Shown here: positions 1 to 64,000 of the stretch, one piece after another
Numbering within the stretch: position 1 is the stretch's first letter
Layout of the letters: every line of letters begins with the position of its first letter
NCBI RefSeq assembly: GCF_029855045.1
Contig: NZ_CP123228.1
Span: forward strand, 62,001 to 126,000
From: Piscinibacter sp. XHJ-5
Lineage (GTDB): Bacteria; Pseudomonadota; Gammaproteobacteria; Burkholderiales; Burkholderiaceae_C
Length of the DNA: 64,000 nucleotides
Direction of reading: 5' to 3'
Made by a program: the position numbers and the translations under genes
Notes under the pieces: model-generated
Told to the model about the DNA's origin: nothing
Seen by the model: the letters and a program-made list of their open reading frames with translations, nothing else
Database searches by the model: none

Positions 1-810
1 GCCGTGCACGAGCGCGACGGTCGGGCCTGCATTCCGCCGGACGTGGAGGACGGCCTGAAGCGGGTGCACGACAGCGGCCGGCGCGTCGTCATCAACACGC
101 TGCGCTTTCCGCGTTCGGTGATCAGCGCCTTTGCGCAGGAGTGGTTTCGCATCACCGGCGAGGCCATCCCGCTGGTCGCGCTGAAGGGAAGCCTGCTGGG
201 ACACATCGCGCCGGCCGCCGACGGCACGCTCGGCTTCGAGGAGCTGGAGGCCGCGGTGCTCGACCCTGCCGAAGTCGACGAGCTGATGCTGGGCGTGGAG
301 GGCCTGGTGAAGCAGGGCGCCGACGACCTTCTGGTGTTCTTCTATCCACGCGACTGGCGTCGGGGCGAGCTGCTGTGGACGCCCGATACGCGCCGGCTGG
401 ATGCGGCGCGCGCCAAGTACGTGAGCGCCTCGGAGGTCTTCGGCGGCCCCGTCGACGTGCTGCATGCACGCCTGAGCGCGGCCGACGTGTGCCTGGTGTT
501 CCTGCTCGACGAGGCGCCCGAAGACCGCCGCATGGCCTACCAGCACACGGAGCGCACGCGATTCGTCACGCACGTCGGCGTGGACAAGCGCTATGGCACC
601 GAGCGCATGGCGCGCCACCTCGGCATCGACCTCGAGCACAGCGTCGGCGCCGGCGACGCGCAGACCGACACCTTCCTGTCGGCCGTGGGGCTGGCGGCGA
701 TCGTCGGCAACGCCGAGCTCGACTTCAAGGGCATCCGCGCGACGCTGCGGCTGGCCGATCCGCTGGCATGGGGACGGGTGCTGGTCCAGCTCGGCAGCGC
801 GACGGGGTGA
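1..810 (+). CDS. HAD-family hydrolase, 5' end outside the window
   Basis: The reading frame is open at the left edge, so the N-terminus, including the nucleophile DxDG motif expected of a HAD phosphatase, is missing. The visible part runs from a segment resembling the first helix and motif II (ALxxxHDSGRRVVINT-like) to a C-terminal VGAGDAQTD motif. That motif matches HAD motif IV (GDxxxD), which holds the Mg-binding acidic residues. Spacing and the large cap between motifs suggest a type IIB Cof-like sugar or nucleotide phosphatase, but the substrate cannot be named. It ends 50 bases before the next gene on the same strand. Confidence 0.6.
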   Translation, partial: AVHERDGRACIPPDVEDGLKRVHDSGRRVVINTLRFPRSVISAFAQEWFRITGEAIPLVALKGSLLGHIAPAADGTLGFEELEAAVLDPAEVDELMLGVEGLVKQGADDLLVFFYPRDWRRGELLWTPDTRRLDAARAKYVSASEVFGGPVDVLHARLSAADVCLVFLLDEAPEDRRMAYQHTERTRFVTHVGVDKRYGTERMARHLGIDLEHSVGAGDAQTDTFLSAVGLAAIVGNAELDFKGIRATLRLADPLAWGRVLVQLGSATG

Positions 811-862
811 CGCCGGCGGGCGCGTCATTTGCTCGACGCAGGCATATGCCAAGGAGACCGTG

Positions 863-1363
863 ATGCGATTCCGCACCTTGTTCCTCTTCGCCGTGCTGGC
901 GCTGACCTTGCTGTTCGCGCTGCTGAACTGGGAGGCGTTCACCGCGCCGACCACGCTGTCGCTGGTCTTCGGCACCGTGCAGGCGCCTCTGGGGCTGATC
1001 ATGCTCGGCGTGGTGTTCGTGCTGGCCGCCATGTGCCTGGCCTACCTGATCTGGGTGCAGGGCTCGGCGCTGATGGACTCGCGCCGCCACGCCAAGGAGC
1101 TGCAGCTGCACCGCGAGCTGGCCGACAAGGCCGAGGCTTCGCGCTTCACCGAGCTGCGCAACTTCATCGATGTCGAGCTGCAGAAGATGGAGCGCGTGCA
1201 GGCCGACGCCCGCACCCAGCTCGTCGCGCGCATCGAGGAGATGGAAAAGCGCACGCGGCTGGCGGTGCAGGAGACCGGCAGCTCGCTGTCGGCCTACATC
1301 GGCGAGCTGGAGCATCGCATCGAGCACCGCGGGCCGAACGGGTCGGATCCGACGGCGCATTGA
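863..1363 (+). CDS. LapA-like (DUF1049) inner-membrane protein with coiled-coil tail
   Basis: 166 residues. ATG at 863 has a clear AAGGAG at 851-856. Two hydrophobic helices (about residues 4-22 and 38-62) are joined by a short loop, as in the LapA/DUF1049 family of small envelope proteins. The rest is a charged, heptad-like helix (about residues 70-155), probably a cytoplasmic coiled coil. The family is linked to lipopolysaccharide assembly in enterobacteria. The long tail is an extension over that family's usual size of about 100 residues, so the role here is inferred only. Confidence 0.6.
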   Translation: MRFRTLFLFAVLALTLLFALLNWEAFTAPTTLSLVFGTVQAPLGLIMLGVVFVLAAMCLAYLIWVQGSALMDSRRHAKELQLHRELADKAEASRFTELRNFIDVELQKMERVQADARTQLVARIEEMEKRTRLAVQETGSSLSAYIGELEHRIEHRGPNGSDPTAH

Positions 1364-1378
1364 GGATGGCAGGGGCGT

Positions 1379-3166
1379 TCAGCCCCTCGACGGGAACAGC
1401 CCGTCCCACCATTCCTTCGCCGTCGAGCGCACGATCGCCAGCGCGTCCTCGTCGCCCTTGACCATCGCGCGGAAGTACGCCCGAGCCTGCTTGGCGTTGA
1501 CGTGCGGCGGCAGCGGCGGCACGTTGGGGTCGGTGACGGCCTCGATCAGCGTCGGGCGGTTGGCTGCCAGCGCGACGCTCCACGCGGGGCCGATGGCATC
1601 GGGCCGGTCCACGCGAAGCCCGCGCAGGCCCAGCATCTCGGCATACGAGGAGTACGAGAAGTCGGGCAGCGCCTGCGACGCCTCGTAGCGCGCATCGCCT
1701 TCGGTGACGCGCTGCTCCCAGCTCACGAGATTGAGGTCGCGGTTGTTGAGCACCAGCACGACGAACGCCGGGTTGGGCCAGTCTCGCCACAGGCGCGCCA
1801 CCGTGATGAGGGCGTTGATGCCGTTCATCTGCATCGCGCCGTCGCCGACCAGGGCGACGACCGGACGATCCGGATGCGCCAGCTTGGCCGCGATCGCATA
1901 AGGGACCGCCGAGCCCATCGTCGCCAGGCCGCCCGACAGCGAGGCCATCATGCCGCGCTGCAGTCGCACGTCGCGGGCGAACCAGTGCGCGCAGCTGCCG
2001 GAGTCGCAGGTGATGATGCAGTTCTCGGGCAGCTGGGGCGAGAGCTCCCAGAACACGCGCTGCGGGTTGATCGGCTTGGCCTCGTTCTTCGCCCTCGCCT
2101 CCAGCACGCGCCACCAGCGCGCGACGTCGCGCTCGATGCGCTCGCGAAATCGCCGGTCCGTCTTGCGCACGAGGTGCGGAACCAGCGCGCGCAGCGTCGC
2201 CGCGCTGTCGCCGGCCAGGTTCACTTCCATCGGATAGCGCAGGCTCAGCATGCGCCCGTCCATGTCGATCTGCACGCCTCGCGCCTGGCCCTCCTTCGGC
2301 AGGAACTCGGCGTAGGGAAAGCTCGAGCCGACCATCAGCAGCGTGTCGCACTGTTCCATCAGGTCCCAGCTCGGCTTGGTGCCCAGCAGGCCGATGGTGC
2401 CGGTGACGTACGGCAGATCGTCGGGTACTGCGGCCTTGCCGAGCAAGGCCTTGGCGACACCCGCGCCGAGCAGCTGCGCCACCTCGATGATCTCGTCGGT
2501 GGCGTGCAGGGCGCCGGCGCCGACCAGCATCGCGACGCGCTCGCCGGCGTTCAGCACCTCGGCCGCGCGCTGGAGCTCGACGTCGTCGGCGACCACCGCG
2601 CGGGCGGTGTGGCCGATGCCCGAATGGATGGTGCCGTGCTCGCGCGGCGCATCCACCGCCGGCATGTCCTGCAGATCATGCGGCAGCACGACGCAGGTCA
2701 CGCAGCGGTGATCGTGGGCGATGCGCATCGCGCGGTCGACCAGGTGGCGCACCTGCTCCGGCGTGGTCGCCATCTGCACGAACTCGTGCGCCACGTCCTT
2801 GAACAGCGACACCAGGTCGACTTCCTGCTGGTAGTCGCCGCCGATCGCCGAGCGCTTCTGCTGCCCGACGATGGCCACCACCGGCTGGTGGTCCAGCTTG
2901 GCGTCGTACAGGCCGTTCAGCAGGTGGATGGCGCCCGGACCCGAGGTCGCGAGGCACACGCCCACCTCGCCGGTGAACTTGGCGTGCGCGCAGGCCATGA
3001 AGGCCGCGAGCTCCTCATGGCGCACCTGCACGAACTCGATGCCGCTGCCGCCCCGGCCGAAGGCACCGATGACGCCGTTGATGCCATCGCCCGGATAGCC
3101 GTAGATGCGGCGCACGCCCCATTGCGAGAGGCGCTTCAGCACGAAATCGCCGACGGTGTCTGCCAT
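1379..3166 (-). CDS. ThDP-dependent enzyme of the pyruvate oxidase / acetolactate synthase family
   Basis: 595 residues, full family length. The catalytic glutamate for ThDP activation is in RHEELAAF (Glu51). The ThDP/Mg motif is GDG at 441-443 with NN at 474-475. The middle domain (about 190-330) has a nucleotide-binding fold as in FAD-containing members. The overall pattern is closer to quinone-dependent pyruvate dehydrogenase (PoxB-like) and related uncharacterised ThDP enzymes than to biosynthetic acetolactate synthase, because no small regulatory subunit gene follows. The substrate, probably a 2-oxo acid, is inferred. It is convergent with the gene at 863-1363. Confidence 0.75.
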   Translation of the reverse strand: MADTVGDFVLKRLSQWGVRRIYGYPGDGINGVIGAFGRGGSGIEFVQVRHEELAAFMACAHAKFTGEVGVCLATSGPGAIHLLNGLYDAKLDHQPVVAIVGQQKRSAIGGDYQQEVDLVSLFKDVAHEFVQMATTPEQVRHLVDRAMRIAHDHRCVTCVVLPHDLQDMPAVDAPREHGTIHSGIGHTARAVVADDVELQRAAEVLNAGERVAMLVGAGALHATDEIIEVAQLLGAGVAKALLGKAAVPDDLPYVTGTIGLLGTKPSWDLMEQCDTLLMVGSSFPYAEFLPKEGQARGVQIDMDGRMLSLRYPMEVNLAGDSAATLRALVPHLVRKTDRRFRERIERDVARWWRVLEARAKNEAKPINPQRVFWELSPQLPENCIITCDSGSCAHWFARDVRLQRGMMASLSGGLATMGSAVPYAIAAKLAHPDRPVVALVGDGAMQMNGINALITVARLWRDWPNPAFVVLVLNNRDLNLVSWEQRVTEGDARYEASQALPDFSYSSYAEMLGLRGLRVDRPDAIGPAWSVALAANRPTLIEAVTDPNVPPLPPHVNAKQARAYFRAMVKGDEDALAIVRSTAKEWWDGLFPSRG

Positions 3167-3278
3167 GCTCGACTCCTTGGTCTGTGGAGCGAGGCAGGCG
3201 GTATGCCGCGGTGGCCCTCCGGGGGCGGCCGGCGCGGCGCCGCTGTAATTTCGCGCGCGCCGCTGTACCGCTTACACG

Positions 3279-4043
3279 TCAGCCCTGGGCCGGGGTGCTC
3301 CTGATGAAGGCGATGGGGGCGCCCTGGGGATCGAACATGGCCGCGATGCGGCCGACGTCGGGGACGTCGGTGGGCGGCATGAACACGTGGCCGCCGAGCT
3401 CCGCGGCCTTGGCCGCGGTGGCGTCGCAGTCGGCGACATGCACGTAGGGCAGCCACATCGGCGGTGCGGCCTTGTCGGGCGGCGACTGGAAGACCCCTGC
3501 GCGCGGCTTGCCGCCGGCGTGCAGCAGGAAGTAGGTGCCCTGGTCGCCCATGTTCATCTCGGTGTGGATGTAGCCCAGCGCCTGCTCGTAGAACGTGACC
3601 GCCTTCCTCGCGTCGGGGGTCCACAGCTCGTCCCAGTACCAGTCGCCGATGGGGATCCGCTCCGGATCGGGGCGGTCGGCGTCGGCGCTGTGCCAGAGGC
3701 TCACGGCCGCGCCGGTGGGATCGACGAGGGAAGCGCCGACGCCGACCGGCCCGAAAGGCGTCGGCGGCATCACGCCGCGCGCCCCGGCGGCGAGCGCCGC
3801 CTGGTAGCTCGCGGCGATGTCCTCCACCGAGATGTAGGAGCGCCACGCGGTGGGCTCGCCGGGCTGCGCCTTCATCAGGCCGCCGATGCCGTCGGAGCCG
3901 TTGTGGATCATCTCGTAGCGCTGGTCGCCCATCGGCATGCCCTCGACGTGCCAGCCGAACAGCGGCTCGTAGAAGGCGCGCGCCTTCGCGGGGTCGTCGC
4001 TCACGTGTTCGAACCAGATGAATTTGCCGTGCAGGTAGCTCAT
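3279..4043 (-). CDS. VOC (glyoxalase/bleomycin-resistance fold) protein, two domains
   Basis: 254 residues from ATG at 4043, chosen because AAGGGGA sits just upstream. An in-frame start further out adds 26 residues without a ribosome site. Two vicinal-oxygen-chelate modules are visible (about 5-118 and 130-250). Each starts with a short strand and a K/R-A-(R/V)-x-FY helix and ends with a DPxGA-type strand. The tandem arrangement is that of CFP-30-like hydroxylase/lyase-fold proteins. The ligand and reaction are unknown. The gene lies between the ThDP enzyme and the RND operon on the same strand and may be separately transcribed. Confidence 0.75.
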   Translation of the reverse strand: MSYLHGKFIWFEHVSDDPAKARAFYEPLFGWHVEGMPMGDQRYEMIHNGSDGIGGLMKAQPGEPTAWRSYISVEDIAASYQAALAAGARGVMPPTPFGPVGVGASLVDPTGAAVSLWHSADADRPDPERIPIGDWYWDELWTPDARKAVTFYEQALGYIHTEMNMGDQGTYFLLHAGGKPRAGVFQSPPDKAAPPMWLPYVHVADCDATAAKAAELGGHVFMPPTDVPDVGRIAAMFDPQGAPIAFIRSTPAQG

Positions 4044-4148
4044 GTGATTCCCCTTGGGTGGGATGAACAAGGTTGTAGTTTCGTGGGTTGGGACGAGTCC
4101 CGTGGAACCCCGACATGCCACCGTCGCGTGTCGGGGCTATCTCCCGCG

Positions 4149-7100
4149 CTACTTCTGCGAGGCTCCCCGCTCCACCGCCCCCGACCCGGCGGCCGCCGGA
4201 TGCGGGTGGTGGTGATGCAGGCGCTTCTTCATGAACGCCTGGATCTTCTGCACGCCGTCGTCGACGAAGGTGAAGATCACCGGGATCACCAGCAGGCTCA
4301 GGAAGGTCGACGTGATCAGCCCGCCGATGACGACGATGGCCATCGGCGCGCGGAAGCTCGGGTCGGTGCCGAGGCCGATGGCGATGGGCAGCATGCCGGC
4401 AGCCATCGCGATGGTGGTCATCACGATCGGGCGGGCGCGCTTGTGGCAGGCATCGAGCAGCGCCTCCATGCGCGTCATGCCGCGGTCGCGACGGGCCATG
4501 ATGGCGTACTCGACCAGCAGGATCGAGTTCTTCGTCGCGATGCCCATCAGCATGATCAGGCCGATCATCGACGGCATCGAGACCGCGGTGTGCGTGATGA
4601 ACAGCGCCAGGAACGCGCCCGGGATCGACAGCACCAGCGCGGCCAGGATGGTCACCGGCTGGACGAAGTCGTGGAACAGCAGCACCAGCACCACGTAGAT
4701 GCACAGCACGCCTGTCAGCATCGCCAGTCCGAAGCTGGCGAACAGCTCGGCCATCGCCTCGGCGTCGCCGACGCTGCGCTGGATGACCCCGGGCGGCAGC
4801 TTCGCCAGGCTCGGCCTGGCCAGCGCCTGCTTCTCCACCTCGCCCAGCGGCTGCCCGTTGAGCTCGATCTCGAAGTTGATGTTGCGCAGCCGGTCGTAGC
4901 GGTCGATCTGCGCCGGCCCGCTGTCGATGTCGAAGCTGGCGACGTTGCCCAGCATCACCGGCCCCTTCGATCCCGGCACCGTGAGGCGCGTGATCAGGTC
5001 GAGGTCGGTGCGCGCATCGGCCTTCAGCTTGACCACCACCGGCACCTGGCGCTGCGACAGGTTCAGCTTGGCGAGCGCCTGGTCGTAGTCGCCCGACAGC
5101 GCGATGCGCAAGGTGTCGGCGATCGAGGCGGAGGTGACGCCCAGGTCCGCTGCCTTCGCGAAGTCCGGCCGCACGACGACCTCTGGCCGCACCAGGCTCA
5201 GCGTGGACGTGACGGCGCCGATGCCGGGGATGGTGCGCAGGTCCTTCTCGACCAGCTTGGCGTGCTCGGCCAGCACGCGGCCGTCCTCGCCGGCGAGCAC
5301 CAGCAGGAACTTCTCCGACGAGCCGCCGAAGCCGACCTTGATGCGCGCGCCGGGCACCGCGGCCAGCGCGTCGCGCAGCTGCGCCTCGATGTCCTGCTTG
5401 GACACGCCGCCGCGGTCGCTGCGCGGCGTCATGTTGATCGTGAGCACCGCCTTGCGCACCTCGGCCGAACCGGCCGGCATGAACGGATCGGCGCCGGTGT
5501 TGCCGCCGCCGATCGCGGTGTAGACCAGCTTCACGTACTTGTTCTGCGCCACGATCTCGCGCGCCTGCTCGGCGGCCGCTTGCGTCTGGCCGAAGGTGCT
5601 GCCCGGCGGCAGCGTCACGTGCACCTGCGTCTGCGACAGGTCGTCCGGCGGGATGAAGCCGCTGGGCAGCAGTCCGACGAGGAAGAACGACGCGGCCGTG
5701 AAGCCGACGACCGCCAGCGTGACCTTGATGCGGTGCTTCAGCGCGTACTGCGCCCAGCGCATGTAGATCGACATCCATTTCGGGTCCTGGTGCTCCTCGG
5801 GCTTGGGCCGCAGCACGTAGGCGGCCATCATCGGCGTCAGCATGCGCGCGACGACCAGCGAGAAGAACACCGCGATCGCCGCCGTCCAGCCGAACTGCAC
5901 GAAGAACTTGCCCGGCACGCCGGCCATGAAGGCGGTCGGCAGGAACACCGCGATCAGCGTGAAGCTGGTCGCGATGACCGCCAGGCCGATCTCGTCGGCC
6001 GCCTCCATCGCTGCCTGGTACGGCGACTTGCCCATGCGCAGGTGGCGCATGATGTTCTCGATCTCGACGATCGCGTCGTCGACGAGGATGCCGACCACCA
6101 GCGACAGCGACAGCAGCGTCACGACGTTGATCGTGAAGCCCATCAGCGCCATCGCCCCGAAGGCCGGGATCACCGACAGCGGCAGCGCGGTCGCCGACAC
6201 CAGCGTGGCGCGCCAGTCGCGCAGGAAGAACCACACGACCAGCACCGCGAGGAAGGCGCCCTCGTACAGCAGCATCATCGAGCCGTCGTAGTTCTCGATC
6301 ACGGGGTCGACGAAGTTGAACGCCTCGGTGATGGTGATGTCGGGATGCGCGGCCTTCAGCTTCTCCAGCTCGGCGCGCACGCCGTCGGCCACGTCGACCT
6401 CGCCGGCGCCGCGGCTGCGCACGATCTCGAAGCCGACCACCGGCTTGCCGTTGAGCAGCGCCGCCGAGCGCTGTTCTGCGGTGGTGTCGCTGACGGTGGC
6501 CACCTGGTCGAGCCGGATGCGCCGCCCGTCGGTCAGCGCGATCTGCATCGCCGCCAGCTCGTCGGCCGACTGCACCGTGGCGATGGTGCGCACCGACTGC
6601 TCGGCGCCGCCGACGTCGGTGCGGCCGCCCGCCGCTTCCTGCTGGATCTGGCGCAGCTGGCGCGAGATCTCGGCGGCGGTGGCGTTGAGCGCCTGCAGCC
6701 GCAGCGGGTCGAGCTCGACGCGCACCTCGCGCGCGACCCCGCCGACGCGCGACACCGCGCCGACGCCCTTCACGCTCAGCATCTGCTTGGTGACCTGGTT
6801 GTCGACGAACCACGACAGCGCCTCGTCGTCCATGCGCGTGGACGCGACCGTGTAGGTGAGGATGGGCGTGCCCGCCAGCTCCATCTTGCTGATGACCGGA
6901 TCGCGCAGGTCGCCCGGCAGGTCGGAGCGCACACGCGAGACCGCGTCGCGCACGTCGTCGACCGCCTGCTGCGTGGGCTTCTCGAGGCGGAACTCGACGG
7001 TGATGGTCGCGGTGCCGTCCTGCACCGTCGTGTAGATGTGCTTGACGCCCTGCACGGTGGCGACCGAGTTCTCGATCTTGCGCGCCACCTCGGTCTCGAG

Positions 7101-7280
7101 CTGCGACGGCGAAGCGCCCGGCAGCGAGGCCGTGACGATCACCGTGGGCAGGTCGATGTCCGGGAACTGCTGGATCTTCATCGAGCGGAAGCTCATCAGG
7201 CCCACCAGCGTGAGCATGATGAACAGCAGCACCGACGGGATCGGGTTGCGGATGCACCAGGCGGAAACGTTGATCCTCAT
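4149..7280 (-). CDS. RND efflux pump permease (AcrB/MdtB type)
   Basis: 1043 residues, the standard HAE1/HAE2 length. Seen: an N-terminal membrane helix (about 12-32), porter-domain segments, the conserved VGILVDDAIVEIEN helix carrying the paired aspartates of the proton relay, and a second half repeating the fold (FIPPDD, PGSTFGQTQ, then KNSILLVEYA near the end). It exchanges protons for substrates across the inner membrane, working with the adaptor and outer membrane factor encoded just upstream on the same strand. The stop-to-start gap to the adaptor is only 12 bases. The C-terminal tail is His-rich (HHHHPHP), which is odd but not diagnostic of metal specificity. Substrates are unknown. 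Confidence 0.9.
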   Translation of the reverse strand: MRINVSAWCIRNPIPSVLLFIMLTLVGLMSFRSMKIQQFPDIDLPTVIVTASLPGASPSQLETEVARKIENSVATVQGVKHIYTTVQDGTATITVEFRLEKPTQQAVDDVRDAVSRVRSDLPGDLRDPVISKMELAGTPILTYTVASTRMDDEALSWFVDNQVTKQMLSVKGVGAVSRVGGVAREVRVELDPLRLQALNATAAEISRQLRQIQQEAAGGRTDVGGAEQSVRTIATVQSADELAAMQIALTDGRRIRLDQVATVSDTTAEQRSAALLNGKPVVGFEIVRSRGAGEVDVADGVRAELEKLKAAHPDITITEAFNFVDPVIENYDGSMMLLYEGAFLAVLVVWFFLRDWRATLVSATALPLSVIPAFGAMALMGFTINVVTLLSLSLVVGILVDDAIVEIENIMRHLRMGKSPYQAAMEAADEIGLAVIATSFTLIAVFLPTAFMAGVPGKFFVQFGWTAAIAVFFSLVVARMLTPMMAAYVLRPKPEEHQDPKWMSIYMRWAQYALKHRIKVTLAVVGFTAASFFLVGLLPSGFIPPDDLSQTQVHVTLPPGSTFGQTQAAAEQAREIVAQNKYVKLVYTAIGGGNTGADPFMPAGSAEVRKAVLTINMTPRSDRGGVSKQDIEAQLRDALAAVPGARIKVGFGGSSEKFLLVLAGEDGRVLAEHAKLVEKDLRTIPGIGAVTSTLSLVRPEVVVRPDFAKAADLGVTSASIADTLRIALSGDYDQALAKLNLSQRQVPVVVKLKADARTDLDLITRLTVPGSKGPVMLGNVASFDIDSGPAQIDRYDRLRNINFEIELNGQPLGEVEKQALARPSLAKLPPGVIQRSVGDAEAMAELFASFGLAMLTGVLCIYVVLVLLFHDFVQPVTILAALVLSIPGAFLALFITHTAVSMPSMIGLIMLMGIATKNSILLVEYAIMARRDRGMTRMEALLDACHKRARPIVMTTIAMAAGMLPIAIGLGTDPSFRAPMAIVVIGGLITSTFLSLLVIPVIFTFVDDGVQKIQAFMKKRLHHHHPHPAAAGSGAVERGASQK

Positions 7281-7292
7281 GGCGGGCCTCGC

Positions 7293-8507
7293 TTACTTGG
7301 TGGCGGTGGCCGGCGCGGCGACCGCCCCGGCGGTGCCGGCCGCGCCGGTGCTCGTGCCCCCGGCGGCCGCCGTCTTGGTCGCCGGCTTGGGCGGCGCGGC
7401 TTCGACCACGCGCACCACGTCGCCGTCGGCGAGGAAGGCGCCGCCGGTGGCGACCACGCGGGTCTGCGGATCCAGCCCGCCCGCGATCTCGACACGGTCG
7501 CCGACACGCTTGCCGAGCGTCACCTTGGTTTCGGCCACCTTGCCGTCGGGGCCGACGCGCATCACGTAGCTGAAGCCTTCGCGCAGCACCACCGCGCTCT
7601 GCGGCAGCGTCACGCCCTGCGCGGTGCCGATCTCGAAGTCGCCGCGCGCGAACATGCCATGCCTGGCGTCGCCCGAAGCGAGCAGGTCGACGTACACCAG
7701 GCCGTTGCGCGTCTTGTCGTCGACAGTGGGGCCGACCATGCGCACCTTGCCGGCGCTCTGGCTGCCGGTGGGCAGGAAGACGGTCACCGGCATGCCGGGC
7801 TTCACCCGCCCCAGGTCGGACGCCGGCACCTCGGCGCGCCATTCGAGCCGGCCCTGGCGGATGAGGCGGAACAGCTCCTGGCCGGCGGGCAGCACCGCGC
7901 CGACGGTCGCGCTGCGCGACGAGATGATCCCGTCGTCGGGCGCCAGCACCTGCGTCTGGCGAAGCCTGAGCTCCTGCGCCCTGGCGGCGGCGCGCTGCGC
8001 GTCGAGCCGTGCCTTGGCCGTGCGCTCGGCGGTGAGGTACTGGTGGATCTGCTGTGCGCTCAATGCGCCAGTGGCGGACAGCTCGCGCGCCCGCTGCGCA
8101 TTGGCGGCGGCCTCGGCCAGCGTCGCCTCGGCTTCGGCGACGGCGGCGCGCAACTGGCCCAGCTCGGCCTGCACCGTGTCGGGCGCGAACACCGCGAGCA
8201 CCTGGCCGCGCTTGACGACGTCGCCGACGCCCACGCGCACCTCGGCCAGCCGCAGCCCGTTGGCCTCGGTGCCGACGCTGGCCTCCTGCCACGCGGCGAT
8301 GTTGCCGTTGGCGGCGATCTTCACCGGCAGCGTGGTGGTCTGCGGCGTCGCGGTGGTCACGGTCAGCGCGGCGCGCGGCGCCGAGGCGGCGCCGTCGGCT
8401 TTTGCCGGCTTCTTCTCGTCGGCGGCGTGCACCGCCAGGGCGATCAGGCTCATGCCGAGGACGGCGCTGGCGACGGCTGCCGCCAGCGGATTGCGCGAAA
8501 TGTTCAT
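7293..8507 (-). CDS. RND efflux periplasmic adaptor (membrane fusion protein)
   Basis: 404 residues from ATG at 8507. A signal peptide ends at about VHAA-DE. Domain order follows the AcrA/MdtA plan: biotinyl-lipoyl half-motifs (ANGNIAAWQEASVG... and APDDGIISSRSATVG), an alpha-helical hairpin between them (about 95-165, Ala/Glu/Gln rich), then a beta-barrel and a membrane-proximal domain. The last 45 residues are a low-complexity Ala/Thr/Gly/Pro tail. It is the second gene of the minus-strand operon, 22 bases after the outer membrane factor gene. Frameshifted antisense frames over this region are composition artefacts. Confidence 0.88.
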   Translation of the reverse strand: MNISRNPLAAAVASAVLGMSLIALAVHAADEKKPAKADGAASAPRAALTVTTATPQTTTLPVKIAANGNIAAWQEASVGTEANGLRLAEVRVGVGDVVKRGQVLAVFAPDTVQAELGQLRAAVAEAEATLAEAAANAQRARELSATGALSAQQIHQYLTAERTAKARLDAQRAAARAQELRLRQTQVLAPDDGIISSRSATVGAVLPAGQELFRLIRQGRLEWRAEVPASDLGRVKPGMPVTVFLPTGSQSAGKVRMVGPTVDDKTRNGLVYVDLLASGDARHGMFARGDFEIGTAQGVTLPQSAVVLREGFSYVMRVGPDGKVAETKVTLGKRVGDRVEIAGGLDPQTRVVATGGAFLADGDVVRVVEAAPPKPATKTAAAGGTSTGAAGTAGAVAAPATATK

Positions 8508-8529
8508 GGTGTGTCGTTCGTTCGGAAGT

Positions 8530-9972
8530 TCACTGCATGGCCCGGCCGCCGCTCGTGGCGGCAGCCTGGCGATTCGAGGTGTCGGAAACCGTCCATCCGC
8601 CACCGAGGGCCCGGTACAACGAGATCCAGGCCGCGACCCTTTCGCGCTGCAGGTCGATGTACTGGCTTTGCGCGGCGGCCGAGGTGCGGCGTGCGTCTTC
8701 CAGCTCGAACAGGCTCGCGAGCCCGCCGCGGAATCGAGCCTCGGTCGCACGGTACGAGGCCTCGTAGCCTTCGACCGCGATGCGCACATCCTCGGCGCGC
8801 GAGGCGGTGCTCTGCAGCTGTACCAGCGCTTCCTCGACCTCGCGCACGGCGCCGCGCAGCCTGGCGCGGTACACCGCGACGGCCTCGTCGTAGCGCGCCT
8901 TCGCGGCGTCGACGTTGGCGCGCCGCGTGCCGCCGTCGAACAGCGGCAGCGACACCGCCAGCGGCCCGACCTGCCACAGCGTGCCGTCGCTGCTGACGCC
9001 GCCGGCCTCGAAGCGCGCGGCCTGGATCGAGCCCGACAGCGTGATGCGCGGCAGCCGCTGCGCGCGCGCAGTCGACACGTCGGCGCTGGCGGCCACCAGG
9101 TCATGGGCGGCGCTGTACAGGTCGGGGCGCTGGTTCAGCACCTCGGCCGGCACCGCGCCGACGGCGATCTGCGCCGGCTGCGGCAGCGTGGAGCTGCGGG
9201 CGCCCAGGCGCTCACGCAGCGCAGGCTCGGCCTGGCCGGTGAGCGCGACCAGCGCCTTGACCGCCACGTCGCACTGCGCGCGCTGCGCCGCCAGCTGCGC
9301 CCGCGCCTGCGCGGCGCTGGCGCGCGACAGCGCCTCGGTGGCCGGCGCCTGGAAGCCGGCCCGGGCTGACAGCTCGGTGAGCCGCGCGGTCTCGCCGCGC
9401 GAGCGTGCATCGGTTTCGGTGGTGACGAGCTGCGCTTCGCAGGCGCGCAGCCCGAGATAGGCCGAAGCGACCTCCGCCGCCACCGACACCCGCGCCTCGT
9501 GCCAGCCGGCTTCGGCGCTGGTCAGACGCGCCCGGGCGGCGTCCCGGGCCGAGCGGCGGGCGCCGAACAGGTCGAGCTCCCAGCCTGCCTGCACGCCGGC
9601 CGCGGCCTGGCTGCCCAGCGGCGAGACGAAGTCCTGGCGGCCGCGCACGATGCTGGCGGTGCCGTCGACCTGCGGCAGCAGTGCCGCGCCGGCGGCGACC
9701 CGCGCGGCCCGCGCCTGCTCGATGCGCGACGCGGCGCTGGCCAGCGTGGGGCTGACGTCCTGCGCGGCGGCGACGAGCTGGGCGAGCAGCGGATCGTCGA
9801 ACTGCTCCCACCAGCGCTTCAGATCGGCCGCCTGGCCGTTGTGCGGCAGTGGAGCCTGCCATTGCGCGGGGGCCTCGGCCGCCGGCGGCGCCTCGCGCGG
9901 CCCGCCGACACCGGCACAGCCGGCCAGCAGCGCGGCGCCCAGCGCAGCGCCCGACAAACGGAATCGCTTCAA
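8530..9972 (-). CDS. RND efflux outer membrane factor, NodT/OprM-type lipoprotein
   Basis: 480 residues starting at TTG 9972. That start is picked because a perfect AGGAGG (9980-9985) sits 8 bases before it and because the lipoprotein signal begins directly there. Earlier in-frame codons add a hydrophilic stretch that would spoil the signal. The lipobox LLAGC gives acylated Cys19. The rest is two outer-membrane-efflux repeats of TolC/OprM type with long helices. It is the first gene of the tripartite efflux operon. The promoter presumably lies in 9973-10140, where a 26-base inverted repeat is seen. Confidence 0.87.
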   Translation of the reverse strand: MKRFRLSGAALGAALLAGCAGVGGPREAPPAAEAPAQWQAPLPHNGQAADLKRWWEQFDDPLLAQLVAAAQDVSPTLASAASRIEQARAARVAAGAALLPQVDGTASIVRGRQDFVSPLGSQAAAGVQAGWELDLFGARRSARDAARARLTSAEAGWHEARVSVAAEVASAYLGLRACEAQLVTTETDARSRGETARLTELSARAGFQAPATEALSRASAAQARAQLAAQRAQCDVAVKALVALTGQAEPALRERLGARSSTLPQPAQIAVGAVPAEVLNQRPDLYSAAHDLVAASADVSTARAQRLPRITLSGSIQAARFEAGGVSSDGTLWQVGPLAVSLPLFDGGTRRANVDAAKARYDEAVAVYRARLRGAVREVEEALVQLQSTASRAEDVRIAVEGYEASYRATEARFRGGLASLFELEDARRTSAAAQSQYIDLQRERVAAWISLYRALGGGWTVSDTSNRQAAATSGGRAMQ

Positions 9973-10091
9973 CTTCTCGTCCTCCTGGTGGGGGTACTCG
10001 GTGCCGGCACAGCGTCCCTTCTGAGGCACTGGCCCTGGCCGTTGAACCAAAACGATCGATTGTGGCGGCTGTTGAGGCGATCGTGCCCATC

Positions 10092-10117
10092 GCTGCTGAC
10101 AGCGTGTTGTCAGCAGC
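10092..10117. promoter_or_regulatory. Inverted repeat upstream of the RND operon (candidate operator)
   Basis: GCTGCTGACA and TGTCAGCAGC form a perfect 10-base inverted repeat with a 6-base spacer. It lies between the pcaG terminator and the efflux operon, 120 bases before the TTG start. A second inverted pair (ACGATCG at 10052-10058, CGATCGT at 10078-10084) lies closer to the gene. The size suits a TetR- or MarR-type dimer, but no such regulator gene is adjacent. It has no T tract, so it is not a good terminator. Confidence 0.4.
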
Positions 10118-10136
10118 CCCGAGAACTTCAGCGGCG

Positions 10137-10170
10137 AAAAGCAGAACGGCGCGCCGATGGCGCGCCGTTC
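10137..10170 (-). terminator. Rho-independent terminator of pcaHG
   Basis: A perfect 12-base-pair stem (10144-10155 with 10159-10170) has a 3-base loop. On the minus strand it is followed by TGCTTTT. It starts 23 bases after the pcaG stop, the right place to end the pca transcript. Confidence 0.75.
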
Positions 10171-10192
10171 GTGGCGACGGGGACGGCGACGA

Positions 10193-11637
<1,445 letters not shown>

Positions 11638-11669
11638 TCATGTAAATTGAATTCTCGGGGTTGGCTCCG

Positions 11670-11684
11670 ATTACCTGCGGTTAA
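11670..11684. promoter_or_regulatory. Candidate PcaQ binding site upstream of pcaH
   Basis: ATTACC-TGC-GGTTAA is an inverted repeat 78 bases before pcaH, overlapping the last codons and stop of the regulator gene. It resembles the PcaQ box described in Sinorhizobium (roughly ATAACC-N4-GGTTAA, from memory) but has a 3-base spacer. The gap between regulator and pcaH is only 78 bases, so a pcaH promoter bound by the regulator would have to lie about here. Confidence 0.4.
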
Positions 11685-12624
11685 GCCGATGTCGAGGCTT
11701 GCGGCCCGGCTCGCGCCATTCGGCGGCCTGCTGGCGGATGGCTGCGACGAGCGCCTGCAAGGCCGGCGGCGGCGCGGCGTCGGCGGCCAGCATGAGGCCC
11801 ACCGGCTCCTCGGGGGTGATCTGCACTGCCAGGCGGGCGAATCGGCCGGTGTCGAGCTCGGGGCGCGCGGCGCCCAGCGGCGTGAACCACACCGCTTCTC
11901 CGGCGAGCAGCAGAGAGCGCGCCAGCGAGGTGTCGAGCGTCTCGACGACGCCGGCCAGCGGGCGCACGCCGTGGCGCTCGAGGAAACCGTCGGCGAGTTG
12001 CCGGATCATCGTGCCGGCCAGCGGCAGCACCAGCGGCCAGGCGCCGAGCGCGGCCGCCGAGCCGCCGGCCGCCGGATGACCGCTCTTCATCACCACGACC
12101 AGCGGCTCGGCGTACAGGTGCTCGAAGGTGATGCCCAGCATGGCGTCGGGATCCGACAGGCGCCCGACGACGACGTCGAGCTCGCGCTGGCGCAGCTGCT
12201 CGATGAGCTGCTTGTTGCGCCCGCTGTGCAGCCGCACGACCGCCTGCGGCCGTTGCGCGGCGAAGCGCTGCAGCACCGCGGGCATGAACGACGGCCCCAG
12301 CGTCGGCAGCATGCCGATGCGCAGCGGCGCCTCGGCCGGCGACAGCAGGACGCTGTCGACCGCGTGATTGAGCGCGGCGACGCTGGCGCTCGCATGGGGC
12401 AGGAACAGCTCGGCCTCCGGGGTCATCAGCGCGCCCTTGCGGCCGCGCACGAACAGCGGTGTGCCGAGCATGTCCTCCAGCTCGTTCAGCGTCTTGGTGA
12501 CGGCCGGCTGCGTGACGGCAAGCGCCTGCGCCGCGCGGCGCAGGTTGCCGAGTTGCGCGACGGCCAGGAAGCATTGCAGGTGACGCAGGCGGATGCGGAC
12601 GAGCGTGGCGTCGCGGGAGGGCAT
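11671..12624 (-). CDS. pcaQ: LysR-type regulator of the pca genes, PcaQ-like
   Basis: 317 residues. The N-terminal winged HTH (LRHLQCFLAVAQLGNLRRAAQALAVTQPAVTKTLNELE, about 12-50) is followed by a type 2 periplasmic-binding effector domain (about 97-300). Sequence pattern and position next to pcaHG fit PcaQ, which activates protocatechuate genes with beta-carboxymuconate or muconolactone-type effectors. Unlike the common divergent arrangement, it lies upstream of pcaH on the same strand, so autoregulation and pcaHG control may share one transcript. Confidence 0.8.
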   Translation of the reverse strand: MPSRDATLVRIRLRHLQCFLAVAQLGNLRRAAQALAVTQPAVTKTLNELEDMLGTPLFVRGRKGALMTPEAELFLPHASASVAALNHAVDSVLLSPAEAPLRIGMLPTLGPSFMPAVLQRFAAQRPQAVVRLHSGRNKQLIEQLRQRELDVVVGRLSDPDAMLGITFEHLYAEPLVVVMKSGHPAAGGSAAALGAWPLVLPLAGTMIRQLADGFLERHGVRPLAGVVETLDTSLARSLLLAGEAVWFTPLGAARPELDTGRFARLAVQITPEEPVGLMLAADAAPPPALQALVAAIRQQAAEWREPGRKPRHRLNRR

Positions 12625-12661
12625 CGGCGGATTGTAGGAACCGGCCCCCCGGGCGGCGCGA

Positions 12662-13729
12662 TCACAACAGGCTCGCCTGCACCGGCTCCGCCGCCTTGCG
12701 CTTCATCAGCACGGCGTGCGGCACGTACCCGCGCGACGCCAGGTTCCACCCCTCGGTGGCCTGCTCGTCGCTGACCTGCTCGGCGCGCAAGGTGCCGAGC
12801 TTCTTCGCCATCGCCTTGGCCACCAACGATTCGCATTGCGCCGGCGTCAGCAGCGAGGCCAAGGCCCGCCAGCGCTTGAGCACCAGCGGGTTGCGCCAGG
12901 CGTCCTCGACGGCCCAGCGCGTCTGGCGGCTGTCGCGGCGCGAGGCCTCGAGCACCCGCGGCAGAAGGGCGTGGAAGAAGGTGAGGAAGGCACGGCGTGC
13001 CGGCTTGCCGGGCAGCAGGTCTTCGAACCGGCTCAGCCGCTGGCTCCAGCCCGGGGACAGCAGCTGCTGGCTGATGAAGGCCTGCAGCGCCTGCACCGGG
13101 TTGAACAGCCGCAGGCGGTTCGGCGGCAGCACCAGCATCGGCAGCGCACTGGCCACCTCGTGCGGCAGCGGCTCGACGAAGCTGCACAGCACCGCCACGC
13201 GGCTCCACTGCGCCGCGGTGAGGCCGTCGATGCCGCCCAGCCTGCCGTTCTCGATCTGGCGCACGAACTGCAGCGCGTCGCGAAAGCCGTAGCCGGCCTT
13301 CGCGTGATTGGCCTTGGTGCTCATGACGACGAGGTTGCCCGCGGCGTAGCCGGCGTCGTTGCGCACGCGGTCGATCGAGGCATCGCTGCTGTCCTGCGTG
13401 GCGGTGCTCAGCGCGACGCGGGTGATCGGGCAGTGGCTCACCTCGAGCTGCTCGAGGTAGTGCGGCGTGACCTGCACGAGCTCGACGCTGCGCCCGCGCA
13501 GCCAGGCGTGCAGCCGCAGCTGCAGCCATTTGCGGACGGCGCGGGTCGGCTGCAGCGTGCGCGCGCCGAACGCGGCTTGGCCGGCCAGCAGCCCGTTGCG
13601 CAGCGGCGAGGGCTCCTGCGCGTACGGCGCCGGGGGCACCAGGCGGTAGTGGGCGTAGTCCCAGCCGAGCTCGAAGCCGATGTGCTCGTGGGTGGTCAGC
13701 GTGGGGGTGGCGAAGAGTTCGGTGGTCAT
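12662..13729 (-). CDS. Uncharacterised protein with an HNH-like zinc/nuclease motif
   Basis: 355 residues from ATG 13729 (GGAG upstream); an earlier in-frame start at 13777 is possible. The segment SHCPIT...DASIDRVRNDAGYAAGNLVVMSTKANHAK (about 110-157) has the layout of HNH-type proteins: a Cys, an aspartate-containing helix start, GYxxGN, then N-x-x-K. The usual catalytic His after Asp is replaced (IDRV), so it may bind DNA or be a degenerate nuclease. The remainder is helical and unrecognised. It is divergent from a WYL regulator, with two palindromes between them, suggesting that regulator controls it. Confidence 0.55.
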   Translation of the reverse strand: MTTELFATPTLTTHEHIGFELGWDYAHYRLVPPAPYAQEPSPLRNGLLAGQAAFGARTLQPTRAVRKWLQLRLHAWLRGRSVELVQVTPHYLEQLEVSHCPITRVALSTATQDSSDASIDRVRNDAGYAAGNLVVMSTKANHAKAGYGFRDALQFVRQIENGRLGGIDGLTAAQWSRVAVLCSFVEPLPHEVASALPMLVLPPNRLRLFNPVQALQAFISQQLLSPGWSQRLSRFEDLLPGKPARRAFLTFFHALLPRVLEASRRDSRQTRWAVEDAWRNPLVLKRWRALASLLTPAQCESLVAKAMAKKLGTLRAEQVSDEQATEGWNLASRGYVPHAVLMKRKAAEPVQASLL

Positions 13730-13769
13730 GGAGGGCTCCGGTTGCGATGGAGCAAGTCTGTGGCAGGGG

Positions 13770-13788
13770 TGGCTCATGGCGTGAGCCA
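13770..13788. promoter_or_regulatory. Palindrome 1 in the HNH/WYL divergent region (operator)
   Basis: TGGCTCA-TGGCG-TGAGCCA, perfect 7-5-7 inverted repeat, centred 51 bases before the HNH-like gene start. Its match with palindrome 2 at 13814-13832 indicates a paired operator. Confidence 0.65.
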
Positions 13789-13813
13789 GTGGTCGACGTA
13801 TGCTTCACGCCAC

Positions 13814-13832
13814 TGGCTCATCTGGTGAGCCA
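13814..13832. promoter_or_regulatory. Palindrome 2 in the HNH/WYL divergent region (operator)
   Basis: TGGCTCA-TCTGG-TGAGCCA, the same arms and spacer length as palindrome 1, centred 44 bases away (about four helical turns) and 11 bases before the regulator's ATG. With their flanks the two elements are reverse complements of each other apart from the spacer. This placement suits autorepression. Confidence 0.65.
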
Positions 13833-13842
13833 CACGGATGCC

Positions 13843-14820
13843 ATGGACCGAACCGAACGCTTCTACAAGATCGAGCTTCTGCTGCGCAGCCGCGGTTGCG
13901 TCAGCTTCGAGACGCTGCGCGAAGAGCTCGACGTCTCGCGCGCCACGCTCAAGCGCGACCTGCAGTACCTGCGCGACCGCCTGTCGGCGCCCATCGTCTA
14001 CGACCGCTTCGACAACGGCTACCGCTTCGAGGCCGGCAGCGCGAAGTCGCGGCAGGAGCTGCCCGGCATCTGGTTCAGCGAGCAGGAGATCCACGCGCTG
14101 CTCACGATGCACCAGCTGCTCGCAGGGCTGGACGACGACGGCGTGCTGTCGCGCCACCTGCAGCCGATGATGGACAAGCTGCAGGGCATGCTGGGCGCCG
14201 ACGAGAGCGAGGCGCGCGAGCTGATGCGCCGCGTGAAGCTGATCTCCACCGCGCGGCGGCGCGTGCCGAGCCGCCATTTCGAGCTGCTGGGTAGCGCGCT
14301 GGTGCAGCGGCGCCGCGTGTGGCTGCGCTACTTCAAGCGCAGCGACCGCAGCGTCAGCGTGCGCGAGGTCTCGCCGCAGCGCCTGGTGAACTATCGCAAC
14401 ACCTGGTACCTCGACGCCTGGTGCCACGCGAGCGACGGCCTGCGCCGCTTCGCGCTCGATGCGGTGCAGGAGGCGAAGGCGCTGGAAGCCAGGGCCCGGC
14501 AGGTTGCGGTGAAGGACCTGGAGGCCGAGCTCGACGCCGGCTACGGCATCTACGGCGGACGCGGCGCCAAGCTCAAGTGGGCCACGCTGCGCTTCGGTTC
14601 CGAAGCCGCGCAGTGGGTGTCGCACGAGGAGTGGCACGCCGAGCAGAAGGCGCGCTGGCTGGCCGACGGTCGCTACGAGCTCCAGGTGCCGTACAGCGAT
14701 CCGACCGAGCTCGCCATGGACATCCTGCGCCACGGCGACAGCGTCGAGGTGGTGGGCGACAAGGCGCTGGTGGCATCGATCGCCGAGCGCCTGAGGCGCG
14801 CCGCTCGGTTGTACGCTTGA
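13843..14820 (+). CDS. WYL-domain transcriptional regulator (YafY type)
   Basis: 325 residues from ATG 13843. An N-terminal DeoR-like HTH (about 1-55: ETLREELDVSRATLKRDLQYLRD) is followed by a WYL domain (about 145-225, with the RRRVWLRYFKRSD and NTWYLDAWCHASD segments) and a WCX-type C-terminal extension. The family binds ligands, often nucleic-acid related, and controls stress or defence genes. The duplicated palindrome directly upstream, overlapping the presumed promoter, points to autoregulation and control of the divergent HNH-like gene. Confidence 0.82.
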   Translation: MDRTERFYKIELLLRSRGCVSFETLREELDVSRATLKRDLQYLRDRLSAPIVYDRFDNGYRFEAGSAKSRQELPGIWFSEQEIHALLTMHQLLAGLDDDGVLSRHLQPMMDKLQGMLGADESEARELMRRVKLISTARRRVPSRHFELLGSALVQRRRVWLRYFKRSDRSVSVREVSPQRLVNYRNTWYLDAWCHASDGLRRFALDAVQEAKALEARARQVAVKDLEAELDAGYGIYGGRGAKLKWATLRFGSEAAQWVSHEEWHAEQKARWLADGRYELQVPYSDPTELAMDILRHGDSVEVVGDKALVASIAERLRRAARLYA

Positions 14821-14847
14821 CCCCCTTCGCAAGGAGTCCCCGCACCG

Positions 14848-15126
14848 ATGAAAGCCACCTGGAACGGCGCCGTGATCGCCGAGAGCGACGACACCGTGGT
14901 CGTCGAAGGCAACCACTATTTCCCCGAGAGCAGCCTCGACCGGCAGTACATCACCTTCAGCAACCACCGCTCGAGCTGCCCGTGGAAGGGCCAGGCGCAC
15001 TACTACAGCCTGATGGTCGACGGCGACCTCAATCCGGACGCGGTCTGGTACTACCCGCAGCCGAGCGACGCGGCGAAGGAGATCAAGGGCCGCGTGGCGT
15101 TCTGGAAAGGCGTGAAGGTGGAGTGA
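14848..15126 (+). CDS. DUF427 domain protein
   Basis: 92 residues, with AAGGAG 11 bases before the ATG. The whole protein is one DUF427 domain: VEGNHYFPESSLD, then the SCPWKGQAHYYS motif and the AVWYYPQPSDAAKEIKGRVAFW ending. The domain is widespread and its biochemical role is not established. Its stop overlaps the next start (GTGA), so the two genes are probably co-translated. Confidence 0.85.
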   Translation: MKATWNGAVIAESDDTVVVEGNHYFPESSLDRQYITFSNHRSSCPWKGQAHYYSLMVDGDLNPDAVWYYPQPSDAAKEIKGRVAFWKGVKVE

Positions 15127-15800
15127 ACACCCTCACGGTCCTCCACCGTCGCCGCCTGCGCGCCATCTGGCGCTCCGCCGGCTGGCCCTGCCAGGACATG
15201 GTCGAGGTGGAGCTGCTCGCCGCCGGTTGGCTGGAGCGCGTGCGCAGCGACAGCGGCCACGAGACCTTGCGCGTCACCGATGCCGGCATCGCGGTGCTGG
15301 CCGAGACGCTGCAGCGCAACCGTGCCGCGCACGACGCGCACGAGGAGCTGGTCGAGCGGGTGGCGCGGGAAATGACACGCGCGGGACGCCTGGCGTGGCG
15401 CGGCCTGGGACTGCGCGCCAAGGTCGGCGAGGCCTGGACGATGGCGATGCCCGACGTCTTCTCGATCCGCCACACGACGGTGGAGGACTACCTCGAGCCG
15501 GTGGTGCACGAGATCAAGGTGCGGCGCGCCGATCTGCTGGCCGACCTGAAGCGCGAGACGAAGCGGGCCGCCTATCTGCAGCTGGCGGGCGAGTGCTGGT
15601 ATGTGATCCGCGAAGGCATCGCGCAGGCGCAGGAGATCCCGCCGGAATGCGGGGTGCTGGTCGCGGGGGAGCACTCGCTGGAGGTGGCCAGGCCCGCCCC
15701 GAAGCGCGCGATGAAGCTGCCGTTCCAGGCCTGGATGGCGCTCGCGCGCTCGGCCCCGATGGACGGGTGGCTGCTCGACGATTCGCAGGGACATTTGTAG
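15123..15800 (+). CDS. Winged-helix plus PD-(D/E)XK-like nuclease-fold protein
   Basis: 225 residues from GTG 15123, which overlaps the DUF427 stop by four bases. The first about 70 residues look like a winged helix (LRAIWRSAGWPCQDMVEVELLAAGWLER). The second part has PDVFSIRHT, then EPVVHEIKVRRADLLADLKRETKRAAYLQL and ECWYVI. This matches the D...ExK pattern of the restriction-endonuclease-like fold and resembles MmcB-type proteins. DNA cleavage is inferred, not shown. No partner methylase is nearby. Confidence 0.6.
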   Translation: MNTLTVLHRRRLRAIWRSAGWPCQDMVEVELLAAGWLERVRSDSGHETLRVTDAGIAVLAETLQRNRAAHDAHEELVERVAREMTRAGRLAWRGLGLRAKVGEAWTMAMPDVFSIRHTTVEDYLEPVVHEIKVRRADLLADLKRETKRAAYLQLAGECWYVIREGIAQAQEIPPECGVLVAGEHSLEVARPAPKRAMKLPFQAWMALARSAPMDGWLLDDSQGHL

Positions 15801-15839
15801 GAGGGCGGTGAGGGGACTTGCGATTGCGGGCACCATGGC

Positions 15840-16838
15840 GTGCCCACCATGCCGCCCCGCACCGACACCCTCGCCACGGTCCTGCCCGCCGAACAACATC
15901 GACTCGTGCACCGCGGCCGGCAGCGCCTGGCGGCCTGGGCGGCGCTCGCGCTGATCCTGGTCTGGGGCGCCAACTTCAGCGTGCAGAAGGTGGTGTTCAA
16001 CGCGCTGTCGCCGGGCGGCTTCCTGTTCGTGCGCTACCTGATCATGCCGATCGCGGCCGCATTGCTGCTTTACGCCCGCCACGGGCGCCGGTGGCCGAAG
16101 GTGGGACGCGCCGATCTGCGCCAGCTGCTGCGCTTGGGCATCGCCGGCCACCTGCTGCACGTGGGCATGGTCACCTATGGCATCCACTGGTCCACGGCGT
16201 TCTCGAGCTCGCTGATCCTCGCCATCGGCCCGGTGTTCACGCTGCTGATCCTGCGCGCCTATGGCCTGGAGCGGCTCACCCGCGCGCAGGTGATCGGCGT
16301 CGCGCTGGCCTGCATCGGCGTCCTGGTGTTCCTGTCGGACAAGGTGCAGGGCGGCCAGTGGGGCGCCTCCGGCGGTGACCTGGTGCTGCTGGTCTCGGCG
16401 GCATTCTTCTCGTACTACACCGTGGCGGCCAAGCCGCTGATCGAGCGTTACGGTGGCGTCACCGTGATGACCTATGCGGTGCTGCTCGGCAGCGCGCCTG
16501 TCGTGCTGGTCAGCCTGCCCGCCGGGCTGCAGGTCGACTGGGCGAACGTGCCCCTGTCGATCTGGGCCGGCATGCTGTGGGCGGTGCTGGTGTCGGCCTT
16601 CCTCGGCTGGATGGTGTGGGGCTGGATCAATGCCGTGCGCGGCGTGGCGCGCACGGCGCCGCTGCTGTACCTGATGCCGCCGGTGGCCGGCCTGGTCGCC
16701 TGGGGCACGACCGGCGAGCACTACACGGCGATCAAGCTGGTGGGCGCGGCACTCGCCTTGGCCGGCGTGGCGCTGGCGCAGTACGCGACGCCGTCGCCCC
16801 ATGACCCGGTGCGCGAATCCGTGGCACCCGTCGACTGA
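15840..16838 (+). CDS. DMT-superfamily (EamA) transporter
   Basis: 332 residues from GTG 15840, or 329 from ATG 15849. Ten hydrophobic segments form two EamA repeats (about 30-165 and 175-318). Motifs include WGANFSVQKVVF in helix 1 and the AxxxYLMPPVAGLVAWG segment in the penultimate helices. Members export amino acids, nucleobases or drugs across the inner membrane. The substrate is not predictable. Confidence 0.8.
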   Translation: MPTMPPRTDTLATVLPAEQHRLVHRGRQRLAAWAALALILVWGANFSVQKVVFNALSPGGFLFVRYLIMPIAAALLLYARHGRRWPKVGRADLRQLLRLGIAGHLLHVGMVTYGIHWSTAFSSSLILAIGPVFTLLILRAYGLERLTRAQVIGVALACIGVLVFLSDKVQGGQWGASGGDLVLLVSAAFFSYYTVAAKPLIERYGGVTVMTYAVLLGSAPVVLVSLPAGLQVDWANVPLSIWAGMLWAVLVSAFLGWMVWGWINAVRGVARTAPLLYLMPPVAGLVAWGTTGEHYTAIKLVGAALALAGVALAQYATPSPHDPVRESVAPVD

Positions 16839-16915
16839 GGATGAGCGACACTTTCGGATCCCCGGCCGGCCTGCCCACCCCCGCGCGCCGACCGCATCCC
16901 ACAAGGAGTTCGTTG

Positions 16916-18523
16916 ATGAAGGCCCGCCTCTCGCTGATCGCCACCGCCGTCGTCCTCGCGGCCTGCTCCAAGCCTGCCGACCCGCCGCCGGCCAAGCCCG
17001 CGCCCGTGGCCCAGGCCGACGTCCATGCCGAAGCCATCGCGTGGAAGAAGGCGGTCAGCGACGCCGATGTCGACGCCGCCTTCGCTCAGGCCCGATCCGA
17101 GAACAAGCCGCTCTTCCTGTACTGGGGCGCCAAGTGGTGCCCGCCCTGCAACCACCTGCAGGCGACGCTGTTCAACCGCATGGACTTCATCGAGCGCTCG
17201 CGCGCCTTCGTGCCCGTGTACGTCGACGGCGACAGCCCCGGGGCGCAGAAGCTGGGCACGCGCTTCAAGGTGCGCGGCTATCCGACGATGGTGCTGTTCA
17301 ACACCGAGGGCGCCGAGCTGACCCGCCTGCCGGGCGAAGTCGATGCCTCGCAGTACACCCAGGTGCTCACGCTGGGCATGAGCGCGCAGAGGCCGGTGAA
17401 GGCGGTGCTCGCCGACGCCAGGGGCGGCGGCAAGACGCTCACCCCCAACGACTGGAAGCTGCTCGCATTCTATTCGTGGGAGACCGACGAGCAGCAGGTC
17501 GTGCCGCAGGACCAGACGCCCGCCCTGCTCAAGCAGCTCGCCGCCGCCTGCCCCGCCGACCAGGCCGAGACGGCCGACCGGCTGCTGCTGAAGTCGGTGG
17601 CCGCCACCGACGAGAAGGACGCGGGCAAGGCCGACGCCGCCACGCGCGAGCGCGTGGGCAAGGTGATCGGCGACGCCAAGGCGGCCCGCACCCACATGGA
17701 CGTGCTCACCAACGGGGCCGCCGACATCGTGAAGGCCCTGGCGCCGCCGAAGACGCCCGAGCGGGCGCAATGGGTCGCCACCTTCGACACCACGCTGAAG
17801 GCGCTGCAGGCCGACACCACGCTGTCGCGCGCCGACCGGCTGACGGCGCTGATCGCACGCGTGGACCTGGCGAAGATCGACCGGGCCAAGGACGACAAGT
17901 CGCCCGTCGTGCTGCCCGAGGCGCTGCTGGCCGACGTGCGCGAGCAGAGCGCGAAGATGGACCGCGAGATCACCGACGGCTACGAGCGCCAGTCGGTCAT
18001 CACCGCCGCCGGCTACCTGCTGAACCATGCCGGCCTGGGCGCCGAGTCCGACGCGCTGCTGAAGGCGAATCTGGCCAAGAGCCACTCGCCGTACTACCTG
18101 ATGTCGCAGCTCGCGTCCAACGCCAAGAAGCGCGGCGACAAGGACGAGGCGCTGCGCTGGTACGAGGAGTCGTTCAACAAGGCCGAAGGCCCGGCAACGC
18201 GCTTGCAGTGGGGCTCGGGCTACGTCACCGCGCTGATCGAGCTGGCGCCCCAGGACGAAGCGCGCATCGAGAAGGCGACCGCGCAGCTCTTCGACGAAGC
18301 CGCCGCGCAGCCGAACGCCTTCTACGAGCGCAGCGCCCGCTCGCTGGAGCGCGTGGGCAGCAAGCTCGTCGCGTGGAACAAGGGCAACGCGCATGCGGCG
18401 ACGCTGAAGAAGCTGCAGGCGCAGCTCGACGGCGTGTGCGCCAGGCTGCCCGCCGAGGACAAGCCGCAGCGCGACGTCTGCCAGCGGCTGCTGAAGGCGG
18501 GCGCGCCGAAGACCTCCGCATAG
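16916..18523 (+). CDS. Thioredoxin-fold lipoprotein with long helical C-terminal domain
   Basis: 535 residues from ATG 16916, chosen because AAGGAG precedes it and a lipoprotein signal (VVLAAC, Cys17) starts there. The thioredoxin domain (about 45-170) has an intact redox site W-C75-P-P-C78 and a cis-proline loop GYPTM. The remaining about 360 residues are predominantly helical and TPR-like and are not assigned to a known domain. It is probably a periplasmic, membrane-anchored disulfide reductase or isomerase. The C-terminal part may bind the client protein. Confidence 0.72.
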   Translation: MKARLSLIATAVVLAACSKPADPPPAKPAPVAQADVHAEAIAWKKAVSDADVDAAFAQARSENKPLFLYWGAKWCPPCNHLQATLFNRMDFIERSRAFVPVYVDGDSPGAQKLGTRFKVRGYPTMVLFNTEGAELTRLPGEVDASQYTQVLTLGMSAQRPVKAVLADARGGGKTLTPNDWKLLAFYSWETDEQQVVPQDQTPALLKQLAAACPADQAETADRLLLKSVAATDEKDAGKADAATRERVGKVIGDAKAARTHMDVLTNGAADIVKALAPPKTPERAQWVATFDTTLKALQADTTLSRADRLTALIARVDLAKIDRAKDDKSPVVLPEALLADVREQSAKMDREITDGYERQSVITAAGYLLNHAGLGAESDALLKANLAKSHSPYYLMSQLASNAKKRGDKDEALRWYEESFNKAEGPATRLQWGSGYVTALIELAPQDEARIEKATAQLFDEAAAQPNAFYERSARSLERVGSKLVAWNKGNAHAATLKKLQAQLDGVCARLPAEDKPQRDVCQRLLKAGAPKTSA

Positions 18524-18628
18524 CCGTTCGCCGTTCACACCCAGGTTCCCGCCATTGGGGCCCCTCGGGAGTGCCGTCCGAGGCCGCCTCCGCTACCCTC
18601 GGCGTCCTCCCACCAGGACTCACGCATC

Positions 18629-20644
18629 GTGAAACTCCCCCTCTTCGCGACCCTCGCGCTGGCCACGAGCCTGGCGCTTGCCGCCGACAACGGCGCGTTG
18701 CAATCCGGCCTGGACCGCGCCGGCTTCGACTCCGGCGTGCGCGCGCAGGACGACCTGTTCCGCCACGCCAACGGCACCTGGATCCGGAACACGCCGATTC
18801 CCGCCGACAAGCCCGAGTTCGGCGGTTTCATCGAGCTGCGCGACCGCTCGGACGAGCGCGTGCGCAAGCTCGTCGAGGAGCTGAGCGCGAAGGACGCGCC
18901 GGCCGGCAGCGTCGAGCAGAAGATCGGCAGCTTCTACCGCGCCTACATGGACGAGGCGGCCATCGACCGGGCCGGCCTCGCGCCGCTGCAGCCCTGGCTC
19001 GCGCAGATCGATGCGCTCAAGACCAAGGGCGAGCTGGCCGCGCTGCTGGGCCGGCTGCAGGGACTGTCGAGCACGCCGGTGGAGCCCTGGGTCGATGCCG
19101 ATGCGAAGGAGCCGACGGTCAACCGGGCGCAGCTCTGGCAGGGCGGCCTCGGCATGCCCGACCGCGACTACTACCTCAGCGACAACGAGCGCTATGCCAA
19201 GGCGCGCACGGCCTACCGCGAGTACCTGCAGACGCTGCTGCGACTGGGCGGCAGCGCCGACCCCGACGGCGGCGCGACTGCGGTCTACGCGCTCGAGCGA
19301 CGCCTCGCGCAGGCGCACTGGACTCGGGTGGACAACCGCGATCCGCAGAAGACCTACAACCCCATGGCGGTGCCCGCGCTCGCCAAGGCCGCGCCCGGCT
19401 TCGACTGGGCGGCGTTCTTCAAGGCCGCCGATCTGCCCAGGATCGATCGCGTGGTGGTGTCGCAGCCGAGCTACGCCAAGTCGTTCGCCGCCACGGTGAA
19501 ATCGGTGCCGCTGCCCACGTGGAAGCTGTACCTGCGCGCGCAGTTGCTCAACGGCTCGGCCAAGCTGCTGCCCAAGGAGTTCCGCGATGCGCGCTTCGCG
19601 TTCCGCGGCAAGGCGCTGCTCGGCCTCGAGCAGGAGAAGCCGCGCTGGCAGGACGCCACGCAGGCCCTCGACGCCGCGCTCGGCGAGGCCGTGGGCCAGG
19701 TGTACGTCGCGCGTTACTTCCCGCCGGAGAACAAGGCGCGCATGCAGACGCTGGTGACCAACCTGCTGGCCGCCTACGACGAATCGATCGACGGCCTGAC
19801 GTGGATGGGGCCGCGCACCAGGCAGTTTGCGCGCGACAAGCTGGCCCGCTATGTGCAAAAGATCGGCTATCCCGAGGTGTGGCGCGACTACGGCAAGCTG
19901 GAGATCCGCGACGGCGATGCCCTGGGCAACGCCGTTCGCGCCGGCCGCTTCGAGTGGGAGCGCGTGGCCCGCAAGGCGGGCCGCCCCGTCGACCGCCGCG
20001 AGTGGCTGCTGACGCCGCAGAACGTCAACGCCTACTACAACCCCAGCCTCAACGAGATCGTGTTCCCCGCGGCCATCCTCGAGCCGCCCTTCTTCGACGC
20101 CAAGGCCGACGACGCGGTCAACTACGGCGCCATCGGCGCGATCATCGGCCACGAGATCAGCCACGGCTTCGACGACACCGGCAGCCAGTACGACGGCGAA
20201 GGCATGCTGCGCAACTGGTGGACCGATGCCGACCGCAAGGCCTTCTCGGCGCTGGGCGACAAGCTGGTCGCGCAGTACAACCAGTACGAGCCGCTGCCCG
20301 GCCACAAGCTCAACGGCAAGCTGACGCTGGGCGAGAACATCGCCGACCTGTCGGGCCTGCAGATCGCGTACAAGGCCTACCGACGCTCGCTGGGCGGCAA
20401 GCCGGCGCCTGTGATCGACGGCCTGTCCGGCGACGAGCGCTTCTACCTGGGCTGGGCGCAGGCCTGGCGCAGCAAGACGCGTCCGGAGCGGGCGCTGCAC
20501 CTGCTGACCATCGACACCCACTCGCCCGACGAATTCCGCGCCAACGGCGCGGCGGTGAACAGCGACGGCTTCCACAGCACCTTCGGCACCAAGCCGGGGG
20601 ACAAGATGTTCAAGCCGAGCGAGGAGCGCATCCGGATCTGGTAG
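18629..20644 (+). CDS. M13-family zinc metallopeptidase (neprilysin-like), secreted
   Basis: 671 residues from GTG 18629, with a signal peptide (LATSLALAADNG). N-terminal Peptidase_M13_N and C-terminal catalytic domain are at full length. The zinc site is HEISH (His508, Glu509, His512), with the third ligand Glu in GENIADLSG near residue 569. The NAYYNPSLNEIVFPA substrate-binding segment precedes it. The protein ends with the conserved short basic motif ERIRIW. A periplasmic oligopeptidase is expected. Confidence 0.9.
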   Translation: MKLPLFATLALATSLALAADNGALQSGLDRAGFDSGVRAQDDLFRHANGTWIRNTPIPADKPEFGGFIELRDRSDERVRKLVEELSAKDAPAGSVEQKIGSFYRAYMDEAAIDRAGLAPLQPWLAQIDALKTKGELAALLGRLQGLSSTPVEPWVDADAKEPTVNRAQLWQGGLGMPDRDYYLSDNERYAKARTAYREYLQTLLRLGGSADPDGGATAVYALERRLAQAHWTRVDNRDPQKTYNPMAVPALAKAAPGFDWAAFFKAADLPRIDRVVVSQPSYAKSFAATVKSVPLPTWKLYLRAQLLNGSAKLLPKEFRDARFAFRGKALLGLEQEKPRWQDATQALDAALGEAVGQVYVARYFPPENKARMQTLVTNLLAAYDESIDGLTWMGPRTRQFARDKLARYVQKIGYPEVWRDYGKLEIRDGDALGNAVRAGRFEWERVARKAGRPVDRREWLLTPQNVNAYYNPSLNEIVFPAAILEPPFFDAKADDAVNYGAIGAIIGHEISHGFDDTGSQYDGEGMLRNWWTDADRKAFSALGDKLVAQYNQYEPLPGHKLNGKLTLGENIADLSGLQIAYKAYRRSLGGKPAPVIDGLSGDERFYLGWAQAWRSKTRPERALHLLTIDTHSPDEFRANGAAVNSDGFHSTFGTKPGDKMFKPSEERIRIW

Positions 20645-20696
20645 GCGCGCCGCGGGGCTCGGCTACCCTTGCGCCTTTGCGCCCCGAGGGAAAGCC

Positions 20697-21068
20697 ATGC
20701 CCCGCACCATCCTCGACGAGACCCGCATGCACCCGGCCGTTCGCGAGCGCATCGCGAACTGGCATGCCGACATCGTTCACAACGTGCAGGCGGCGTCGCT
20801 GTCGAACACGGTGCTGGTGGTCGGGATGGCGCAGAACCCGCTCGTGCGGCGCGCGCGCGAGGCGCTGCGCGCCGCGGGCCAGCCGTTTCACTACCTCGAG
20901 TACGGCAGCTACTTCAGCCAGTGGCGTCGGCGCACCGCGCTGAAGATGTGGACCGGCTGGCCGACCTTTCCGATGGTGTTCGTGCGCGGCGTGCTGGTCG
21001 GAGGCCATGACGAGCTGCACAAGCTGATCGAGACGGGCGAGCTGAAGCGCCTGCTGGGGGAGCCTTGA
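20697..21068 (+). CDS. Glutaredoxin-like protein lacking the catalytic cysteines
   Basis: 123 residues. The fold features of a monothiol glutaredoxin are present: VLVVGMAQNPLVRRAREAL (strand and helix 1), WPTFPMVFV with the cis-proline, then GVLVGGHDEL and a final helix. The CxxC/CGFS position reads QNPL, so no active-site Cys remains. It may be a scaffolding or binding relic of the family. The following gene starts at the stop codon (TGATG), so they are likely co-translated. Confidence 0.65.
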   Translation: MPRTILDETRMHPAVRERIANWHADIVHNVQAASLSNTVLVVGMAQNPLVRRAREALRAAGQPFHYLEYGSYFSQWRRRTALKMWTGWPTFPMVFVRGVLVGGHDELHKLIETGELKRLLGEP

Positions 21069-22510
21069 TGCCCGCCCTTCGAGCTCTCGCAACCTGCGCG
21101 CTGCTGGCCTTCGCGTTCTGCGCGCAAGCCAAGGTCGTCGAGCCCTGCCGCGTGCCCGGCATCAAGAACGAAGTGCTCTGCGGCAAGCTCGCCCGTCCGC
21201 TCGACCCGGCCGCGCCGAACGGCCCGCAGATCGACATCCACTACGTCGTCGTTCCCGCCCTCGCGCGCAACAAGCATCCCGACCCGGTGGTCATGCTCGC
21301 CGGCGGGCCGGGCCAGAGCGCGATCCGCATCGCGCCGCAGGTGCTGCCGCTGTTCACCCGCCTCAACAACCGGCGCGACATCGTGTTCGTGGACCAGCGC
21401 GGCACCGGCAAGTCGGCGCCGCTCGACTGCGACGACCTTCGCCACCGGCCGCTCGCCGACGAGGCCGATCCGCAGTTCCAGGTGACGCAGCTCGCCCGCT
21501 GCCGGGAGCAGCTGCAGAAGCTGCCGCACGGCGACCTGCGCTTCTACACGACGACCATCGCGATGCAGGACCTGGACGCGGTGCGCCGCCAGCTCGGCGT
21601 GCCGCGCGTCAATCTGGTCGGCGTGTCGTACGGCACGCGGGCCGCATTGGAATACCAGCGCCAGTTCCCGGCCGCCGTGCGCCGCAGCGTGATCGACGGC
21701 GTGGCGCCGCCGGACATGGTGCTGCCGGCGAGCTTTTCCACCGACGGCCAGGCCGCTTTCGATGCCCTGGTGGCGGCCTGCCGCACGGAGCCGGTATGCG
21801 CCACGCTGCGGGACGACTGGACCGGGCTGCTGGCCAGCCTGCCCAAGCCGGTGACGGTGATCCACCCGCTGAGCGGCCAGCCCGAGAGCTTTACGCTGAC
21901 GCGCGACATGGTGCTGGGCGCGGTGCGCGGCCCGCTGTACCTGCCGGCCGCCGCGGCCGCGCTGCCGCAGGCCATCCACGCCGCGGCACGCGGGCGCTAC
22001 GAGCCGCTGGCCGGCCTGAACAGCTTGCTGGGCGGACGCAAGGGCATGGCGATCTCGATGGGCATGCACTTCTCGGTGGTGTGTGCCGAAGACGCGCCGC
22101 GCCTGTCCCAGGCCACCGACCCGCCCGGCGCCGACTTCGGCGCCGACTTTGCCCGGCTGTACCAGCGCATCTGCGCCGACTGGCCGCGCGGCGCCGTGGC
22201 CGACGACTTCTACCGAGTGCCGCCGGCCGCATCGCCGGTGCTGCTGCTCAGCGGCGGCGTGGACCCGGTGACGCCGCCCCGCCACGGCGAGCGCGTCGCG
22301 AAGGCGCTCGGCGCCCGCGCCCGCCATGTGGTGGCGCCGAACGCCGGCCATAGCGTCATCGGCCTCGGCTGCATGAGCGACGTGCTGTTCCGCTTCGTCG
22401 ATGCGGTCGACGACCATGAGGCGCTGGCCGTCGATGCCGACTGCGTGACCCGCGTGCCGCGGCCGCCGTCGTACCGGCCGATCACGTTGCCGCGGGAGCC
22501 GGCGCAATGA
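21068..22510 (+). CDS. Secreted alpha/beta-hydrolase, TAP/proline-iminopeptidase-like
   Basis: 480 residues from ATG 21068. A signal peptide (CALLAFAFCAQA) is followed by an alpha/beta-hydrolase core: oxyanion GGPGQS, FVDQRGTGKS, nucleophile elbow GVSYGT (Ser187), acid in SGGVDPVTPP and catalytic His in NAGHS. The C-terminal TAP-like region fits tripeptidyl or proline aminopeptidases and related esterases. Seven cysteines suggest a disulfide-stabilised periplasmic form. Its stop overlaps the ABC ATPase start as ATGA, indicating one operon with NatAB. Confidence 0.82.
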   Translation: MPALRALATCALLAFAFCAQAKVVEPCRVPGIKNEVLCGKLARPLDPAAPNGPQIDIHYVVVPALARNKHPDPVVMLAGGPGQSAIRIAPQVLPLFTRLNNRRDIVFVDQRGTGKSAPLDCDDLRHRPLADEADPQFQVTQLARCREQLQKLPHGDLRFYTTTIAMQDLDAVRRQLGVPRVNLVGVSYGTRAALEYQRQFPAAVRRSVIDGVAPPDMVLPASFSTDGQAAFDALVAACRTEPVCATLRDDWTGLLASLPKPVTVIHPLSGQPESFTLTRDMVLGAVRGPLYLPAAAAALPQAIHAAARGRYEPLAGLNSLLGGRKGMAISMGMHFSVVCAEDAPRLSQATDPPGADFGADFARLYQRICADWPRGAVADDFYRVPPAASPVLLLSGGVDPVTPPRHGERVAKALGARARHVVAPNAGHSVIGLGCMSDVLFRFVDAVDDHEALAVDADCVTRVPRPPSYRPITLPREPAQ

Positions 22511-23280
22511 TCGAGGTCCACAGCCTCGCCAGGCAGTTCGTGGTGCCGGCCGCCCCGTTCAGGCGCGTGCCCGCGCAGGTGGTGAAGGCGGTGCAGGACG
22601 TGAGCTTCACCGCGAAGGACGGCCACATCACCGGCCTGCTGGGCCCCAACGGCGCCGGCAAGACGACCACCTTGCGCATGCTGGCCGCGCTGATCGCGCC
22701 CGATGCAGGCCGCATGGCGGTGGACGGCATCGACGTGGTGTCGCGGCCGCGGGAGGCGCTGGCGCGCATGGGCGTGCTGAGCGATGCGCGCGGGCTGTAC
22801 CCGCGCCTGACCGCTCGCGAGAACATCGTCTACTACGGCGCGCTGCAAGGCATGTCGCGCGATGCCGCGCATGCACGCGCCGAGGCGCTGGCCCGGCTGC
22901 TGGAGATGACCCCGCTGCTGGAGCGTCGCACCGAGGGCTTCAGCCAGGGCGAGCGCATGAAGACGGCGCTGGCGCGCGCGCTGGTGCACGACCCCGCCAA
23001 CATCGTGCTCGACGAGCCCACCAACGGCCTGGACGTGCTGGCCACGCGCGCGCTGCGCGAGGCGCTGCGCCTGCTGAGCACGCCCGAAGGCGGCGCCAAG
23101 TGCATCGTGTTCTCCACGCACATCATGCAGGAGGTGGAACGCCTGTGCGACCGCGTCGTGCTGGTGTCGCACGGCCGCACCGTGGCCACCGGCAGCGTGG
23201 CCGAGCTCCTCGCGCAGACCGGCCAGCGCGACTTCGAGGAAGCCTTCGTGCAGCTCGCCTTCGGCCCCCTGCCTTCGTAG
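22507..23280 (+). CDS. ABC-2 type exporter ATP-binding protein (NatA-like)
   Basis: 257 residues. Walker A GPNGAGKTT (about 45-53), signature FSQGERMKTALARAL, Walker B NIVLDEPTNGLD and H-loop FSTH are all intact. The set matches the ATPase of NatAB-type Na+ or drug export systems. The cognate permease follows 43 bases later on the same strand. Confidence 0.88.
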   Translation: MIEVHSLARQFVVPAAPFRRVPAQVVKAVQDVSFTAKDGHITGLLGPNGAGKTTTLRMLAALIAPDAGRMAVDGIDVVSRPREALARMGVLSDARGLYPRLTARENIVYYGALQGMSRDAAHARAEALARLLEMTPLLERRTEGFSQGERMKTALARALVHDPANIVLDEPTNGLDVLATRALREALRLLSTPEGGAKCIVFSTHIMQEVERLCDRVVLVSHGRTVATGSVAELLAQTGQRDFEEAFVQLAFGPLPS

Positions 23281-23323
23281 GCGGGATGGCCAGCCCCACA
23301 CCCGTTGCCACGCCGCGCCCACC

Positions 23324-24487
23324 ATGCACCCTGCCTTCATCGTCTATCGCAAGGAGCTCACCGACGCCCTGCGCGATCGCCGCACCCTGCTGGTCGTGCT
23401 GATGTCGAGCGTGCTCCTCGGCCCGCTGGTGCTCGTCGCCCTCTCGGTCTTCATCGCCACGTTCGAATCGCGCGCCGAGCAGCGCGAGGTGCACGTGGTC
23501 GGCATCGAGCACGCGCCCACGCTGGCCAACTTCCTCGAGCGCCAGACCTACACCATCAAGAAGGCCCCGCCCGACTACGAGCAGCGACTGCGCGCCCAGA
23601 AGTACGCTGATCCGGTGGTCGTGATCCCGCCCGACTTCGAGGCGGGCCTGGTCAACGGCGATGCGCCCATCGTCGAGGTGATCAGCGACAGCGCCAACCG
23701 CCAGGCCAGCGGCAGTGCCGGGCGCATCCAGCGCCTGCTTCGGGGCTTCAACCGCGAGCGGGCCACCCTGCACCTGGCGATGCGCGGCGTGGCGGCCGAG
23801 CTGGTGGAGCCGATGCAGCTCGAAGAGCGCGACCTTGCCAGCACGCAGACGCGCGCGACGCAGTTCACCGGCATGCTCCCATTCTTCGTCATGCTGGCCG
23901 TGCTGTACGGCGCGCTGAACGCCGCGCTGGACACGACGGCGGGCGAGCGCGAGCGCGGCTCGCTGGAGCCGCTGCTGATGAACCCGGCGGAGCGGGTGTC
24001 GCTGGTGCTGGGCAAGTGGGGCGCGGTGGCCAGCCTGGGCATGCTGATCGCGGTGCTGAGCAGCTTGAGCTTCATCCCCGCCCAATGGCTGCTGCGCAGC
24101 GACACGCTGGCCGCGATGTTCCAGTACGGCTGGCGCGAGGCCCTGCTGTTCCTCGCCGTGCTGCTCCCCTTCGCCGCCGCCCTGTCGGCCGTCCTGATGG
24201 CCGTGGCCATCCGCTGCAAGAGCTTCAAGGAGGCGCAGGCCAGCACCGCGGTGCTGGTGCTGGGCATCTCGATGCTGCCGCTGGTGCAGATCTTTCAGCA
24301 AACCGGCGAGGAGCCCTGGCAGTGGTGGGTGCCGGCCCTGGCGCAGCAGACGCTGATGACGCGGGTGCTCCGGGGGGAGGGCTTCAGCGTGGAGCAGGTG
24401 GTGGTGCCGCTTGTGGTGTGCGTAGGGTTGAGCGTGATGGGGATCGTGTTCGTGGGGAGGATGTTGAGGGTGGCGGCGGTGCGGTGA
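23324..24487 (+). CDS. ABC-2 type exporter permease (NatB-like)
   Basis: 387 residues. One N-terminal helix (about 20-45) and a periplasmic domain (about 50-175) precede a cluster of five to six helices (about 180-385). The TTAGERERGSLEPLLMNP segment is the typical cytoplasmic coupling motif of NatB/CcmB-like permeases. It pairs with the ATPase just upstream. The cargo is unknown. Confidence 0.85.
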   Translation: MHPAFIVYRKELTDALRDRRTLLVVLMSSVLLGPLVLVALSVFIATFESRAEQREVHVVGIEHAPTLANFLERQTYTIKKAPPDYEQRLRAQKYADPVVVIPPDFEAGLVNGDAPIVEVISDSANRQASGSAGRIQRLLRGFNRERATLHLAMRGVAAELVEPMQLEERDLASTQTRATQFTGMLPFFVMLAVLYGALNAALDTTAGERERGSLEPLLMNPAERVSLVLGKWGAVASLGMLIAVLSSLSFIPAQWLLRSDTLAAMFQYGWREALLFLAVLLPFAAALSAVLMAVAIRCKSFKEAQASTAVLVLGISMLPLVQIFQQTGEEPWQWWVPALAQQTLMTRVLRGEGFSVEQVVVPLVVCVGLSVMGIVFVGRMLRVAAVR

Positions 24488-24728
24488 GGGGACGAGCGGA
24501 ACCTCCATCCGCAGATCTGGGCTGGTGGCGCTGACGCTAACAGCGCGCTTGCCAACGAAGAAGTCTACGCCTTCAAAGCTGACCACTCGCCGAACCCATT
24601 GAACGTACTTCGACGCAGGCTAAGACCGACGTAGGCGTAGGCAAAGATGCGTTTACTAGGCTCCACGGTCCACACCTTACAGTCGCCTTTGATACGGGGC
24701 TAACGAACCGTGCGATGCATCATTGACC

Positions 24729-25220
24729 ATGATCTTCCACAAACCTTTTGGTCCGCTGATATGGCGGACTTGCCCCTTCGCCCACCTGACACTTGGGGAA
24801 CTCCAGTTCATCTACATGGCGCGTCAGCAGGTTTTTGTTGTGGAACAAGCATGCATTTACCGCGATGCGGACGGGTACGATGAGCGAGCATGGCATGTGG
24901 CCGCGTGGCGCGCTTCGGAGAGGATGCCCGTTGCGTACGCGCGGCTCATCGAGCCAGGTGCGAAGTACTCGGAGGCCTCAATGGGCCGAGTCCTAACGAC
25001 GGCGGCTGGACGCGGGATCGGACTTGGTCGGGAGCTGGTTCGCCGTGTGATCGACTTGGCCGACCAAGTCTTTCCGAATGAAGGACTTCGTATCTCGGCG
25101 CAATCCCGCCTTGAGCACTTCTATACCGAAGCTGGCTTTGCTGTCGTCGGTGAGCCCTACCTAGAGGATGGAATCATGCACACAGAGATGCTTCTGCAAT
25201 CGGCGACCCCAACGGCATGA
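24729..25220 (+). CDS. GNAT acetyltransferase, ElaA family
   Basis: 163 residues from ATG 24729 (a TTG two codons earlier is possible). ElaA features: FIYMARQQVFVVEQACIYRDADGYDERAWH, then VARLIEP-like and GRVLTTAAGRGIGLGRELV, the acetyl-CoA pyrophosphate loop. The acceptor substrate is unknown. Third codon positions are noticeably richer in A/T than in neighbours upstream; this gene marks the start of a lower-GC stretch reaching about 31 kb. Confidence 0.78.
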   Translation: MIFHKPFGPLIWRTCPFAHLTLGELQFIYMARQQVFVVEQACIYRDADGYDERAWHVAAWRASERMPVAYARLIEPGAKYSEASMGRVLTTAAGRGIGLGRELVRRVIDLADQVFPNEGLRISAQSRLEHFYTEAGFAVVGEPYLEDGIMHTEMLLQSATPTA

Positions 25221-25225
25221 CATTC

Positions 25226-25600
25226 CTACGCTGCAGCCCTATGCAGGGCACGCTGTACCTCCGATTGCCACGGCAAGGTGTGAACAATCTCGTTGAGGTG
25301 AAGCACCGCCTGCATGCTGGGCAAGACTTCACCGTCTGCGTCCGTTAGTTGCAGGTTTGTCACTAGCGCAAGCGGGTCCGCCATTGCCACGACCCCGCTC
25401 TGAATCTCGATCCAGTCCCACGCTACCCCGGCCGCAAGATCGGCCGACGGGTTGCCCCACACAGTTTGCCCACTGCATGGCTGATGTGAGTCAGCCGCGG
25501 TGAACACTCGTGTGCCAAGATGTACAAAATGCAGATCTGGGGCGCACTCGGCCTGCCACAATACGGGCGGCCAAGCGCACACAATCCAAGCGGGTGTCAT
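25226..25600 (-). CDS. Hypothetical protein, divergent from luxR-A
   Basis: 124 residues, not assigned to a known family. It is Trp-rich with a pattern (GVAWDWIEIQSGVVAMADPLALVTNLQL, LNEIVHTLPWQ) that reads like a genuine conserved soluble domain. It ends against the acetyltransferase gene (convergent, 5-base gap). Its start faces luxR-A across 155 bases that contain the lux-box-like element at 25694-25713, so it could belong to the same regulon. Confidence 0.5.
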   Translation of the reverse strand: MTPAWIVCAWPPVLWQAECAPDLHFVHLGTRVFTAADSHQPCSGQTVWGNPSADLAAGVAWDWIEIQSGVVAMADPLALVTNLQLTDADGEVLPSMQAVLHLNEIVHTLPWQSEVQRALHRAAA

Positions 25601-25677
25601 TTGGTCTGCTGGGTCCTGCGCTAGTGGGACAGAGGGGCTTTGGTGGTGTCAGTGTCTTCGGTCCATGCGGGCTTGCC

Positions 25678-25697
25678 ATCTGTAAATCCTTGCACCT
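25678..25697. promoter_or_regulatory. Degenerate lux-box-like element upstream of luxR-A
   Basis: ATCTGTAAATCCTTGCACCT keeps CTGTAA and the spacing of the full box but has CAC instead of CAG. It overlaps the full box at 25694-25713 by four bases, so the two form a tandem 16-base repeat. Confidence 0.4.
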
Positions 25698-25713
25698 GTA
25701 ATCCCTTGCAGGT
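25694..25713. promoter_or_regulatory. Lux-box-like operator of luxR-A
   Basis: ACCTGTAATCCCTTGCAGGT is a dyad with the lux-box core CTG-N10-CAG and near-canonical ACCTGT/CAGGT ends, 41 bases before the luxR-A start. It shares CTGTAA-N7-CAG with elements before the peptide gene (26498-26517) and the exporter (36641-36660). Confidence 0.6.
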
Positions 25714-25754
25714 TCAGTCGCGGCTCATTTGCGTCCCGAGGTAAGGCGAGTCCA

Positions 25755-26468
25755 ATGCTTCAAGGTGGTTTCACGTCGGTGCTGCAAGTGAAGAGCCGCG
25801 ACGAGCTGCTGGCAGAAGTCGTGGGGTTCACAAGAAGGCTCGGCTTCGAGACGGTCAACGTCACGGCTGTTGTTGATCGCTTCCGCGGTGAGTCGGATTT
25901 CGTTTGGGTCAACAATGCGCCGAGTGCGTACCGGCAGTTATCTGAGACGGTAGAGGAGGGTCGTCGTGATCCCGTCGCCCAGCACTGCAAGCGCGCAAGT
26001 GTCCCAATCATTTGGAATCAAGACACCTATACATCTTGCGGTTTGGGTGAGAAGTGGGAAGTCCAAGCTCGCTTCGGTTATCGCACGGGGATTGCTCTGG
26101 CACTCCACCTGCCTGAGGGCCGGCACTTCTTCATTGGTGTGGATCGCGATCAAGCTCTTCCGAACAGTTCGGCGGAAGTCACTCGACTCGTTGCAGACCT
26201 CCAGCTATTCGCAGTGCATGCACAGGATGCCGCCTTGCGTGTGCTGGTGCCACCCCCACCACAGATGGACTTTCCCAGCTTGACCCCCAGAGAACTGGAG
26301 GGCTTGCGGTGGACCATGGAGGGCAAGACAGCGTGGGAGGTGGGCAACATCCTCGGCATCAGCGAACGAACGGCGGTGCTGCACATCAACAACGCCACTC
26401 ACAAGCTCGGATGTGTCAACAAACATCAGGCAGTCTTGAAAGCTTTACGATTGGGACTAATCCGATGA
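25755..26468 (+). CDS. LuxR-type regulator A (autoinducer-binding-like domain plus HTH)
   Basis: 237 residues. An autoinducer-binding-like domain (about 15-165) is followed by a LuxR/FixJ HTH (about 176-236: LTPRELEGLRWTMEGKTAWEVGNILGISERTAVLHINNATHKLG). Of the acyl-homoserine-lactone pocket residues known from TraR, Asp (D72), Pro (P73), Trp (W87) and Gly (G112) are kept. The positions of TraR W57 and Y61 are Tyr59 and Ser63. No luxI is in the window, so it is a solo regulator with a possibly altered ligand. It is the closest intact luxR to the peptide gene downstream and has a lux-box-like site in its promoter. Confidence 0.85.
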   Translation: MLQGGFTSVLQVKSRDELLAEVVGFTRRLGFETVNVTAVVDRFRGESDFVWVNNAPSAYRQLSETVEEGRRDPVAQHCKRASVPIIWNQDTYTSCGLGEKWEVQARFGYRTGIALALHLPEGRHFFIGVDRDQALPNSSAEVTRLVADLQLFAVHAQDAALRVLVPPPPQMDFPSLTPRELEGLRWTMEGKTAWEVGNILGISERTAVLHINNATHKLGCVNKHQAVLKALRLGLIR

Positions 26469-26497
26469 TGCCGAGGCGGTAGATGGCGACGGGCGCA

Positions 26498-26517
26498 AGC
26501 TGTAAGACTTGACAGTT
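26498..26517. promoter_or_regulatory. Lux-box-like operator of the peptide gene
   Basis: AGCTGTAAGACTTGACAGTT has the core CTG-N10-CAG, 73 bases before the peptide ATG. A -10-like TGCAAT (26539-26544) begins about 31 bases from the box centre, the geometry of a LuxR-activated promoter with the box replacing the -35. Confidence 0.55.
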
Positions 26518-26548
26518 ACGCCCTGAGTCTCTTGTTGGTGCAATGCCG

Positions 26549-26567
26549 ACACGCGCAAAACGCGTGT
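26549..26567 (+). promoter_or_regulatory. Stem-loop in the leader of the peptide gene
   Basis: ACACGCG-CAAAA-CGCGTGT, a perfect 7-base stem with a 5-base loop, followed by TCTTG. It lies 22 bases before the peptide ATG, between the predicted -10 and the ribosome site AGGAG (26579-26583), so it would be in the 5' untranslated region. It could act in RNA stability or as a weak terminator of luxR-A read-through. Confidence 0.45.
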
Positions 26568-26589
26568 TCTTGCAACTCAGGAGTCCGAC

Positions 26590-26733
26590 ATGTCGCAACA
26601 GCAAATCCCGGCCGTCCCGCAGCAACAAGCCAAGACATCGACCACTCCCACTGCGCCGCTGCCTATCGATTTGACTCTTCTTTCCAAGATCTGCGGCGGG
26701 ACGGCAACCTCGACGCCGACGCCAACTTGGTGA
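26590..26733 (+). CDS. Small double-glycine leader peptide precursor (47 residues)
   Basis: ATG at 26590 follows AGGAG by six bases. The polar Gln/Pro/Thr-rich start is followed by PIDLTLLSKICGG, a double-glycine leader end. Counting back from the cut, Gly-Gly at -1/-2 and hydrophobic residues at -4 (Ile), -7 (Leu) and -12 (Ile) fit the C39 peptidase recognition pattern; the common acidic residue at -8 is Leu here. Cleavage after Gly37 would release TATSTPTPTW, a ten-residue Thr/Pro/Trp peptide. It sits 121 bases after luxR-A on the same strand, behind a lux-box-like site. A C39 exporter is encoded 10 kb downstream. Whether it is a signal, a bacteriocin or something else is unknown; no immunity gene is evident. 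Confidence 0.6.
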   Translation: MSQQQIPAVPQQQAKTSTTPTAPLPIDLTLLSKICGGTATSTPTPTW

Positions 26734-27104
26734 GTCTTGATCTTCGGTCCGAAGGGCGAGGCTAGGGCCTCCGCGGTCGCTCGCTGCCCAGGCGCCTACC
26801 CGCCCAGTGCCCAAGTCGTAGGCCCGTCCCGCACGCGGCCTGACGACCGGCAGGGGGCGTTCTCTCTCGGACAGACGCCTGCGCAAGGCCCGCAGGCTTC
26901 TGTTCGTGCTATCGGTCGAACGCGCTTCACTATGTCGACGGTGGGTGCATAGCGTCGACGTGCGGCGTAGACACTGCAGCGCCCGCCATGTAAGCAACTG
27001 GCGGGGCGTCGGCAGGACGTCCGCTGATACGGAGCCCCCAACTATGACGGAAGGGCTTCGTGGCGCCGGCGGCTCCCCGCGCCAACTTGGCCGTCGCGAT
27101 AGAC
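26734..27104. other. Intergenic stretch without a recognisable gene
   Basis: Open frames occur on both strands but none shows a ribosome site, a known motif or consistent codon use. A short Arg-rich plus-strand frame around 26875-26940 could be a scrap of a mobile element gene but is too short to name. It separates the peptide gene from the decayed luxR-B. Confidence 0.4.
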
Positions 27105-27461
27105 CGCAGCGAATGCTCAGTTTGGGTAAGCCGAGCCCAGCCTCCGGCGAGAGCATGCGCTGCGCATGCGTCCCAAAGACCCCAATGTCCAGCACCGTCC
27201 AAGTCTCTTCGCCACTGTTGGAGTGGTATTGCACTGTCTCGATCGACGCCGAACAGAATGTGCTTGCGGAGTGCGTGGCGACGGCAATCTCCGCCTTGTA
27301 TCCGAAGGCGGCCTGGTGTTCCCTGCGCCTTGTCGATGACGGCAATGGCCTGAACGAGTTCGAGACTTCTGATCTGCGGAAACCGCAACATTTGATCATG
27401 GAGCTCATCTAGGGTGCTCGCGTAGGCGCGTAGGAGCAAGTGTGAAGTCGTGATGCAGCAT
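27105..27461 (-). pseudogene. Decayed LuxR-type regulator B
   Basis: A disrupted copy of luxR-C starting (ATG 27461) three bases beyond the luxR-C stop. Homology is split over frames: TLDELHDQML...LVQAIAVIDKAQG in one, EHQAAFGYKAEIAVATHSAS and then LGLPKLSIR in another, and FGVDRD in the first again. Paralog LuxR-C reads EHQAAFGYKAGIAVAMH and LDLPKLSVR at these places. The pocket middle (DP...W) is deleted and the HTH is absent. This looks like a tandem duplicate of luxR-C that then decayed. Confidence 0.75.
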
Positions 27462-27463
27462 GG

Positions 27464-28174
27464 TCAGCCAAGGATCCCAAGACGCAGTGCCTTCAAGACA
27501 GCTTGCAGCTTGTTAATGCAACCAAGCTTTTGCGTGGCGTTGTTGATGTGGCGAGCCGCCGTTTGCTCTGTGATCTTCAGAATTTGGCCAAGCTCCCAGG
27601 CCGTCTTGCCTTCCATGGTCCAGCGAAGGCACTCCAGTTCGCGTACGCTTAGTTTGGGCAAGTCGAGGTCGGTTTCCGGCAAGAGGATGCGCAATGCGGC
27701 CTCCTGTGCGAACACAGCAAACAACTGAATATCCGCAACCGTGCGGGTCAACTCGCCGCTGTGCGATGGGAGCGGACCATCGCGATCCAAGCCGATGAAG
27801 TAGTGCCTTCCATTCGGCATGTGCATCGCGACAGCGATCCCGGCCTTGTATCCGAACGCCGCTTGATGTTCCCAGCGTTCTCCCAGATCCGCGGACACAT
27901 ACGTTTGCTGCCCCCAGACGATAGGGGTGCCGTGGTGTTTGCAGTGCTGCATCACGGGATCACGACGGGCCAGCTCAAGATTCATGAATGTCTCGAGGTA
28001 TAGCGGTGGCGAGTTGTGCAAAACGATGAAGCTAGGCTGCGCAAGCGGACTGTCGATAACGGCCATGGTGCTAACCAGGTCGAAGCCGTTGCAGCGGGCA
28101 AACTTTAAGACCTCCCTAAGAAGATCATCTCGACTACGGGCTCCGAGGACGGATGTGAACTTTGAGGTCAACAT
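27464..28174 (-). CDS. LuxR-type regulator C
   Basis: 236 residues from ATG 28174, chosen by alignment with its paralogs, which all begin ML..(F)TSVL. It has an autoinducer-binding-like domain and a C-terminal LuxR HTH (LSVRELECLRWTMEGKTAWELGQILKITEQTAARHINNATQKLG). DP, Trp and Gly of the ligand pocket are kept. The TraR W57 and Y61 positions are Tyr and Phe. No convincing ribosome site precedes the start. Upstream a CTG-N11-CAG element (one base longer than a lux box) is present near 28226-28242. Confidence 0.82.
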   Translation of the reverse strand: MLTSKFTSVLGARSRDDLLREVLKFARCNGFDLVSTMAVIDSPLAQPSFIVLHNSPPLYLETFMNLELARRDPVMQHCKHHGTPIVWGQQTYVSADLGERWEHQAAFGYKAGIAVAMHMPNGRHYFIGLDRDGPLPSHSGELTRTVADIQLFAVFAQEAALRILLPETDLDLPKLSVRELECLRWTMEGKTAWELGQILKITEQTAARHINNATQKLGCINKLQAVLKALRLGILG

Positions 28175-28368
28175 TGTCGTGTCTGCTGCTTTGCCGCTAT
28201 TGGGGATGAGTCTCAATCGCTAGTCTGTTCAATACGGCCAGCTTTGTTGACGCGACTGAGCGTCTGCGTCGCGTTGGCGGGTGTCGACCCTCTGTCCGCT
28301 GCTCCTACTAGTGCCGAGAATGCGGCTGGGGTCCAACGCACCCAAGCCCCTCTGCCTTCCAAGCATCA

Positions 28369-29076
28369 TCAGGCGATGATTCCCATGCGAAGGGCTCTAA
28401 TCACTGCGTGATGCTTGCTCACACAATCCAACTTTCGCGTCGCGTTGCTAAGATGTCTGGCCGCGGTCTGCTCGCTGATATTCAGTATTCGGCCAATCTC
28501 CCAAGCGGTCTTACCTTCCATCGTCCAACGTAGGCTCTCTAGTTCGCGAGGAGTCAGGCACGGTACATCGCCTGCATAAACCGCAGCGGAAAAAATGCGG
28601 AAAGCTGCATCTGCTGCATGCACTGCAAACAGTTGAAGCTCCGCGGTCATGCGTGTCACCTCGAGAGGGCTGGCTGGTAGGGGCTGATCGCGATCAACGC
28701 CAATTACAAAGTGGCGTCCCCGCGGAAGATGTAGGGCGCAGGCGACTCCTGTTTTGTAGCCGAATGACGCTTGTTCCTCCCACTTCGTTTCTGCCCCGGC
28801 ACTCACATAGGTAGCCTTGTCCCACACTATCGGCACGTTCGAGTGCTTGCAATGCTGCATGACCGGATCTGATCGACCCTGTGATCCTCGCCTCTGATCA
28901 AACGCGGCGGGCGCGTTGGATGCCCCGATGAACGATGCATCACCCTGGGCTCCATCAATGACGACATACGCGTCGACAGTGTCGAAGCCGAGGCAGTTTG
29001 CGAAGCCGACAACTCTTCGCAGGAACTCTGCGCGATCCTTGGCATTGAGGACCGATGTGAAGACATCCACCAACAT
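28369..29076 (-). CDS. LuxR-type regulator D
   Basis: 235 residues, paralogous to A and C along its whole length (MLVDVFTSVLNAKDRAEFL start, RSDPVMQHCKHSNVPIVW pocket segment, HTH with MEGKTAWEIGRILNISEQTAARHLSNATRKL). The loop before DP is one residue shorter than in A and C, so the pocket aromatic residues are shifted. It is on the same strand as C, separated by 194 bases without another gene. Confidence 0.82.
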   Translation of the reverse strand: MLVDVFTSVLNAKDRAEFLRRVVGFANCLGFDTVDAYVVIDGAQGDASFIGASNAPAAFDQRRGSQGRSDPVMQHCKHSNVPIVWDKATYVSAGAETKWEEQASFGYKTGVACALHLPRGRHFVIGVDRDQPLPASPLEVTRMTAELQLFAVHAADAAFRIFSAAVYAGDVPCLTPRELESLRWTMEGKTAWEIGRILNISEQTAARHLSNATRKLDCVSKHHAVIRALRMGIIA

Positions 29077-29447
29077 GAGGTTCCGCTATGACAAGGATTG
29101 CGCGCCGCTCGCACAAACAGACCGGCCGTGCGCGCTTTGCTTCTCTCTTTTGGATTGGGGCGCTGGCCGAACACGGCGTGCGTCGAGAGACGCCTGAACG
29201 ACCGCTCTGAGGCTCTTGCCGCGCTTAGCTGTGTGTTCGTCTGGGACGGGGCGTGAGCACTGTCCTCGCTTGCCCATCGCTATCGAAAGTTGTCGACCAA
29301 GGGGATCTGGATACGTCGCGATCAATATTGCTTGCCCGAAAGGCGTATCGTCGTCACAGGTCGTCCATATCAGCGCGGGCAATCGACCGAACGGTCGTGT
29401 TGGGCACCCCGATGATTTTTTGTGTAGATGTTGCGTATGAGCCTCTC
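29077..29447. other. Intergenic stretch between luxR-D and decayed luxR-E
   Basis: No supported gene. A minus-strand open frame (29086-29382) lacks a ribosome site and known motifs. CGACCG-TT-CGGTCG near 29386-29399 is a short inverted repeat of unknown meaning. Confidence 0.4.
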
Positions 29448-30140
29448 CTAATTAATCAGGCCAAGACGGAGCGCCTTCGCGACTGCTTGATGCTTATTCA
29501 CACAATTCAGCTTGCGCGTAGCGTTGTTGATATGTCTCGCCGCTGTTTGTTCGCAAATCCCGAGGATCCTTCCAAGCCCTCAGGCCGTCTTTCCGTCACA
29601 GGTCCAGCGGAGCACCTCCAACTCACGAACCGTCATCTTGGGTATGTTTAGCTCCGGGGAAGACGGCAGCAGAACGCTCATTGCGGCGTCTACCGTATAC
29701 ACGTGAACAATTGCAACTCAGCGGTCATGCGAGCAAGCTCACCTCCCGCACGTGGGCAATGCATGGTCCCGATCCACGCCGTGCGGCAGGTGCAGTGCGC
29801 ACACTATTCCGGTCCGATAGCCAAAGGAGGCCTGCTCCTCCCAGCCGTCTATACAACCCGCCGTCGCATAGGTGTTCCTATCCCAGACGATTGGTAAGAA
29901 GGAACGTTTGCAGTGTTGCATGACGGGATCGCGCTGATGCGTTGCGGCGTCCCGCCGTTCATCGAAGTCGGCGGGTGCGTTGTGAACTCCGACGAACTCA
30001 GGCGGAGCCTGGGGTCTGTCAAACACTGCAAACGCGTCGACTGTCTTGAAGCCCAGGTCCGCCGCAAGGCGAACCGTTTCATGCATGAATTGTTCACGGG
30101 ACGCGACGTTCAGAAGAAAAGTGAATCTGTCCAGAAGCAC
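29448..30140 (-). pseudogene. Decayed LuxR-type regulator E
   Basis: The first 130 codons are intact (MLLDRFTFLLNVASREQFM..., RDPVMQHCKRSFLPIVW, EEQASFGYRTGIVCALHLPHG). The frame then loses a few codons before VDRDHALP and shifts at least twice around 29690-29740. The HTH region is readable in another frame (PKMTVRELEVLRWTCDGKTA-stop-GLGRILGICEQTAARHINNATRKLNCVNKHQAVAKALRLGLIN). The conserved Trp of the KTAW motif is a TGA stop. The good conservation outside these lesions implies recent inactivation. Confidence 0.85.
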
Positions 30141-30380
30141 GGCGTCAAAGCTGCAGCAAGGGGTGTGGCCGGATCAAGCCTGGCAAGAGGGCGGCCTGCG
30201 ATTTGGATTCGCTTCCGCGCGCATGCTCGGCAAGTAGTCGACAGAGATGCGACGCCAATCCTCTGGAGCAATGCAACTCATGTCAATGACGGTGCTCTGA
30301 CGTTGCGCTGACGGCTGGAATCCACATCCCCTCGTTGACCAGCATCGCCCCGTTGGTCCCATTTGCCCGGGAGTTGGTCC

Positions 30381-30455
30381 ACAAAACGACTCGCAATGGT
30401 GCAAGACGAGCTGCAAGCCGTGGTGAAGGCCTTGCGCATGGGATTCATCCACTGA
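30381..30455 (+). pseudogene. C-terminal scrap of another LuxR paralog (F)
   Basis: The plus-strand frame ends DELQAVVKALRMGFIH followed by TGA. This matches the last helix of the neighbouring regulators (KHQAVLKALRLGLI) with a preceding TKRLAMV like the ATRKLNCV segment. Nothing upstream in any frame continues the homology, so only about 24 codons remain. Confidence 0.6.
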
Positions 30456-30811
30456 CCCAGTGCGAGCCGCCAGCACCGCGTCTTGGCAGATTTCAAGCAG
30501 CAGTGCGCTTGGGTTTGTCTAGCTGACAGCGTCTCGCTTCAACTTCAGGCGCTTTCCGGCGAGCGCGGTGCGGCGGCGTGCGCCTCACGGGTTGTTGGCC
30601 TCTGCCGTGGGACATGGCCGTTGTATGTCAAATCTGCCACGTTCCGAGCGTTTGATGCCGCGGGAGACCGCGTGGGTTCATCAAGCACGCTTCGCTGCCG
30701 TTGTCAATGACAAGCGTTTGTCATTGTTCGCACGCCGCTCCCGCGATGGAATCCAGCCAGAGGTAGGCGCGTTCCGCGCGCTTGGGAAGCGAACAACGTC
30801 ATCAGTGACAC
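30456..30811. other. Intergenic stretch holding a 20-base palindrome
   Basis: No supported gene. Its one clear structure is the palindrome at 30706-30725, described separately, which lies about 90 bases before the next gene. Confidence 0.5.
30706..30725. promoter_or_regulatory. Perfect 20-base palindrome (candidate LuxR-type operator)
   Basis: AATGACAAGCGTTTGTCATT has perfect 8-base arms around GCGT. The preceding TTGTCA (30701-30706) forms a second, overlapping dyad with TGACAA. Size and symmetry match a lux box, but the arms differ from the CTGTAA boxes in this region. It is upstream of the gene pair at 30812 and 31197, so it is a good candidate target of the regulator at 31197. Confidence 0.5.
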
Positions 30812-31219
30812 ATGATGAACAACGACGAAACGTCCACAGTTCCGGCGGGTGCCGACCCCGGTATCACGCCTGCCGCCGCGCCACGCGAGCCGCGCGATTT
30901 GTCCGTCCTGCGACCCGAGGCTTTGCCATGCGGGCAGACCGCGATGGCGCCGCCGCCTGCCCCGATCGGCATCTGCAGCGGCGACGGGGTCCTGTCGTTC
31001 GCGTTGACCAGCACGTCGCCCGGCGTTCATGTCAAGCGCACGCTGCGCCGCGCGGACGGAAGCAAGCTGCTCTGCTCGGTGGTCTTTCGCGACGAGCTGA
31101 GCTTCACGAGCTGGCTGGACGCCGACGACTTGCGGTTTACGTACGCGCTGTTGTTCCAGCAACTTCGAAGCAGCTTTCGCCGGCTTAACGTCTCGGATGT
31201 CGGCGATGGCCGCCGCTGA
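30812..31219 (+). CDS. Hypothetical small protein preceding luxR-G
   Basis: 135 residues. The first about 45 residues are Ala/Pro-rich and disordered. The remainder (GDGVLSFALTSTSPGVHVKRTLRRADGSKLLCSVVFRDELSFTSWLDADDLRFTYALLFQQL) looks like a small alpha/beta domain of unknown family. It overlaps the next gene by 23 bases, so translation is likely coupled with the regulator. No signal peptide. The start may be either of two adjacent ATGs; no strong ribosome site. Confidence 0.5.
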   Translation: MMNNDETSTVPAGADPGITPAAAPREPRDLSVLRPEALPCGQTAMAPPPAPIGICSGDGVLSFALTSTSPGVHVKRTLRRADGSKLLCSVVFRDELSFTSWLDADDLRFTYALLFQQLRSSFRRLNVSDVGDGRR

Positions 31220-31955
31220 ACCGCTCATGGCGTCGCCCGGCGCGCTTGAGCGCGCCAGCGAAGCCATCTGTCGAATTGCGGCCGCGCGCAACGAAGGCGA
31301 GGTGGTCGGGCTTCTGAGCGACGCGTCGCACCGGCTCGGCGCGGACGTGGCGCTTTTCTGCTCATGCCTGCAAGCCAAGGGGGTGCCCTTGCGGTTCATG
31401 CTGGCGTGCGACCCCCGTTGGTACCTGGAATATGAGCGCTTCATCAACTGGAGCCAGGATCCGTGGGTGCTGTACGCAGCCGAAAGCGCCGAACCTGTTT
31501 GCGCCTCGCGCTTGATGGTGACGTCGCAGGCCGGCAGTCAGGCGCTCGCATTGGCTAGGCGCTATGGATTCGAGTCGGCGTTCGTCGTACCTTCGCCAGC
31601 CGGCCGCGGTGAAGCGCGGTGGGGCGTCCTCGTACTCGGGTCTCGCACGGACGGGTTCTTCGAAAGCGCTGGCTGCATTGCACTGAAGGTGATGGCGCGC
31701 TCGCTGTCGATGGAGCTCCACGAGTGGTGTCTGTCACATGCGAGGCGCGATTTCCTGTCCCGTGCGCAGCTGTCGTCCCGGGACATCGATCTGCTGCGTC
31801 GAGAGCACCGAGGCTACAGCACGAAGGAGATCGCTCGCCAGTTGCACGTCACCGTGCAATCCGTCGACTCGCGATTCCAGCGGCTCAATGCGCGTCTGGG
31901 CGTTTCCAGCAGAAAGGCGGCTGCGTCGCTGGCTGTCACGTACGGCTTGATCTAA
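31197..31955 (+). CDS. LuxR-type regulator G, not part of the A-F paralog group
   Basis: 252 residues from ATG 31197 (further ATGs at 31206 and 31227). N-terminal about 180 residues resemble an autoinducer-binding-like sensor domain (CDPRWYLEYERFINWSQDPWVLYA, YGFESAFVVPSPAGRGEARWGVLVLGS). The C-terminal HTH (LSSRDIDLLRREHRGYSTKEIARQLHVTVQSVDSRFQRLNARLG) lacks the WTMEGKTAWE signature of the array paralogs. It lies 15 bases before the di-haem peroxidase gene and is probably the regulator of that operon. Confidence 0.75.
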   Translation: MSAMAAAEPLMASPGALERASEAICRIAAARNEGEVVGLLSDASHRLGADVALFCSCLQAKGVPLRFMLACDPRWYLEYERFINWSQDPWVLYAAESAEPVCASRLMVTSQAGSQALALARRYGFESAFVVPSPAGRGEARWGVLVLGSRTDGFFESAGCIALKVMARSLSMELHEWCLSHARRDFLSRAQLSSRDIDLLRREHRGYSTKEIARQLHVTVQSVDSRFQRLNARLGVSSRKAAASLAVTYGLI

Positions 31956-31970
31956 GACGGCGGCGACTGC

Positions 31971-33137
31971 ATGAGGCAGCTCACAGGCGCCAAAACTGAG
32001 CGCGCGAATCGGCAGGTCGAGTGCGCGGTGCTCCCAGCAGGTTCGGTGCTGCTAGCCCTCCGTGCTGCGTGCACACTCCTGGCTGCGTTGATTGCCGCGC
32101 CGGCGGGGGCGGCGGATTCATCGCTTGTCACGGCCCAGGGCGATACGTTCACACTCGTTGCAGGCCATCCGAGCCTCAAGCGCTGGCTCATGCCGCGTGA
32201 GATCCCGGCTCCCGCCGACAACGCCACGACACCCGAGCGAATCAAGCTGGGCGAGATGCTGTTCTTCGATGCCCGCCTGTCAGTGCATGGGTACACGAGC
32301 TGTGCCATGTGTCATTTGCCTGAGCGTGGGTTTGCGGATGGCGTTCCCACCTCGGTGCGTTTCATGGGCGAAAAGATGACGCGCAACTCGCCGGGCCTGG
32401 TGAACGTGGCGTACAACCCACTGCACATGTGGGACGGGCGCAATGCCACGCTCGAACAGCAAGCTCTGAGTTCCCAGAGTTCCCTGGGCAGCCTGAATGC
32501 CGGCGCCCATCAGCTCGGCATCACGGAGGCGGATCTCGGCATGGAGCGGATCAGGCGCAACGTCGCTTATGCAAGAGCGTTCGCCAAGGCATATCCCGAC
32601 GAACCGATTACGAAGCAAACAGCGGCCAAGGCGATCTCGGCGTTCGAGCGATCCCTGGTGTCGCGCGACTCGCCATTCGACCGGTGGGTGCAAGGGGACG
32701 TGCACGCCATGACGGCGAGACAGGTCAATGGCTTTCGAATCTTCCTCGATCCATCAAAGGGAAACTGCGTCGCTTGCCACGCTGCGCCGAACTTCACCGA
32801 CAACGGCTTCCACAACCTCGGCCTCAGGCAATTCGGGCAACCCGATCCCGACGTGGGGCGCTTCAGCCAGCGGGCAATTCCATCCATGCGGGGAGCCTTC
32901 CGCACGCCGACGCTTCGCGATGTCGATCTCACACCGCCGTACTTCCACGACGGCTCGGCCAACACGCTGTGGGACGTCGTCGAGCACTACGCCCGCGGAG
33001 GCGACGCCAGGGCGAATCTCTCACCGCTAATCAGGCCGCTTGCGATCACCGCGGAGGAAAAGGCGGACCTGGTGTCATTCATGAAGGCGCTGACGACCCG
33101 GCGCGATGTGTATGCAACCCCGCGCCTGCCGCGCTGA
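31971..33137 (+). CDS. Di-haem cytochrome c peroxidase / MauG family protein
   Basis: 388 residues with a signal sequence (an unusually long N-region, hydrophobic core about 29-45, AGAADSS cut). Two CxxCH haem sites, CAMCH and CVACH, lie in the two cytochrome c lobes. The linker ends typical of CcpA/MauG are present (MWDGRNATLEQQA, FRTPTLRDVDLTPPYFHDGS). It acts in the periplasm, either reducing peroxide or oxidising a protein partner. It is followed 27 bases later by a cupredoxin gene, a likely electron partner. Confidence 0.87.
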   Translation: MRQLTGAKTERANRQVECAVLPAGSVLLALRAACTLLAALIAAPAGAADSSLVTAQGDTFTLVAGHPSLKRWLMPREIPAPADNATTPERIKLGEMLFFDARLSVHGYTSCAMCHLPERGFADGVPTSVRFMGEKMTRNSPGLVNVAYNPLHMWDGRNATLEQQALSSQSSLGSLNAGAHQLGITEADLGMERIRRNVAYARAFAKAYPDEPITKQTAAKAISAFERSLVSRDSPFDRWVQGDVHAMTARQVNGFRIFLDPSKGNCVACHAAPNFTDNGFHNLGLRQFGQPDPDVGRFSQRAIPSMRGAFRTPTLRDVDLTPPYFHDGSANTLWDVVEHYARGGDARANLSPLIRPLAITAEEKADLVSFMKALTTRRDVYATPRLPR

Positions 33138-33164
33138 CGCAGCGGCACTTCTCCGGAGCGCTCC

Positions 33165-33494
33165 ATGAACGCCAGCACGCTCACACTTTCCATTCATGTT
33201 GCGCTCGCGCTGTTCTCAGCGGCTTCGGTATCGGCTGCCGATCATTCAGTCGTGCAGCGCAACAAGGCGTTTGCCGTCAGGCGACTGGTTGTCAATGTCG
33301 GCGACACGATCAAGTTCGTCAATTTGGACGACGTGCCACACAACGCCTTTTCGCTCGCGAACGGTAATGTCTTCGATACCGGCATGTTGACGAAAGGAAA
33401 CTCGAAGGACATCACTTTCACCAAATCGGGGATTGTCGAAGTGGAGTGTGCCGTTCATCCATTGATGACGATGACGGTGGAAGTGCGCCCCTAG
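33165..33494 (+). CDS. Cupredoxin (plastocyanin/amicyanin-like), periplasmic
   Basis: 109 residues with a signal peptide (ALFSAASVSAAD). The type 1 copper ligands are all in place: His of VPHNAF, then Cys, His and Met of VECAVHPLMTM. It is a small blue-copper electron carrier, and its position after the di-haem peroxidase suggests it donates or accepts electrons for that enzyme. Confidence 0.88.
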   Translation: MNASTLTLSIHVALALFSAASVSAADHSVVQRNKAFAVRRLVVNVGDTIKFVNLDDVPHNAFSLANGNVFDTGMLTKGNSKDITFTKSGIVEVECAVHPLMTMTVEVRP

Positions 33495-33607
33495 TCATGT
33501 CGACGGGGACGCAGCGGCGCGATTGCGATGATTCTTCGCGCAAAGTCATCACGTGGCGATCAGCCATCTCCATCTATCGTTTGACTTCGTACTGAGGTAC
33601 TGAATGA

Positions 33608-34570
33608 ATGCCAATGTCGAGGTCGAGCGAAATGCGCAAACTGTTCCGAGTGATCTCTTTGATGGCGGCTGCCGCAGCAGTCATGGTGTGCTCGTTTCAT
33701 GCTGCCGCGGCAGGCGCCACGAAGTTTGAAGAGCCGCTGCTGCTTGGCATCAACGAGGGGGCAACGGACAGCCGAAGCGCCGATGACTTGCGTCGGCAGT
33801 ACGCATCCCTCGCCAAGGTGCTGGCGCGAATTGCGGGCAAATCGGTGATCGTCGAGCCTTATGTCGACGTCGCCCTCTTTCGCAAGAAGTTTGACGAAGG
33901 CGCGTTCCACTTTGCCTTCGGGAAATCCGTTCATGTGGTCGCCAAGGGCGTCGTTGGGGGCAAGTACGTACCGTTGGTCAAGAACGAACGGGCGTACGTT
34001 GCGGGCGTCGTTGTACAGAAGGGTTCGACGATCAAAGATTTGAGGGGCCTGCGCGGCAAGACGCTGGTCTTGCCGCCTGCCGATACCTACACCTCGGCGC
34101 TGGTCGAAACATTGATCAACGAGCTCGGCCTACCGTTCGTCGTACAAAACGAAACCACGGGCTATGCGCCTCCACGGCCGGACACCATCGCCATTCGGCA
34201 CTTTCGCATTCAGGACAATGTTGCGAAGTCGGTCGCGGTGGGGTTGTTTCCCGCCGGTGCCGTGAATCCGTCGGTGTTGGCGCGTGTCGAGAAACAGGCC
34301 AGCGAGGGCGGCATCCAGTGGAAGGACACTGAACTCATCGTGGGCGGGCCCGGCGTCCAAGTCCTCACCAAATTGAAGCCCCAGACGGGCTGGCTGCTGG
34401 TCGGCAGTGCGGAGCTCCCGCCTCAAGTCATCGAGCGCGCCACGGCGACCCTTTCCGCGCTGTCCACGCACGAGGAGGGCAAGCAGGTGCTGAAAGACAT
34501 CGGCTGTGCAAACCTGGTCCGGTCGACGAAGGAGGAATACGTCGCGCTGATCAATTACCTCTACCACTGA
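33608..34570 (+). CDS. PhnD-like periplasmic binding protein
   Basis: 320 residues (or 312 from the internal ATG 33632, which starts a cleaner signal peptide ending at HAAAAGA). The type 2 periplasmic-binding fold of the phosphate/phosphonate-binding group is seen (GINEGATDSRSADDL, DVALFRKKFDEGAFHFAFGKSVHV, then LRGLRGKTLVLPPADTYTS). No ABC ATPase or permease genes accompany it, so it may feed a sensor instead of a transporter, perhaps the membrane protein encoded next. Confidence 0.75.
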   Translation: MPMSRSSEMRKLFRVISLMAAAAAVMVCSFHAAAAGATKFEEPLLLGINEGATDSRSADDLRRQYASLAKVLARIAGKSVIVEPYVDVALFRKKFDEGAFHFAFGKSVHVVAKGVVGGKYVPLVKNERAYVAGVVVQKGSTIKDLRGLRGKTLVLPPADTYTSALVETLINELGLPFVVQNETTGYAPPRPDTIAIRHFRIQDNVAKSVAVGLFPAGAVNPSVLARVEKQASEGGIQWKDTELIVGGPGVQVLTKLKPQTGWLLVGSAELPPQVIERATATLSALSTHEEGKQVLKDIGCANLVRSTKEEYVALINYLYH

Positions 34571-34630
34571 GCGGCCGCGATGAGCGCACCGTAGCGTTCG
34601 TGGGCAAGGTGAACCTGGCACGCAGGCGGC

Positions 34631-35692
34631 ATGAACATCCGTGGACGGTCGATTCGGCGGGCCTTTCTCTCACGAAGCCTTGGGGTCCAGTTCGTCGTTC
34701 TTGCCGTTGCGTTCGGGATCGCGATCGGCGGCTTGGGCGCCATGGCAAGAAATGAGTTGGAGCGTGGCCACGCCCTGACTCGAGCGCGGACGATCGCTGT
34801 GATGGCAGAGGCCTTGGCGATTTGGTCCGGCCGGTACCGCAGTCTCTGGGTGCACAACGACCCGCTCGACCCTGTACCCGAACTGGGCGAATTTCTGGAT
34901 CACCGACAAGCGCGTCCATCGGTGTCCGACGTCAGGCAAGGCACAGGGGCAGCGGCATCCCGGGTGCTTTCATCGGTAGATGTCGCGGAGAACGGGGGGA
35001 GCTTTCATCGCAAGGTTCCCGCACTGATACAGCGAGAAGTCGCACAAGTGTTTGGCGCGCTGTCGTCTGGCGAACGCTTTCGCATGACCAGTGATCGCCT
35101 GCTCGATCCGCGGAATGCGCCCAACCGGTTCGAGCAGGCGGCCATCGAGCGGCTTCGGTCGGCTCGCAAGGGGGGTGCCGAATATCAAGAGACGGTGGGT
35201 GGGCAACTGCTGTATGCACGGTCACTGTCCCCGTACTCAATATGCCTGCACTGTCACGCCAAGTCGGACCTCGAGGCCTCTGCCGCGATGAGCAAGGACG
35301 CAGGATCGGGTGTCGGCGCGGCCGGGCAAGAGACGTTCGCCGGAATTGTCAGCGTATCGGTTCCCCTCGATGGCGCAGCTATGAATCTTCCGGCCCAGGG
35401 ACTTGCGACATGGCTGCTGGCGGTGCTTGTGCCCGCCGGCTGGGCGGCGCTGGCGCTGTGGCTTCACCGCGTGGTGGTTCGACGTGCCGAGGCGCTGGTG
35501 AGCCATGCACGTGGAGTCCTTGCGGAAAGCGAGATGGCGCCAAATGTGATTGCGGATGCTGCGCCGGAGGCACATCCCACACGCAACGAAATTGACAGGC
35601 TGGGGGCCGCGGTCAGGTTGCTATGCAGGGCAATCCACATGTCGATTCATGGACAACGGCGTGGCGCCCCTGATCGGCTGGACGGCTCTTGA
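34631..35692 (+). CDS. DUF3365 (Tll0287-like) haem membrane protein with HAMP-like end
   Basis: 353 residues. Membrane helix about 16-38, then a periplasmic DUF3365 domain with a c-type haem site CLHCH near residue 203, a second helix at about 257-280, and a short cytoplasmic tail. The tail pattern (RRAEALVSHARGVLAESE ... RNEIDRLGAAVRLL) resembles a HAMP linker. The protein stops there, without a kinase, cyclase or chemotaxis output domain. It is the last gene of the 31971-35692 operon. Confidence 0.75.
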   Translation: MNIRGRSIRRAFLSRSLGVQFVVLAVAFGIAIGGLGAMARNELERGHALTRARTIAVMAEALAIWSGRYRSLWVHNDPLDPVPELGEFLDHRQARPSVSDVRQGTGAAASRVLSSVDVAENGGSFHRKVPALIQREVAQVFGALSSGERFRMTSDRLLDPRNAPNRFEQAAIERLRSARKGGAEYQETVGGQLLYARSLSPYSICLHCHAKSDLEASAAMSKDAGSGVGAAGQETFAGIVSVSVPLDGAAMNLPAQGLATWLLAVLVPAGWAALALWLHRVVVRRAEALVSHARGVLAESEMAPNVIADAAPEAHPTRNEIDRLGAAVRLLCRAIHMSIHGQRRGAPDRLDGS

Positions 35693-35745
35693 AAGGAGGG
35701 GGCACGACGCGAACCAATTGCCGTGGACACATCAGTGACCCTAGC

Positions 35746-35770
35746 CCGAAGCACTGGAATAGTGCTTCGG
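35746..35770 (+). terminator. Stem-loop after the DUF3365 gene, probable transcription end
   Basis: CCGAAGCACT-GGAAT-AGTGCTTCGG, perfect 10-base stem with a 5-base loop, 53 bases after the operon's last stop. No T tract follows, so termination would be weak or need Rho. Confidence 0.5.
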
Positions 35771-36439
35771 CCCTGCGCGTAGCCGCAACGTCCCGCAGGG
35801 GCATTTCGGCGGTTTGCGTTTGATCTCCCAGCGCGCATGTCCCTGCAGCGCCCGGCGGGACAGGCGCGTTCCACCGCTGCGTGCGGCCTGCCATGCCCGC
35901 AGCGGGCGTCGCCCGGATCGCCATCGGCGGCGATTCGGGCGGGGGCAAGGGCACCGGGCCAATACGGCAGGAGGAATCCGGTGACCCTCTTTGCTCGTCC
36001 GTGCGCGGCAGCTTCAATAGCGGTCTCCGCCGTCAGGATGGTCGACCGGAAGAGGGTGACGTCCCTCGCGTGTCGGCTGAAGCCAAGACGATGCTGATCT
36101 TGATGCGCTGAGACTGACCTTCGGCATCCCAGAGAAAGAGCAATGAGACCCGGCGCCGTTGGCGAACGCATCACCTCTTTGTTGGAAACAGGATCGCCTC
36201 CTTGGTGTCCAGTGAACCCGCGGTGAGCAAGGCGCCATTGCCCACTGCGATGCACGCGACGCCGGAAGCGAGGAACACCCGCGATTCGCCTCGAACGCCT
36301 CGAGGCTCGGCCACATGACCTTCGGCGTGCCTCGACATCGGTGCGTTCCACCCTTTCGGCGCGGCACGGCTCGCGCCGGCTAGGCGACCGGGGTTGGACG
36401 GCGCGTGGGCTGCGGCCGAAGGGGAAGAATCACCGCGCG

Positions 36440-36616
36440 ATGCGGCCCCGCATTCGAGATCGCAACGGCGGCTTGTCCGGCGGCAAGTTCGACGTTCAGC
36501 TGGACATGGCCCGGGCCACTGTTCGGGCGGCCGTTTTCGCCGTGCTGCCGTCGGGCCCGCAGTCCATGCGCGATGGCGTCGTCGGATTGCGAATGGTGTT
36601 GCGGAAGTACTGGTAG
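36440..36616 (+). CDS. Possible small protein upstream of the exporter (doubtful)
   Basis: 58 codons from ATG 36440 with high third-position GC. A GGLSGG motif occurs near the start but the preceding residues are basic, not a proper double-glycine leader. The antisense strand reads equally well, and the ribosome site is poor. Recorded because it directly precedes the exporter operon. Confidence 0.2.
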   Translation: MRPRIRDRNGGLSGGKFDVQLDMARATVRAAVFAVLPSGPQSMRDGVVGLRMVLRKYW

Positions 36617-36640
36617 GCGGCGTCGCAGCCATCGCGCGTT

Positions 36641-36660
36641 GCCTGTAATGACTTCCAGTT
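36641..36660. promoter_or_regulatory. Lux-box-like operator of the CvaAB exporter
   Basis: GCCTGTAATGACTTCCAGTT, core CTG-N10-CAG, identical to the luxR-A box at 15 of 20 positions. It lies 84 bases before cvaA. A -10-like GATACT (36683-36688) begins about 32 bases from the box centre, the same geometry as at the peptide gene. Confidence 0.55.
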
Positions 36661-36744
36661 GCGCCCGGGCAGCCGGGCTGGCGATACTGACAACAGGGCC
36701 CGGCAGTCCGAGCCGGTCTTCCATCGCGTCCATCCGCCGCACCG

Positions 36745-38013
36745 ATGCCCAGCCTGTTCCGCCCCGAAGTCATCGAAGGCCGTCAACAAGCCTGGCTCGG
36801 CAGCATCCAGCTCGTCCGCCCCGTTCCGCTCGCGGTCCTGACGCTCCTGGTGGTCGCCATCGCCGTCCTGGTCGGGACGTTTCTCTTCGAGGGCCGCTAC
36901 ACGCGCAAGGCGCACATCACCGGCTACCTGGTGCCCGACCGCGGCGTGAAGCGGCTGGTGCCTCCGCAGTCCGGCATCGTCACTGACAGCCGCGTGGTCG
37001 AAGGCCAGCCGGTTCGCCAGGGCGACGTGCTGTTCGTGCTGTCGGTGGAGCGCGCCTCGCTGCACGGTGACACGCAGGCGGCGGTGCAGCAGAGCATGGC
37101 GGCCCGGCGAGATAGCCTGCAGGAGTCGTCCCGCCGCACCGCGCAGATCCGCCGGGAGCAGGGCGCTTCGTTGCAGCGCCAGGTCGATGCGATGCGTGCC
37201 GAGCTCACGCAGATGGAGGCCGAGGCGCAGGTGATGGGACAGCAACTCGCGCTGCGCCGGCAGGACGTGGAGCAGTACGAGGCGCTGATGAAGAGCGAGA
37301 GCTTCGTGTCGCCGGCGGCGCTGCGAACCAAGAAGGCCGACATGCTGGAGGTGGAAGGCCGCCTGCACGCGCTGCGCGTCAAGCAGGCCGCGCACCAGCG
37401 CGAGATCGCGGCGCTGGAGGCACGGCGGCGCGAGCAGCCGCTGATCGCCCAGGCCGCGCTGGCCGAGATCGACCGCGAGCTGGCCACGCTGTCCGAAGCC
37501 TCGGCCGAGAGCGAAGCCAAGCGCACGGTGGTGATCCGCGCGCCGGAAGACGGTGTGATCACCGCGGTGCTGGCCGACAAGGGGGCCGCCGTGTCGCCCG
37601 CCGCGGCGATCGCCAGCCTGGTGCCGGCCGGCGCGCAGCTGCGCGCCGAGCTGTTCGCGCCGTCGAGCGCGGTGGGCTTCGTGCGGCCGGAGCAGCAGGT
37701 GCAGCTACGCTACCAGGCCTTTCCGTACCAGAAGTTCGGCCACCACGCGGGCCAGGTGCTGCAGGTCTCGCGTACGCCGCTGCAGGCCACCGAGCTGGCC
37801 GGGCTACCGCTGCGCGAATCGGTGAAGGGCACGCCGCAGGCCGAGCCGCTGTACCGCATCACCGTCCAGCTGGACAAGCAGTCGGTGCCGGCCTATGGCC
37901 AGGCCCAGCCGCTGGCCGCCGGCATGCAGCTCGAGGCCGATGTGCTCTTGGACCGGCGACGCCTCATCGAATGGATCTTCGAGCCGCTGCTGAGCGTGAC
38001 CGGTCGCGTGTAG
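36745..38013 (+). CDS. HlyD-family adaptor of a double-glycine peptide exporter (CvaA-like)
   Basis: 422 residues. A cytoplasmic N-terminus, one membrane helix (about 28-47) and a lipoyl half (GYLVPDRGVKRLVPPQSGIVTDSRVVEGQPVRQGD) are followed by a long alpha-hairpin (about 105-255) and the second lipoyl half (IRAPEDGVITAVLADKGAAV). A beta-barrel domain completes it. This is the CvaA/MchE layout. It would join the ABC exporter encoded 40 bases downstream to an outer membrane TolC-type channel. No TolC gene is in the operon; the lipoprotein at 8530-9972 belongs to the RND pump. Confidence 0.87.
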   Translation: MPSLFRPEVIEGRQQAWLGSIQLVRPVPLAVLTLLVVAIAVLVGTFLFEGRYTRKAHITGYLVPDRGVKRLVPPQSGIVTDSRVVEGQPVRQGDVLFVLSVERASLHGDTQAAVQQSMAARRDSLQESSRRTAQIRREQGASLQRQVDAMRAELTQMEAEAQVMGQQLALRRQDVEQYEALMKSESFVSPAALRTKKADMLEVEGRLHALRVKQAAHQREIAALEARRREQPLIAQAALAEIDRELATLSEASAESEAKRTVVIRAPEDGVITAVLADKGAAVSPAAAIASLVPAGAQLRAELFAPSSAVGFVRPEQQVQLRYQAFPYQKFGHHAGQVLQVSRTPLQATELAGLPLRESVKGTPQAEPLYRITVQLDKQSVPAYGQAQPLAAGMQLEADVLLDRRRLIEWIFEPLLSVTGRV

Positions 38014-38053
38014 GCTTGCGGGTCCTTGTGCGCGAACCCGGGGTGCTCGCGGA

Positions 38054-40195
38054 ATGGCCGGACTCTTCTCATCGCTGAAACTGGGCTTCGGGCGGCACCG
38101 CGTGCCGCTGCTGCTGCAGACCGAGGCCGCCGAGTGCGGCCTCGCGTGTCTGGCGATGGTGGCGGCCCAGCACGGGTTCGACACTGACCTCCCCACCTTG
38201 CGCCAGCGCTTCCAGCTCTCGCTGAAGGGCGCGACGATGATGGACCTGACGCGCATCGCCGGCGAGATGCAGCTCAACCCGCGTGCACTGCGCGCCGAGA
38301 TGGAGCACCTGCCGCAGCTTCAGCTGCCCTGCGTGCTGCACTGGGACCTTAACCATTTCGTCGTGCTGGCCGACGTGCGCCACGGCAAGGCCATCGTGCA
38401 CGACCCTGCCCGGGGCGTTCGCACGCTGACGATGGACGAGCTGTCCAAGCACTTCACCGGCGTCGTGCTCGAGCTCACGCCGGCGGCCGACTTCCAGCCG
38501 CGCGTGGAGCGGCAGTCGGTCACCTTGCGGCAGCTGCTGGGGCGGGTGACCGGGCTCAAGCGCTCGCTCGGGCAGATCTTCGCGCTGGCCGTCGCGCTCG
38601 AAGTCTTCATGCTGCTGTCGCCGTTCTTCATGCAGTGGGTGGTCGACGGCGTGCTGGTGTCGGCCGACCGCGACCTGCTGGTCACGTTGGGCATCGGCTT
38701 CGGGCTCCTGGTGTTCATCCAGGTGGCCACCGGCGCCATCCGATCCTGGGCGGTGCTGTACCTGTCCGCCACGCTGAACCTGCAGTGGCTGTCGAATGTG
38801 TTCGCGCACCTCATGCGGCTGCCGGTGTCGTGGTTCGAGAAGCGCCATACCGGCGACGTGATGTCGCGCTTCGGCGCGGTGCAGCAGATCCAGCAGACGC
38901 TCACCACCTCGTTCATCGAGGCCGTGCTCGACGGGCTGCTGGTGGTGCTGACGTTCGCGATGATGTGGGTCTACAGCGGCACGCTGACGGCGATCGCGCT
39001 GGGCTGCGTGGGCGCGTATGCGCTGCTGCGCTGGGCCTTCTTCCGACCGCTGCGCGAGGCGACCGAGGAGGCGATCATCCACGACGCGAAGAAGGCGAGC
39101 CATTTCCTCGAATCGCTGCGCGGCGTGCAATCGATCAAGCTGTTCAATCGGCAGGCCGATCGCCAGGCGCGCTTCATGAACCTCGTGGTCGACGCGATGA
39201 ACGCCAATATCGCCACGCGCAAGCTCGACCTGATGTTCGGCGTGCTGCACAAGCTGGTGTTCGGACTGGAGCGCGTCGCGGTGATCTGGGTCGGCGCGCT
39301 GCTGGTGCTGGACCGCAGCTTCTCGGTGGGCATGCTGTTCGCGTTCTTCGCCTACAAGGAGCAGTTCGCGCTGCGCGTGTCGGGGCTGATCGACAAGGCG
39401 GTCGAGCTGAAGATGCTCAAGCTGCAGGGCGAGCGTCTGGCCGACATCGTGCTGTCGACGCCGGAGACCGAGGTGCTGGTGGCGCCGCGGTCCGATCAGT
39501 CGGCGCGGCTGGAGCTGCGCAACGTGGGCTTCCGCTATTCGGACACGGAGCCGGCGGTGCTCAACGGCGTCAATCTGGTCATCGAGCCGGGCGAGTCGGT
39601 GGCCATCTCGGGGCCGTCGGGCTGCGGCAAGACGACGCTGCTCAAGCTGATGCTGGGCATCCACGAGCCGCAGGTAGGCGAGGTGCGCGTCGGCGGCACG
39701 CCGCTGGCGCACCTGGGGCTGAAGACCTGGCGCGACATGATCGGCACGGTGATGCAGGACGACCAGCTGTTCGCCGGGTCCATCATCGACAACATCTGCT
39801 TCTTCGACGCCCAGCCGGATCTGGCGTGGGTGGAGGAGTGCGCCAAGGTGGCGTCGGTGCACGAGGAGATCCAGGCGATGCCGATGGGCTATCACACGCT
39901 CATCGGCGACATGGGCACGAGCATCTCGGGCGGGCAGAAGCAGCGGCTGCTGCTGGCGCGGGCGCTGTACAAGCGGCCGAAGATCCTGCTGCTCGACGAG
40001 GCCACCAGTGCGCTCGACGTGGATCGCGAGCGGCTGGTGAATCAGGCGGTGCGGCAGCTGGAGCTGACACGCGTGATCGTGGCGCATCGGCCGGAGACGA
40101 TCGCGTCGGCCAATCGGGTCATCGTGCTGCACGAGGGCAAGGTGGCCCAGGATCTGCGCACCGTCGGGCAGGTTCCGCCGCAGGCCAAGGGTTGA
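38054..40195 (+). CDS. C39-peptidase ABC exporter (CvaB/ComA-like)
   Basis: 713 residues. The N-terminal C39 domain has catalytic Cys28 (AECGLACL), His101 (LNHFVVL) and Asp117 (VHDPARG), so it should be able to cut double-glycine leaders. Six membrane helices (about 165-435) follow, then an ATPase with Walker A GPSGCGKTT, signature SISGGQKQR and Walker B ILLLDEATSALD. It processes and exports peptides such as microcins and peptide signals. The only leader-bearing gene seen in the window is at 26590-26733. The next gene is convergent. Confidence 0.92.
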   Translation: MAGLFSSLKLGFGRHRVPLLLQTEAAECGLACLAMVAAQHGFDTDLPTLRQRFQLSLKGATMMDLTRIAGEMQLNPRALRAEMEHLPQLQLPCVLHWDLNHFVVLADVRHGKAIVHDPARGVRTLTMDELSKHFTGVVLELTPAADFQPRVERQSVTLRQLLGRVTGLKRSLGQIFALAVALEVFMLLSPFFMQWVVDGVLVSADRDLLVTLGIGFGLLVFIQVATGAIRSWAVLYLSATLNLQWLSNVFAHLMRLPVSWFEKRHTGDVMSRFGAVQQIQQTLTTSFIEAVLDGLLVVLTFAMMWVYSGTLTAIALGCVGAYALLRWAFFRPLREATEEAIIHDAKKASHFLESLRGVQSIKLFNRQADRQARFMNLVVDAMNANIATRKLDLMFGVLHKLVFGLERVAVIWVGALLVLDRSFSVGMLFAFFAYKEQFALRVSGLIDKAVELKMLKLQGERLADIVLSTPETEVLVAPRSDQSARLELRNVGFRYSDTEPAVLNGVNLVIEPGESVAISGPSGCGKTTLLKLMLGIHEPQVGEVRVGGTPLAHLGLKTWRDMIGTVMQDDQLFAGSIIDNICFFDAQPDLAWVEECAKVASVHEEIQAMPMGYHTLIGDMGTSISGGQKQRLLLARALYKRPKILLLDEATSALDVDRERLVNQAVRQLELTRVIVAHRPETIASANRVIVLHEGKVAQDLRTVGQVPPQAKG

Positions 40196-40198
40196 CCC

Positions 40199-40450
40199 TC
40201 AGGAGGTCTGCCGCTCCAGCACCCCCAGCCACCGCAGCGCCTGCTCACGGCTTTCTCCGCACATGTCGAGCGACGGCTTCAGCGAGGCGCAGACGCTCGG
40301 CCGATCCGGGTGCCCGAAAATGAGGCAGCGGTTGTCCGCCGAGAGCTGCACGCAGCGCACCCCAGCCGGCTTGCCCTGCGGCATGCCTGGAATCGGCGAC
40401 GAAATGGACGGCGCAATGCAGCAGGCACCGCAGCCGGGTCGGCAGTTCAT
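40199..40450 (-). CDS. YkgJ-family cysteine cluster protein
   Basis: 83 residues from ATG 40450. The CxxxCxxCC start (Cys3, 7, 10, 11) plus Cys33, 42, 54 and 63 form the metal-binding pattern of the YkgJ/CxxCxxCC family, thought to bind zinc or iron. Convergent with the exporter gene, four bases apart. The length is typical for the short members of the family. Confidence 0.82.
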
Positions 40451-40514
40451 GTGACGAGCATATCGGCGCCTGGCGCAATAGGGACCCGTGAGAGGGCGTT
40501 CGCACACCGTGCGG

Positions 40515-40543
40515 GTGACTTCCGCCCGGGGCGTCTCTACAAT
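40515..40543 (+). promoter_or_regulatory. Sigma-70 promoter of mnmG
   Basis: GTGACT (40515-40520) and TACAAT (40538-40543) are separated by 17 bases. Transcription would begin about 20 bases before the mnmG ATG at 40573. Confidence 0.5.
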
Positions 40544-40572
40544 CCCGGTCTGCTCAAAATTTAGGCAATCCG

Positions 40573-42534
40573 ATGTTGTTTCCCAAGCAATTCGACGTGA
40601 TCGTGGTCGGCGGCGGCCATGCCGGCACCGAGGCCGCTCTCGCTTCGGCGCGAATGGGCTGCACGACCTTGCTGCTCACGCACAACATCGAGACGCTGGG
40701 CCAGATGAGCTGCAACCCATCGATTGGCGGCATCGGCAAAGGGCACCTGGTCAAGGAGATCGACGCCCTGGGTGGTGCAATGGCCGCGGCGACCGACGAA
40801 GCCGGCATCCAATTCCGCATCCTCAACAGCTCCAAGGGTCCGGCGGTGCGCGCGACGCGAGCGCAGGCAGACCGGGTTCTCTATCGGGCGGCCATACGGC
40901 GTCGACTGGAGAACCAGCCGAATCTGTGGTTGTTCCAAGGCGCCTGCGACGACCTGATTGTCGAGAATGACCGTGTGACGGGTGCTGTCACGCAAGTTGG
41001 TATTCGCTTTCAGGCCCATGCCGTGGTCCTGACCGCAGGCACTTTCCTTGACGGCAAGGTGCATGTGGGCCTGCAAAGCCATTCGGCGGGGCGCGCTGGC
41101 GATCCTCCAGCGATCAGCCTGTCGGCGCGGCTCAAGGAACTCAAGCTGCCTCAGGGGCGGCTGAAGACCGGCACGCCGCCGCGCATCGATGGACGCACCA
41201 TCGACTTCAGCGTGCTCGCCGAGCAGCCGGGCGATACCGATCCGGTGCCGGTCTTCAGCTTCCTCGGCGACGCTTCGCAGCATCCGAGGCAGGTGCCATG
41301 CTGGATCACACACACCAATGCGCGCACGCACGAGATCATCCGGTCGGGCTTCGACCGCAGCCCGATGTTCACCGGCGTCATCGAAGGTGTCGGCCCTCGC
41401 TACTGCCCGAGCATCGAAGACAAGGTCAATCGGTTTGCCGACAAGGAGTCGCACCAGATCTTTCTGGAGCCGGAGGGGCTGACCACACACGAGGTCTATC
41501 CCAACGGCATCTCGACCTCTCTGCCGTTCGACATCCAGATCGCTGCGGTGCATTCGATGCGCGGATTGGAGAACGCCCACATCCTTCGCCCGGGCTATGC
41601 AATCGAGTACGACTACTTCGATCCGCGTGCGCTGAAGGCGAGCTTCGAGACCAAGGCGATTCGGGGGTTGTTCTTCGCGGGACAGATCAACGGGACCACG
41701 GGCTACGAAGAGGCGGCGGCTCAGGGCTTGTTCGCCGGCCTCAATGCGGCGCGGCAGGTGCTCGGCAAGACTGCGTGGACGCCGCGGCGCGATCAGGCTT
41801 ACCTGGGCGTGCTCGTCGACGATCTCATCACCAAGGGCGTGACCGAGCCCTACCGCATGTTCACGAGCCGGGCCGAGTACCGGCTACAGCTGCGGGAGGA
41901 CAACGCCGACCTTCGGCTGACCGAAGTCGGTCGCCAGTTGGGGTTGGTGGACGATCATCGCTGGGGTGCATTCAATCGAAAGCGGGACGCCATTGCGCGG
42001 GAGACCGAGCGGCTGAAGACGAGTTGGGTGCGCCCGGACATCCTGCCCGGCGCGGTGTCAGAGCGGCTTCTCGGCAAGGCGATCGATCATGAGTACCGCT
42101 TGTCCGATTTGTTGCGACGGCCGGGTGTGGACTTTGCGACGGTGTCCCAAGTCGCAGCCGAGGCGGGTATCGAGGGTTTTGTTCCACGTGAAACATTGCG
42201 GGCCGAACTGGGTGCGGTGCTGGCCGACGCCGTCATCGAACAAGTGGAGATAAGCGTCAAGTACGCTGGCTACATTGACAAGCAGAACGATGAAGTGGCG
42301 CGGGCCGCACATTTCGAGAATCTGCGTCTGCCGGAGAACCTGGATTACAGCCAAGTTGCGGCGCTGAGTTTTGAGGTGCGCCAGAAGCTGAGCAAGCATC
42401 GGCCCGAAACGCTGGGCCAGGCCTCACGCATTTCCGGCGTGACCCCGGCGGCAATCTCCTTGCTCCTGATTCACCTGAAGAAAGGTCGGTTCAAGGGCTT
42501 TGCGGCCAACGACCGGGTGTCGGATGCGGCGTGA
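40573..42534 (+). CDS. mnmG: tRNA uridine-5-carboxymethylaminomethyl modification enzyme MnmG (GidA)
   Basis: 653 residues, full length. The FAD-binding start [12 protein letters not shown] and the GidA signatures ([52 protein letters not shown]) are all present. The C-terminal helical domain recognises tRNA. With MnmE it installs the cmnm5U34 modification at the wobble position. It heads the mnmG-rsmG-parA segment. Codons 537-541 contain a parS-type 16-mer. Confidence 0.97.
42180..42195. other. parS-type partition site inside mnmG
   Basis: TGTTCCACGTGAAACA fits the bacterial parS consensus TGTTNCACGTGAAACA exactly. It lies 1.2 kb from parA and 4.4 kb from parB, as expected for an origin-proximal ParB nucleation site. 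Confidence 0.85.
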
Positions 42535-42605
42535 GCGTTTGGCGGTGAAGGTGGCGGTGAAGGGCTCGGGCAACCGGGCCCTTCGACTCTGCGGGGAGGC
42601 GCGAG

Positions 42606-43253
42606 ATGAGTGATCCTGGATTGGATCGCCTGCAGTCGGCCGCAGGACAACTGCGACTGAAGCTGCCCACCGCTACAGCGGAGAAGCTGCTGGCCTTTCT
42701 GGGCCTGCTGCAGCGCTGGAATGCCACCTACAACTTGACCGCGGTGCGTGATCCGGAAGAGATGCTGACGCAGCATCTCTTCGACTGCCTCGCGGTGATC
42801 GGGCCGCTGCGGCGCGAGCGAGGCACCGGTCCCAAGCGGGTGCTGGATGTCGGCAGCGGCGCAGGATTCCCTGGCGTGATCATCGCGACGGCGTGCCCGC
42901 AGATGTCGGTGGTCTGCGTGGACACTGTGGGAAAGAAGGCTGCCTTTGTGCGCCAAGTCGCGATGGAACTGGGGCTGGCCAATCTGCAGGGTGAGCATGC
43001 CCGCGTGGAGAAGCTGCGGGCTGCACCGTTCGATGTGATTACCTCACGGGCCTTCGCGTCGCTATCCGACTTTGTCGGGCTGACCCGTCAGCATCTGGCG
43101 GCAGGGGGCGTCTGGATGGCCATGAAGGGGAAGCGCCCAGAGGCTGAAATCGCCGGTCTGCCCGCGGACGTCGACGTGTTTCACGTGGAACAACTCGACG
43201 TTCCGCAGTTGGTGGCCGATCGCTGCCTCGTCTGGATGCGCTTGGCGAACTGA
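42606..43253 (+). CDS. rsmG: 16S rRNA 7-methylguanosine-527 methyltransferase RsmG (GidB)
   Basis: 215 residues. SAM-binding motif I VLDVGSGAGFPGVIIA and the following VVCVDTVGKKAAFVRQVA and ITSRAFASLSDFV segments are typical of RsmG. It methylates N7 of G527 in 16S rRNA. It starts 71 bases after mnmG on the same strand. A second parS-type 16-mer lies near its 3' end, coding for the FHVEQL stretch. Confidence 0.95.
   Translation: MSDPGLDRLQSAAGQLRLKLPTATAEKLLAFLGLLQRWNATYNLTAVRDPEEMLTQHLFDCLAVIGPLRRERGTGPKRVLDVGSGAGFPGVIIATACPQMSVVCVDTVGKKAAFVRQVAMELGLANLQGEHARVEKLRAAPFDVITSRAFASLSDFVGLTRQHLAAGGVWMAMKGKRPEAEIAGLPADVDVFHVEQLDVPQLVADRCLVWMRLAN
43177..43192. other. parS-type partition site inside rsmG
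   Basis: TGTTTCACGTGGAACA is the exact reverse complement of the site in mnmG and also fits the parS consensus. It is 202 bases before the parA start. Confidence 0.85.
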
Positions 43254-43393
43254 TCTGGTTGTTGGGAGCCGACAGGCTCGAGATCGCGCTTTGCCGCTCC
43301 GCTATCAGGCTCGACAATCCACCCGCCGTGGACCGTACCTCGCCTTCCGATCCGCTGATCTCCGGCACTCCCGCCCACCCACCGACAGATTTC

Positions 43394-44164
43394 ATGGCTC
43401 GAATCTTTTGTATTGCCAACCAGAAGGGTGGCGTTGGCAAGACGACCACCACCGTCAACCTCGCCGCCGGCCTGGCACGCATCGGCCAGCGGGTGCTGGT
43501 CGTCGATCTTGATCCGCAGGGCAACGCCACGATGGGTTCGGGCATCGACAAGCGCGCGCTCGACCTCACGGTGTACGACGTTCTTCTTGAAAGCGCCTCT
43601 GTGGCTGAAGCACGCCGACGCAGCGAGAAGGGCGGCTACGACGTGTTGGGTGCAAATCGTGAACTCGCCGGTGCGGAAGTGGAACTGGTGGAGCTGGACC
43701 GACGCGACAAGCGCTTGAAGTCCGCGCTGCAGCCGCTCATTGGCGACTATGACTTCGTCCTGATCGACTGCCCGCCCTCGCTGAGCCTGTTGACGCTCAA
43801 TGGCCTGTGCAGTGCGCACGGGGTGATCGTGCCGATGCAGTGCGAATACTTTGCGCTGGAGGGGCTGAGTGATCTGGTCAACACCATCAAGCAGGTGCAT
43901 GCCAATTTGAATCCGGATCTGCAGATCATCGGATTGCTGCGCGTGATGTACGACCCGCGCATCACGTTGCAGCAGCAGGTCAGCGAGCAGCTCAAGAGCC
44001 ACTTTGGGGACAAGGTGTTCAACACCGTCATTCCCCGCAATGTCCGGCTGGCGGAGGCGCCGAGCTATGGAATGCCGGGAGTGGTCTTCGATTCGGCATC
44101 GCGCGGGGCACAGGCTTTCATCGAATTCGCTGCTGAAATGGTCGGGCGAATCAAGGCGCTCTGA
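43394..44164 (+). CDS. parA: Chromosome partitioning ATPase ParA (Soj)
   Basis: 256 residues from ATG 43394. An in-frame start 45 codons earlier adds a non-conserved stretch and is rejected. Deviant Walker A KGGVGKTT (11-18), A' motif VDLDPQGNAT and Walker B FVLIDCPPSL are present. With ParB and parS it moves the replicated origins apart. The parB gene is 2.4 kb downstream instead of adjacent. Confidence 0.96.
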   Translation: MARIFCIANQKGGVGKTTTTVNLAAGLARIGQRVLVVDLDPQGNATMGSGIDKRALDLTVYDVLLESASVAEARRRSEKGGYDVLGANRELAGAEVELVELDRRDKRLKSALQPLIGDYDFVLIDCPPSLSLLTLNGLCSAHGVIVPMQCEYFALEGLSDLVNTIKQVHANLNPDLQIIGLLRVMYDPRITLQQQVSEQLKSHFGDKVFNTVIPRNVRLAEAPSYGMPGVVFDSASRGAQAFIEFAAEMVGRIKAL

Positions 44165-44220
44165 TACGTTGCTCGCTCAAGGCGACCGTTAGTGCTCACT
44201 TGCAGTCCCGGGCGAATCCC

Positions 44221-44997
44221 ATGAATCCAAGCTTCGATCCAGTGCTGCTGTCCCGCGTCGAGGATGCGGGACTCAACGCCAGCGCGCCGCCGCAGCAGTT
44301 GCTCATCGACGGCTGGCTGGTGCGTTTCTCTCCGGGCAAGGCGCGGCGCGCTCGGTGCGTCAACGCGGTTGCCCCAGGCCGGCTGGCGCTGGAGCAAAAG
44401 CTCGCCCTGTGCCGGCGGGTCTTCGATGACGCGGGGTTGCCGATGCTGGTTCGCATCACCCCGCTCAGCCAGCCGGCTGGCCTGGACGAGGCGCTCGCGC
44501 AGCTCGGCATGCGCGCGTTCGAGCGGACGCAGGTCATGGTATGTGCCGATCTGGGCGCGCCGCAGGCGCAGGGCCTGCCGTCCGGCGTGACGCTGGCGCC
44601 GGTCGGGCACGAGAGCTTCGCCCAGACCGTCGGCATGCTGCGCGGATCGCCACTGGCCCAGCGCCAAGCCCACGGCCAGCGCCTGGTCAACTCACCGGTG
44701 CCCTTCCAGGCCTACGTGATGAAACACAAAGGCGAGGTCGTCGCCTGCGGCCAGTTCGCGCGAGAAGGGGAGTTGGTCGGCCTCTACGATGTTTTCACCG
44801 CGCCGGCAGCGCGAGGGCAGGGCTTGGCCCAAAGGCTCTGCAGCCATCTGCTGGCCGAGGCCGTGGCCCGAGGCGCGAAGACCGCCTATTTGCAGGTGGA
44901 TGGAGAAAACCTGCCGGCCCGGGCGGTGTACCGGCGGCTCGGCTTCGCCGACGCCTACGCCTACCACTACCGATCATCGGATCCGGCCGCGTGGTAG
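44221..44997 (+). CDS. GNAT-family N-acetyltransferase
   Basis: 258 residues from ATG 44221. The C-terminal GNAT domain (about 115-255) has VGLYDVFTAPAARGQGLAQRL (acetyl-CoA loop) and LQVDGENLPARAVYRRLGF. The N-terminal half is a second, degenerate GNAT-like lobe. Acceptor unknown. It sits between parA and the convergent argC. Confidence 0.82.
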   Translation: MNPSFDPVLLSRVEDAGLNASAPPQQLLIDGWLVRFSPGKARRARCVNAVAPGRLALEQKLALCRRVFDDAGLPMLVRITPLSQPAGLDEALAQLGMRAFERTQVMVCADLGAPQAQGLPSGVTLAPVGHESFAQTVGMLRGSPLAQRQAHGQRLVNSPVPFQAYVMKHKGEVVACGQFAREGELVGLYDVFTAPAARGQGLAQRLCSHLLAEAVARGAKTAYLQVDGENLPARAVYRRLGFADAYAYHYRSSDPAAW

Positions 44998-45002
44998 TAG
45001 CG

Positions 45003-45950
45003 CTAGAGCCCGAGGCTTTCGTCCAGGCCCAGGTGCACGTTCATCGTCTGCACCGCGGCGCCGCTGGCGCCTTTGCCCAAGTTGTCCAGGCGCGCCATCA
45101 GCATTGCCTGGCTGTCGTTGGCAAACACGAACAGGTCGACACGGTTGGTGCCGTTGCACGCCTGCACGTCGAAGAAACCCCCGCCGGCATCGAGCGTGGA
45201 AGGATCGCGCAGCGGCATGACCCGGATAAAGCGTTCGCCTGCATAACGTTCGGACAGCGCCTCGTGCAGCTTCTCGGGGGTCGTTCCCGCAGTCAGTTGG
45301 AACAGATGCAAGGGCACGCTTACGCCCAAGCCCTTGTAGAACCGCCCGACCACAGGCTGGAACAGTGGCTTGACACGCAACCCGGTGTGCGCCGTCATTT
45401 CCGGCACGTGCTTGTGGCCGAGCGACAGGCCATAAGGTCGCGGTGCGTCCAGGCGGTCGTCCCCGCCTGCCTCGTATTGCTCGATCATCTTCTTGCCACC
45501 GCCGGAGTAGCCGGTGATCGAGGTGGCGGAGACCGGCAGGTTAGCCGGTACCAGCCCCGCGTCGACCAGCGGACGCAGCAGCAGGATGAAGGCGCTGGAA
45601 TGGCAGCCCGGGTTGGAAATGCGCTTGGCGTGCCGGATCCGGTCGCGCTGGTCGGCGGCGAGTTCAGGCATGCCGAACACCCAGCCGGGGGCCGTGCGAT
45701 GCGCCGTGCTGGCGTCGATCAGGCAGGTGTCGGGATTTGTGACCAGCGAGGCGGCTTCGCGTGCTGCAGCATCAGGCAGGCAGAGGAAGGCGACATCGGC
45801 CCCATTGAGCAGCCGCGCGCGCTCGGCAGCGTCCTTGCGGCGCTCCGGATCGATGCGCAGCACCTCGATATCGCGCCGCTGGGCGAGATACTCGTGGATG
45901 CGCAGACCGGTGGTGCCTTCCTGGCCGTCGACGAATACGCGATAGGACAT
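45003..45950 (-). CDS. argC: N-acetyl-gamma-glutamyl-phosphate reductase, short (type 2) form
   Basis: 315 residues. The N-terminal NADP fold ([18 protein letters not shown]), the catalytic cysteine in [10 protein letters not shown] (Cys116) and the [14 protein letters not shown] segment identify the AGPR type 2 group, shorter than the usual 345-residue ArgC. It reduces N-acetylglutamyl phosphate in arginine synthesis. It is on the opposite strand to the flanking parA and parB genes. Confidence 0.9.
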
Positions 45951-45987
45951 GACTGTTCTCCTGAGCCGGGAAGGATAAGCGAGCCCC

Positions 45988-46551
45988 ATGACGAATGCGT
46001 TCCCACGGTCTTGGCGCGTTCTGCTGCTGCCGGGCTGGCTCGATTCGCTGCCGGCGCACTGGCAGAGCCGCTGGCAGACGCTGCACGGCTTCGACAAGGT
46101 CGAGCAGGACGACTGGCGATGGCCGCGCCGCGGCGACTGGATGGCACGCCTCGATGAGGTTCTCCTGGCCGACCATCGGCCGCCGCTGCTGGTGGCGCAC
46201 AGCCTCGGCTGCCAGCTCGTCGCTTCGTGGGCGGCCCATTCGCGCCAAGCCGAGCGAGTCGGCGGTGCCCTGCTGGTGGCCCCACCCGACACCGAGCGTG
46301 CCGACATGCCGCCGCAGCTGTTCAACTGGCGGCCGGTGACACGCGAGCAATTGCCCTTCGCGAGCATCGCGGTGATCAGCTCGAACGATCCCTACTGCGC
46401 GAACGAGCGGGGGCGGGCCATGGCCACGGCTTGGGGCAGCGAAATCATCGACATCGGCGCGCGCGGCCACATCAACGGCGAGTCCGGACTGGGCGACTGG
46501 CCGGAGGGCCTTGCGCTGCTGCGCCGGATCGCCGAGCGCGCGAAGCGATAG
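45988..46551 (+). CDS. RBBP9/YdeN-family alpha/beta-hydrolase
   Basis: 187 residues. [18 protein letters not shown] start, nucleophile in VAHSLGC (Ser72), acid in ISSNDPYC and His in GARGHIN. The family consists of small serine hydrolases of unknown substrate. It is followed 15 bases later by parB, an arrangement often seen in Burkholderiales. Confidence 0.85.
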
Positions 46552-46566
46552 CGGACAATTCGTCCC

Positions 46567-47472
46567 ATGGTCACGAAGAAACCCAAGGGGCTCGGCCTCG
46601 GTCTCGAAGCATTGCTCGGCCCGCGCGTCAAGGAAGGTGAGGAAGCACCACCCGTGGCGGTGGTCAACGGCGCGCCCAGCGTGCTGAAGCTCGACCAGCT
46701 TCAGCCGGGCAAGTACCAGCCGCGCACGCGCATGGACGAGGGCTCGCTGTACGAGCTTGCGGAGAGCATCAAGGCACAAGGTGTCATGCAGCCCATCCTG
46801 GTGCGCTCGGTCGGACCCGAGCGCTACGAGATCATTGCCGGTGAACGCCGTGTGCGTGCCGCCCGCCTGGCCGGCCTGGACGAAGTGCCGGTGCTGGTGA
46901 AGGACGTTCCCGACGAGGCGGCTGCCGCGATGGCGCTCATCGAGAACATGCAGCGTGAGGACCTCAATCCGCTCGAGGAAGCCCAGGGCCTCGCGAGATT
47001 GATCAACGAGTTCCACCTGACGCACGAGCAAGCGGCGCAGGCTGTCGGCCGTTCGCGCAGCGCGGCGACGAACCTGCTGCGCCTGCTGAACCTGTCGGAG
47101 CCGGTGCAGCAATTGCTGATGGCCGGCGACATCGACATGGGACATGCGCGCGCGCTGCTGCCGCTCGAGGGCGCGCAGCAGGTGCTCGCGGCCGGCGAGA
47201 TCGTCGCGAAGAAGCTGAGCGTGCGCGAGGCCGAGAAGCTCGCCACCAAGATCGGGTCGTCGCGCCAGAAGCCGTTGCTGCGCGTGAAGCAGGAGAAGCC
47301 GCGCGACTTGCGGCGCATCGAGGAAGAGTTGTCCGATGCGCTGACCGCGACGGTGGAGATCCGCGTGAAGAAGCACACATCACGCGGTGAGCAAGGCGAG
47401 GTCGCGATCGCCTTCGGATCGCTCGACGAACTCAACGGCCTGCTGGACAAGCTGGGCCTTGCACGAAGCTGA
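46567..47472 (+). CDS. parB: Chromosome partitioning protein ParB (Spo0J)
   Basis: 301 residues. The N-terminal ParB/Srx CTPase domain (YQPRTRMDEGSLYELAESIKAQGVMQPILVR, then GERRVRAARLAG and ENMQREDLNPLEEA) precedes the HTH (LTHEQAAQAVGRSRSAATNLLRLL) and a C-terminal dimerisation domain. It binds parS and spreads as a CTP-dependent clamp. Two candidate parS sites are at 42180 and 43177. Confidence 0.96.
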   Translation: MVTKKPKGLGLGLEALLGPRVKEGEEAPPVAVVNGAPSVLKLDQLQPGKYQPRTRMDEGSLYELAESIKAQGVMQPILVRSVGPERYEIIAGERRVRAARLAGLDEVPVLVKDVPDEAAAAMALIENMQREDLNPLEEAQGLARLINEFHLTHEQAAQAVGRSRSAATNLLRLLNLSEPVQQLLMAGDIDMGHARALLPLEGAQQVLAAGEIVAKKLSVREAEKLATKIGSSRQKPLLRVKQEKPRDLRRIEEELSDALTATVEIRVKKHTSRGEQGEVAIAFGSLDELNGLLDKLGLARS

Positions 47473-47865
47473 CAGTGCGCTCGCGCACCCGCATATGCGC
47501 GCTTGTCAACGCACCGTGTCCGTGACACGCTGACCGCATAAGTCCCTAAGGAACTTTCGCACGCGGTGCAGCCTCCGTGCATCACCGGGGTGGCGCTTCC
47601 CCGGGCAACTGGAGTATCGTGAAGGCACGGGTCTTGCTGAGTCGTCATAGGGGGGTGAACACGTGAACTGCGGTGCTTCATTCCGGCAACTCAGGGCTTC
47701 ATGGACCCGCCGAATGAACGAAGCTTGATTCACGTATCGCTGATCGCAAGGAAAGCTCTGATGGAGCCCAAGGCCTAGGCAACAGGTCCGGACTTCATCA
47801 GAACTTCCCAAGGCGGCGGTCGAGGTGGCTCCTCGTCCGCCCCCGCCCAGATCCTGGAGGTCAGC
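47473..47865. other. parB-prkA intergenic region
   Basis: No gene. It holds inverted repeats GTGCG-CTCG-CGCAC (47475-47488, just after parB) and GTGTC-CGT-GACAC (47516-47528), and the sigma-54-type promoter listed separately. The remaining about 215 bases would be the untranslated leader of prkA. Confidence 0.6.
47623..47638 (+). promoter_or_regulatory. Sigma-54 (RpoN) promoter of the prkA operon
   Basis: AGGCACGGGTCTTGCT matches the -24/-12 consensus TGGCACG-N4-TTGCW at all but the first base. GG and GC are 12 bases apart. Predicted transcription start about 47649, giving a leader of some 217 bases. In E. coli the homologous yeaGH genes are known to be RpoN-dependent under nitrogen limitation. 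Confidence 0.7.
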
Positions 47866-49788
47866 ATGGATGTGATCAGCCATTTCGCCGCTCGTTTCGA
47901 GCGCACCCGCGAGGAAGAGCTCTCGCTCGAAGAGTACCTCGCGGAGTGCAAGAGCAATCCGCTGGCGTATGCCACCGCAGCGGAGCGCATGCTCAAGGCC
48001 ATCGGCGACCCGCAGACAGTCGACACGCGCAATGATCCGCGGCTGTCGCGCCTGTTTGCCAACAAGGTCATCAAGATCTACCCCGCATTTGCCGAGTTTT
48101 ACGGCATGGAAGACGCGATCGAACAGGTGGTCTCGTACTTCCGCCACGCGGCGCAAGGTCTCGAAGAAAAGAAGCAGATCCTCTACCTGCTGGGCCCGGT
48201 GGGCGGCGGCAAGTCATCGATCGCCGAGCGCCTCAAGCAGCTGATGGAGCAGGTGCCGTTCTATGCGATCAAGGGATCGCCGGTGAACGAGTCGCCGCTG
48301 GGTCTGTTCGACGCCGCCGAGGACGGTCCGATCCTCGAGAAGGAATACAACATTCCGCGTCGCTACCTGAACCGGATCCTGTCACCCTGGGCCGTGAAAC
48401 GTCTGGAGGAATTCGGCGGCGACATCCGCAAGTTCAAGGTCGTGAAGCGCTACCCCTCGGTGCTGAAACAGATTGCTGTCGCGAAGACGGAGCCGGGTGA
48501 CGAGAACAACCAGGACATTTCGTCACTGGTGGGCAAGGTCGACATCCGCAAGCTCGAGACCTATGCCCAGGACGACCCCGATGCCTACAGCTACTCCGGC
48601 GGCCTGTGCCTGGCCAACCAGGGTCTGCTCGAGTTCGTCGAGATGTTCAAGGCACCCATCAAGGTGCTGCACCCGCTGCTGACGGCCACCCAGGAAGGGA
48701 ACTACAAGGGCACCGAAGGCTTCGGCGCCATTCCCTACGACGGCATCGTGCTGGCGCACAGCAACGAAAGCGAATGGAAGAGCTTCCGCAACAACAAGAA
48801 CAACGAGGCTTTCCTCGACCGCATCTACATCGTCAAGATTCCGTACTGCTTGCGGGTGTCGGAAGAGGTCAAGATCTACGAGAAGCTGCTGCGCGGCTCC
48901 TCTCTGGCCAACGCCACCTGCGCGCCCGGCACGCTGAAGATGATGAGCCAGTTCGCCGTGCTCACACGGCTGAAGGAGCCGGAGAATTCTTCGCTGTTCT
49001 CCAAGATGCTGGTGTATGACGGCGAGAACCTGAAGGACACGGACCCGCGCGCCAAGAGCTTCCAGGAGTACCGCGATTACGCCGGCGTCGACGAAGGCAT
49101 GAGCGGCATCTCGACGCGCTTCGCGTTCAAGATCCTGTCGAAGGTCTTCAACTTCGACAGCAGCGAGATCGCCGCCAACCCGGTGCACCTGATGTATGTG
49201 CTCGAGCAGCAGATCGAGCGCGAGCAGTTCCCGCCAGAGCTCGAGCAGAAGTACCTCGCGTTCATCAAGGAACACCTGGCGGTGCGCTATGCCGAGTTCA
49301 TCGGCAAGGAAATCCAGACCGCGTACCTCGAGAGCTACAGCGAGTACGGCCAGAACATCTTCGATCGCTACGTCACCTACGCCGACTACTGGATCCAGGA
49401 CCACGAGTACCGTGACACCGATACCGGCGAGGTGTTCGACCGAGCCTCGCTGAACGCCGAGCTCGAGAAGATCGAGAAGCCGGCGGGCATCAGCAACCCG
49501 AAGGACTTCCGCAACGAGATCGTCAACTTCGTCCTGCGTGCGCGAGCCAACAACCAGGGCAAGAACCCGGCGTGGACCAGCTACGAGAAGCTGCGCACCG
49601 TGATCGAGAAGAAGATGTTCTCCAACACCGAGGAGCTGCTCCCGGTGATCAGCTTCAACGCCAAGGCCAGCGCCGACGAGGCCAAGAAGCACGAGGACTT
49701 CGTCACCCGCATGGTGCAGAAGGGGTACACGCCCAAGCAGGTTCGCCTGCTGTGCGAGTGGTACCTGCGCGTGCGCAAGAGCTCGTAA
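47866..49788 (+). CDS. prkA: PrkA-family serine protein kinase (YeaG-like)
   Basis: 640 residues, full length. The AAA+ PrkA N-terminal domain has the P-loop LLGPVGGGKSS (109-118). The C-terminal PrkA kinase-like domain starts at about 400. It begins MDVISHFAARFERTREEELSLEEYL, the conserved family start. The ribosome site is CTGGAGG. First gene of prkA-yeaH-spoVR, a co-conserved stress and starvation module. Confidence 0.95.
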   Translation: MDVISHFAARFERTREEELSLEEYLAECKSNPLAYATAAERMLKAIGDPQTVDTRNDPRLSRLFANKVIKIYPAFAEFYGMEDAIEQVVSYFRHAAQGLEEKKQILYLLGPVGGGKSSIAERLKQLMEQVPFYAIKGSPVNESPLGLFDAAEDGPILEKEYNIPRRYLNRILSPWAVKRLEEFGGDIRKFKVVKRYPSVLKQIAVAKTEPGDENNQDISSLVGKVDIRKLETYAQDDPDAYSYSGGLCLANQGLLEFVEMFKAPIKVLHPLLTATQEGNYKGTEGFGAIPYDGIVLAHSNESEWKSFRNNKNNEAFLDRIYIVKIPYCLRVSEEVKIYEKLLRGSSLANATCAPGTLKMMSQFAVLTRLKEPENSSLFSKMLVYDGENLKDTDPRAKSFQEYRDYAGVDEGMSGISTRFAFKILSKVFNFDSSEIAANPVHLMYVLEQQIEREQFPPELEQKYLAFIKEHLAVRYAEFIGKEIQTAYLESYSEYGQNIFDRYVTYADYWIQDHEYRDTDTGEVFDRASLNAELEKIEKPAGISNPKDFRNEIVNFVLRARANNQGKNPAWTSYEKLRTVIEKKMFSNTEELLPVISFNAKASADEAKKHEDFVTRMVQKGYTPKQVRLLCEWYLRVRKSS

Positions 49789-49812
49789 GGACTGCAGTAC
49801 CGGAAGGACCCC

Positions 49813-51090
49813 ATGCTTCAGCAGATCATCGACCGGCGGCTGGCGGGCAAGAACAAGTCCATCGGCAACCGCGAGCGCTTTCTGCGCCGTCACAAGGATC
49901 AGATCCGCGAGGCGGTCAAGCGTGCGGTGGATGGTCGAGGCATCCGCGACATCGCGCAGGGCGAGGACATCCACATCCCGAGGAAAGACATCAACGAGCC
50001 GGTGTTCGGGCACGGGCAGGGCGGCAAGCGCGAGATGGTCCATCCCGGCAACAAGGACTACGTTCGCGGCGACCGCATCGAGCGGCCCCGCGGCGGCGCA
50101 GGGGGTGGGGGCGGCAGCCAGGCGAGCGATTCCGGCGAAGGTGAGGACGACTTCGTCTTTCACCTCACGAAGGAAGAGTTCATGCAGGTCTTCTTCGACG
50201 ACCTGGCGCTGCCCAACCTCGCCCGCACCACGCTTGCCGAGACACCGGAGTTCAAGACACAGCGCGCCGGCTTTTCCAGCGACGGCACGCCCAACAACCT
50301 GCACGTCGTGCGCTCCATGCGCGGTGCCATCGGTCGTCGCATCGCACTCGGCGGCGATCGCCGCAAGGACCTGAGGCGCCTCGAGGAGTACCTCGAGATG
50401 CTGCAGCGGCATCCCGATCCGAATCCTCTTGCGCACGAGATACCGGGCGTCGAAGCCGAGATCGCAGCGCTGCGGGCGAGGTTGGGCCGCATTCCCTATC
50501 TCGATCCGATCGATCTGCGCTATCGCAGCCGCATCCGCGTGCCGGTGCCTACCGCGAAGGCCGTCATGTTCTGCCTGATGGACGTGTCGGGCTCGATGGA
50601 CGAAGCGCGCAAGGATCTCGCGAAGCGCTTCTTCATCCTGCTGTATCTCTTCCTGACGCGCCACTACGAGAAGATCGACATCGTCTTCATCCGCCATCAC
50701 ACGCAGGCGCAGGAAGTCGACGAGGAGAACTTCTTCCATTCCACCGAGACCGGCGGCACGGTGGTCTCCAGTGCGCTCGTGCTGATGGAGGAGATCGCGA
50801 GGGCGCGTTATCCCACTTCCGAATGGAACATCTACGGCGCGCAGGCGAGCGACGGCGACAACTGGCATCACGACAGTGGTCGATGCCGTGAGCTGCTGGC
50901 TCACAACATCCTGCCGCTGTGCCGGTACTTTGCCTATGTGCAGGTGGCGGAGGAAGAGCAGAACCTGTGGGACGAGTACTCGACGCTGGCGGCAGAGTCG
51001 AAGGCATTCGCGATTCGCAAGGTAACCGAGGCTTCGCAGATCTACCCGGTGTTCCGCGAGCTCTTCAAGAAGGAAGGAGCGCCGGCATGA
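49813..51090 (+). CDS. yeaH: YeaH/YhbH-family (DUF444) protein
   Basis: 425 residues. The conserved start MLQQIIDRRLAGKNKSIGNRERFLRRHKDQIREAV, the GGGGGSQASDSGEGEDDFVFHLTKEEFMQV linker and the VMFCLMDVSGSMDEARKDLAKRFF segment, a VWA-like metal site (DxSxS), match the DUF444 group. Length is normal. It overlaps the spoVR start by ATGA. Its function is linked to the PrkA kinase but is not defined. Confidence 0.93.
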   Translation: MLQQIIDRRLAGKNKSIGNRERFLRRHKDQIREAVKRAVDGRGIRDIAQGEDIHIPRKDINEPVFGHGQGGKREMVHPGNKDYVRGDRIERPRGGAGGGGGSQASDSGEGEDDFVFHLTKEEFMQVFFDDLALPNLARTTLAETPEFKTQRAGFSSDGTPNNLHVVRSMRGAIGRRIALGGDRRKDLRRLEEYLEMLQRHPDPNPLAHEIPGVEAEIAALRARLGRIPYLDPIDLRYRSRIRVPVPTAKAVMFCLMDVSGSMDEARKDLAKRFFILLYLFLTRHYEKIDIVFIRHHTQAQEVDEENFFHSTETGGTVVSSALVLMEEIARARYPTSEWNIYGAQASDGDNWHHDSGRCRELLAHNILPLCRYFAYVQVAEEEQNLWDEYSTLAAESKAFAIRKVTEASQIYPVFRELFKKEGAPA

Positions 51091-52721
51091 CGCGCAAGAA
51101 CGGTGGAACTGTCATGGCAAATCCCGACCCCACCCGAGATCTCTTCGACCGGCTTCCGGAGCCCAAGCTGCGCTCCAAGCGGGCGGCCGACATCGTCACG
51201 CCCCCGCGCGCCGAGAAGCCGCTGCCGACGCCCAGCGACTGGTCGTTCGAGCTGATCGAGCAATACCACACGGTCATCAAGCGCACCGCCGAGCGCTTCG
51301 GGCTCGACACATATCCGAACCAGCTCGAGATCATCACCGCCGAGCAGATGATGGATGCCTACGCTTCGGTGGGCATGCCGGTGAACTACCGCCACTGGAG
51401 CTACGGCAAGGAATTCATCGCGACCGAGAAGAACTATCGTCGGGGCCACATGGGCCTGGCGTACGAGATCGTCATCAACTCGAACCCCTGCATCAGCTAC
51501 CTGATGGAGGAAAACACGATGGCGATGCAGGCGCTCGTCATCGCGCACGCGGCCTATGGCCACAACAGCTTCTTCAAGGGCAACTATCTCTTCAAGATGT
51601 GGACCGATGCGTCGTCGATCATCGACTACCTCGTCTACGCAAAGAACTACGTTGCCGAATGCGAGGAGCGTCACGGTGTCGATGCGGTAGAAGCCACGCT
51701 CGATTCCTGCCATGCCCTGATGAACCACGGCGTCGACCGCTATCGGCGCCCGAGCAAGCTGTCACTTGCCCAGGAACAGGCACGCCGCGAAGAGCGCGAG
51801 GCCTACGCGCAGCGCCAGATCAACGACATGTGGCGCACGCTGCCGCGCAAGAAGAAGCACGACAAGGAAGGCGACGGCGAGGCCGAGAAGCGGCGCTTTC
51901 CGGAAGAGCCGCAGGAGAACCTGCTTTACTTCATCGAGAAGAATGCCCCGCTCCTGGAGCCCTGGCAGCGCGAGATCGTGCGCATCGTGCGCAAGGTGGC
52001 GCAGTACTTTTATCCGCAGCGCCAGACACAGGTGATGAACGAGGGCTGGGCCACCTTCTGGCACCACCACCTGCTCAACACCATGTACGACGACGGTCAT
52101 CTCGCCGAGGGCATGATGATCGAGTGGCTGAAGTCGCACACGAACGTGATCTACCAGCCGCCGGTGGGACACCGTGCATACAGCGGCATCAACCCCTATG
52201 CGCTCGGCTTCGCGATGTACACGGACATCAAGCGCATCTGCGAAAAGCCGACCGATGAGGATCGGCTCTGGTTCCCCGACATCGCCGGGAAGGATTGGCT
52301 CGAGACCATCGACCATGCCATGCGCAACTTCAAGGACGAGAGCTTTGTCGGCCAGTACCTGTCGCCCAACATGATGCGCGAATTCCGGCTCTTCTCCATC
52401 GTCGACGACGAGAAGGAAAGCGAGCTCGAGGTTTCGGCCATCCACGACGAAACGGGCTACCGTCGCGTGCGCGAAGCGCTGTCGCATCAATACGATCTCG
52501 GCACGCGCGAGCCCAACATCCAGGTCTGGAGCGTCAATACCCGCGGTGACCGTTCGCTGGTACTGCGCCACACGCAGCACAACGACCGGCCGCTGCACGA
52601 CAGCGCGCAAGAGGTGTTGAAGCACGTCGCCCGCCTGTGGGGATTCGGCGTTCATCTGGAGAGCGTCGACGGCGCCGGCACGGTGACGAAGCGCTGGTCG
52701 GTCCCGGCACCGGCCCACTGA
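51087..52721 (+). CDS. spoVR: SpoVR-family protein (YcgB-like)
   Basis: 544 residues from ATG 51087. Family segments seen: NYRHWSYGKEF, NPCISYLMEEN, HAAYGHNSFFKGNYLF, NEGWATFWHHHLLN and NPYALGFAMYTDIKR. In Bacillus the homolog affects the spore cortex. In non-sporulating bacteria it travels with prkA and yeaH as part of a stress response. Translation is coupled to yeaH. A small stem-loop (GCAGCG-TTA-CGCTGC, 52755-52769) may end the transcript. Confidence 0.95.
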   Translation: MTRKNGGTVMANPDPTRDLFDRLPEPKLRSKRAADIVTPPRAEKPLPTPSDWSFELIEQYHTVIKRTAERFGLDTYPNQLEIITAEQMMDAYASVGMPVNYRHWSYGKEFIATEKNYRRGHMGLAYEIVINSNPCISYLMEENTMAMQALVIAHAAYGHNSFFKGNYLFKMWTDASSIIDYLVYAKNYVAECEERHGVDAVEATLDSCHALMNHGVDRYRRPSKLSLAQEQARREEREAYAQRQINDMWRTLPRKKKHDKEGDGEAEKRRFPEEPQENLLYFIEKNAPLLEPWQREIVRIVRKVAQYFYPQRQTQVMNEGWATFWHHHLLNTMYDDGHLAEGMMIEWLKSHTNVIYQPPVGHRAYSGINPYALGFAMYTDIKRICEKPTDEDRLWFPDIAGKDWLETIDHAMRNFKDESFVGQYLSPNMMREFRLFSIVDDEKESELEVSAIHDETGYRRVREALSHQYDLGTREPNIQVWSVNTRGDRSLVLRHTQHNDRPLHDSAQEVLKHVARLWGFGVHLESVDGAGTVTKRWSVPAPAH

Positions 52722-52956
52722 GTCCGTATTTCTGCGGACAACTGCCGGCGGTGGGCAGCGTTACGCTGCTGTTACCGCCACGATCGGCCCTTCAGCGGGT
52801 CCGGTCGTGCAAAATTCGGCTGTCGGCGAGGAAACCCCAGGAAAACTTTTCCGATCCGCAACCCCGATTTGCGGTCGATGTCGTTTTCCCGTGCAGCTCT
52901 CTGCTGCGCCGTCGCTTTGCCCTCTCACGCATCCATCTTCGATTCAGGCAGTAGGT

Positions 52957-53244
52957 ATGAAGATTCTCGGCATCCAGCTCAGCAAGCCGTCGTTCAACGA
53001 GGTGACCGCATCGGCCATCATGGCTGCAGGCCTGTGGCTGGCCATCGTCGCGCTGTGGCGCGTCAGCGAGCAGCCGCTGGACCGGATCGAAGCCGGCGCG
53101 GCCCTGCTGGTGGTGTTCTGGGGATGCATCGGCGTGCGCATGGGCATCCGTCTTGACAAGGGCCTTCGCCACCTGGCGGTCAACGTTCTGTGCGGCGGGG
53201 CGATTCTCGCGATCTACCACGCCGTGATGGCGCTGGTCGCCTGA
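52957..53244 (+). CDS. Small inner-membrane protein of unknown function
   Basis: 95 residues from ATG 52957, with three hydrophobic segments (about 17-35, 46-62 and 73-93) separated by short charged loops. No family was recognised. Convergent with the FAD oxidase gene, six bases apart. The 235 bases before it contain no gene. Confidence 0.6.
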   Translation: MKILGIQLSKPSFNEVTASAIMAAGLWLAIVALWRVSEQPLDRIEAGAALLVVFWGCIGVRMGIRLDKGLRHLAVNVLCGGAILAIYHAVMALVA

Positions 53245-53250
53245 GCGGGC

Positions 53251-54672
53251 TCAGGCTGCGAAGATTTTCCCCGGGTTCATGATGTTCTTGGGGTCGAGAG
53301 CGTGCTTGATCGTGCGCATGGCTGCCACAGCGCCGGCGCCCGCTTCGGTCACCAGGAATGCCATCTTGTGCAGCCCGATGCCGTGCTCGCCGGTGCAGGT
53401 GCCGTCCAGGCCGAGCGCCCGCGTCACCAGCTGAAGGTTCAGACGCTCGGCCGTCTCCCGCTCCTGCGGCACGTTGGGGTCGATGAGATAGGCGACATGG
53501 AAGTTGCCGTCTCCCACATGCCCGACGATGTAGTAAGGCAGTCCTGAGCCGTCGGCCTCGGCGACGGTGTCGAGCAGGCAGTCGGCCAGTCGGGAGATCG
53601 GCACGCAGGTGTCGGTCGTCACCGTGCGGCAGCCGGGCTTGACTTGCAGGCCGGCGAAATATGCGTGGTGCCGCGCCGTCCACAGGCGCGTGCGCTCTTC
53701 AGGCGTCTCGGCCCATTCGAATGCCAAGCCGCCGTTGTCGTCGGCGATCTGCTGCACCGTCTCGATCTGCTCCTTCACGCCGGCGGGCGTGCCGTGGAAC
53801 TCCATCAGCAGCATCGCGCCCTCGCGCAGGCTCAGCTTGTCGTGGCGATTGACGGCGCGCACGGCATTGGCGTCGAGCAGCTCGCAACGGGCGATCGGCA
53901 CGCCGATCTGGATGATCTGGATGGTCGCCTGCACCGCCGCCGCGATGCTGGGAAAGCTGCAGACCGCCGCCGACACAGCCTCCGGCTGCGGATACAGCTT
54001 CAGCGTGACCTCGGTGATGACGCCCAGCGTGCCTTCGCTGCCCACCATCAGGCGCGTCAGGTCGTAGCCGGCGCTGCTCTTCTTGGCCCGGGTACCGGTG
54101 CGGATGACCTCGCCGCTGGCCGTGACGACCTCCAGCCCGAGCACATTCTCGCGCATCGTCCCGTACCGCACGGCGTTCGTGCCGCTTGCTCGCGTGGCGC
54201 ACATGCCCCCGATGCTGGCGTCGGCGCCGGGATCGATCGGGAAGAACAGGCCCGAGTGGCGGATCTCGTTGTTGAGCTGGGTGCGGGTCACGCCGGGCTG
54301 GACCGTCACCGTCAGATCTTCGGACTGCAGCGCAATGACGCGGTTCATGCGCGACAGGTCGATGCTGACACCGCCTTGCACAGCCAGCAGATGGCCTTCC
54401 AGCGATGAACCGGCGCCGTACGGAATGACCGGCACGGCGTGCTGGTCGGCGAGCTTGACGATTGCGGCGACGTCCTCGGTGCTTTCGCAGAACACCACCA
54501 CCTCGGGCGGTGGCACGTCGTACGGCGATTCATCGCGGCCATGCTGCTCGCGCACTGCAAGCGCCGTGGAGCAGCGCTCGCCGAAGCGAGCCTTCAGCGC
54601 CTCGAGCATCGCCGCCGGCACCGGGCGCGGCTCGATCCTGGGCAGCAGTTCGGTGGCAAGCGGTGCGTTCAT
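53251..54672 (-). CDS. FAD-linked oxidase, glycolate oxidase GlcD / D-lactate dehydrogenase type
   Basis: 473 residues from ATG 54672. PCMH-type FAD-binding domain (PVIPYGAGSSLEGHLLAVQGGVSIDLSRMN, PGADASIGGMCATRASGTNAVRYGTM) plus the C-terminal FAD-oxidase domain ending HVGDGNFHVAYLIDP ... GEHGIGLHKMAFL ... ALDPKNIMNPGKIF. The His-Glu-His substrate motif residues are present. It oxidises a 2-hydroxy acid such as D-lactate or glycolate. No GlcE or GlcF partners are adjacent, which favours a single-subunit D-lactate dehydrogenase. Confidence 0.88.
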   Translation of the reverse strand: MNAPLATELLPRIEPRPVPAAMLEALKARFGERCSTALAVREQHGRDESPYDVPPPEVVVFCESTEDVAAIVKLADQHAVPVIPYGAGSSLEGHLLAVQGGVSIDLSRMNRVIALQSEDLTVTVQPGVTRTQLNNEIRHSGLFFPIDPGADASIGGMCATRASGTNAVRYGTMRENVLGLEVVTASGEVIRTGTRAKKSSAGYDLTRLMVGSEGTLGVITEVTLKLYPQPEAVSAAVCSFPSIAAAVQATIQIIQIGVPIARCELLDANAVRAVNRHDKLSLREGAMLLMEFHGTPAGVKEQIETVQQIADDNGGLAFEWAETPEERTRLWTARHHAYFAGLQVKPGCRTVTTDTCVPISRLADCLLDTVAEADGSGLPYYIVGHVGDGNFHVAYLIDPNVPQERETAERLNLQLVTRALGLDGTCTGEHGIGLHKMAFLVTEAGAGAVAAMRTIKHALDPKNIMNPGKIFAA

Positions 54673-54731
54673 GGCGGACTCCTGGGGTGCGGTTCCATTG
54701 TAGGGAGCGGCCCGAGGACCTAGCATGCGCC

Positions 54732-55307
54732 ATGGCAAACCGACTGACGCAGATCGCCACCCGCACTGGCGACGACGGCACGACCGGCCTGGGCAACGGC
54801 GAGCGAGTTCCCAAGGACCATCTCCGCGTGCAGGCCATGGGCGATGTCGACGAGCTCAACTCCCACCTTGGCGTGCTGCTCGCGGAGCGGCTGCCCGACG
54901 ATGTGCGCGAGCTGCTGGTGGTCGTGCAGCACGAGCTGTTCAACCTCGGAGGTGAGCTGTCGATGCCGGGTTTCGAGCTGCTGAAGGGGGACGCGGTGCT
55001 GCGACTCGACGAGGCCCTGGCCCGGCACAACGCCGACCTGCCACGGCTGAAGGAGTTCATCCTCCCGGCCGGCACCCGCAGCGCGGCGATCGCCCACGTT
55101 GCCCGCACGGTCGCGCGCCGCGCCGAGCGTGCGGTGGTCGCGCTGGCTGCCCATGAAAGCGTCAATGCCGCTCCGCGTCAGTACCTCAACCGGCTAAGCG
55201 ATCTGCTGTTCGTGCTGGCGCGCGTGCTGAACCGGGCCAATCTCGACGGCCTGGGCGGGGATGACGTGTACTGGCAGAGCGAGCGGCTCAAGGGCCAGGA
55301 GGAATGA
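54732..55307 (+). CDS. Cob(I)alamin adenosyltransferase, PduO type
   Basis: 191 residues from ATG 54732. TRTGDDGTTGLGNGERVPKDHLRVQAMGDVDELNSHLG is the ATP-binding start. RRAERAVVALAAHESVNAAPRQYLNRLSDLLFVLARVLNR carries the Arg/Glu residues of the active site. It transfers the adenosyl group of ATP to cobalamin. Divergent from the FAD oxidase gene. Confidence 0.93.
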   Translation: MANRLTQIATRTGDDGTTGLGNGERVPKDHLRVQAMGDVDELNSHLGVLLAERLPDDVRELLVVVQHELFNLGGELSMPGFELLKGDAVLRLDEALARHNADLPRLKEFILPAGTRSAAIAHVARTVARRAERAVVALAAHESVNAAPRQYLNRLSDLLFVLARVLNRANLDGLGGDDVYWQSERLKGQEE

Positions 55308-55313
55308 CGAGGA

Positions 55314-55598
55314 TCACCGGGTGGTGAGAAAGCCGATGGCGAATTCGTCCAGCGCCAGCGCGCCATCCTTGTCGGCATCCAATTCGACGAAGCGGGCGCC
55401 GATCGCGGGCAACTGAGAAGCCTCGGCCTTGGACACCCTGCCGTCGCCGTTGAGATCGGCCTTGCTGAAGGCCGCCTCGACAATGGACTTGTCCAATGCC
55501 GTCGTCGGCTGCTCGAGCAATGGCGACTTGGTTTGCGCGTGCGCCATGAGCGCCAGGCCGGTCAACAAAGTGCAGGCAAGCAGTGAACGGACGCTCAT
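55314..55598 (-). CDS. Small secreted EF-hand protein
   Basis: 94 residues from ATG 55598, with a signal peptide (ACTLLTGLALMAHAQ). Two EF-hand loops: DLNGDGRVSKAE and ELDADKDGALALDE, both with the acidic residues needed for Ca2+. Probably a periplasmic calcium-binding protein. Its role is unknown. Confidence 0.8.
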   Translation of the reverse strand: MSVRSLLACTLLTGLALMAHAQTKSPLLEQPTTALDKSIVEAAFSKADLNGDGRVSKAEASQLPAIGARFVELDADKDGALALDEFAIGFLTTR

Positions 55599-55731
55599 CG
55601 GGGTCTCCAGCACCCATCCAGCGAGGATGGACCGTGATTCCAGCGCGGAGCGTGCCGCTCCCCAAGCAATCTTTCCCCGCATTACCGCCCTTACAGGCTC
55701 GCCGCTTGGCTTACCCCCTTTTGCAGATGGC

Positions 55732-56847
55732 TCAGCGTCGCCGCCCGAGCACCGCCCCGCCCAGCAGTTCGAGCACCTCCAGCGAATGGTCCCAGCCGAT
55801 GCAGGCGTCGGTGATGCTTTGCCCGTAGTTCAGCTTGGCCGGATCGTCCTTGCCCGGACTGAACTTCTGTGCGCCGGCGTTGAGGTGGCTTTCCACCATG
55901 ACGCCGAAGATGTGCTTGCCGCCCCGGGTGATTTGCCCGGCGATGTCGCGCGCAACGTCGACCTGCCTCTCGTGCTGCTTGCTGCTGTTGGCGTGCGAGC
56001 AGTCGACCATCAGCGCGCACGGCAGCTTGGCCGCTTCGAGGTCTTTGCAGGCGGCCGACACGTGGGCTTCGTCGTAGTTGGGCGTCTTGCCCCCGCGCAG
56101 GATGACGTGGCAATCCTTGTTGCCCTTGGTCTCGACGATGGCGACCTGACCGTTCTTGTGCACCGACAGGAAATGATGCGGACGTGCCGCCGCCTGGATC
56201 GCGTCGGTGGCGATGCGGATGTTGCCGTCCGTGCCGTTCTTGAACCCGATGGGCGCCGACAGGCCTGAGGAGAGCTCGCGATGCACCTGGCTCTCGGTGG
56301 TGCGCGCACCGATCGCTCCCCAGGAAATCAGGTCGCCGATGTACTGCGGCGAGATCACGTCGAGAAATTCACTGCCCGCCGGCATGCCCAGGCGGTTGAT
56401 TTCCAACAGCAGCTGGCGTGCGATGCGCAGGCCTTCGTCGATACGGTAGCTCTCGTCGAGGTACGGATCGTTGATCAGGCCTTTCCAGCCAACGGTCGTG
56501 CGCGGCTTCTCGAAGTACACCCGCATGACGATTTCCAGCGTGCCGGCGTAGCGGTCGCGTTGGGCCTTCAGTTTCCGCGCGTATTCCAGCGCGGCGACGG
56601 GGTCGTGGATGGAGCACGGGCCCATGATCACCAGCAACCGGTCGTCCTTGCCGTGCATGATGTGTCGAATGCGCCGGCGCGTCTCGCCCACCAGCGTTTC
56701 CACTGGCGTGCCGCTGATCGGGAAGAAGCGGATCAGATGCTCGGGCGGCGGCAGCGGCATCACGTCCTTGATCCTCTCGTCGTCGGTCTGGCTGGTCTTC
56801 TCGGTACGCGCATACCACTCGTCGCTGGCGGCGGCTTTGGTCGACAT
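55732..56847 (-). CDS. aroG: 3-deoxy-7-phosphoheptulonate synthase (DAHP synthase), AroG type
   Basis: 371 residues from ATG 56847 (AAGGAG upstream). Class I DAHP synthase motifs: MGPCSIHDP, EKPRTTVGWKGLINDP, ISWGAIGARTTESQVHRELSSGLSAPIGFKNGTDG and VMVESHLNAG. It condenses phosphoenolpyruvate and erythrose 4-phosphate, the first step of aromatic amino acid synthesis. The upstream region is a complete attenuator: a leader peptide rich in Phe/Tyr/Trp codons, an antiterminator arm and an intrinsic terminator. This implies control by aromatic aminoacyl-tRNA charging. Confidence 0.95.
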   Translation of the reverse strand: MSTKAAASDEWYARTEKTSQTDDERIKDVMPLPPPEHLIRFFPISGTPVETLVGETRRRIRHIMHGKDDRLLVIMGPCSIHDPVAALEYARKLKAQRDRYAGTLEIVMRVYFEKPRTTVGWKGLINDPYLDESYRIDEGLRIARQLLLEINRLGMPAGSEFLDVISPQYIGDLISWGAIGARTTESQVHRELSSGLSAPIGFKNGTDGNIRIATDAIQAAARPHHFLSVHKNGQVAIVETKGNKDCHVILRGGKTPNYDEAHVSAACKDLEAAKLPCALMVDCSHANSSKQHERQVDVARDIAGQITRGGKHIFGVMVESHLNAGAQKFSPGKDDPAKLNYGQSITDACIGWDHSLEVLELLGGAVLGRRR

Positions 56848-56901
56848 CACAGGGGCTCCTTGCGGTGTGGAATGAAGTCAATGGACGATCGTGACGGGGC
56901 G

Positions 56902-56931
56902 AAAAAAAACCGCCGGGGGGTGCCCGGCGGT
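56902..56931 (-). terminator. Attenuator terminator upstream of aroG
   Basis: ACCGCCGGG and CCCGGCGGT form a 9-base-pair stem with a 5-base loop, followed on the minus strand by eight T residues. It lies 31 bases after the leader peptide stop and 55 bases before aroG. The 5' arm core CCGCCGG is perfectly complementary to CCGGCGG in the leader coding region (plus-strand 56981-56987), a candidate antiterminator pairing. Confidence 0.85.
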
Positions 56932-56961
56932 CTTCGGATTCGGTTTGCGCCTGCTTTTCGC

Positions 56962-57039
56962 CTATGCGCTTGCCTCTCCTCCGCCGGTGCGGTGCGAGAA
57001 CCAAAAGTAGGCAAAAAAGAAGGACTTGCTGGAAAGCAT
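56962..57039 (-). CDS. Aromatic-rich leader peptide of the aroG attenuator
   Basis: 25 codons: MLSSKSFFFAYFWFSHRTGGGEASA. Residues 7-14 contain five Phe, one Tyr and one Trp. This clustering of control codons is characteristic of leader peptides such as those of pheA and trp. Ribosome stalling there when charged tRNAs are scarce would free the antiterminator arm encoded by its downstream Gly codons. The ribosome site is modest. Nothing else could be encoded in this frame. Confidence 0.85.
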   Translation of the reverse strand: MLSSKSFFFAYFWFSHRTGGGEASA

Positions 57040-57089
57040 GGGTGCGAATGTAGCACGGAGCCCGGCGGCGTCGAACCCGATAGACGCGG

Positions 57090-58565
57090 CTACGCCGTGC
57101 CCCCGACGGTCAGTCCGTCGATGCGCAGCGTGGGCTGACCCACGCCCACGGGTACGCTCTGCCCCTCCTTGCCGCAGGTGCCCACGCCGGTGTCGAGCTT
57201 CATGTCGTTGCCGATCATCGTCACACGGGTCAGTGCGTCGGGTCCGTTGCCGATGATGGTCGCGCCTTTCACCGGGTACTGGACCTTGCCGTTCTCGACC
57301 CAGAACGCCTCGCTGGCGGAAAACACGAACTTGCCACTGGTGATGTCGACCTGGCCGCCGCCAAAGTTGTACGCATAGAGGCCGCGCTTCAGGCCTGCAA
57401 TGATCTCTTCCTTGGTCTTGTCGCCGCCCAGCATGTAGGTGTTGGTCATGCGTGGCATCGGCACCGCGGCGTAGCTTTCGCGGCGGCCGTTGCCCGTGGG
57501 CTGCACCTTCATCAGACGTGCGTTCATCGCATCCTGAATGTAGCCGCGCAGGATGCCGTCTTCGATCAGCACGTTGCGTTGCGACGCATTGCCTTCGTCA
57601 TCGATGTTGAGCGAGCCGCGCCGGTCGGGCAGTGTGCCGTCGTCCAGCACCGTGACGCCGCGTGCCGCCACCCGCTGGCCGATGCGCCCCGAGAACGCAC
57701 TCGATCCCTTGCGATTGAAGTCACCTTCGAGCCCGTGCCCGATCGCTTCGTGCAGGAGAATGCCGGGCCACCCCGAGCCGAGCACCACGCTCATTTCGCC
57801 GGCAGGAGCGGGGCGCGATTCCAGATTGGTGAGAGCGGCGTTCACCGCGTCGTTGACGTAGCTCTCGATGACACTGTCATGGAAGTAGCCGAAGCCGAAA
57901 CGGCCGCCGCCACCGCCGGAGCCCACCTCGCGGCGCACCTCGCCGGCGATCGTCTGCTCGGCGATGACCGTGACCGACAACCGCACCAGCGGACGTACGT
58001 CGGCAGCAAGCGTGCCGTCGGCGCGCGCGACCAGCACGACGTCGTATTCGCCTGCCAGACCGGCCATCACCTGCGCGATGCGCGGATCCTTGGCGCGCGC
58101 GAGCTTCTCGACCTTCTCCAGCAGGGCCACCTTCTGCGTGCTGTCGAGCGTCGTGATCGGGTCCATCGGCGCATACAGCACGCGGCTGCCGGCAACCGTG
58201 TGCCGGCCGCTCACCTTGACCTTGCGACTCTGGCCTGCCGCCGCAATGGTGCGGACGGTCTGTGCTGCATCGAGCAGTGCAGCTTCGGAAATGTCGTCGG
58301 AGTAGGCAAAGGCAGTCTTCTCACCCGCCACGGCGCGCACACCGACGCCCTGGTCGATGCCGAAGCTGCCGCTCTTGACGATGCCTTCCTCCAGGCTCCA
58401 GCCTTCGCTGCGGGTGTACTGGAAATAGAGGTCCGCGTCGTCGATGCGGTGAGTGGCGATGGATTGCAACGCGCGCGCCAGCGTTGCCTCGGTGAGCCCG
58501 AAGGGTTCCAGCAGCAACGATCGGGCGATGGCAAGGCGTTCGATGGTGGGTTCGCGGGAGATCAT
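57090..58565 (-). CDS. tldD: Metalloprotease TldD
   Basis: 491 residues. The HExxxH zinc motif (LLHEAIGHGLEGDFNRKG) is intact. The SGGGGGRFGFGYF and MTNTYMLGGDKTKEEIIAGL segments, and the C-terminal KEGQSVPVGVGQPTLRIDGLTVGGTA, are typical of TldD. With TldE/PmbA it forms a peptidase that trims unfolded peptides, including microcin precursors and CcdA. TldE is not in the window. An aroG transcript would be divided from tldD by the attenuator region. Confidence 0.95.
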   Translation of the reverse strand: MISREPTIERLAIARSLLLEPFGLTEATLARALQSIATHRIDDADLYFQYTRSEGWSLEEGIVKSGSFGIDQGVGVRAVAGEKTAFAYSDDISEAALLDAAQTVRTIAAAGQSRKVKVSGRHTVAGSRVLYAPMDPITTLDSTQKVALLEKVEKLARAKDPRIAQVMAGLAGEYDVVLVARADGTLAADVRPLVRLSVTVIAEQTIAGEVRREVGSGGGGGRFGFGYFHDSVIESYVNDAVNAALTNLESRPAPAGEMSVVLGSGWPGILLHEAIGHGLEGDFNRKGSSAFSGRIGQRVAARGVTVLDDGTLPDRRGSLNIDDEGNASQRNVLIEDGILRGYIQDAMNARLMKVQPTGNGRRESYAAVPMPRMTNTYMLGGDKTKEEIIAGLKRGLYAYNFGGGQVDITSGKFVFSASEAFWVENGKVQYPVKGATIIGNGPDALTRVTMIGNDMKLDTGVGTCGKEGQSVPVGVGQPTLRIDGLTVGGTA

Positions 58566-58771
58566 GCGCGGTCCTTCGGAGGGGGTGACTCATTGTAGGA
58601 GTGCCCACTGACGCGGCTGCATCGGGGTATTGCACGGGGTGCACCCGACTGGGGCGAGTCGCTTGACCGTTCTTTACTTGCGACCGCGTCGGCGTCGGGG
58701 AACTTTGCGCCGTTGTCTGGCGCACGGGCCCGTGATCGACCAAACAACACACTGACACCGAAAGGATTCCC

Positions 58772-59107
58772 ATGCGACAGCTCAAGACCCTCGCCGTTGG
58801 CGCGACCATGGCCATCGCCTGCATCGGCGCATTCGCGCAGGCGGCGTCGGCCGCGACGCCGGGTGTGGACAAGCGCGAGACTCGTCAGGAAAACCGCATC
58901 CAGCAAGGCGTGGCATCGGGGGAGCTCACTGCCCGCGAGACGGTTCGTCTGGAAAGGGAGCAGGCGGCGGTCAACAAGGCCGAAGCCCACGCCAAGGCCG
59001 ACGGCACGGTGACCAAGCACGAGCGCAAGCGACTGCACAAGCTCCAGAACCACACGAGTCGCGACATCTACCGCCAGAAGCACGACGCCCAGACAGCCAA
59101 GCCTTGA
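58772..59107 (+). CDS. Small secreted basic, helical protein of unknown function
   Basis: 111 residues with a signal peptide (IACIGAFAQAASAA). The mature part is charged and helical (KRETRQENRIQQGVASGELTARETVRLEREQAAVNKAEAHAKADGTVTKHERKRLHKLQN), with a repeat of G-x-L/V-T-x-x-E-x-x-x-L as in paired EF-hand-like or SHOCT-like helices. It resembles small periplasmic stress proteins found in Burkholderiales. No function assigned. Confidence 0.7.
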   Translation: MRQLKTLAVGATMAIACIGAFAQAASAATPGVDKRETRQENRIQQGVASGELTARETVRLEREQAAVNKAEAHAKADGTVTKHERKRLHKLQNHTSRDIYRQKHDAQTAKP

Positions 59108-59121
59108 GCAGGCGTCGACGC

Positions 59122-60027
59122 TCAGCCCTGCTTCAGCGCCAGCGCACGCGCGTACAGCGCGTTGCGCGGCGCGCCGGTCAATTCGGCGGCGATCGCCACG
59201 GCCTGCTTCAACGGCAATGCGGCGAGCAGAAGCTCGAGTGTGGCGTCGTGGCGCCCGATGTCCGCGTCGGTCGTCGCGGCGCCCAGCCCGTGAACGACAA
59301 GCACGAACTCGCCGCGCAGGCGGTTCGGTTCCGCGGCCAGCCAGTCAGGCAGTTGCGACGCTTGCAGCGTGATCACGGTCTCGAACTGCTTGGTCAGCTC
59401 ACGGCACAGCGTGATCGTGCGCTCAGGGCAGGCTTGCGCGAGGTCGCGCGCGAGCGACTCCATCCGATGCGGCGCTTCGAACACCACCTGGGCCGGCGCG
59501 GCCACGGCCAGTGCCTTGAGCGCCAGCGTTCTGTCGGCGCCCTTGGCCGGCAGAAAGCCGACGAAGACGAAGCCTGCCCCGCGTGTGTCGCCAGCGACGC
59601 TCAGCGCGACCACCGCGCTGCTGGCGCCGGGCACGGGCACGGTTGCGAGTCCGGCCTGCTGCACGGCCGCGACGAGTGCGGCACCAGGATCGCTGACGGC
59701 CGGCGTGCCGGCATCGCTGACATAGGCCACGCGCTCGCCTCGCGACAGCCGCGAGATCACGCCTTGCGCCGCGTCACGTTCGTTGTGCTCGTGCACGGCA
59801 AGAAGCGGCTTGTCGAGGCCGAGATGGCGCAGCAGCGGCGCGGTGTGGCGGGTGTCTTCGCAAGCGACTGCGTCGACCAGCGACAGCACGTGAATCGCGC
59901 GCAGGCTGATGTCGGCCAGGTTCCCGATCGGTGTGGCGACCACATAGAGAGTACCTGCGGGATACTGCTGCCCGCCCGCGGCAGCGGCCGCAGCTTGCAG
60001 CAACAACGAGGCATTCGGGGTGGTCAC
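59122..60027 (-). CDS. rsmI: 16S rRNA 2'-O-ribose C1402 methyltransferase RsmI
   Basis: 301 residues from GTG 60027. Family motifs: GTLYVVATPIGNLADISLRAIHVL, EDTRHTAPLLRHLGLDKPLLAVHEHNE, VSDAGTPAVSDPGAALV and the tetrapyrrole-methylase fold with PVPGASSAVVALS. It methylates the ribose of C1402 in 16S rRNA. Its start overlaps that of the divergent yraN, which is unusual for two divergent genes. Confidence 0.92.
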   Translation of the reverse strand: MTTPNASLLLQAAAAAAGGQQYPAGTLYVVATPIGNLADISLRAIHVLSLVDAVACEDTRHTAPLLRHLGLDKPLLAVHEHNERDAAQGVISRLSRGERVAYVSDAGTPAVSDPGAALVAAVQQAGLATVPVPGASSAVVALSVAGDTRGAGFVFVGFLPAKGADRTLALKALAVAAPAQVVFEAPHRMESLARDLAQACPERTITLCRELTKQFETVITLQASQLPDWLAAEPNRLRGEFVLVVHGLGAATTDADIGRHDATLELLLAALPLKQAVAIAAELTGAPRNALYARALALKQG

Positions 60028-60388
60028 GACAAAAGGTGCGGGAGACGAGGGTGAGGCCAGGGCCTGGGAGCATCTGCAGCGGCACGGACTGGCGTTGGTG
60101 CAGCGCAATTATCGGGTGGCCCTCGGCTCGCGTGCGCGCGGCGGCGAGGTCGACCTCATCTTGCGCGACCGCGATGGCACGCTGGTGTTCGTCGAGGTGC
60201 GCACTCGCAAGTGCGACAGCCTCGTGCGCGCAGCCGCTAGCATCACGGCCGTCAAGCGTCGCAGCATCGTGCTCGCGGCGCAGCATTACCTGCAGCGCTT
60301 TGCCACGCCGCCGGCTTGCCGTTTCGATGTCGTCGCCATCGATGGCGAGCAGATCGAATGGTTGAAGGCGGCGTTCGATGCGGGATGA
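60020..60388 (+). CDS. yraN: YraN/UPF0102 family endonuclease-like protein
   Basis: 122 residues from GTG 60020. G-x-x-GE-x-x-A start, then [24 protein letters not shown] (the D...ExK pattern of the PD-(D/E)XK fold) and [10 protein letters not shown] at the end. The molecular function is not established; a Holliday-junction resolvase relation has been suggested. Diverges from rsmI with start codons within an eight-base window. Confidence 0.9.
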
Positions 60389-60456
60389 GTGCAGTTGCAG
60401 TGCAAAGCGGGGAGCGGCGGAACCCGCCGCGCAACCCCGTGTCTTATCATGCGGCC

Positions 60457-61053
60457 ATGCTTGAACAACGCATCCAGCAGCAGTTTTTCGACAGCGCCGA
60501 CCTGAAGTACGCCGCTGCGGAGATCCTCGCCAAGCCCATCGCCGACGCGGTCAGTGCGGTGATCGGCTCCATCACCGGCGGGGGGAAGGTGCTGGCGTGC
60601 GGCAACGGCGGATCGGCCAGCGATGCACAGCATTTCGCGGCCGAGTTCATCGGCCGCTTCGAGCGTGAGCGACCCGGCTTGGCCGCGGTGGCGCTGACCA
60701 CCGATACGTCCATCCTCACGGCGATCGGAAACGACTACGACTTCGACGTCGTCTTCTCCAAGCAGGTGCAGGCCCTCGGCAATCCGGGCGATGTGCTGCT
60801 CGCCATCAGCACCAGCGGCAACTCGGCCAACGTACTGGCCGCGGTGGAAGCCGCACACGCGAAGGAGATGACGGTCGTCGCCCTCACCGGCAAGGGCGGC
60901 GGCAAGATGCGCGAGCGGCTGAGCGAGACCGACGTGCACATTTGCGTGCCGCACGACCGCACCGCGCGAATCCAGGAAGTCCACCTCCTCGTGTTGCACT
61001 GCTTGTGCGACGCGGTGGATCTGCAGCTTCTCGGCGAACAGGACAACGCATGA
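60457..61053 (+). CDS. SIS-domain protein, DiaA / phosphoheptose isomerase-like
   Basis: 198 residues from ATG 60457. SIS fold with [33 protein letters not shown] and [18 protein letters not shown]. The sequence pattern is that of both GmhA (sedoheptulose 7-phosphate isomerase) and DiaA (DnaA-binding initiator factor). The location between yraN and a BON-domain lipoprotein gene is the diaA context in proteobacteria, so DiaA is favoured. Its stop overlaps the next start by ATGA. Confidence 0.85.
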
Positions 61054-61676
61054 AAAGACAAGCTCTCCGTGCGGCCGCGCTGGCCGCTTCCCTTGCTGTG
61101 GCCAACGTCCTGACAGGCTGCGCCCCGCTGCTGGTGGGCGGCGCCGTGCTCGGCGGCACGCTGATGGCCACCGACAGGCGCACTTCGGGCGCACAGGTGG
61201 AGGATCAGGCGATCGAACTGAAGTCGATGAACCGCATTCGCGATGTCGTCGGCGATCGCGGCCATGTCAGCACGACCAGCTACAACCGCGTGGTCCTGAT
61301 CACCGGCGAAGTGCAGACCGAGGCCGACAAGACGGCGGTCGAGCAGGCGGTGCAACGGGTCGAGAACGTGAAGTCAACCGTCAATGAGCTCGAGATCATG
61401 GGCCCGAGCTCGCTGACCAGCCGCTCCAACGACGCGATCCTCAGCAGCAAGGTCAAGGCCAGCTTCGTCGACGCCAAGGACCTGTTTGCCAACTCCTTCA
61501 AGGTGACCAGCGAGCGCGGCACCGTGTACCTGATGGGACGCGTCACCGAGCGAGAGGCCAACCGCGCCACCGAAGTGGCGCGCAGCGTCAGCGGCGTGCA
61601 GAAGGTGGTGCGCCTGTTCGAGATCATCACCGAGCAGGAGCTGGCCGACATGGCACCCAAGGCGCCAGCCAAGTGA
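61050..61676 (+). CDS. BON-domain lipoprotein (DolP/YraP-like)
   Basis: 208 residues. A lipoprotein signal (VANVLTGC, Cys24) and two BON domains (about 68-135 and 145-205). Same order as diaA-dolP in enterobacteria, where DolP supports outer membrane integrity and BAM function. It ends two bases before the convergent dehydrogenase gene's stop region. Confidence 0.9.
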
Positions 61677-62573
61677 TCAGCGCAGGCGCTTGATCAGGCT
61701 GGACGTGTCCCAACGCCGGCCGCCCATCGCCTGCAGGTCGGCGTAGAACTGGTCGACCAGCGCCGTCACCGGCAAGCGGGCGCCATTGCGCTGAGCCTCG
61801 GCGAGCACCAGGCCGAGGTCCTTGCGCATCCAGTCGACGGCGAAGCCGAAGTCGAACCGGTCGTCGATCATCGTGGGTCCGCGGTTGTCCATCTGCCAGC
61901 TTTGCGCCGCGCCCTTGCCGATGACGCCGAGCACCGCCTTCATGTCCAGGCCGGCCTTCTCGCCGAAGGCGATCGCTTCGGCCAGGCCTTGCACGAGGCC
62001 GGCGATGGCGATCTGGTTGACCATCTTTGCGAGCTGTCCTGCACCGCTTTCGCCGAGCAGCGTCACCGCCTTCGAGAACGCCATCGCGACCGGCTGGATC
62101 GCCTCGAAGGCAGCCTTGTCGCCGCCGCACATGACGGTGAGCGCGCCATTGATGGCGCCGAGGTTGCCGCCCGACACCGGCGCGTCGATGAACTGCAGAC
62201 CCTGCCCGCGGCCGATGGCGCTGAGCTCGCGCGCGACCGCCGCGGATGCGGTGGTGTGATCGACAAGCACGGCTGCGCGCTTCATGCCGGCGAACGCACC
62301 GTCGTCACCCAGCACCACCGAGCGAAGATCGTCGTCGTTGCCGACGCAGGCGAAGACGATGTCGGCGCCTTGTGCTGCCTCGGCTGGCGTCGGCGCGGCG
62401 CGGCCGCCGTATTCGGTCACCCACTTCGCGGCCTTCTCGGCGGTGCGGTTGTAGACCGTGACGCGGTGACCCGCGCGCGCAAGGTGCCCGGCCATCGGGT
62501 GGCCCATGACACCGAGCCCGAGGAAGGCAACGGTCCTGGGAGCGATCGGTTCGTAGGTCTTGGTGGAGTTCAT
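61677..62573 (-). CDS. NAD(P)-dependent beta-hydroxyacid dehydrogenase (3-hydroxyisobutyrate dehydrogenase family)
   Basis: 298 residues. N-terminal Rossmann start FLGLGVMGHPMAGHLARAGHRVTVYNRT, substrate motif FIDAPVSGGNLGAINGALTVMCGG, catalytic Lys in AKMVNQIAIAGL and a C-terminal helical domain. The group includes 3-hydroxyisobutyrate, tartronate semialdehyde and succinic semialdehyde reductases, which sequence alone cannot separate. Convergent with the BON lipoprotein gene. Confidence 0.88.
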   Translation of the reverse strand: MNSTKTYEPIAPRTVAFLGLGVMGHPMAGHLARAGHRVTVYNRTAEKAAKWVTEYGGRAAPTPAEAAQGADIVFACVGNDDDLRSVVLGDDGAFAGMKRAAVLVDHTTASAAVARELSAIGRGQGLQFIDAPVSGGNLGAINGALTVMCGGDKAAFEAIQPVAMAFSKAVTLLGESGAGQLAKMVNQIAIAGLVQGLAEAIAFGEKAGLDMKAVLGVIGKGAAQSWQMDNRGPTMIDDRFDFGFAVDWMRKDLGLVLAEAQRNGARLPVTALVDQFYADLQAMGGRRWDTSSLIKRLR

Positions 62574-62585
62574 GGGGAGTGCAAT

Positions 62586-62609
62586 GAAAACGGCCTCGGA
62601 AGAGGCCGT
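62586..62609 (-). terminator. Terminator downstream of pilU
   Basis: ACGGCCTC and GAGGCCGT form an 8-base-pair stem with a GGAA loop. On the minus strand it is followed by TTTTC. It begins 23 bases after the pilU stop and lies just before the dehydrogenase gene. Confidence 0.7.
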
Positions 62610-62631
62610 CTTATAACAGTGCGGTGTGCGG

Positions 62632-63768
62632 TCACACGATCGTCAAGTGCTCCGTGCCCGCCGCCAGGTCGCTGCTGCGAGCGCGCTGGCTGTGCAGCTT
62701 GATCTGCAGGCGCAGGTCGTTCACCGAGTCGGCGTTGCGAAGCGCATCCTCGTAGGTGACCATGTTGTTCTCGTAGAGGTCGAACAGGCTTTGGTCGAAG
62801 GTCTGCATGCCGAGCTCGCGCGAGCGCTTCATGATCTCCTTGATCTCCGCGACCTCGCCCTTGAAGATGAGCTCGGAGATGAGCGGCGTGTTGAGCATGA
62901 TCTCCACGGCAGCGATGCGCCCCTTGCCTTCCTGGCGCGGCAGCAGCCGCTGCGACACCAGCGACTTCAGATTCAGCGACAGGTCCATCAGCAACTGCGC
63001 TCGTCGCTCCTCAGGGAAGAAGTTGATGATGCGGTCGAGCGCCTGGTTGGCGCTGTTGGCGTGCAGCGTGGCCATGCACAGGTGACCGGTCTCGGCGAAG
63101 GCCACCGCGTGCTCCATGGTCTCGCGGTCGCGGATTTCGCCCATCAGGATGACGTCGGGCGCCTGGCGCAGGGTGTTCTTCAGTGCCGCGCCCCAGCCTT
63201 CGGTATCGAGGCCGACCTCGCGCTGCGTGACGATGCAGTTCTTGTGCGGATGCACGAACTCCACCGGGTCTTCGATGGTGATGATGTGGCCGAACGAGTT
63301 CTCGTTGCGAAAGTCCACCATCGCGGCCAGGGACGTGCTCTTGCCCGAGCCGGTGGCGCCGACGAAGATGACCAGGCCGCGCTTGGTCATCGCCACGTCC
63401 TTCAGAACCTGCGGCAGGTTGAGGCTGTCGATGGTCGGCAAGGTCTGCGGGATGGTGCGCAGCACCAGGCCGACGTTGCCCTGCTGAACGAAGGCATTGA
63501 CCCGGAACCGCCCGATGCCCTGCGGCGAGATGGCGAAGTTGCACTCCTTCGTCCTCTCGAACTCCGCTGCCTGCTTGTCGTTCATCACCGAGCGCGTCAA
63601 TGCCAGCGTGTGCTGGCCGGTCAGCGGCTGTGGCGACACCTTGGTGACCTTGCCGTCGACCTTGATCGCTGGCGGAAAGTCGGCCGTGAGAAACAGGTCG
63701 GACCCGTTGCGCGACACCATGAGGCGCAGCAGGTCGTTGACGAATTTGGATGCCTGGTCTCTTTCCAT
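62632..63768 (-). CDS. pilU: Type IV pilus retraction ATPase PilU
   Basis: 378 residues. Walker A GATGSGKST (137-145), Asp box ITIEDPVEFVH, Walker B ILMGEIRDRETMEHA and His box TGHLCMATLHAN. The sequence matches PilU more than PilT: the start MERDQASKFVNDLLRLMVSRNGSDLFLTADFPP and a C-terminal extension ending GTEHLTIV. It assists PilT in pilus retraction. It follows a cyclic-nucleotide-binding protein gene (partial) on the same strand. Confidence 0.92.
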   Translation of the reverse strand: MERDQASKFVNDLLRLMVSRNGSDLFLTADFPPAIKVDGKVTKVSPQPLTGQHTLALTRSVMNDKQAAEFERTKECNFAISPQGIGRFRVNAFVQQGNVGLVLRTIPQTLPTIDSLNLPQVLKDVAMTKRGLVIFVGATGSGKSTSLAAMVDFRNENSFGHIITIEDPVEFVHPHKNCIVTQREVGLDTEGWGAALKNTLRQAPDVILMGEIRDRETMEHAVAFAETGHLCMATLHANSANQALDRIINFFPEERRAQLLMDLSLNLKSLVSQRLLPRQEGKGRIAAVEIMLNTPLISELIFKGEVAEIKEIMKRSRELGMQTFDQSLFDLYENNMVTYEDALRNADSVNDLRLQIKLHSQRARSSDLAAGTEHLTIV

Positions 63769-63787
63769 ACGTTCCTCGCAAGACCTT

Positions 63788-64000
63788 TCAATTCTGCGAC
63801 AGCAAGGCGCTCAGTCGCGCGCTCACCTGGCGTAAGCGCAGTGACAACCTGCGTGACAAGGACGCCAGCAGCGCGACGCCCAGCCGCGGTGCCTGGTTGA
63901 TCATCTCGTCGAGCCGCTTGGCGTCGACGACCGCCAGCGTGCACGGCGTGAGCGTGACGCAAGACGAGAAGCGCGCGCCGGCGTCGAGCAGCGACATCTC
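63788..64000 (-). CDS. C-terminal part of a cyclic-nucleotide-binding-domain protein, 5' end outside the window
   Basis: About 71 residues, open at the right edge. The visible segment (FSSCVTLTPCTLAVVDAKRLDEMINQAPRLGVALLASLSRRLSLRLRQVSARLSALLSQ) corresponds to the end of a cNMP-binding beta-barrel plus the C-helix. Genes for such proteins commonly lie between pilT and pilU in Burkholderiales. No HTH is visible in the part seen. Confidence 0.7.
   Translation of the reverse strand, partial: EMSLLDAGARFSSCVTLTPCTLAVVDAKRLDEMINQAPRLGVALLASLSRRLSLRLRQVSARLSALLSQN

What the first reader, a model, noticed from the sequence alone, without database searches (positions are those of the whole stretch)
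25694..36660. Lux-box-like sites tie a LuxR solo, a double-glycine peptide and a C39 exporter into one putative regulon
Three 20-mers share the core CTGTAA-N7-CAG and lux-box geometry (CTG-N10-CAG). One precedes luxR-A (25694-25713), one precedes the 47-codon peptide gene (26498-26517) and one precedes the CvaA/CvaB exporter (36641-36660). The boxes at the peptide and exporter genes have -10-like hexamers at the same distance (about 31-32 bases from the box centre). The exporter's peptidase is intact and the peptide has a matching leader. Inference: a LuxR-type regulator without luxI controls a small exported peptide and its processing machine. I know of no described system of this composition. 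I did not scan every coding position for the motif.
Basis: partly seen in the sequence, partly recalled or inferred. Interest (0 to 1): 0.88.

Follow-up and report, generated by a model that had tools for sequence, protein, structure and literature searches.

The report
LuxR locus with peptide replacing luxI
A soil-type bacterium and many of its relatives carry a quorum-sensing regulator whose partner gene does not make the usual chemical signal but a tiny exported peptide, and sequence evidence suggests that this peptide is the signal the regulator senses.

Summary
The three boxes are real: 3 in the window, 6 in the 6.65-Mb genome. In 80 relatives' loci found through LuxR-A alone, 129 of 130 CTGTAA-N7-CAG sites lie in the two short stretches flanking luxR. 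The downstream site has an extended -10 at fixed spacing (76 of 79), putting the box where class II lux boxes sit. It precedes a small gene, usually a double-glycine leader plus an xPxxxW core, and then the exporter. In the window and two congeners the exporter is separated but has its own box. No luxI was found in this genome. Leader and exporter are missing together while core and regulator stay. The core covaries with LuxR's ligand pocket; the leader does not. Best reading: a quorum-sensing locus in which a peptide pheromone and its exporter replace luxI, with the LuxR-type protein as receptor. The regulatory unit is near certain; peptide sensing is inferred (about 0.7), untested at the bench.

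The parts
25226..25600 (-). rsaM-like gene (DUF4902, PF16245; marginal score), 124 aa, divergent from luxR-A
   Evidence: tblastn hits in 79 of 80 relatives' loci, start within 300 nt of luxR in 78. Relatives P0027, P0039, P0044 and P0082 score over the PF16245 cut-off (they were picked for carrying that label; 6 of the 120 listed homologues do); the window protein scores 18.4 bits against a cut-off of 25. The profile's best PDB hit is 4o2h (BCAM1869), E 0.12, not significant alone.
25696..25711 (+). lux-box-like site in the rsaM/luxR divergent intergenic region
   Evidence: A CTGT[AC]A-N7-CAG site lies between the two start codons in 67 of the 79 loci with the rsaM-like gene. No fixed-spacing -10 in either direction.
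25755..26468 (+). luxR-A: Autoind_bind + GerE regulator, 237 aa
   Evidence: Pfam; PDB sequence hits RhlR, LasR, QscR, SdiA; AlphaFold2 mean pLDDT 88.9, best Foldseek hit QscR 6cbq.
26500..26515 (+). lux-box-like site of the peptide promoter
   Evidence: CTGT[AC]A-N7-CAG at this place in 78 of 80 loci.
26536..26544 (+). extended -10 TGGTGCAAT at box +36
   Evidence: TGnTnnAAT at exactly +36 in 76 of 79 peptide promoters, the window included.
26590..26733 (+). 47-codon peptide precursor, double-glycine leader
   Evidence: congener orthologues; leader hydrophobics at -4, -7 and -12 read from the sequence (criterion recalled); a word-based search of the large protein database returned only the window's own protein at E <= 1.
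26701..26730 (+). predicted mature peptide TATSTPTPTW (after the GG site), core TPTPTW
   Evidence: sequence; xPxxxW core conserved in relatives.
36643..36658 (+). lux-box-like site before the exporter
   Evidence: corresponding boxes before cvaA in both congeners, G197 and G096.
36683..36688 (+). weak -10-like GATACT of the exporter promoter (box +40)
   Evidence: in G197 and G096 TGTTGGAAT stands at +36.
36745..38013 (+). CvaA/HlyD-type adaptor
   Evidence: Pfam HlyD_3; shortly downstream of the peptide gene in 59 relatives' loci measured, median gap 83 nt.
38054..40195 (+). CvaB-type ABC exporter with intact C39 peptidase
   Evidence: Pfam Peptidase_C39 2-132/133, ABC_membrane, ABC_tran; 63-88% identical orthologues beside luxR in relatives.
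27464..28216 (-). luxR-C, paralogue of luxR-A (start codon uncertain; 27467-28180 was analysed)
   Evidence: Pfam; 58% identity to luxR-A.
28369..29076 (-). luxR-D, paralogue of luxR-A
   Evidence: Pfam; 59% identity to luxR-A.
29454..30140 (-). broken luxR paralogue
   Evidence: match to luxR-A with 3 TGA inside (G000:C1:91454-92131); only its open part was translated.

Best explanation
This is a LuxR-type quorum-sensing locus in which the AHL synthase gene is replaced by a ribosomal peptide signal and its exporter. LuxR-A binds the box that overlaps the -35 region of the peptide promoter (centre near -43) and activates the peptide gene and, directly or through the operon, CvaA/CvaB. CvaB removes the leader at Gly-Gly and exports the short peptide with the xPxxxW core. 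The peptide then re-enters neighbouring cells by an unknown importer, binds the LuxR ligand pocket and closes a positive loop. The divergent RsaM-like protein tempers the loop. Shown by sequence: the box-promoter unit, the gene set, its conservation, the lack of luxI, the joint absence of leader and exporter, and core-pocket covariation. Inferred: activation, processing, export, re-entry, ligand binding and the role of the RsaM-like protein.
For: Box placement: 129 of 130 exact sites in 80 loci (1.354 Mb) lie in the luxR-flanking windows, 0.03 expected from the rest. Promoter: TGnTnnAAT at +36 in 76 of 79. The composite promoter occurs 42 times in 37 of 200 family genomes, control 0; by comparing handles, all 37 are among the 53 with a LuxR-A relative (E <= 1e-40) and none among the other 147. 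Of the 42 sites, 35 adjoin luxR, 2 precede a separated exporter and 5 lie elsewhere. Peptide: leader + P..W ORF after luxR in 68 of 79 loci against 49 of 1975 random windows. Leader plus adjacent exporter 62, neither 9, leader without adjacent exporter 3, leaderless with exporter 0, among the 74 loci with room to tell (6 rows set as leader-bearing by hand; L042 and L113 had no called peptide and 4 had too little room). Pocket columns (list printed in PMC9654057) track the core: partial r 0.28, n=77, 0 of 1000 matched random column sets as high; with W-type cores and LuxRs at most 80% identical, n=41, r 0.165, 7 of 1000. Leader control r -0.07, 284 of 300 random sets as high, made with a recalled pocket list. 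RsaM-like gene divergent from luxR in 78 of 80. In 50 aligned LuxRs (47 relatives plus window A, C, D): LasR Y56 is T/A mostly, W60 is Y/F mostly, S129 is G mostly; D73 kept in 50.
Against: No binding, expression or export data exist. No importer was identified. The pocket set shifted by -2 also reached r 0.19 (1 of 300 matched sets as high), though shifts of -3, +2 and +3 did not stand out. Related sequences are not independent, and the matched-set control removes this only in part. The five loci without W are one clade, so their pocket changes are one event. In leaderless loci no export route is visible, so there the peptide might act inside the producing cell. Only 5 of 42 composite promoters lie away from luxR or the exporter, few targets for a quorum-sensing regulator. 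The RsaM assignment is marginal by score and its model was poor. The sign of the peptide's effect (agonist or antagonist) is not determined.
Confidence: 0.7

Rival explanations
1. LuxR-A senses an AHL or other small molecule from neighbours, and the exported peptide is the output, a small microcin-like antimicrobial.
For: C39/CvaAB-type exporters also serve class II microcins (recalled). D73, P74, W88 and G113 are kept in all 50 aligned LuxRs. RsaM genes are linked to AHL systems (PMC10710839, passages).
Against: Residues that make polar contacts to the AHL in LasR are mostly replaced. Between peptide stop and cvaA start the median is 83 nt in 59 loci, maximum 547, which leaves little room for an immunity gene. 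The core is kept where leader and exporter are missing and covaries with the LuxR pocket.
Confidence: 0.15
2. The peptide is a ligand of LuxR but an inhibitor: LuxR activates a gene for its own anti-activator, and export removes it.
For: Same covariation and co-conservation; the sign of the effect cannot be read from sequence.
Against: A dedicated peptidase-exporter is a costly way to remove a peptide. Multi-copy precursors (2-7 cores) suit a signal made in quantity. Leaderless versions lack the exporter beside them.
Confidence: 0.12
3. The boxes, small ORF and exporter are neighbours by chance in a conserved chromosomal region next to gidA.
For: The locus does often lie in a syntenic region (TAP-like hydrolase, NatA and NatB type genes upstream in 43 of 57 loci with room; gidA in 55 of 80).
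Against: Box and -10 conservation is far above the surrounding sequence. rsaM-like gene, luxR, box and peptide persist where the upstream genes are not found, e.g. L036, L038, L039. Three congeners have a box before a separated exporter. dN/dS is below 1.
Confidence: 0.02

Closest known systems
LuxI/LuxR quorum sensing with RsaM (tofI-tofM-tofR, btaI-rsaM-btaR type)
   Same: LuxR-type regulator, lux-box-like site at the neighbouring signal gene, RsaM-like gene beside luxR.
   Different: No luxI; a peptide precursor and C39 exporter stand in its place.
Divergent rsaM - luxR solo pairs, topology type 6a of Venturi et al. 2023 (PMC10710839, passages read), reported in Albitalea, Kinneretia, Pelomonas, Thauera, Xenophilus
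   Same: Probably the same gene pair; that paper's Table 1 lists Albitalea.
   Different: The word peptide does not occur in that text. The peptide gene, boxes and exporter are additional here.
PipR/OryR plant-signal LuxR solos (PMC4981722, abstract and discussion read)
   Same: LuxR solos that do not respond to AHLs; PipR responded to a tripeptide and the response needed an ABC transporter.
   Different: There the inducer is exogenous, and a later review passage gives an ethanolamine derivative as the PipR ligand (PMC10134790). Here a candidate peptide is encoded beside the receptor.
Rgg/SHP and other RRNPP peptide systems of Gram-positives (recalled; passage in PMC13220807)
   Same: Short peptide gene beside a cytosolic receptor-regulator.
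   Different: Receptor family is LuxR, host is Gram-negative, export by a C39/HlyD/ABC machine.
Class II microcins and other double-glycine peptides of Gram-negatives (recalled)
   Same: Leader, C39 peptidase, CvaA/CvaB-type exporter.
   Different: Core of about six residues, often repeated; no immunity gene seen; lux-box-like control.

Membership tests
LuxR family (autoinducer-binding regulators) | Autoind_bind plus GerE domains | tested here: met
   PF03472 E 4.4e-18 and PF00196 E 4.4e-14.
LuxI/LuxR AHL quorum sensing | luxI-type synthase in the genome | tested here: not met
   No PF00765 match in the window's genome at E <= 0.001; the same search found 13 genomes at E < 1e-20 among the 200, though it rang in none of the 14 control genomes.
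LuxI/LuxR AHL quorum sensing | conserved AHL-contact residues (LasR Y56, W60, D73, S129) | tested here: not met
   D73 in 50 of 50; Y56 in 0, W60 in 2 and S129 in 1 of 50. Column mapping from the phmmer alignment.
LuxI/LuxR AHL quorum sensing | binds an AHL | not testable with these tools
   needs purified protein.
lux-box class II activation | dyad CTG-N10-CAG overlapping -35, fixed distance to -10 | tested here: met
   peptide promoter, 76 of 79. Transcription start itself not mapped.
RsaM (DUF4902) | PF16245 match | tested here: inconclusive
   four relatives, chosen for the label, over cut-off; window protein 18.4 and L083 22 bits, under the cut-off of 25.
RsaM (DUF4902) | small protein encoded beside luxR and/or luxI | tested here: met
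   124 aa, divergent from luxR within 300 nt in 78 of 80 loci.
RsaM (DUF4902) | RsaM fold | tested here: inconclusive
   AlphaFold2 model mean pLDDT 40.7; PDB profile hit 4o2h at E 0.12 only; that 4o2h is RsaM is recalled.
PAB/OryR-PipR LuxR solos | proline iminopeptidase gene beside luxR | tested here: inconclusive
   an alpha/beta hydrolase with a TAP-like domain lies about 3.2 kb upstream of luxR-A, and a homologue upstream in 43 of 57 relatives, each time with NatA/NatB type genes; not adjacent, activity unknown.
Double-glycine peptides with C39 exporter | GG leader and peptidase-containing exporter | tested here: met
Class II microcin | antimicrobial activity with immunity gene | tested here: inconclusive
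   little room for an immunity gene between peptide and cvaA (median 83 nt); activity not testable here.
Known peptide families | Pfam or NCBIfam match of the precursor | tested here: not met
   six precursors, none over a curated cut-off; best XyeA E 0.04 for one of them.

The most novel reading that the evidence does not exclude
A LuxR-family receptor has switched from acyl-homoserine lactones to a self-encoded ribosomal peptide. In Sphaerotilaceae and relatives, rsaM-luxR-peptide-exporter is a complete Gram-negative peptide pheromone system. More distant LuxR relatives carry tiny leaderless peptide genes of the same style (LPKLGG, FPRVGF, LPRNGG), so a whole branch of LuxR solos would be peptide receptors with cognate peptides encoded next door.
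Probability: 0.62. Interest if true: 0.95.

Novelty: new variant of a known kind. Interest (0 to 1): 0.88.

Why it matters
Whether Gram-negative bacteria use double-glycine peptides as signals, and what the many LuxR solos sense, are long-standing questions. This locus gives receptor, candidate ligand, exporter, promoter and a possible modulator together. Of 200 family genomes sampled, 53 have a LuxR-A relative and 35 have the composite promoter beside it. Named culturable strains carry it, such as Albitalea terrae, Roseateles aquatilis and Rhizobacter sp. Root404. Each relative predicts its own hexapeptide, so the idea can be tested with synthetic peptides in a laboratory E. coli reporter.

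Tried and rejected
Genome-wide enrichment of the box word: rejected (6 hits against 18 for the reversed word); only position matters. Hidden luxI: none in this genome. Of the 45 genomes with LuxR-A at E <= 1e-74, 4 have luxI at E < 1e-20, 2 more have partial matches and 39 have none at E <= 0.001. A MauG/Trp-modifying role for the di-haem peroxidase at 31971-33137: dropped, no relative of it was found in the 80 loci at E <= 1e-8. Tailored RiPP: no supporting match and little room between peptide gene and cvaA; enzymes elsewhere not excluded. A second peptide gene beside luxR-C/D: the scan of 25-37 kb found none convincing. RsaM fold by AlphaFold2: model too poor, so no fold search was run. A broader distribution: of 274 class genomes only the window's own had a LuxR-A relative at E <= 1e-40 (2 of the other 273 are in the same family). 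The tree is the quick one, the careful search did not finish; leaderless loci need two changes there, but one origin is not excluded, and L113 was labelled leaderless although no peptide was called in it. L079's start codon and L113's peptide are unresolved. Rows dropped before counts: L042 (contig too short); L042, L085, L105 and L113 in the covariation (no strict six-residue core). Columns that hardly vary were not ranked. An earlier count gave 43 composite sites; the recount is 42.
Full report
What was checked. The box word is rare: 6 copies in 6,648,202 bases, three of them within 11 kb. All five matches of this genome to the autoinducer-binding domain lie in the window.

Conservation of the sites. 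Loci were collected by LuxR-A protein similarity only (the best 80 of 119). The box word was then scanned. Of 130 exact matches in 1,354,050 bases, 129 fall in the stretches just before and just after luxR (38,354 bases) and 1 elsewhere. Exact sites: 49 of 80 before and 73 of 80 after luxR; allowing CTGTCA: 68 and 78. The two misses after luxR are L042, whose contig ends 134 bases beyond luxR, and L102. In whole genomes of 15 relatives the word has 2 to 21 copies, each genome with at least one at the luxR locus (compared).

Promoter anatomy. After the downstream box, TGnTnnAAT stands at exactly +36 in 76 of 79. With a start about 7 bases past the -10, the box centre is near -43, where class II lux boxes sit (recalled). 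The box before luxR has no such element in either direction. In this genome the composite occurs twice: at the peptide gene and at C1:745291. In 200 family genomes it occurs 42 times in 37 genomes, 0 for the control. I compared coordinates: 35 adjoin luxR, 2 precede a separated exporter, 5 lie elsewhere (G000, G096 twice, G076, G013). All 37 genomes are among the 53 with a LuxR-A relative.

The exporter box. In most relatives luxR, peptide, cvaA and cvaB follow one another; the peptide stop to cvaA start is 83 nt at the median (59 loci). In the window about 10 kb separates peptide and exporter; in G096 about 13 kb and in G197 about 2 kb. All three have a box shortly before cvaA. In G197 and G096 it carries the full -10 at +36; in the window only a weak one.

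The peptide. Leader-bearing precursors are mostly 42-80 aa with a leader ending in Gly-Gly (or Gly-Ala) and one to five copies of xPxxxW; leaderless L108 has seven copies in tandem. Selection is purifying. Motif counts: 68 of 79 against 49 of 1975 random windows. Of the seven loci with neither motif, five form one clade with GG peptides ending LPRVGG-like, L105 has LPRGTW plus a short tail, and L113 is unresolved. Nine loci have short leaderless precursors (e.g. MQATHQTQTTTLLPRNGW). None of these nine has the exporter in the fetched stretch, while 62 of 65 leader-bearing loci with room do. The three exceptions are L037 (exporter 13 kb away), L039 and L114. On the quick tree leaderless loci need two changes.

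The receptor. LuxR-A is a normal LuxR-family protein in sequence and predicted fold. The residues that make polar contacts to the AHL in LasR are Trp60, Asp73, Tyr56 and Ser129 (PMC9654057, passage). Here Asp is kept in 50 of 50 aligned sequences and the others are present in 2, 0 and 1 of 50 (Trp60, Tyr56, Ser129). Pairwise differences in the core were compared with differences in pocket columns, controlling for overall ligand-domain divergence. The pocket beats all 1000 variability-matched column sets (r 0.28, n=77), and 993 of 1000 in the strictest subset (n=41). Leader differences show no such link (recalled pocket list). The four best single columns are LasR 50, 40, 70 and 105; 50, 70 and 105 are in the printed pocket list, 40 only in the recalled one. 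The clade without W has Met at position 39 (LasR 40) in 5 of 5 and in none of 76 others. A -2 shift of the pocket set also scored (1 of 300), so the test is good but not perfect.

The RsaM-like gene. The ORF at 25226-25600 on the minus strand has a homologue in 79 of 80 loci, starting within 300 nt of luxR in 78; a luxR-side box lies between the two start codons in 67. Four relatives with the label match DUF4902/PF16245 just over the cut-off, the window protein below it; 6 of 120 listed homologues carry the label. The profile's best PDB hit is 4o2h, E 0.12. Venturi et al. 2023 (PMC10710839, passages) state that rsaM genes always adjoin luxI and/or luxR, and list divergent rsaM-luxR solo pairs in Albitalea and others. 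Their text does not contain the word peptide. If the assignment holds, it argues that this is a quorum-sensing locus rather than a stray regulator.

luxI. None found in this genome. Of 45 genomes with LuxR-A at E <= 1e-74, 39 have no PF00765 match at E <= 0.001, 4 have a clear luxI and 2 partial matches.

Wider family. Eighteen more distant LuxR loci (39-53% identity; a few in the same chromosomal place) were read. Twelve have a tiny ORF shortly downstream ending in a [LFIS]PxxG motif, many with a ribosome-binding site by eye, e.g. MKVIDLICELLGLPKLGG and MTQSHSIAPAFPRVGF, against 47 of 4000 random windows. The motif was defined after looking, so this is a lead.

Mechanism and certainty. Co-regulation of peptide and exporter through the boxes: 0.95. 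The LuxR beside them as the regulator: 0.9 (composite in 37 of 53 genomes with it, 0 of 147 without). Export after GG cleavage where the exporter is present: 0.85. Peptide as ligand of the LuxR: 0.7. Agonist rather than antagonist: 0.8 given binding.

Print. Searches of an open-licence library without bioRxiv, seen as capped listings, showed no description of a LuxR regulator paired with a double-glycine peptide gene. PipR (PMC4981722) is the nearest experimental precedent found. Reviews PMC13220807 and PMC10134790 (passages only) do not mention such a system in what I read. Subscription papers were not searchable.

Noticed in passing
G000:C1:745291-745335 (L004/L210) and G096:C1:1342851-1342895 (L208): A second composite box + -10 promoter at what looks like the same genomic place in two congeners, with no clear ORF in its direction; a small RNA or short peptide may be expressed.
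   Followed up: partly
L209 (G096:C21:494890): A composite promoter whose -10 ends 41 nt before a gene that reads as a TonB-dependent outer-membrane receptor (by eye): a possible uptake route for the peptide.
   Followed up: no
L211 (G076:C11:825174): A composite promoter precedes another double-glycine peptide with three GFVLSE repeats, away from the main luxR.
   Followed up: no
L213-L229: Distant LuxR-A relatives have tiny leaderless ORFs ending LPKLGG, LPRNGG, FPRVGF, FPRTGW, FPVTGS shortly downstream.
   Followed up: partly
L145 9008-14196; L082 2-6908 and L147 10445-11722: Second, diverged CvaA/CvaB-like exporter genes sit beside arrays of luxR paralogues in Albitalea terrae and Methylibium rhizosphaerae.
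   Followed up: no
window 31197-34570: A LuxR with weak GAF similarity, a MauG-type di-haem peroxidase, a cupredoxin and a PhnD-like binding protein lie between the peptide gene and the exporter.
   Followed up: partly
window 26930-27439, minus strand: An ORF whose middle resembles part of luxR (HILFGVDRD), by eye; probably a luxR remnant.
   Followed up: no
window 21065-24487: TAP-like alpha/beta hydrolase and an ABC-2 transporter pair (NatA/NatB type, name recalled), found upstream of luxR in 43 of 57 relatives.
   Followed up: partly
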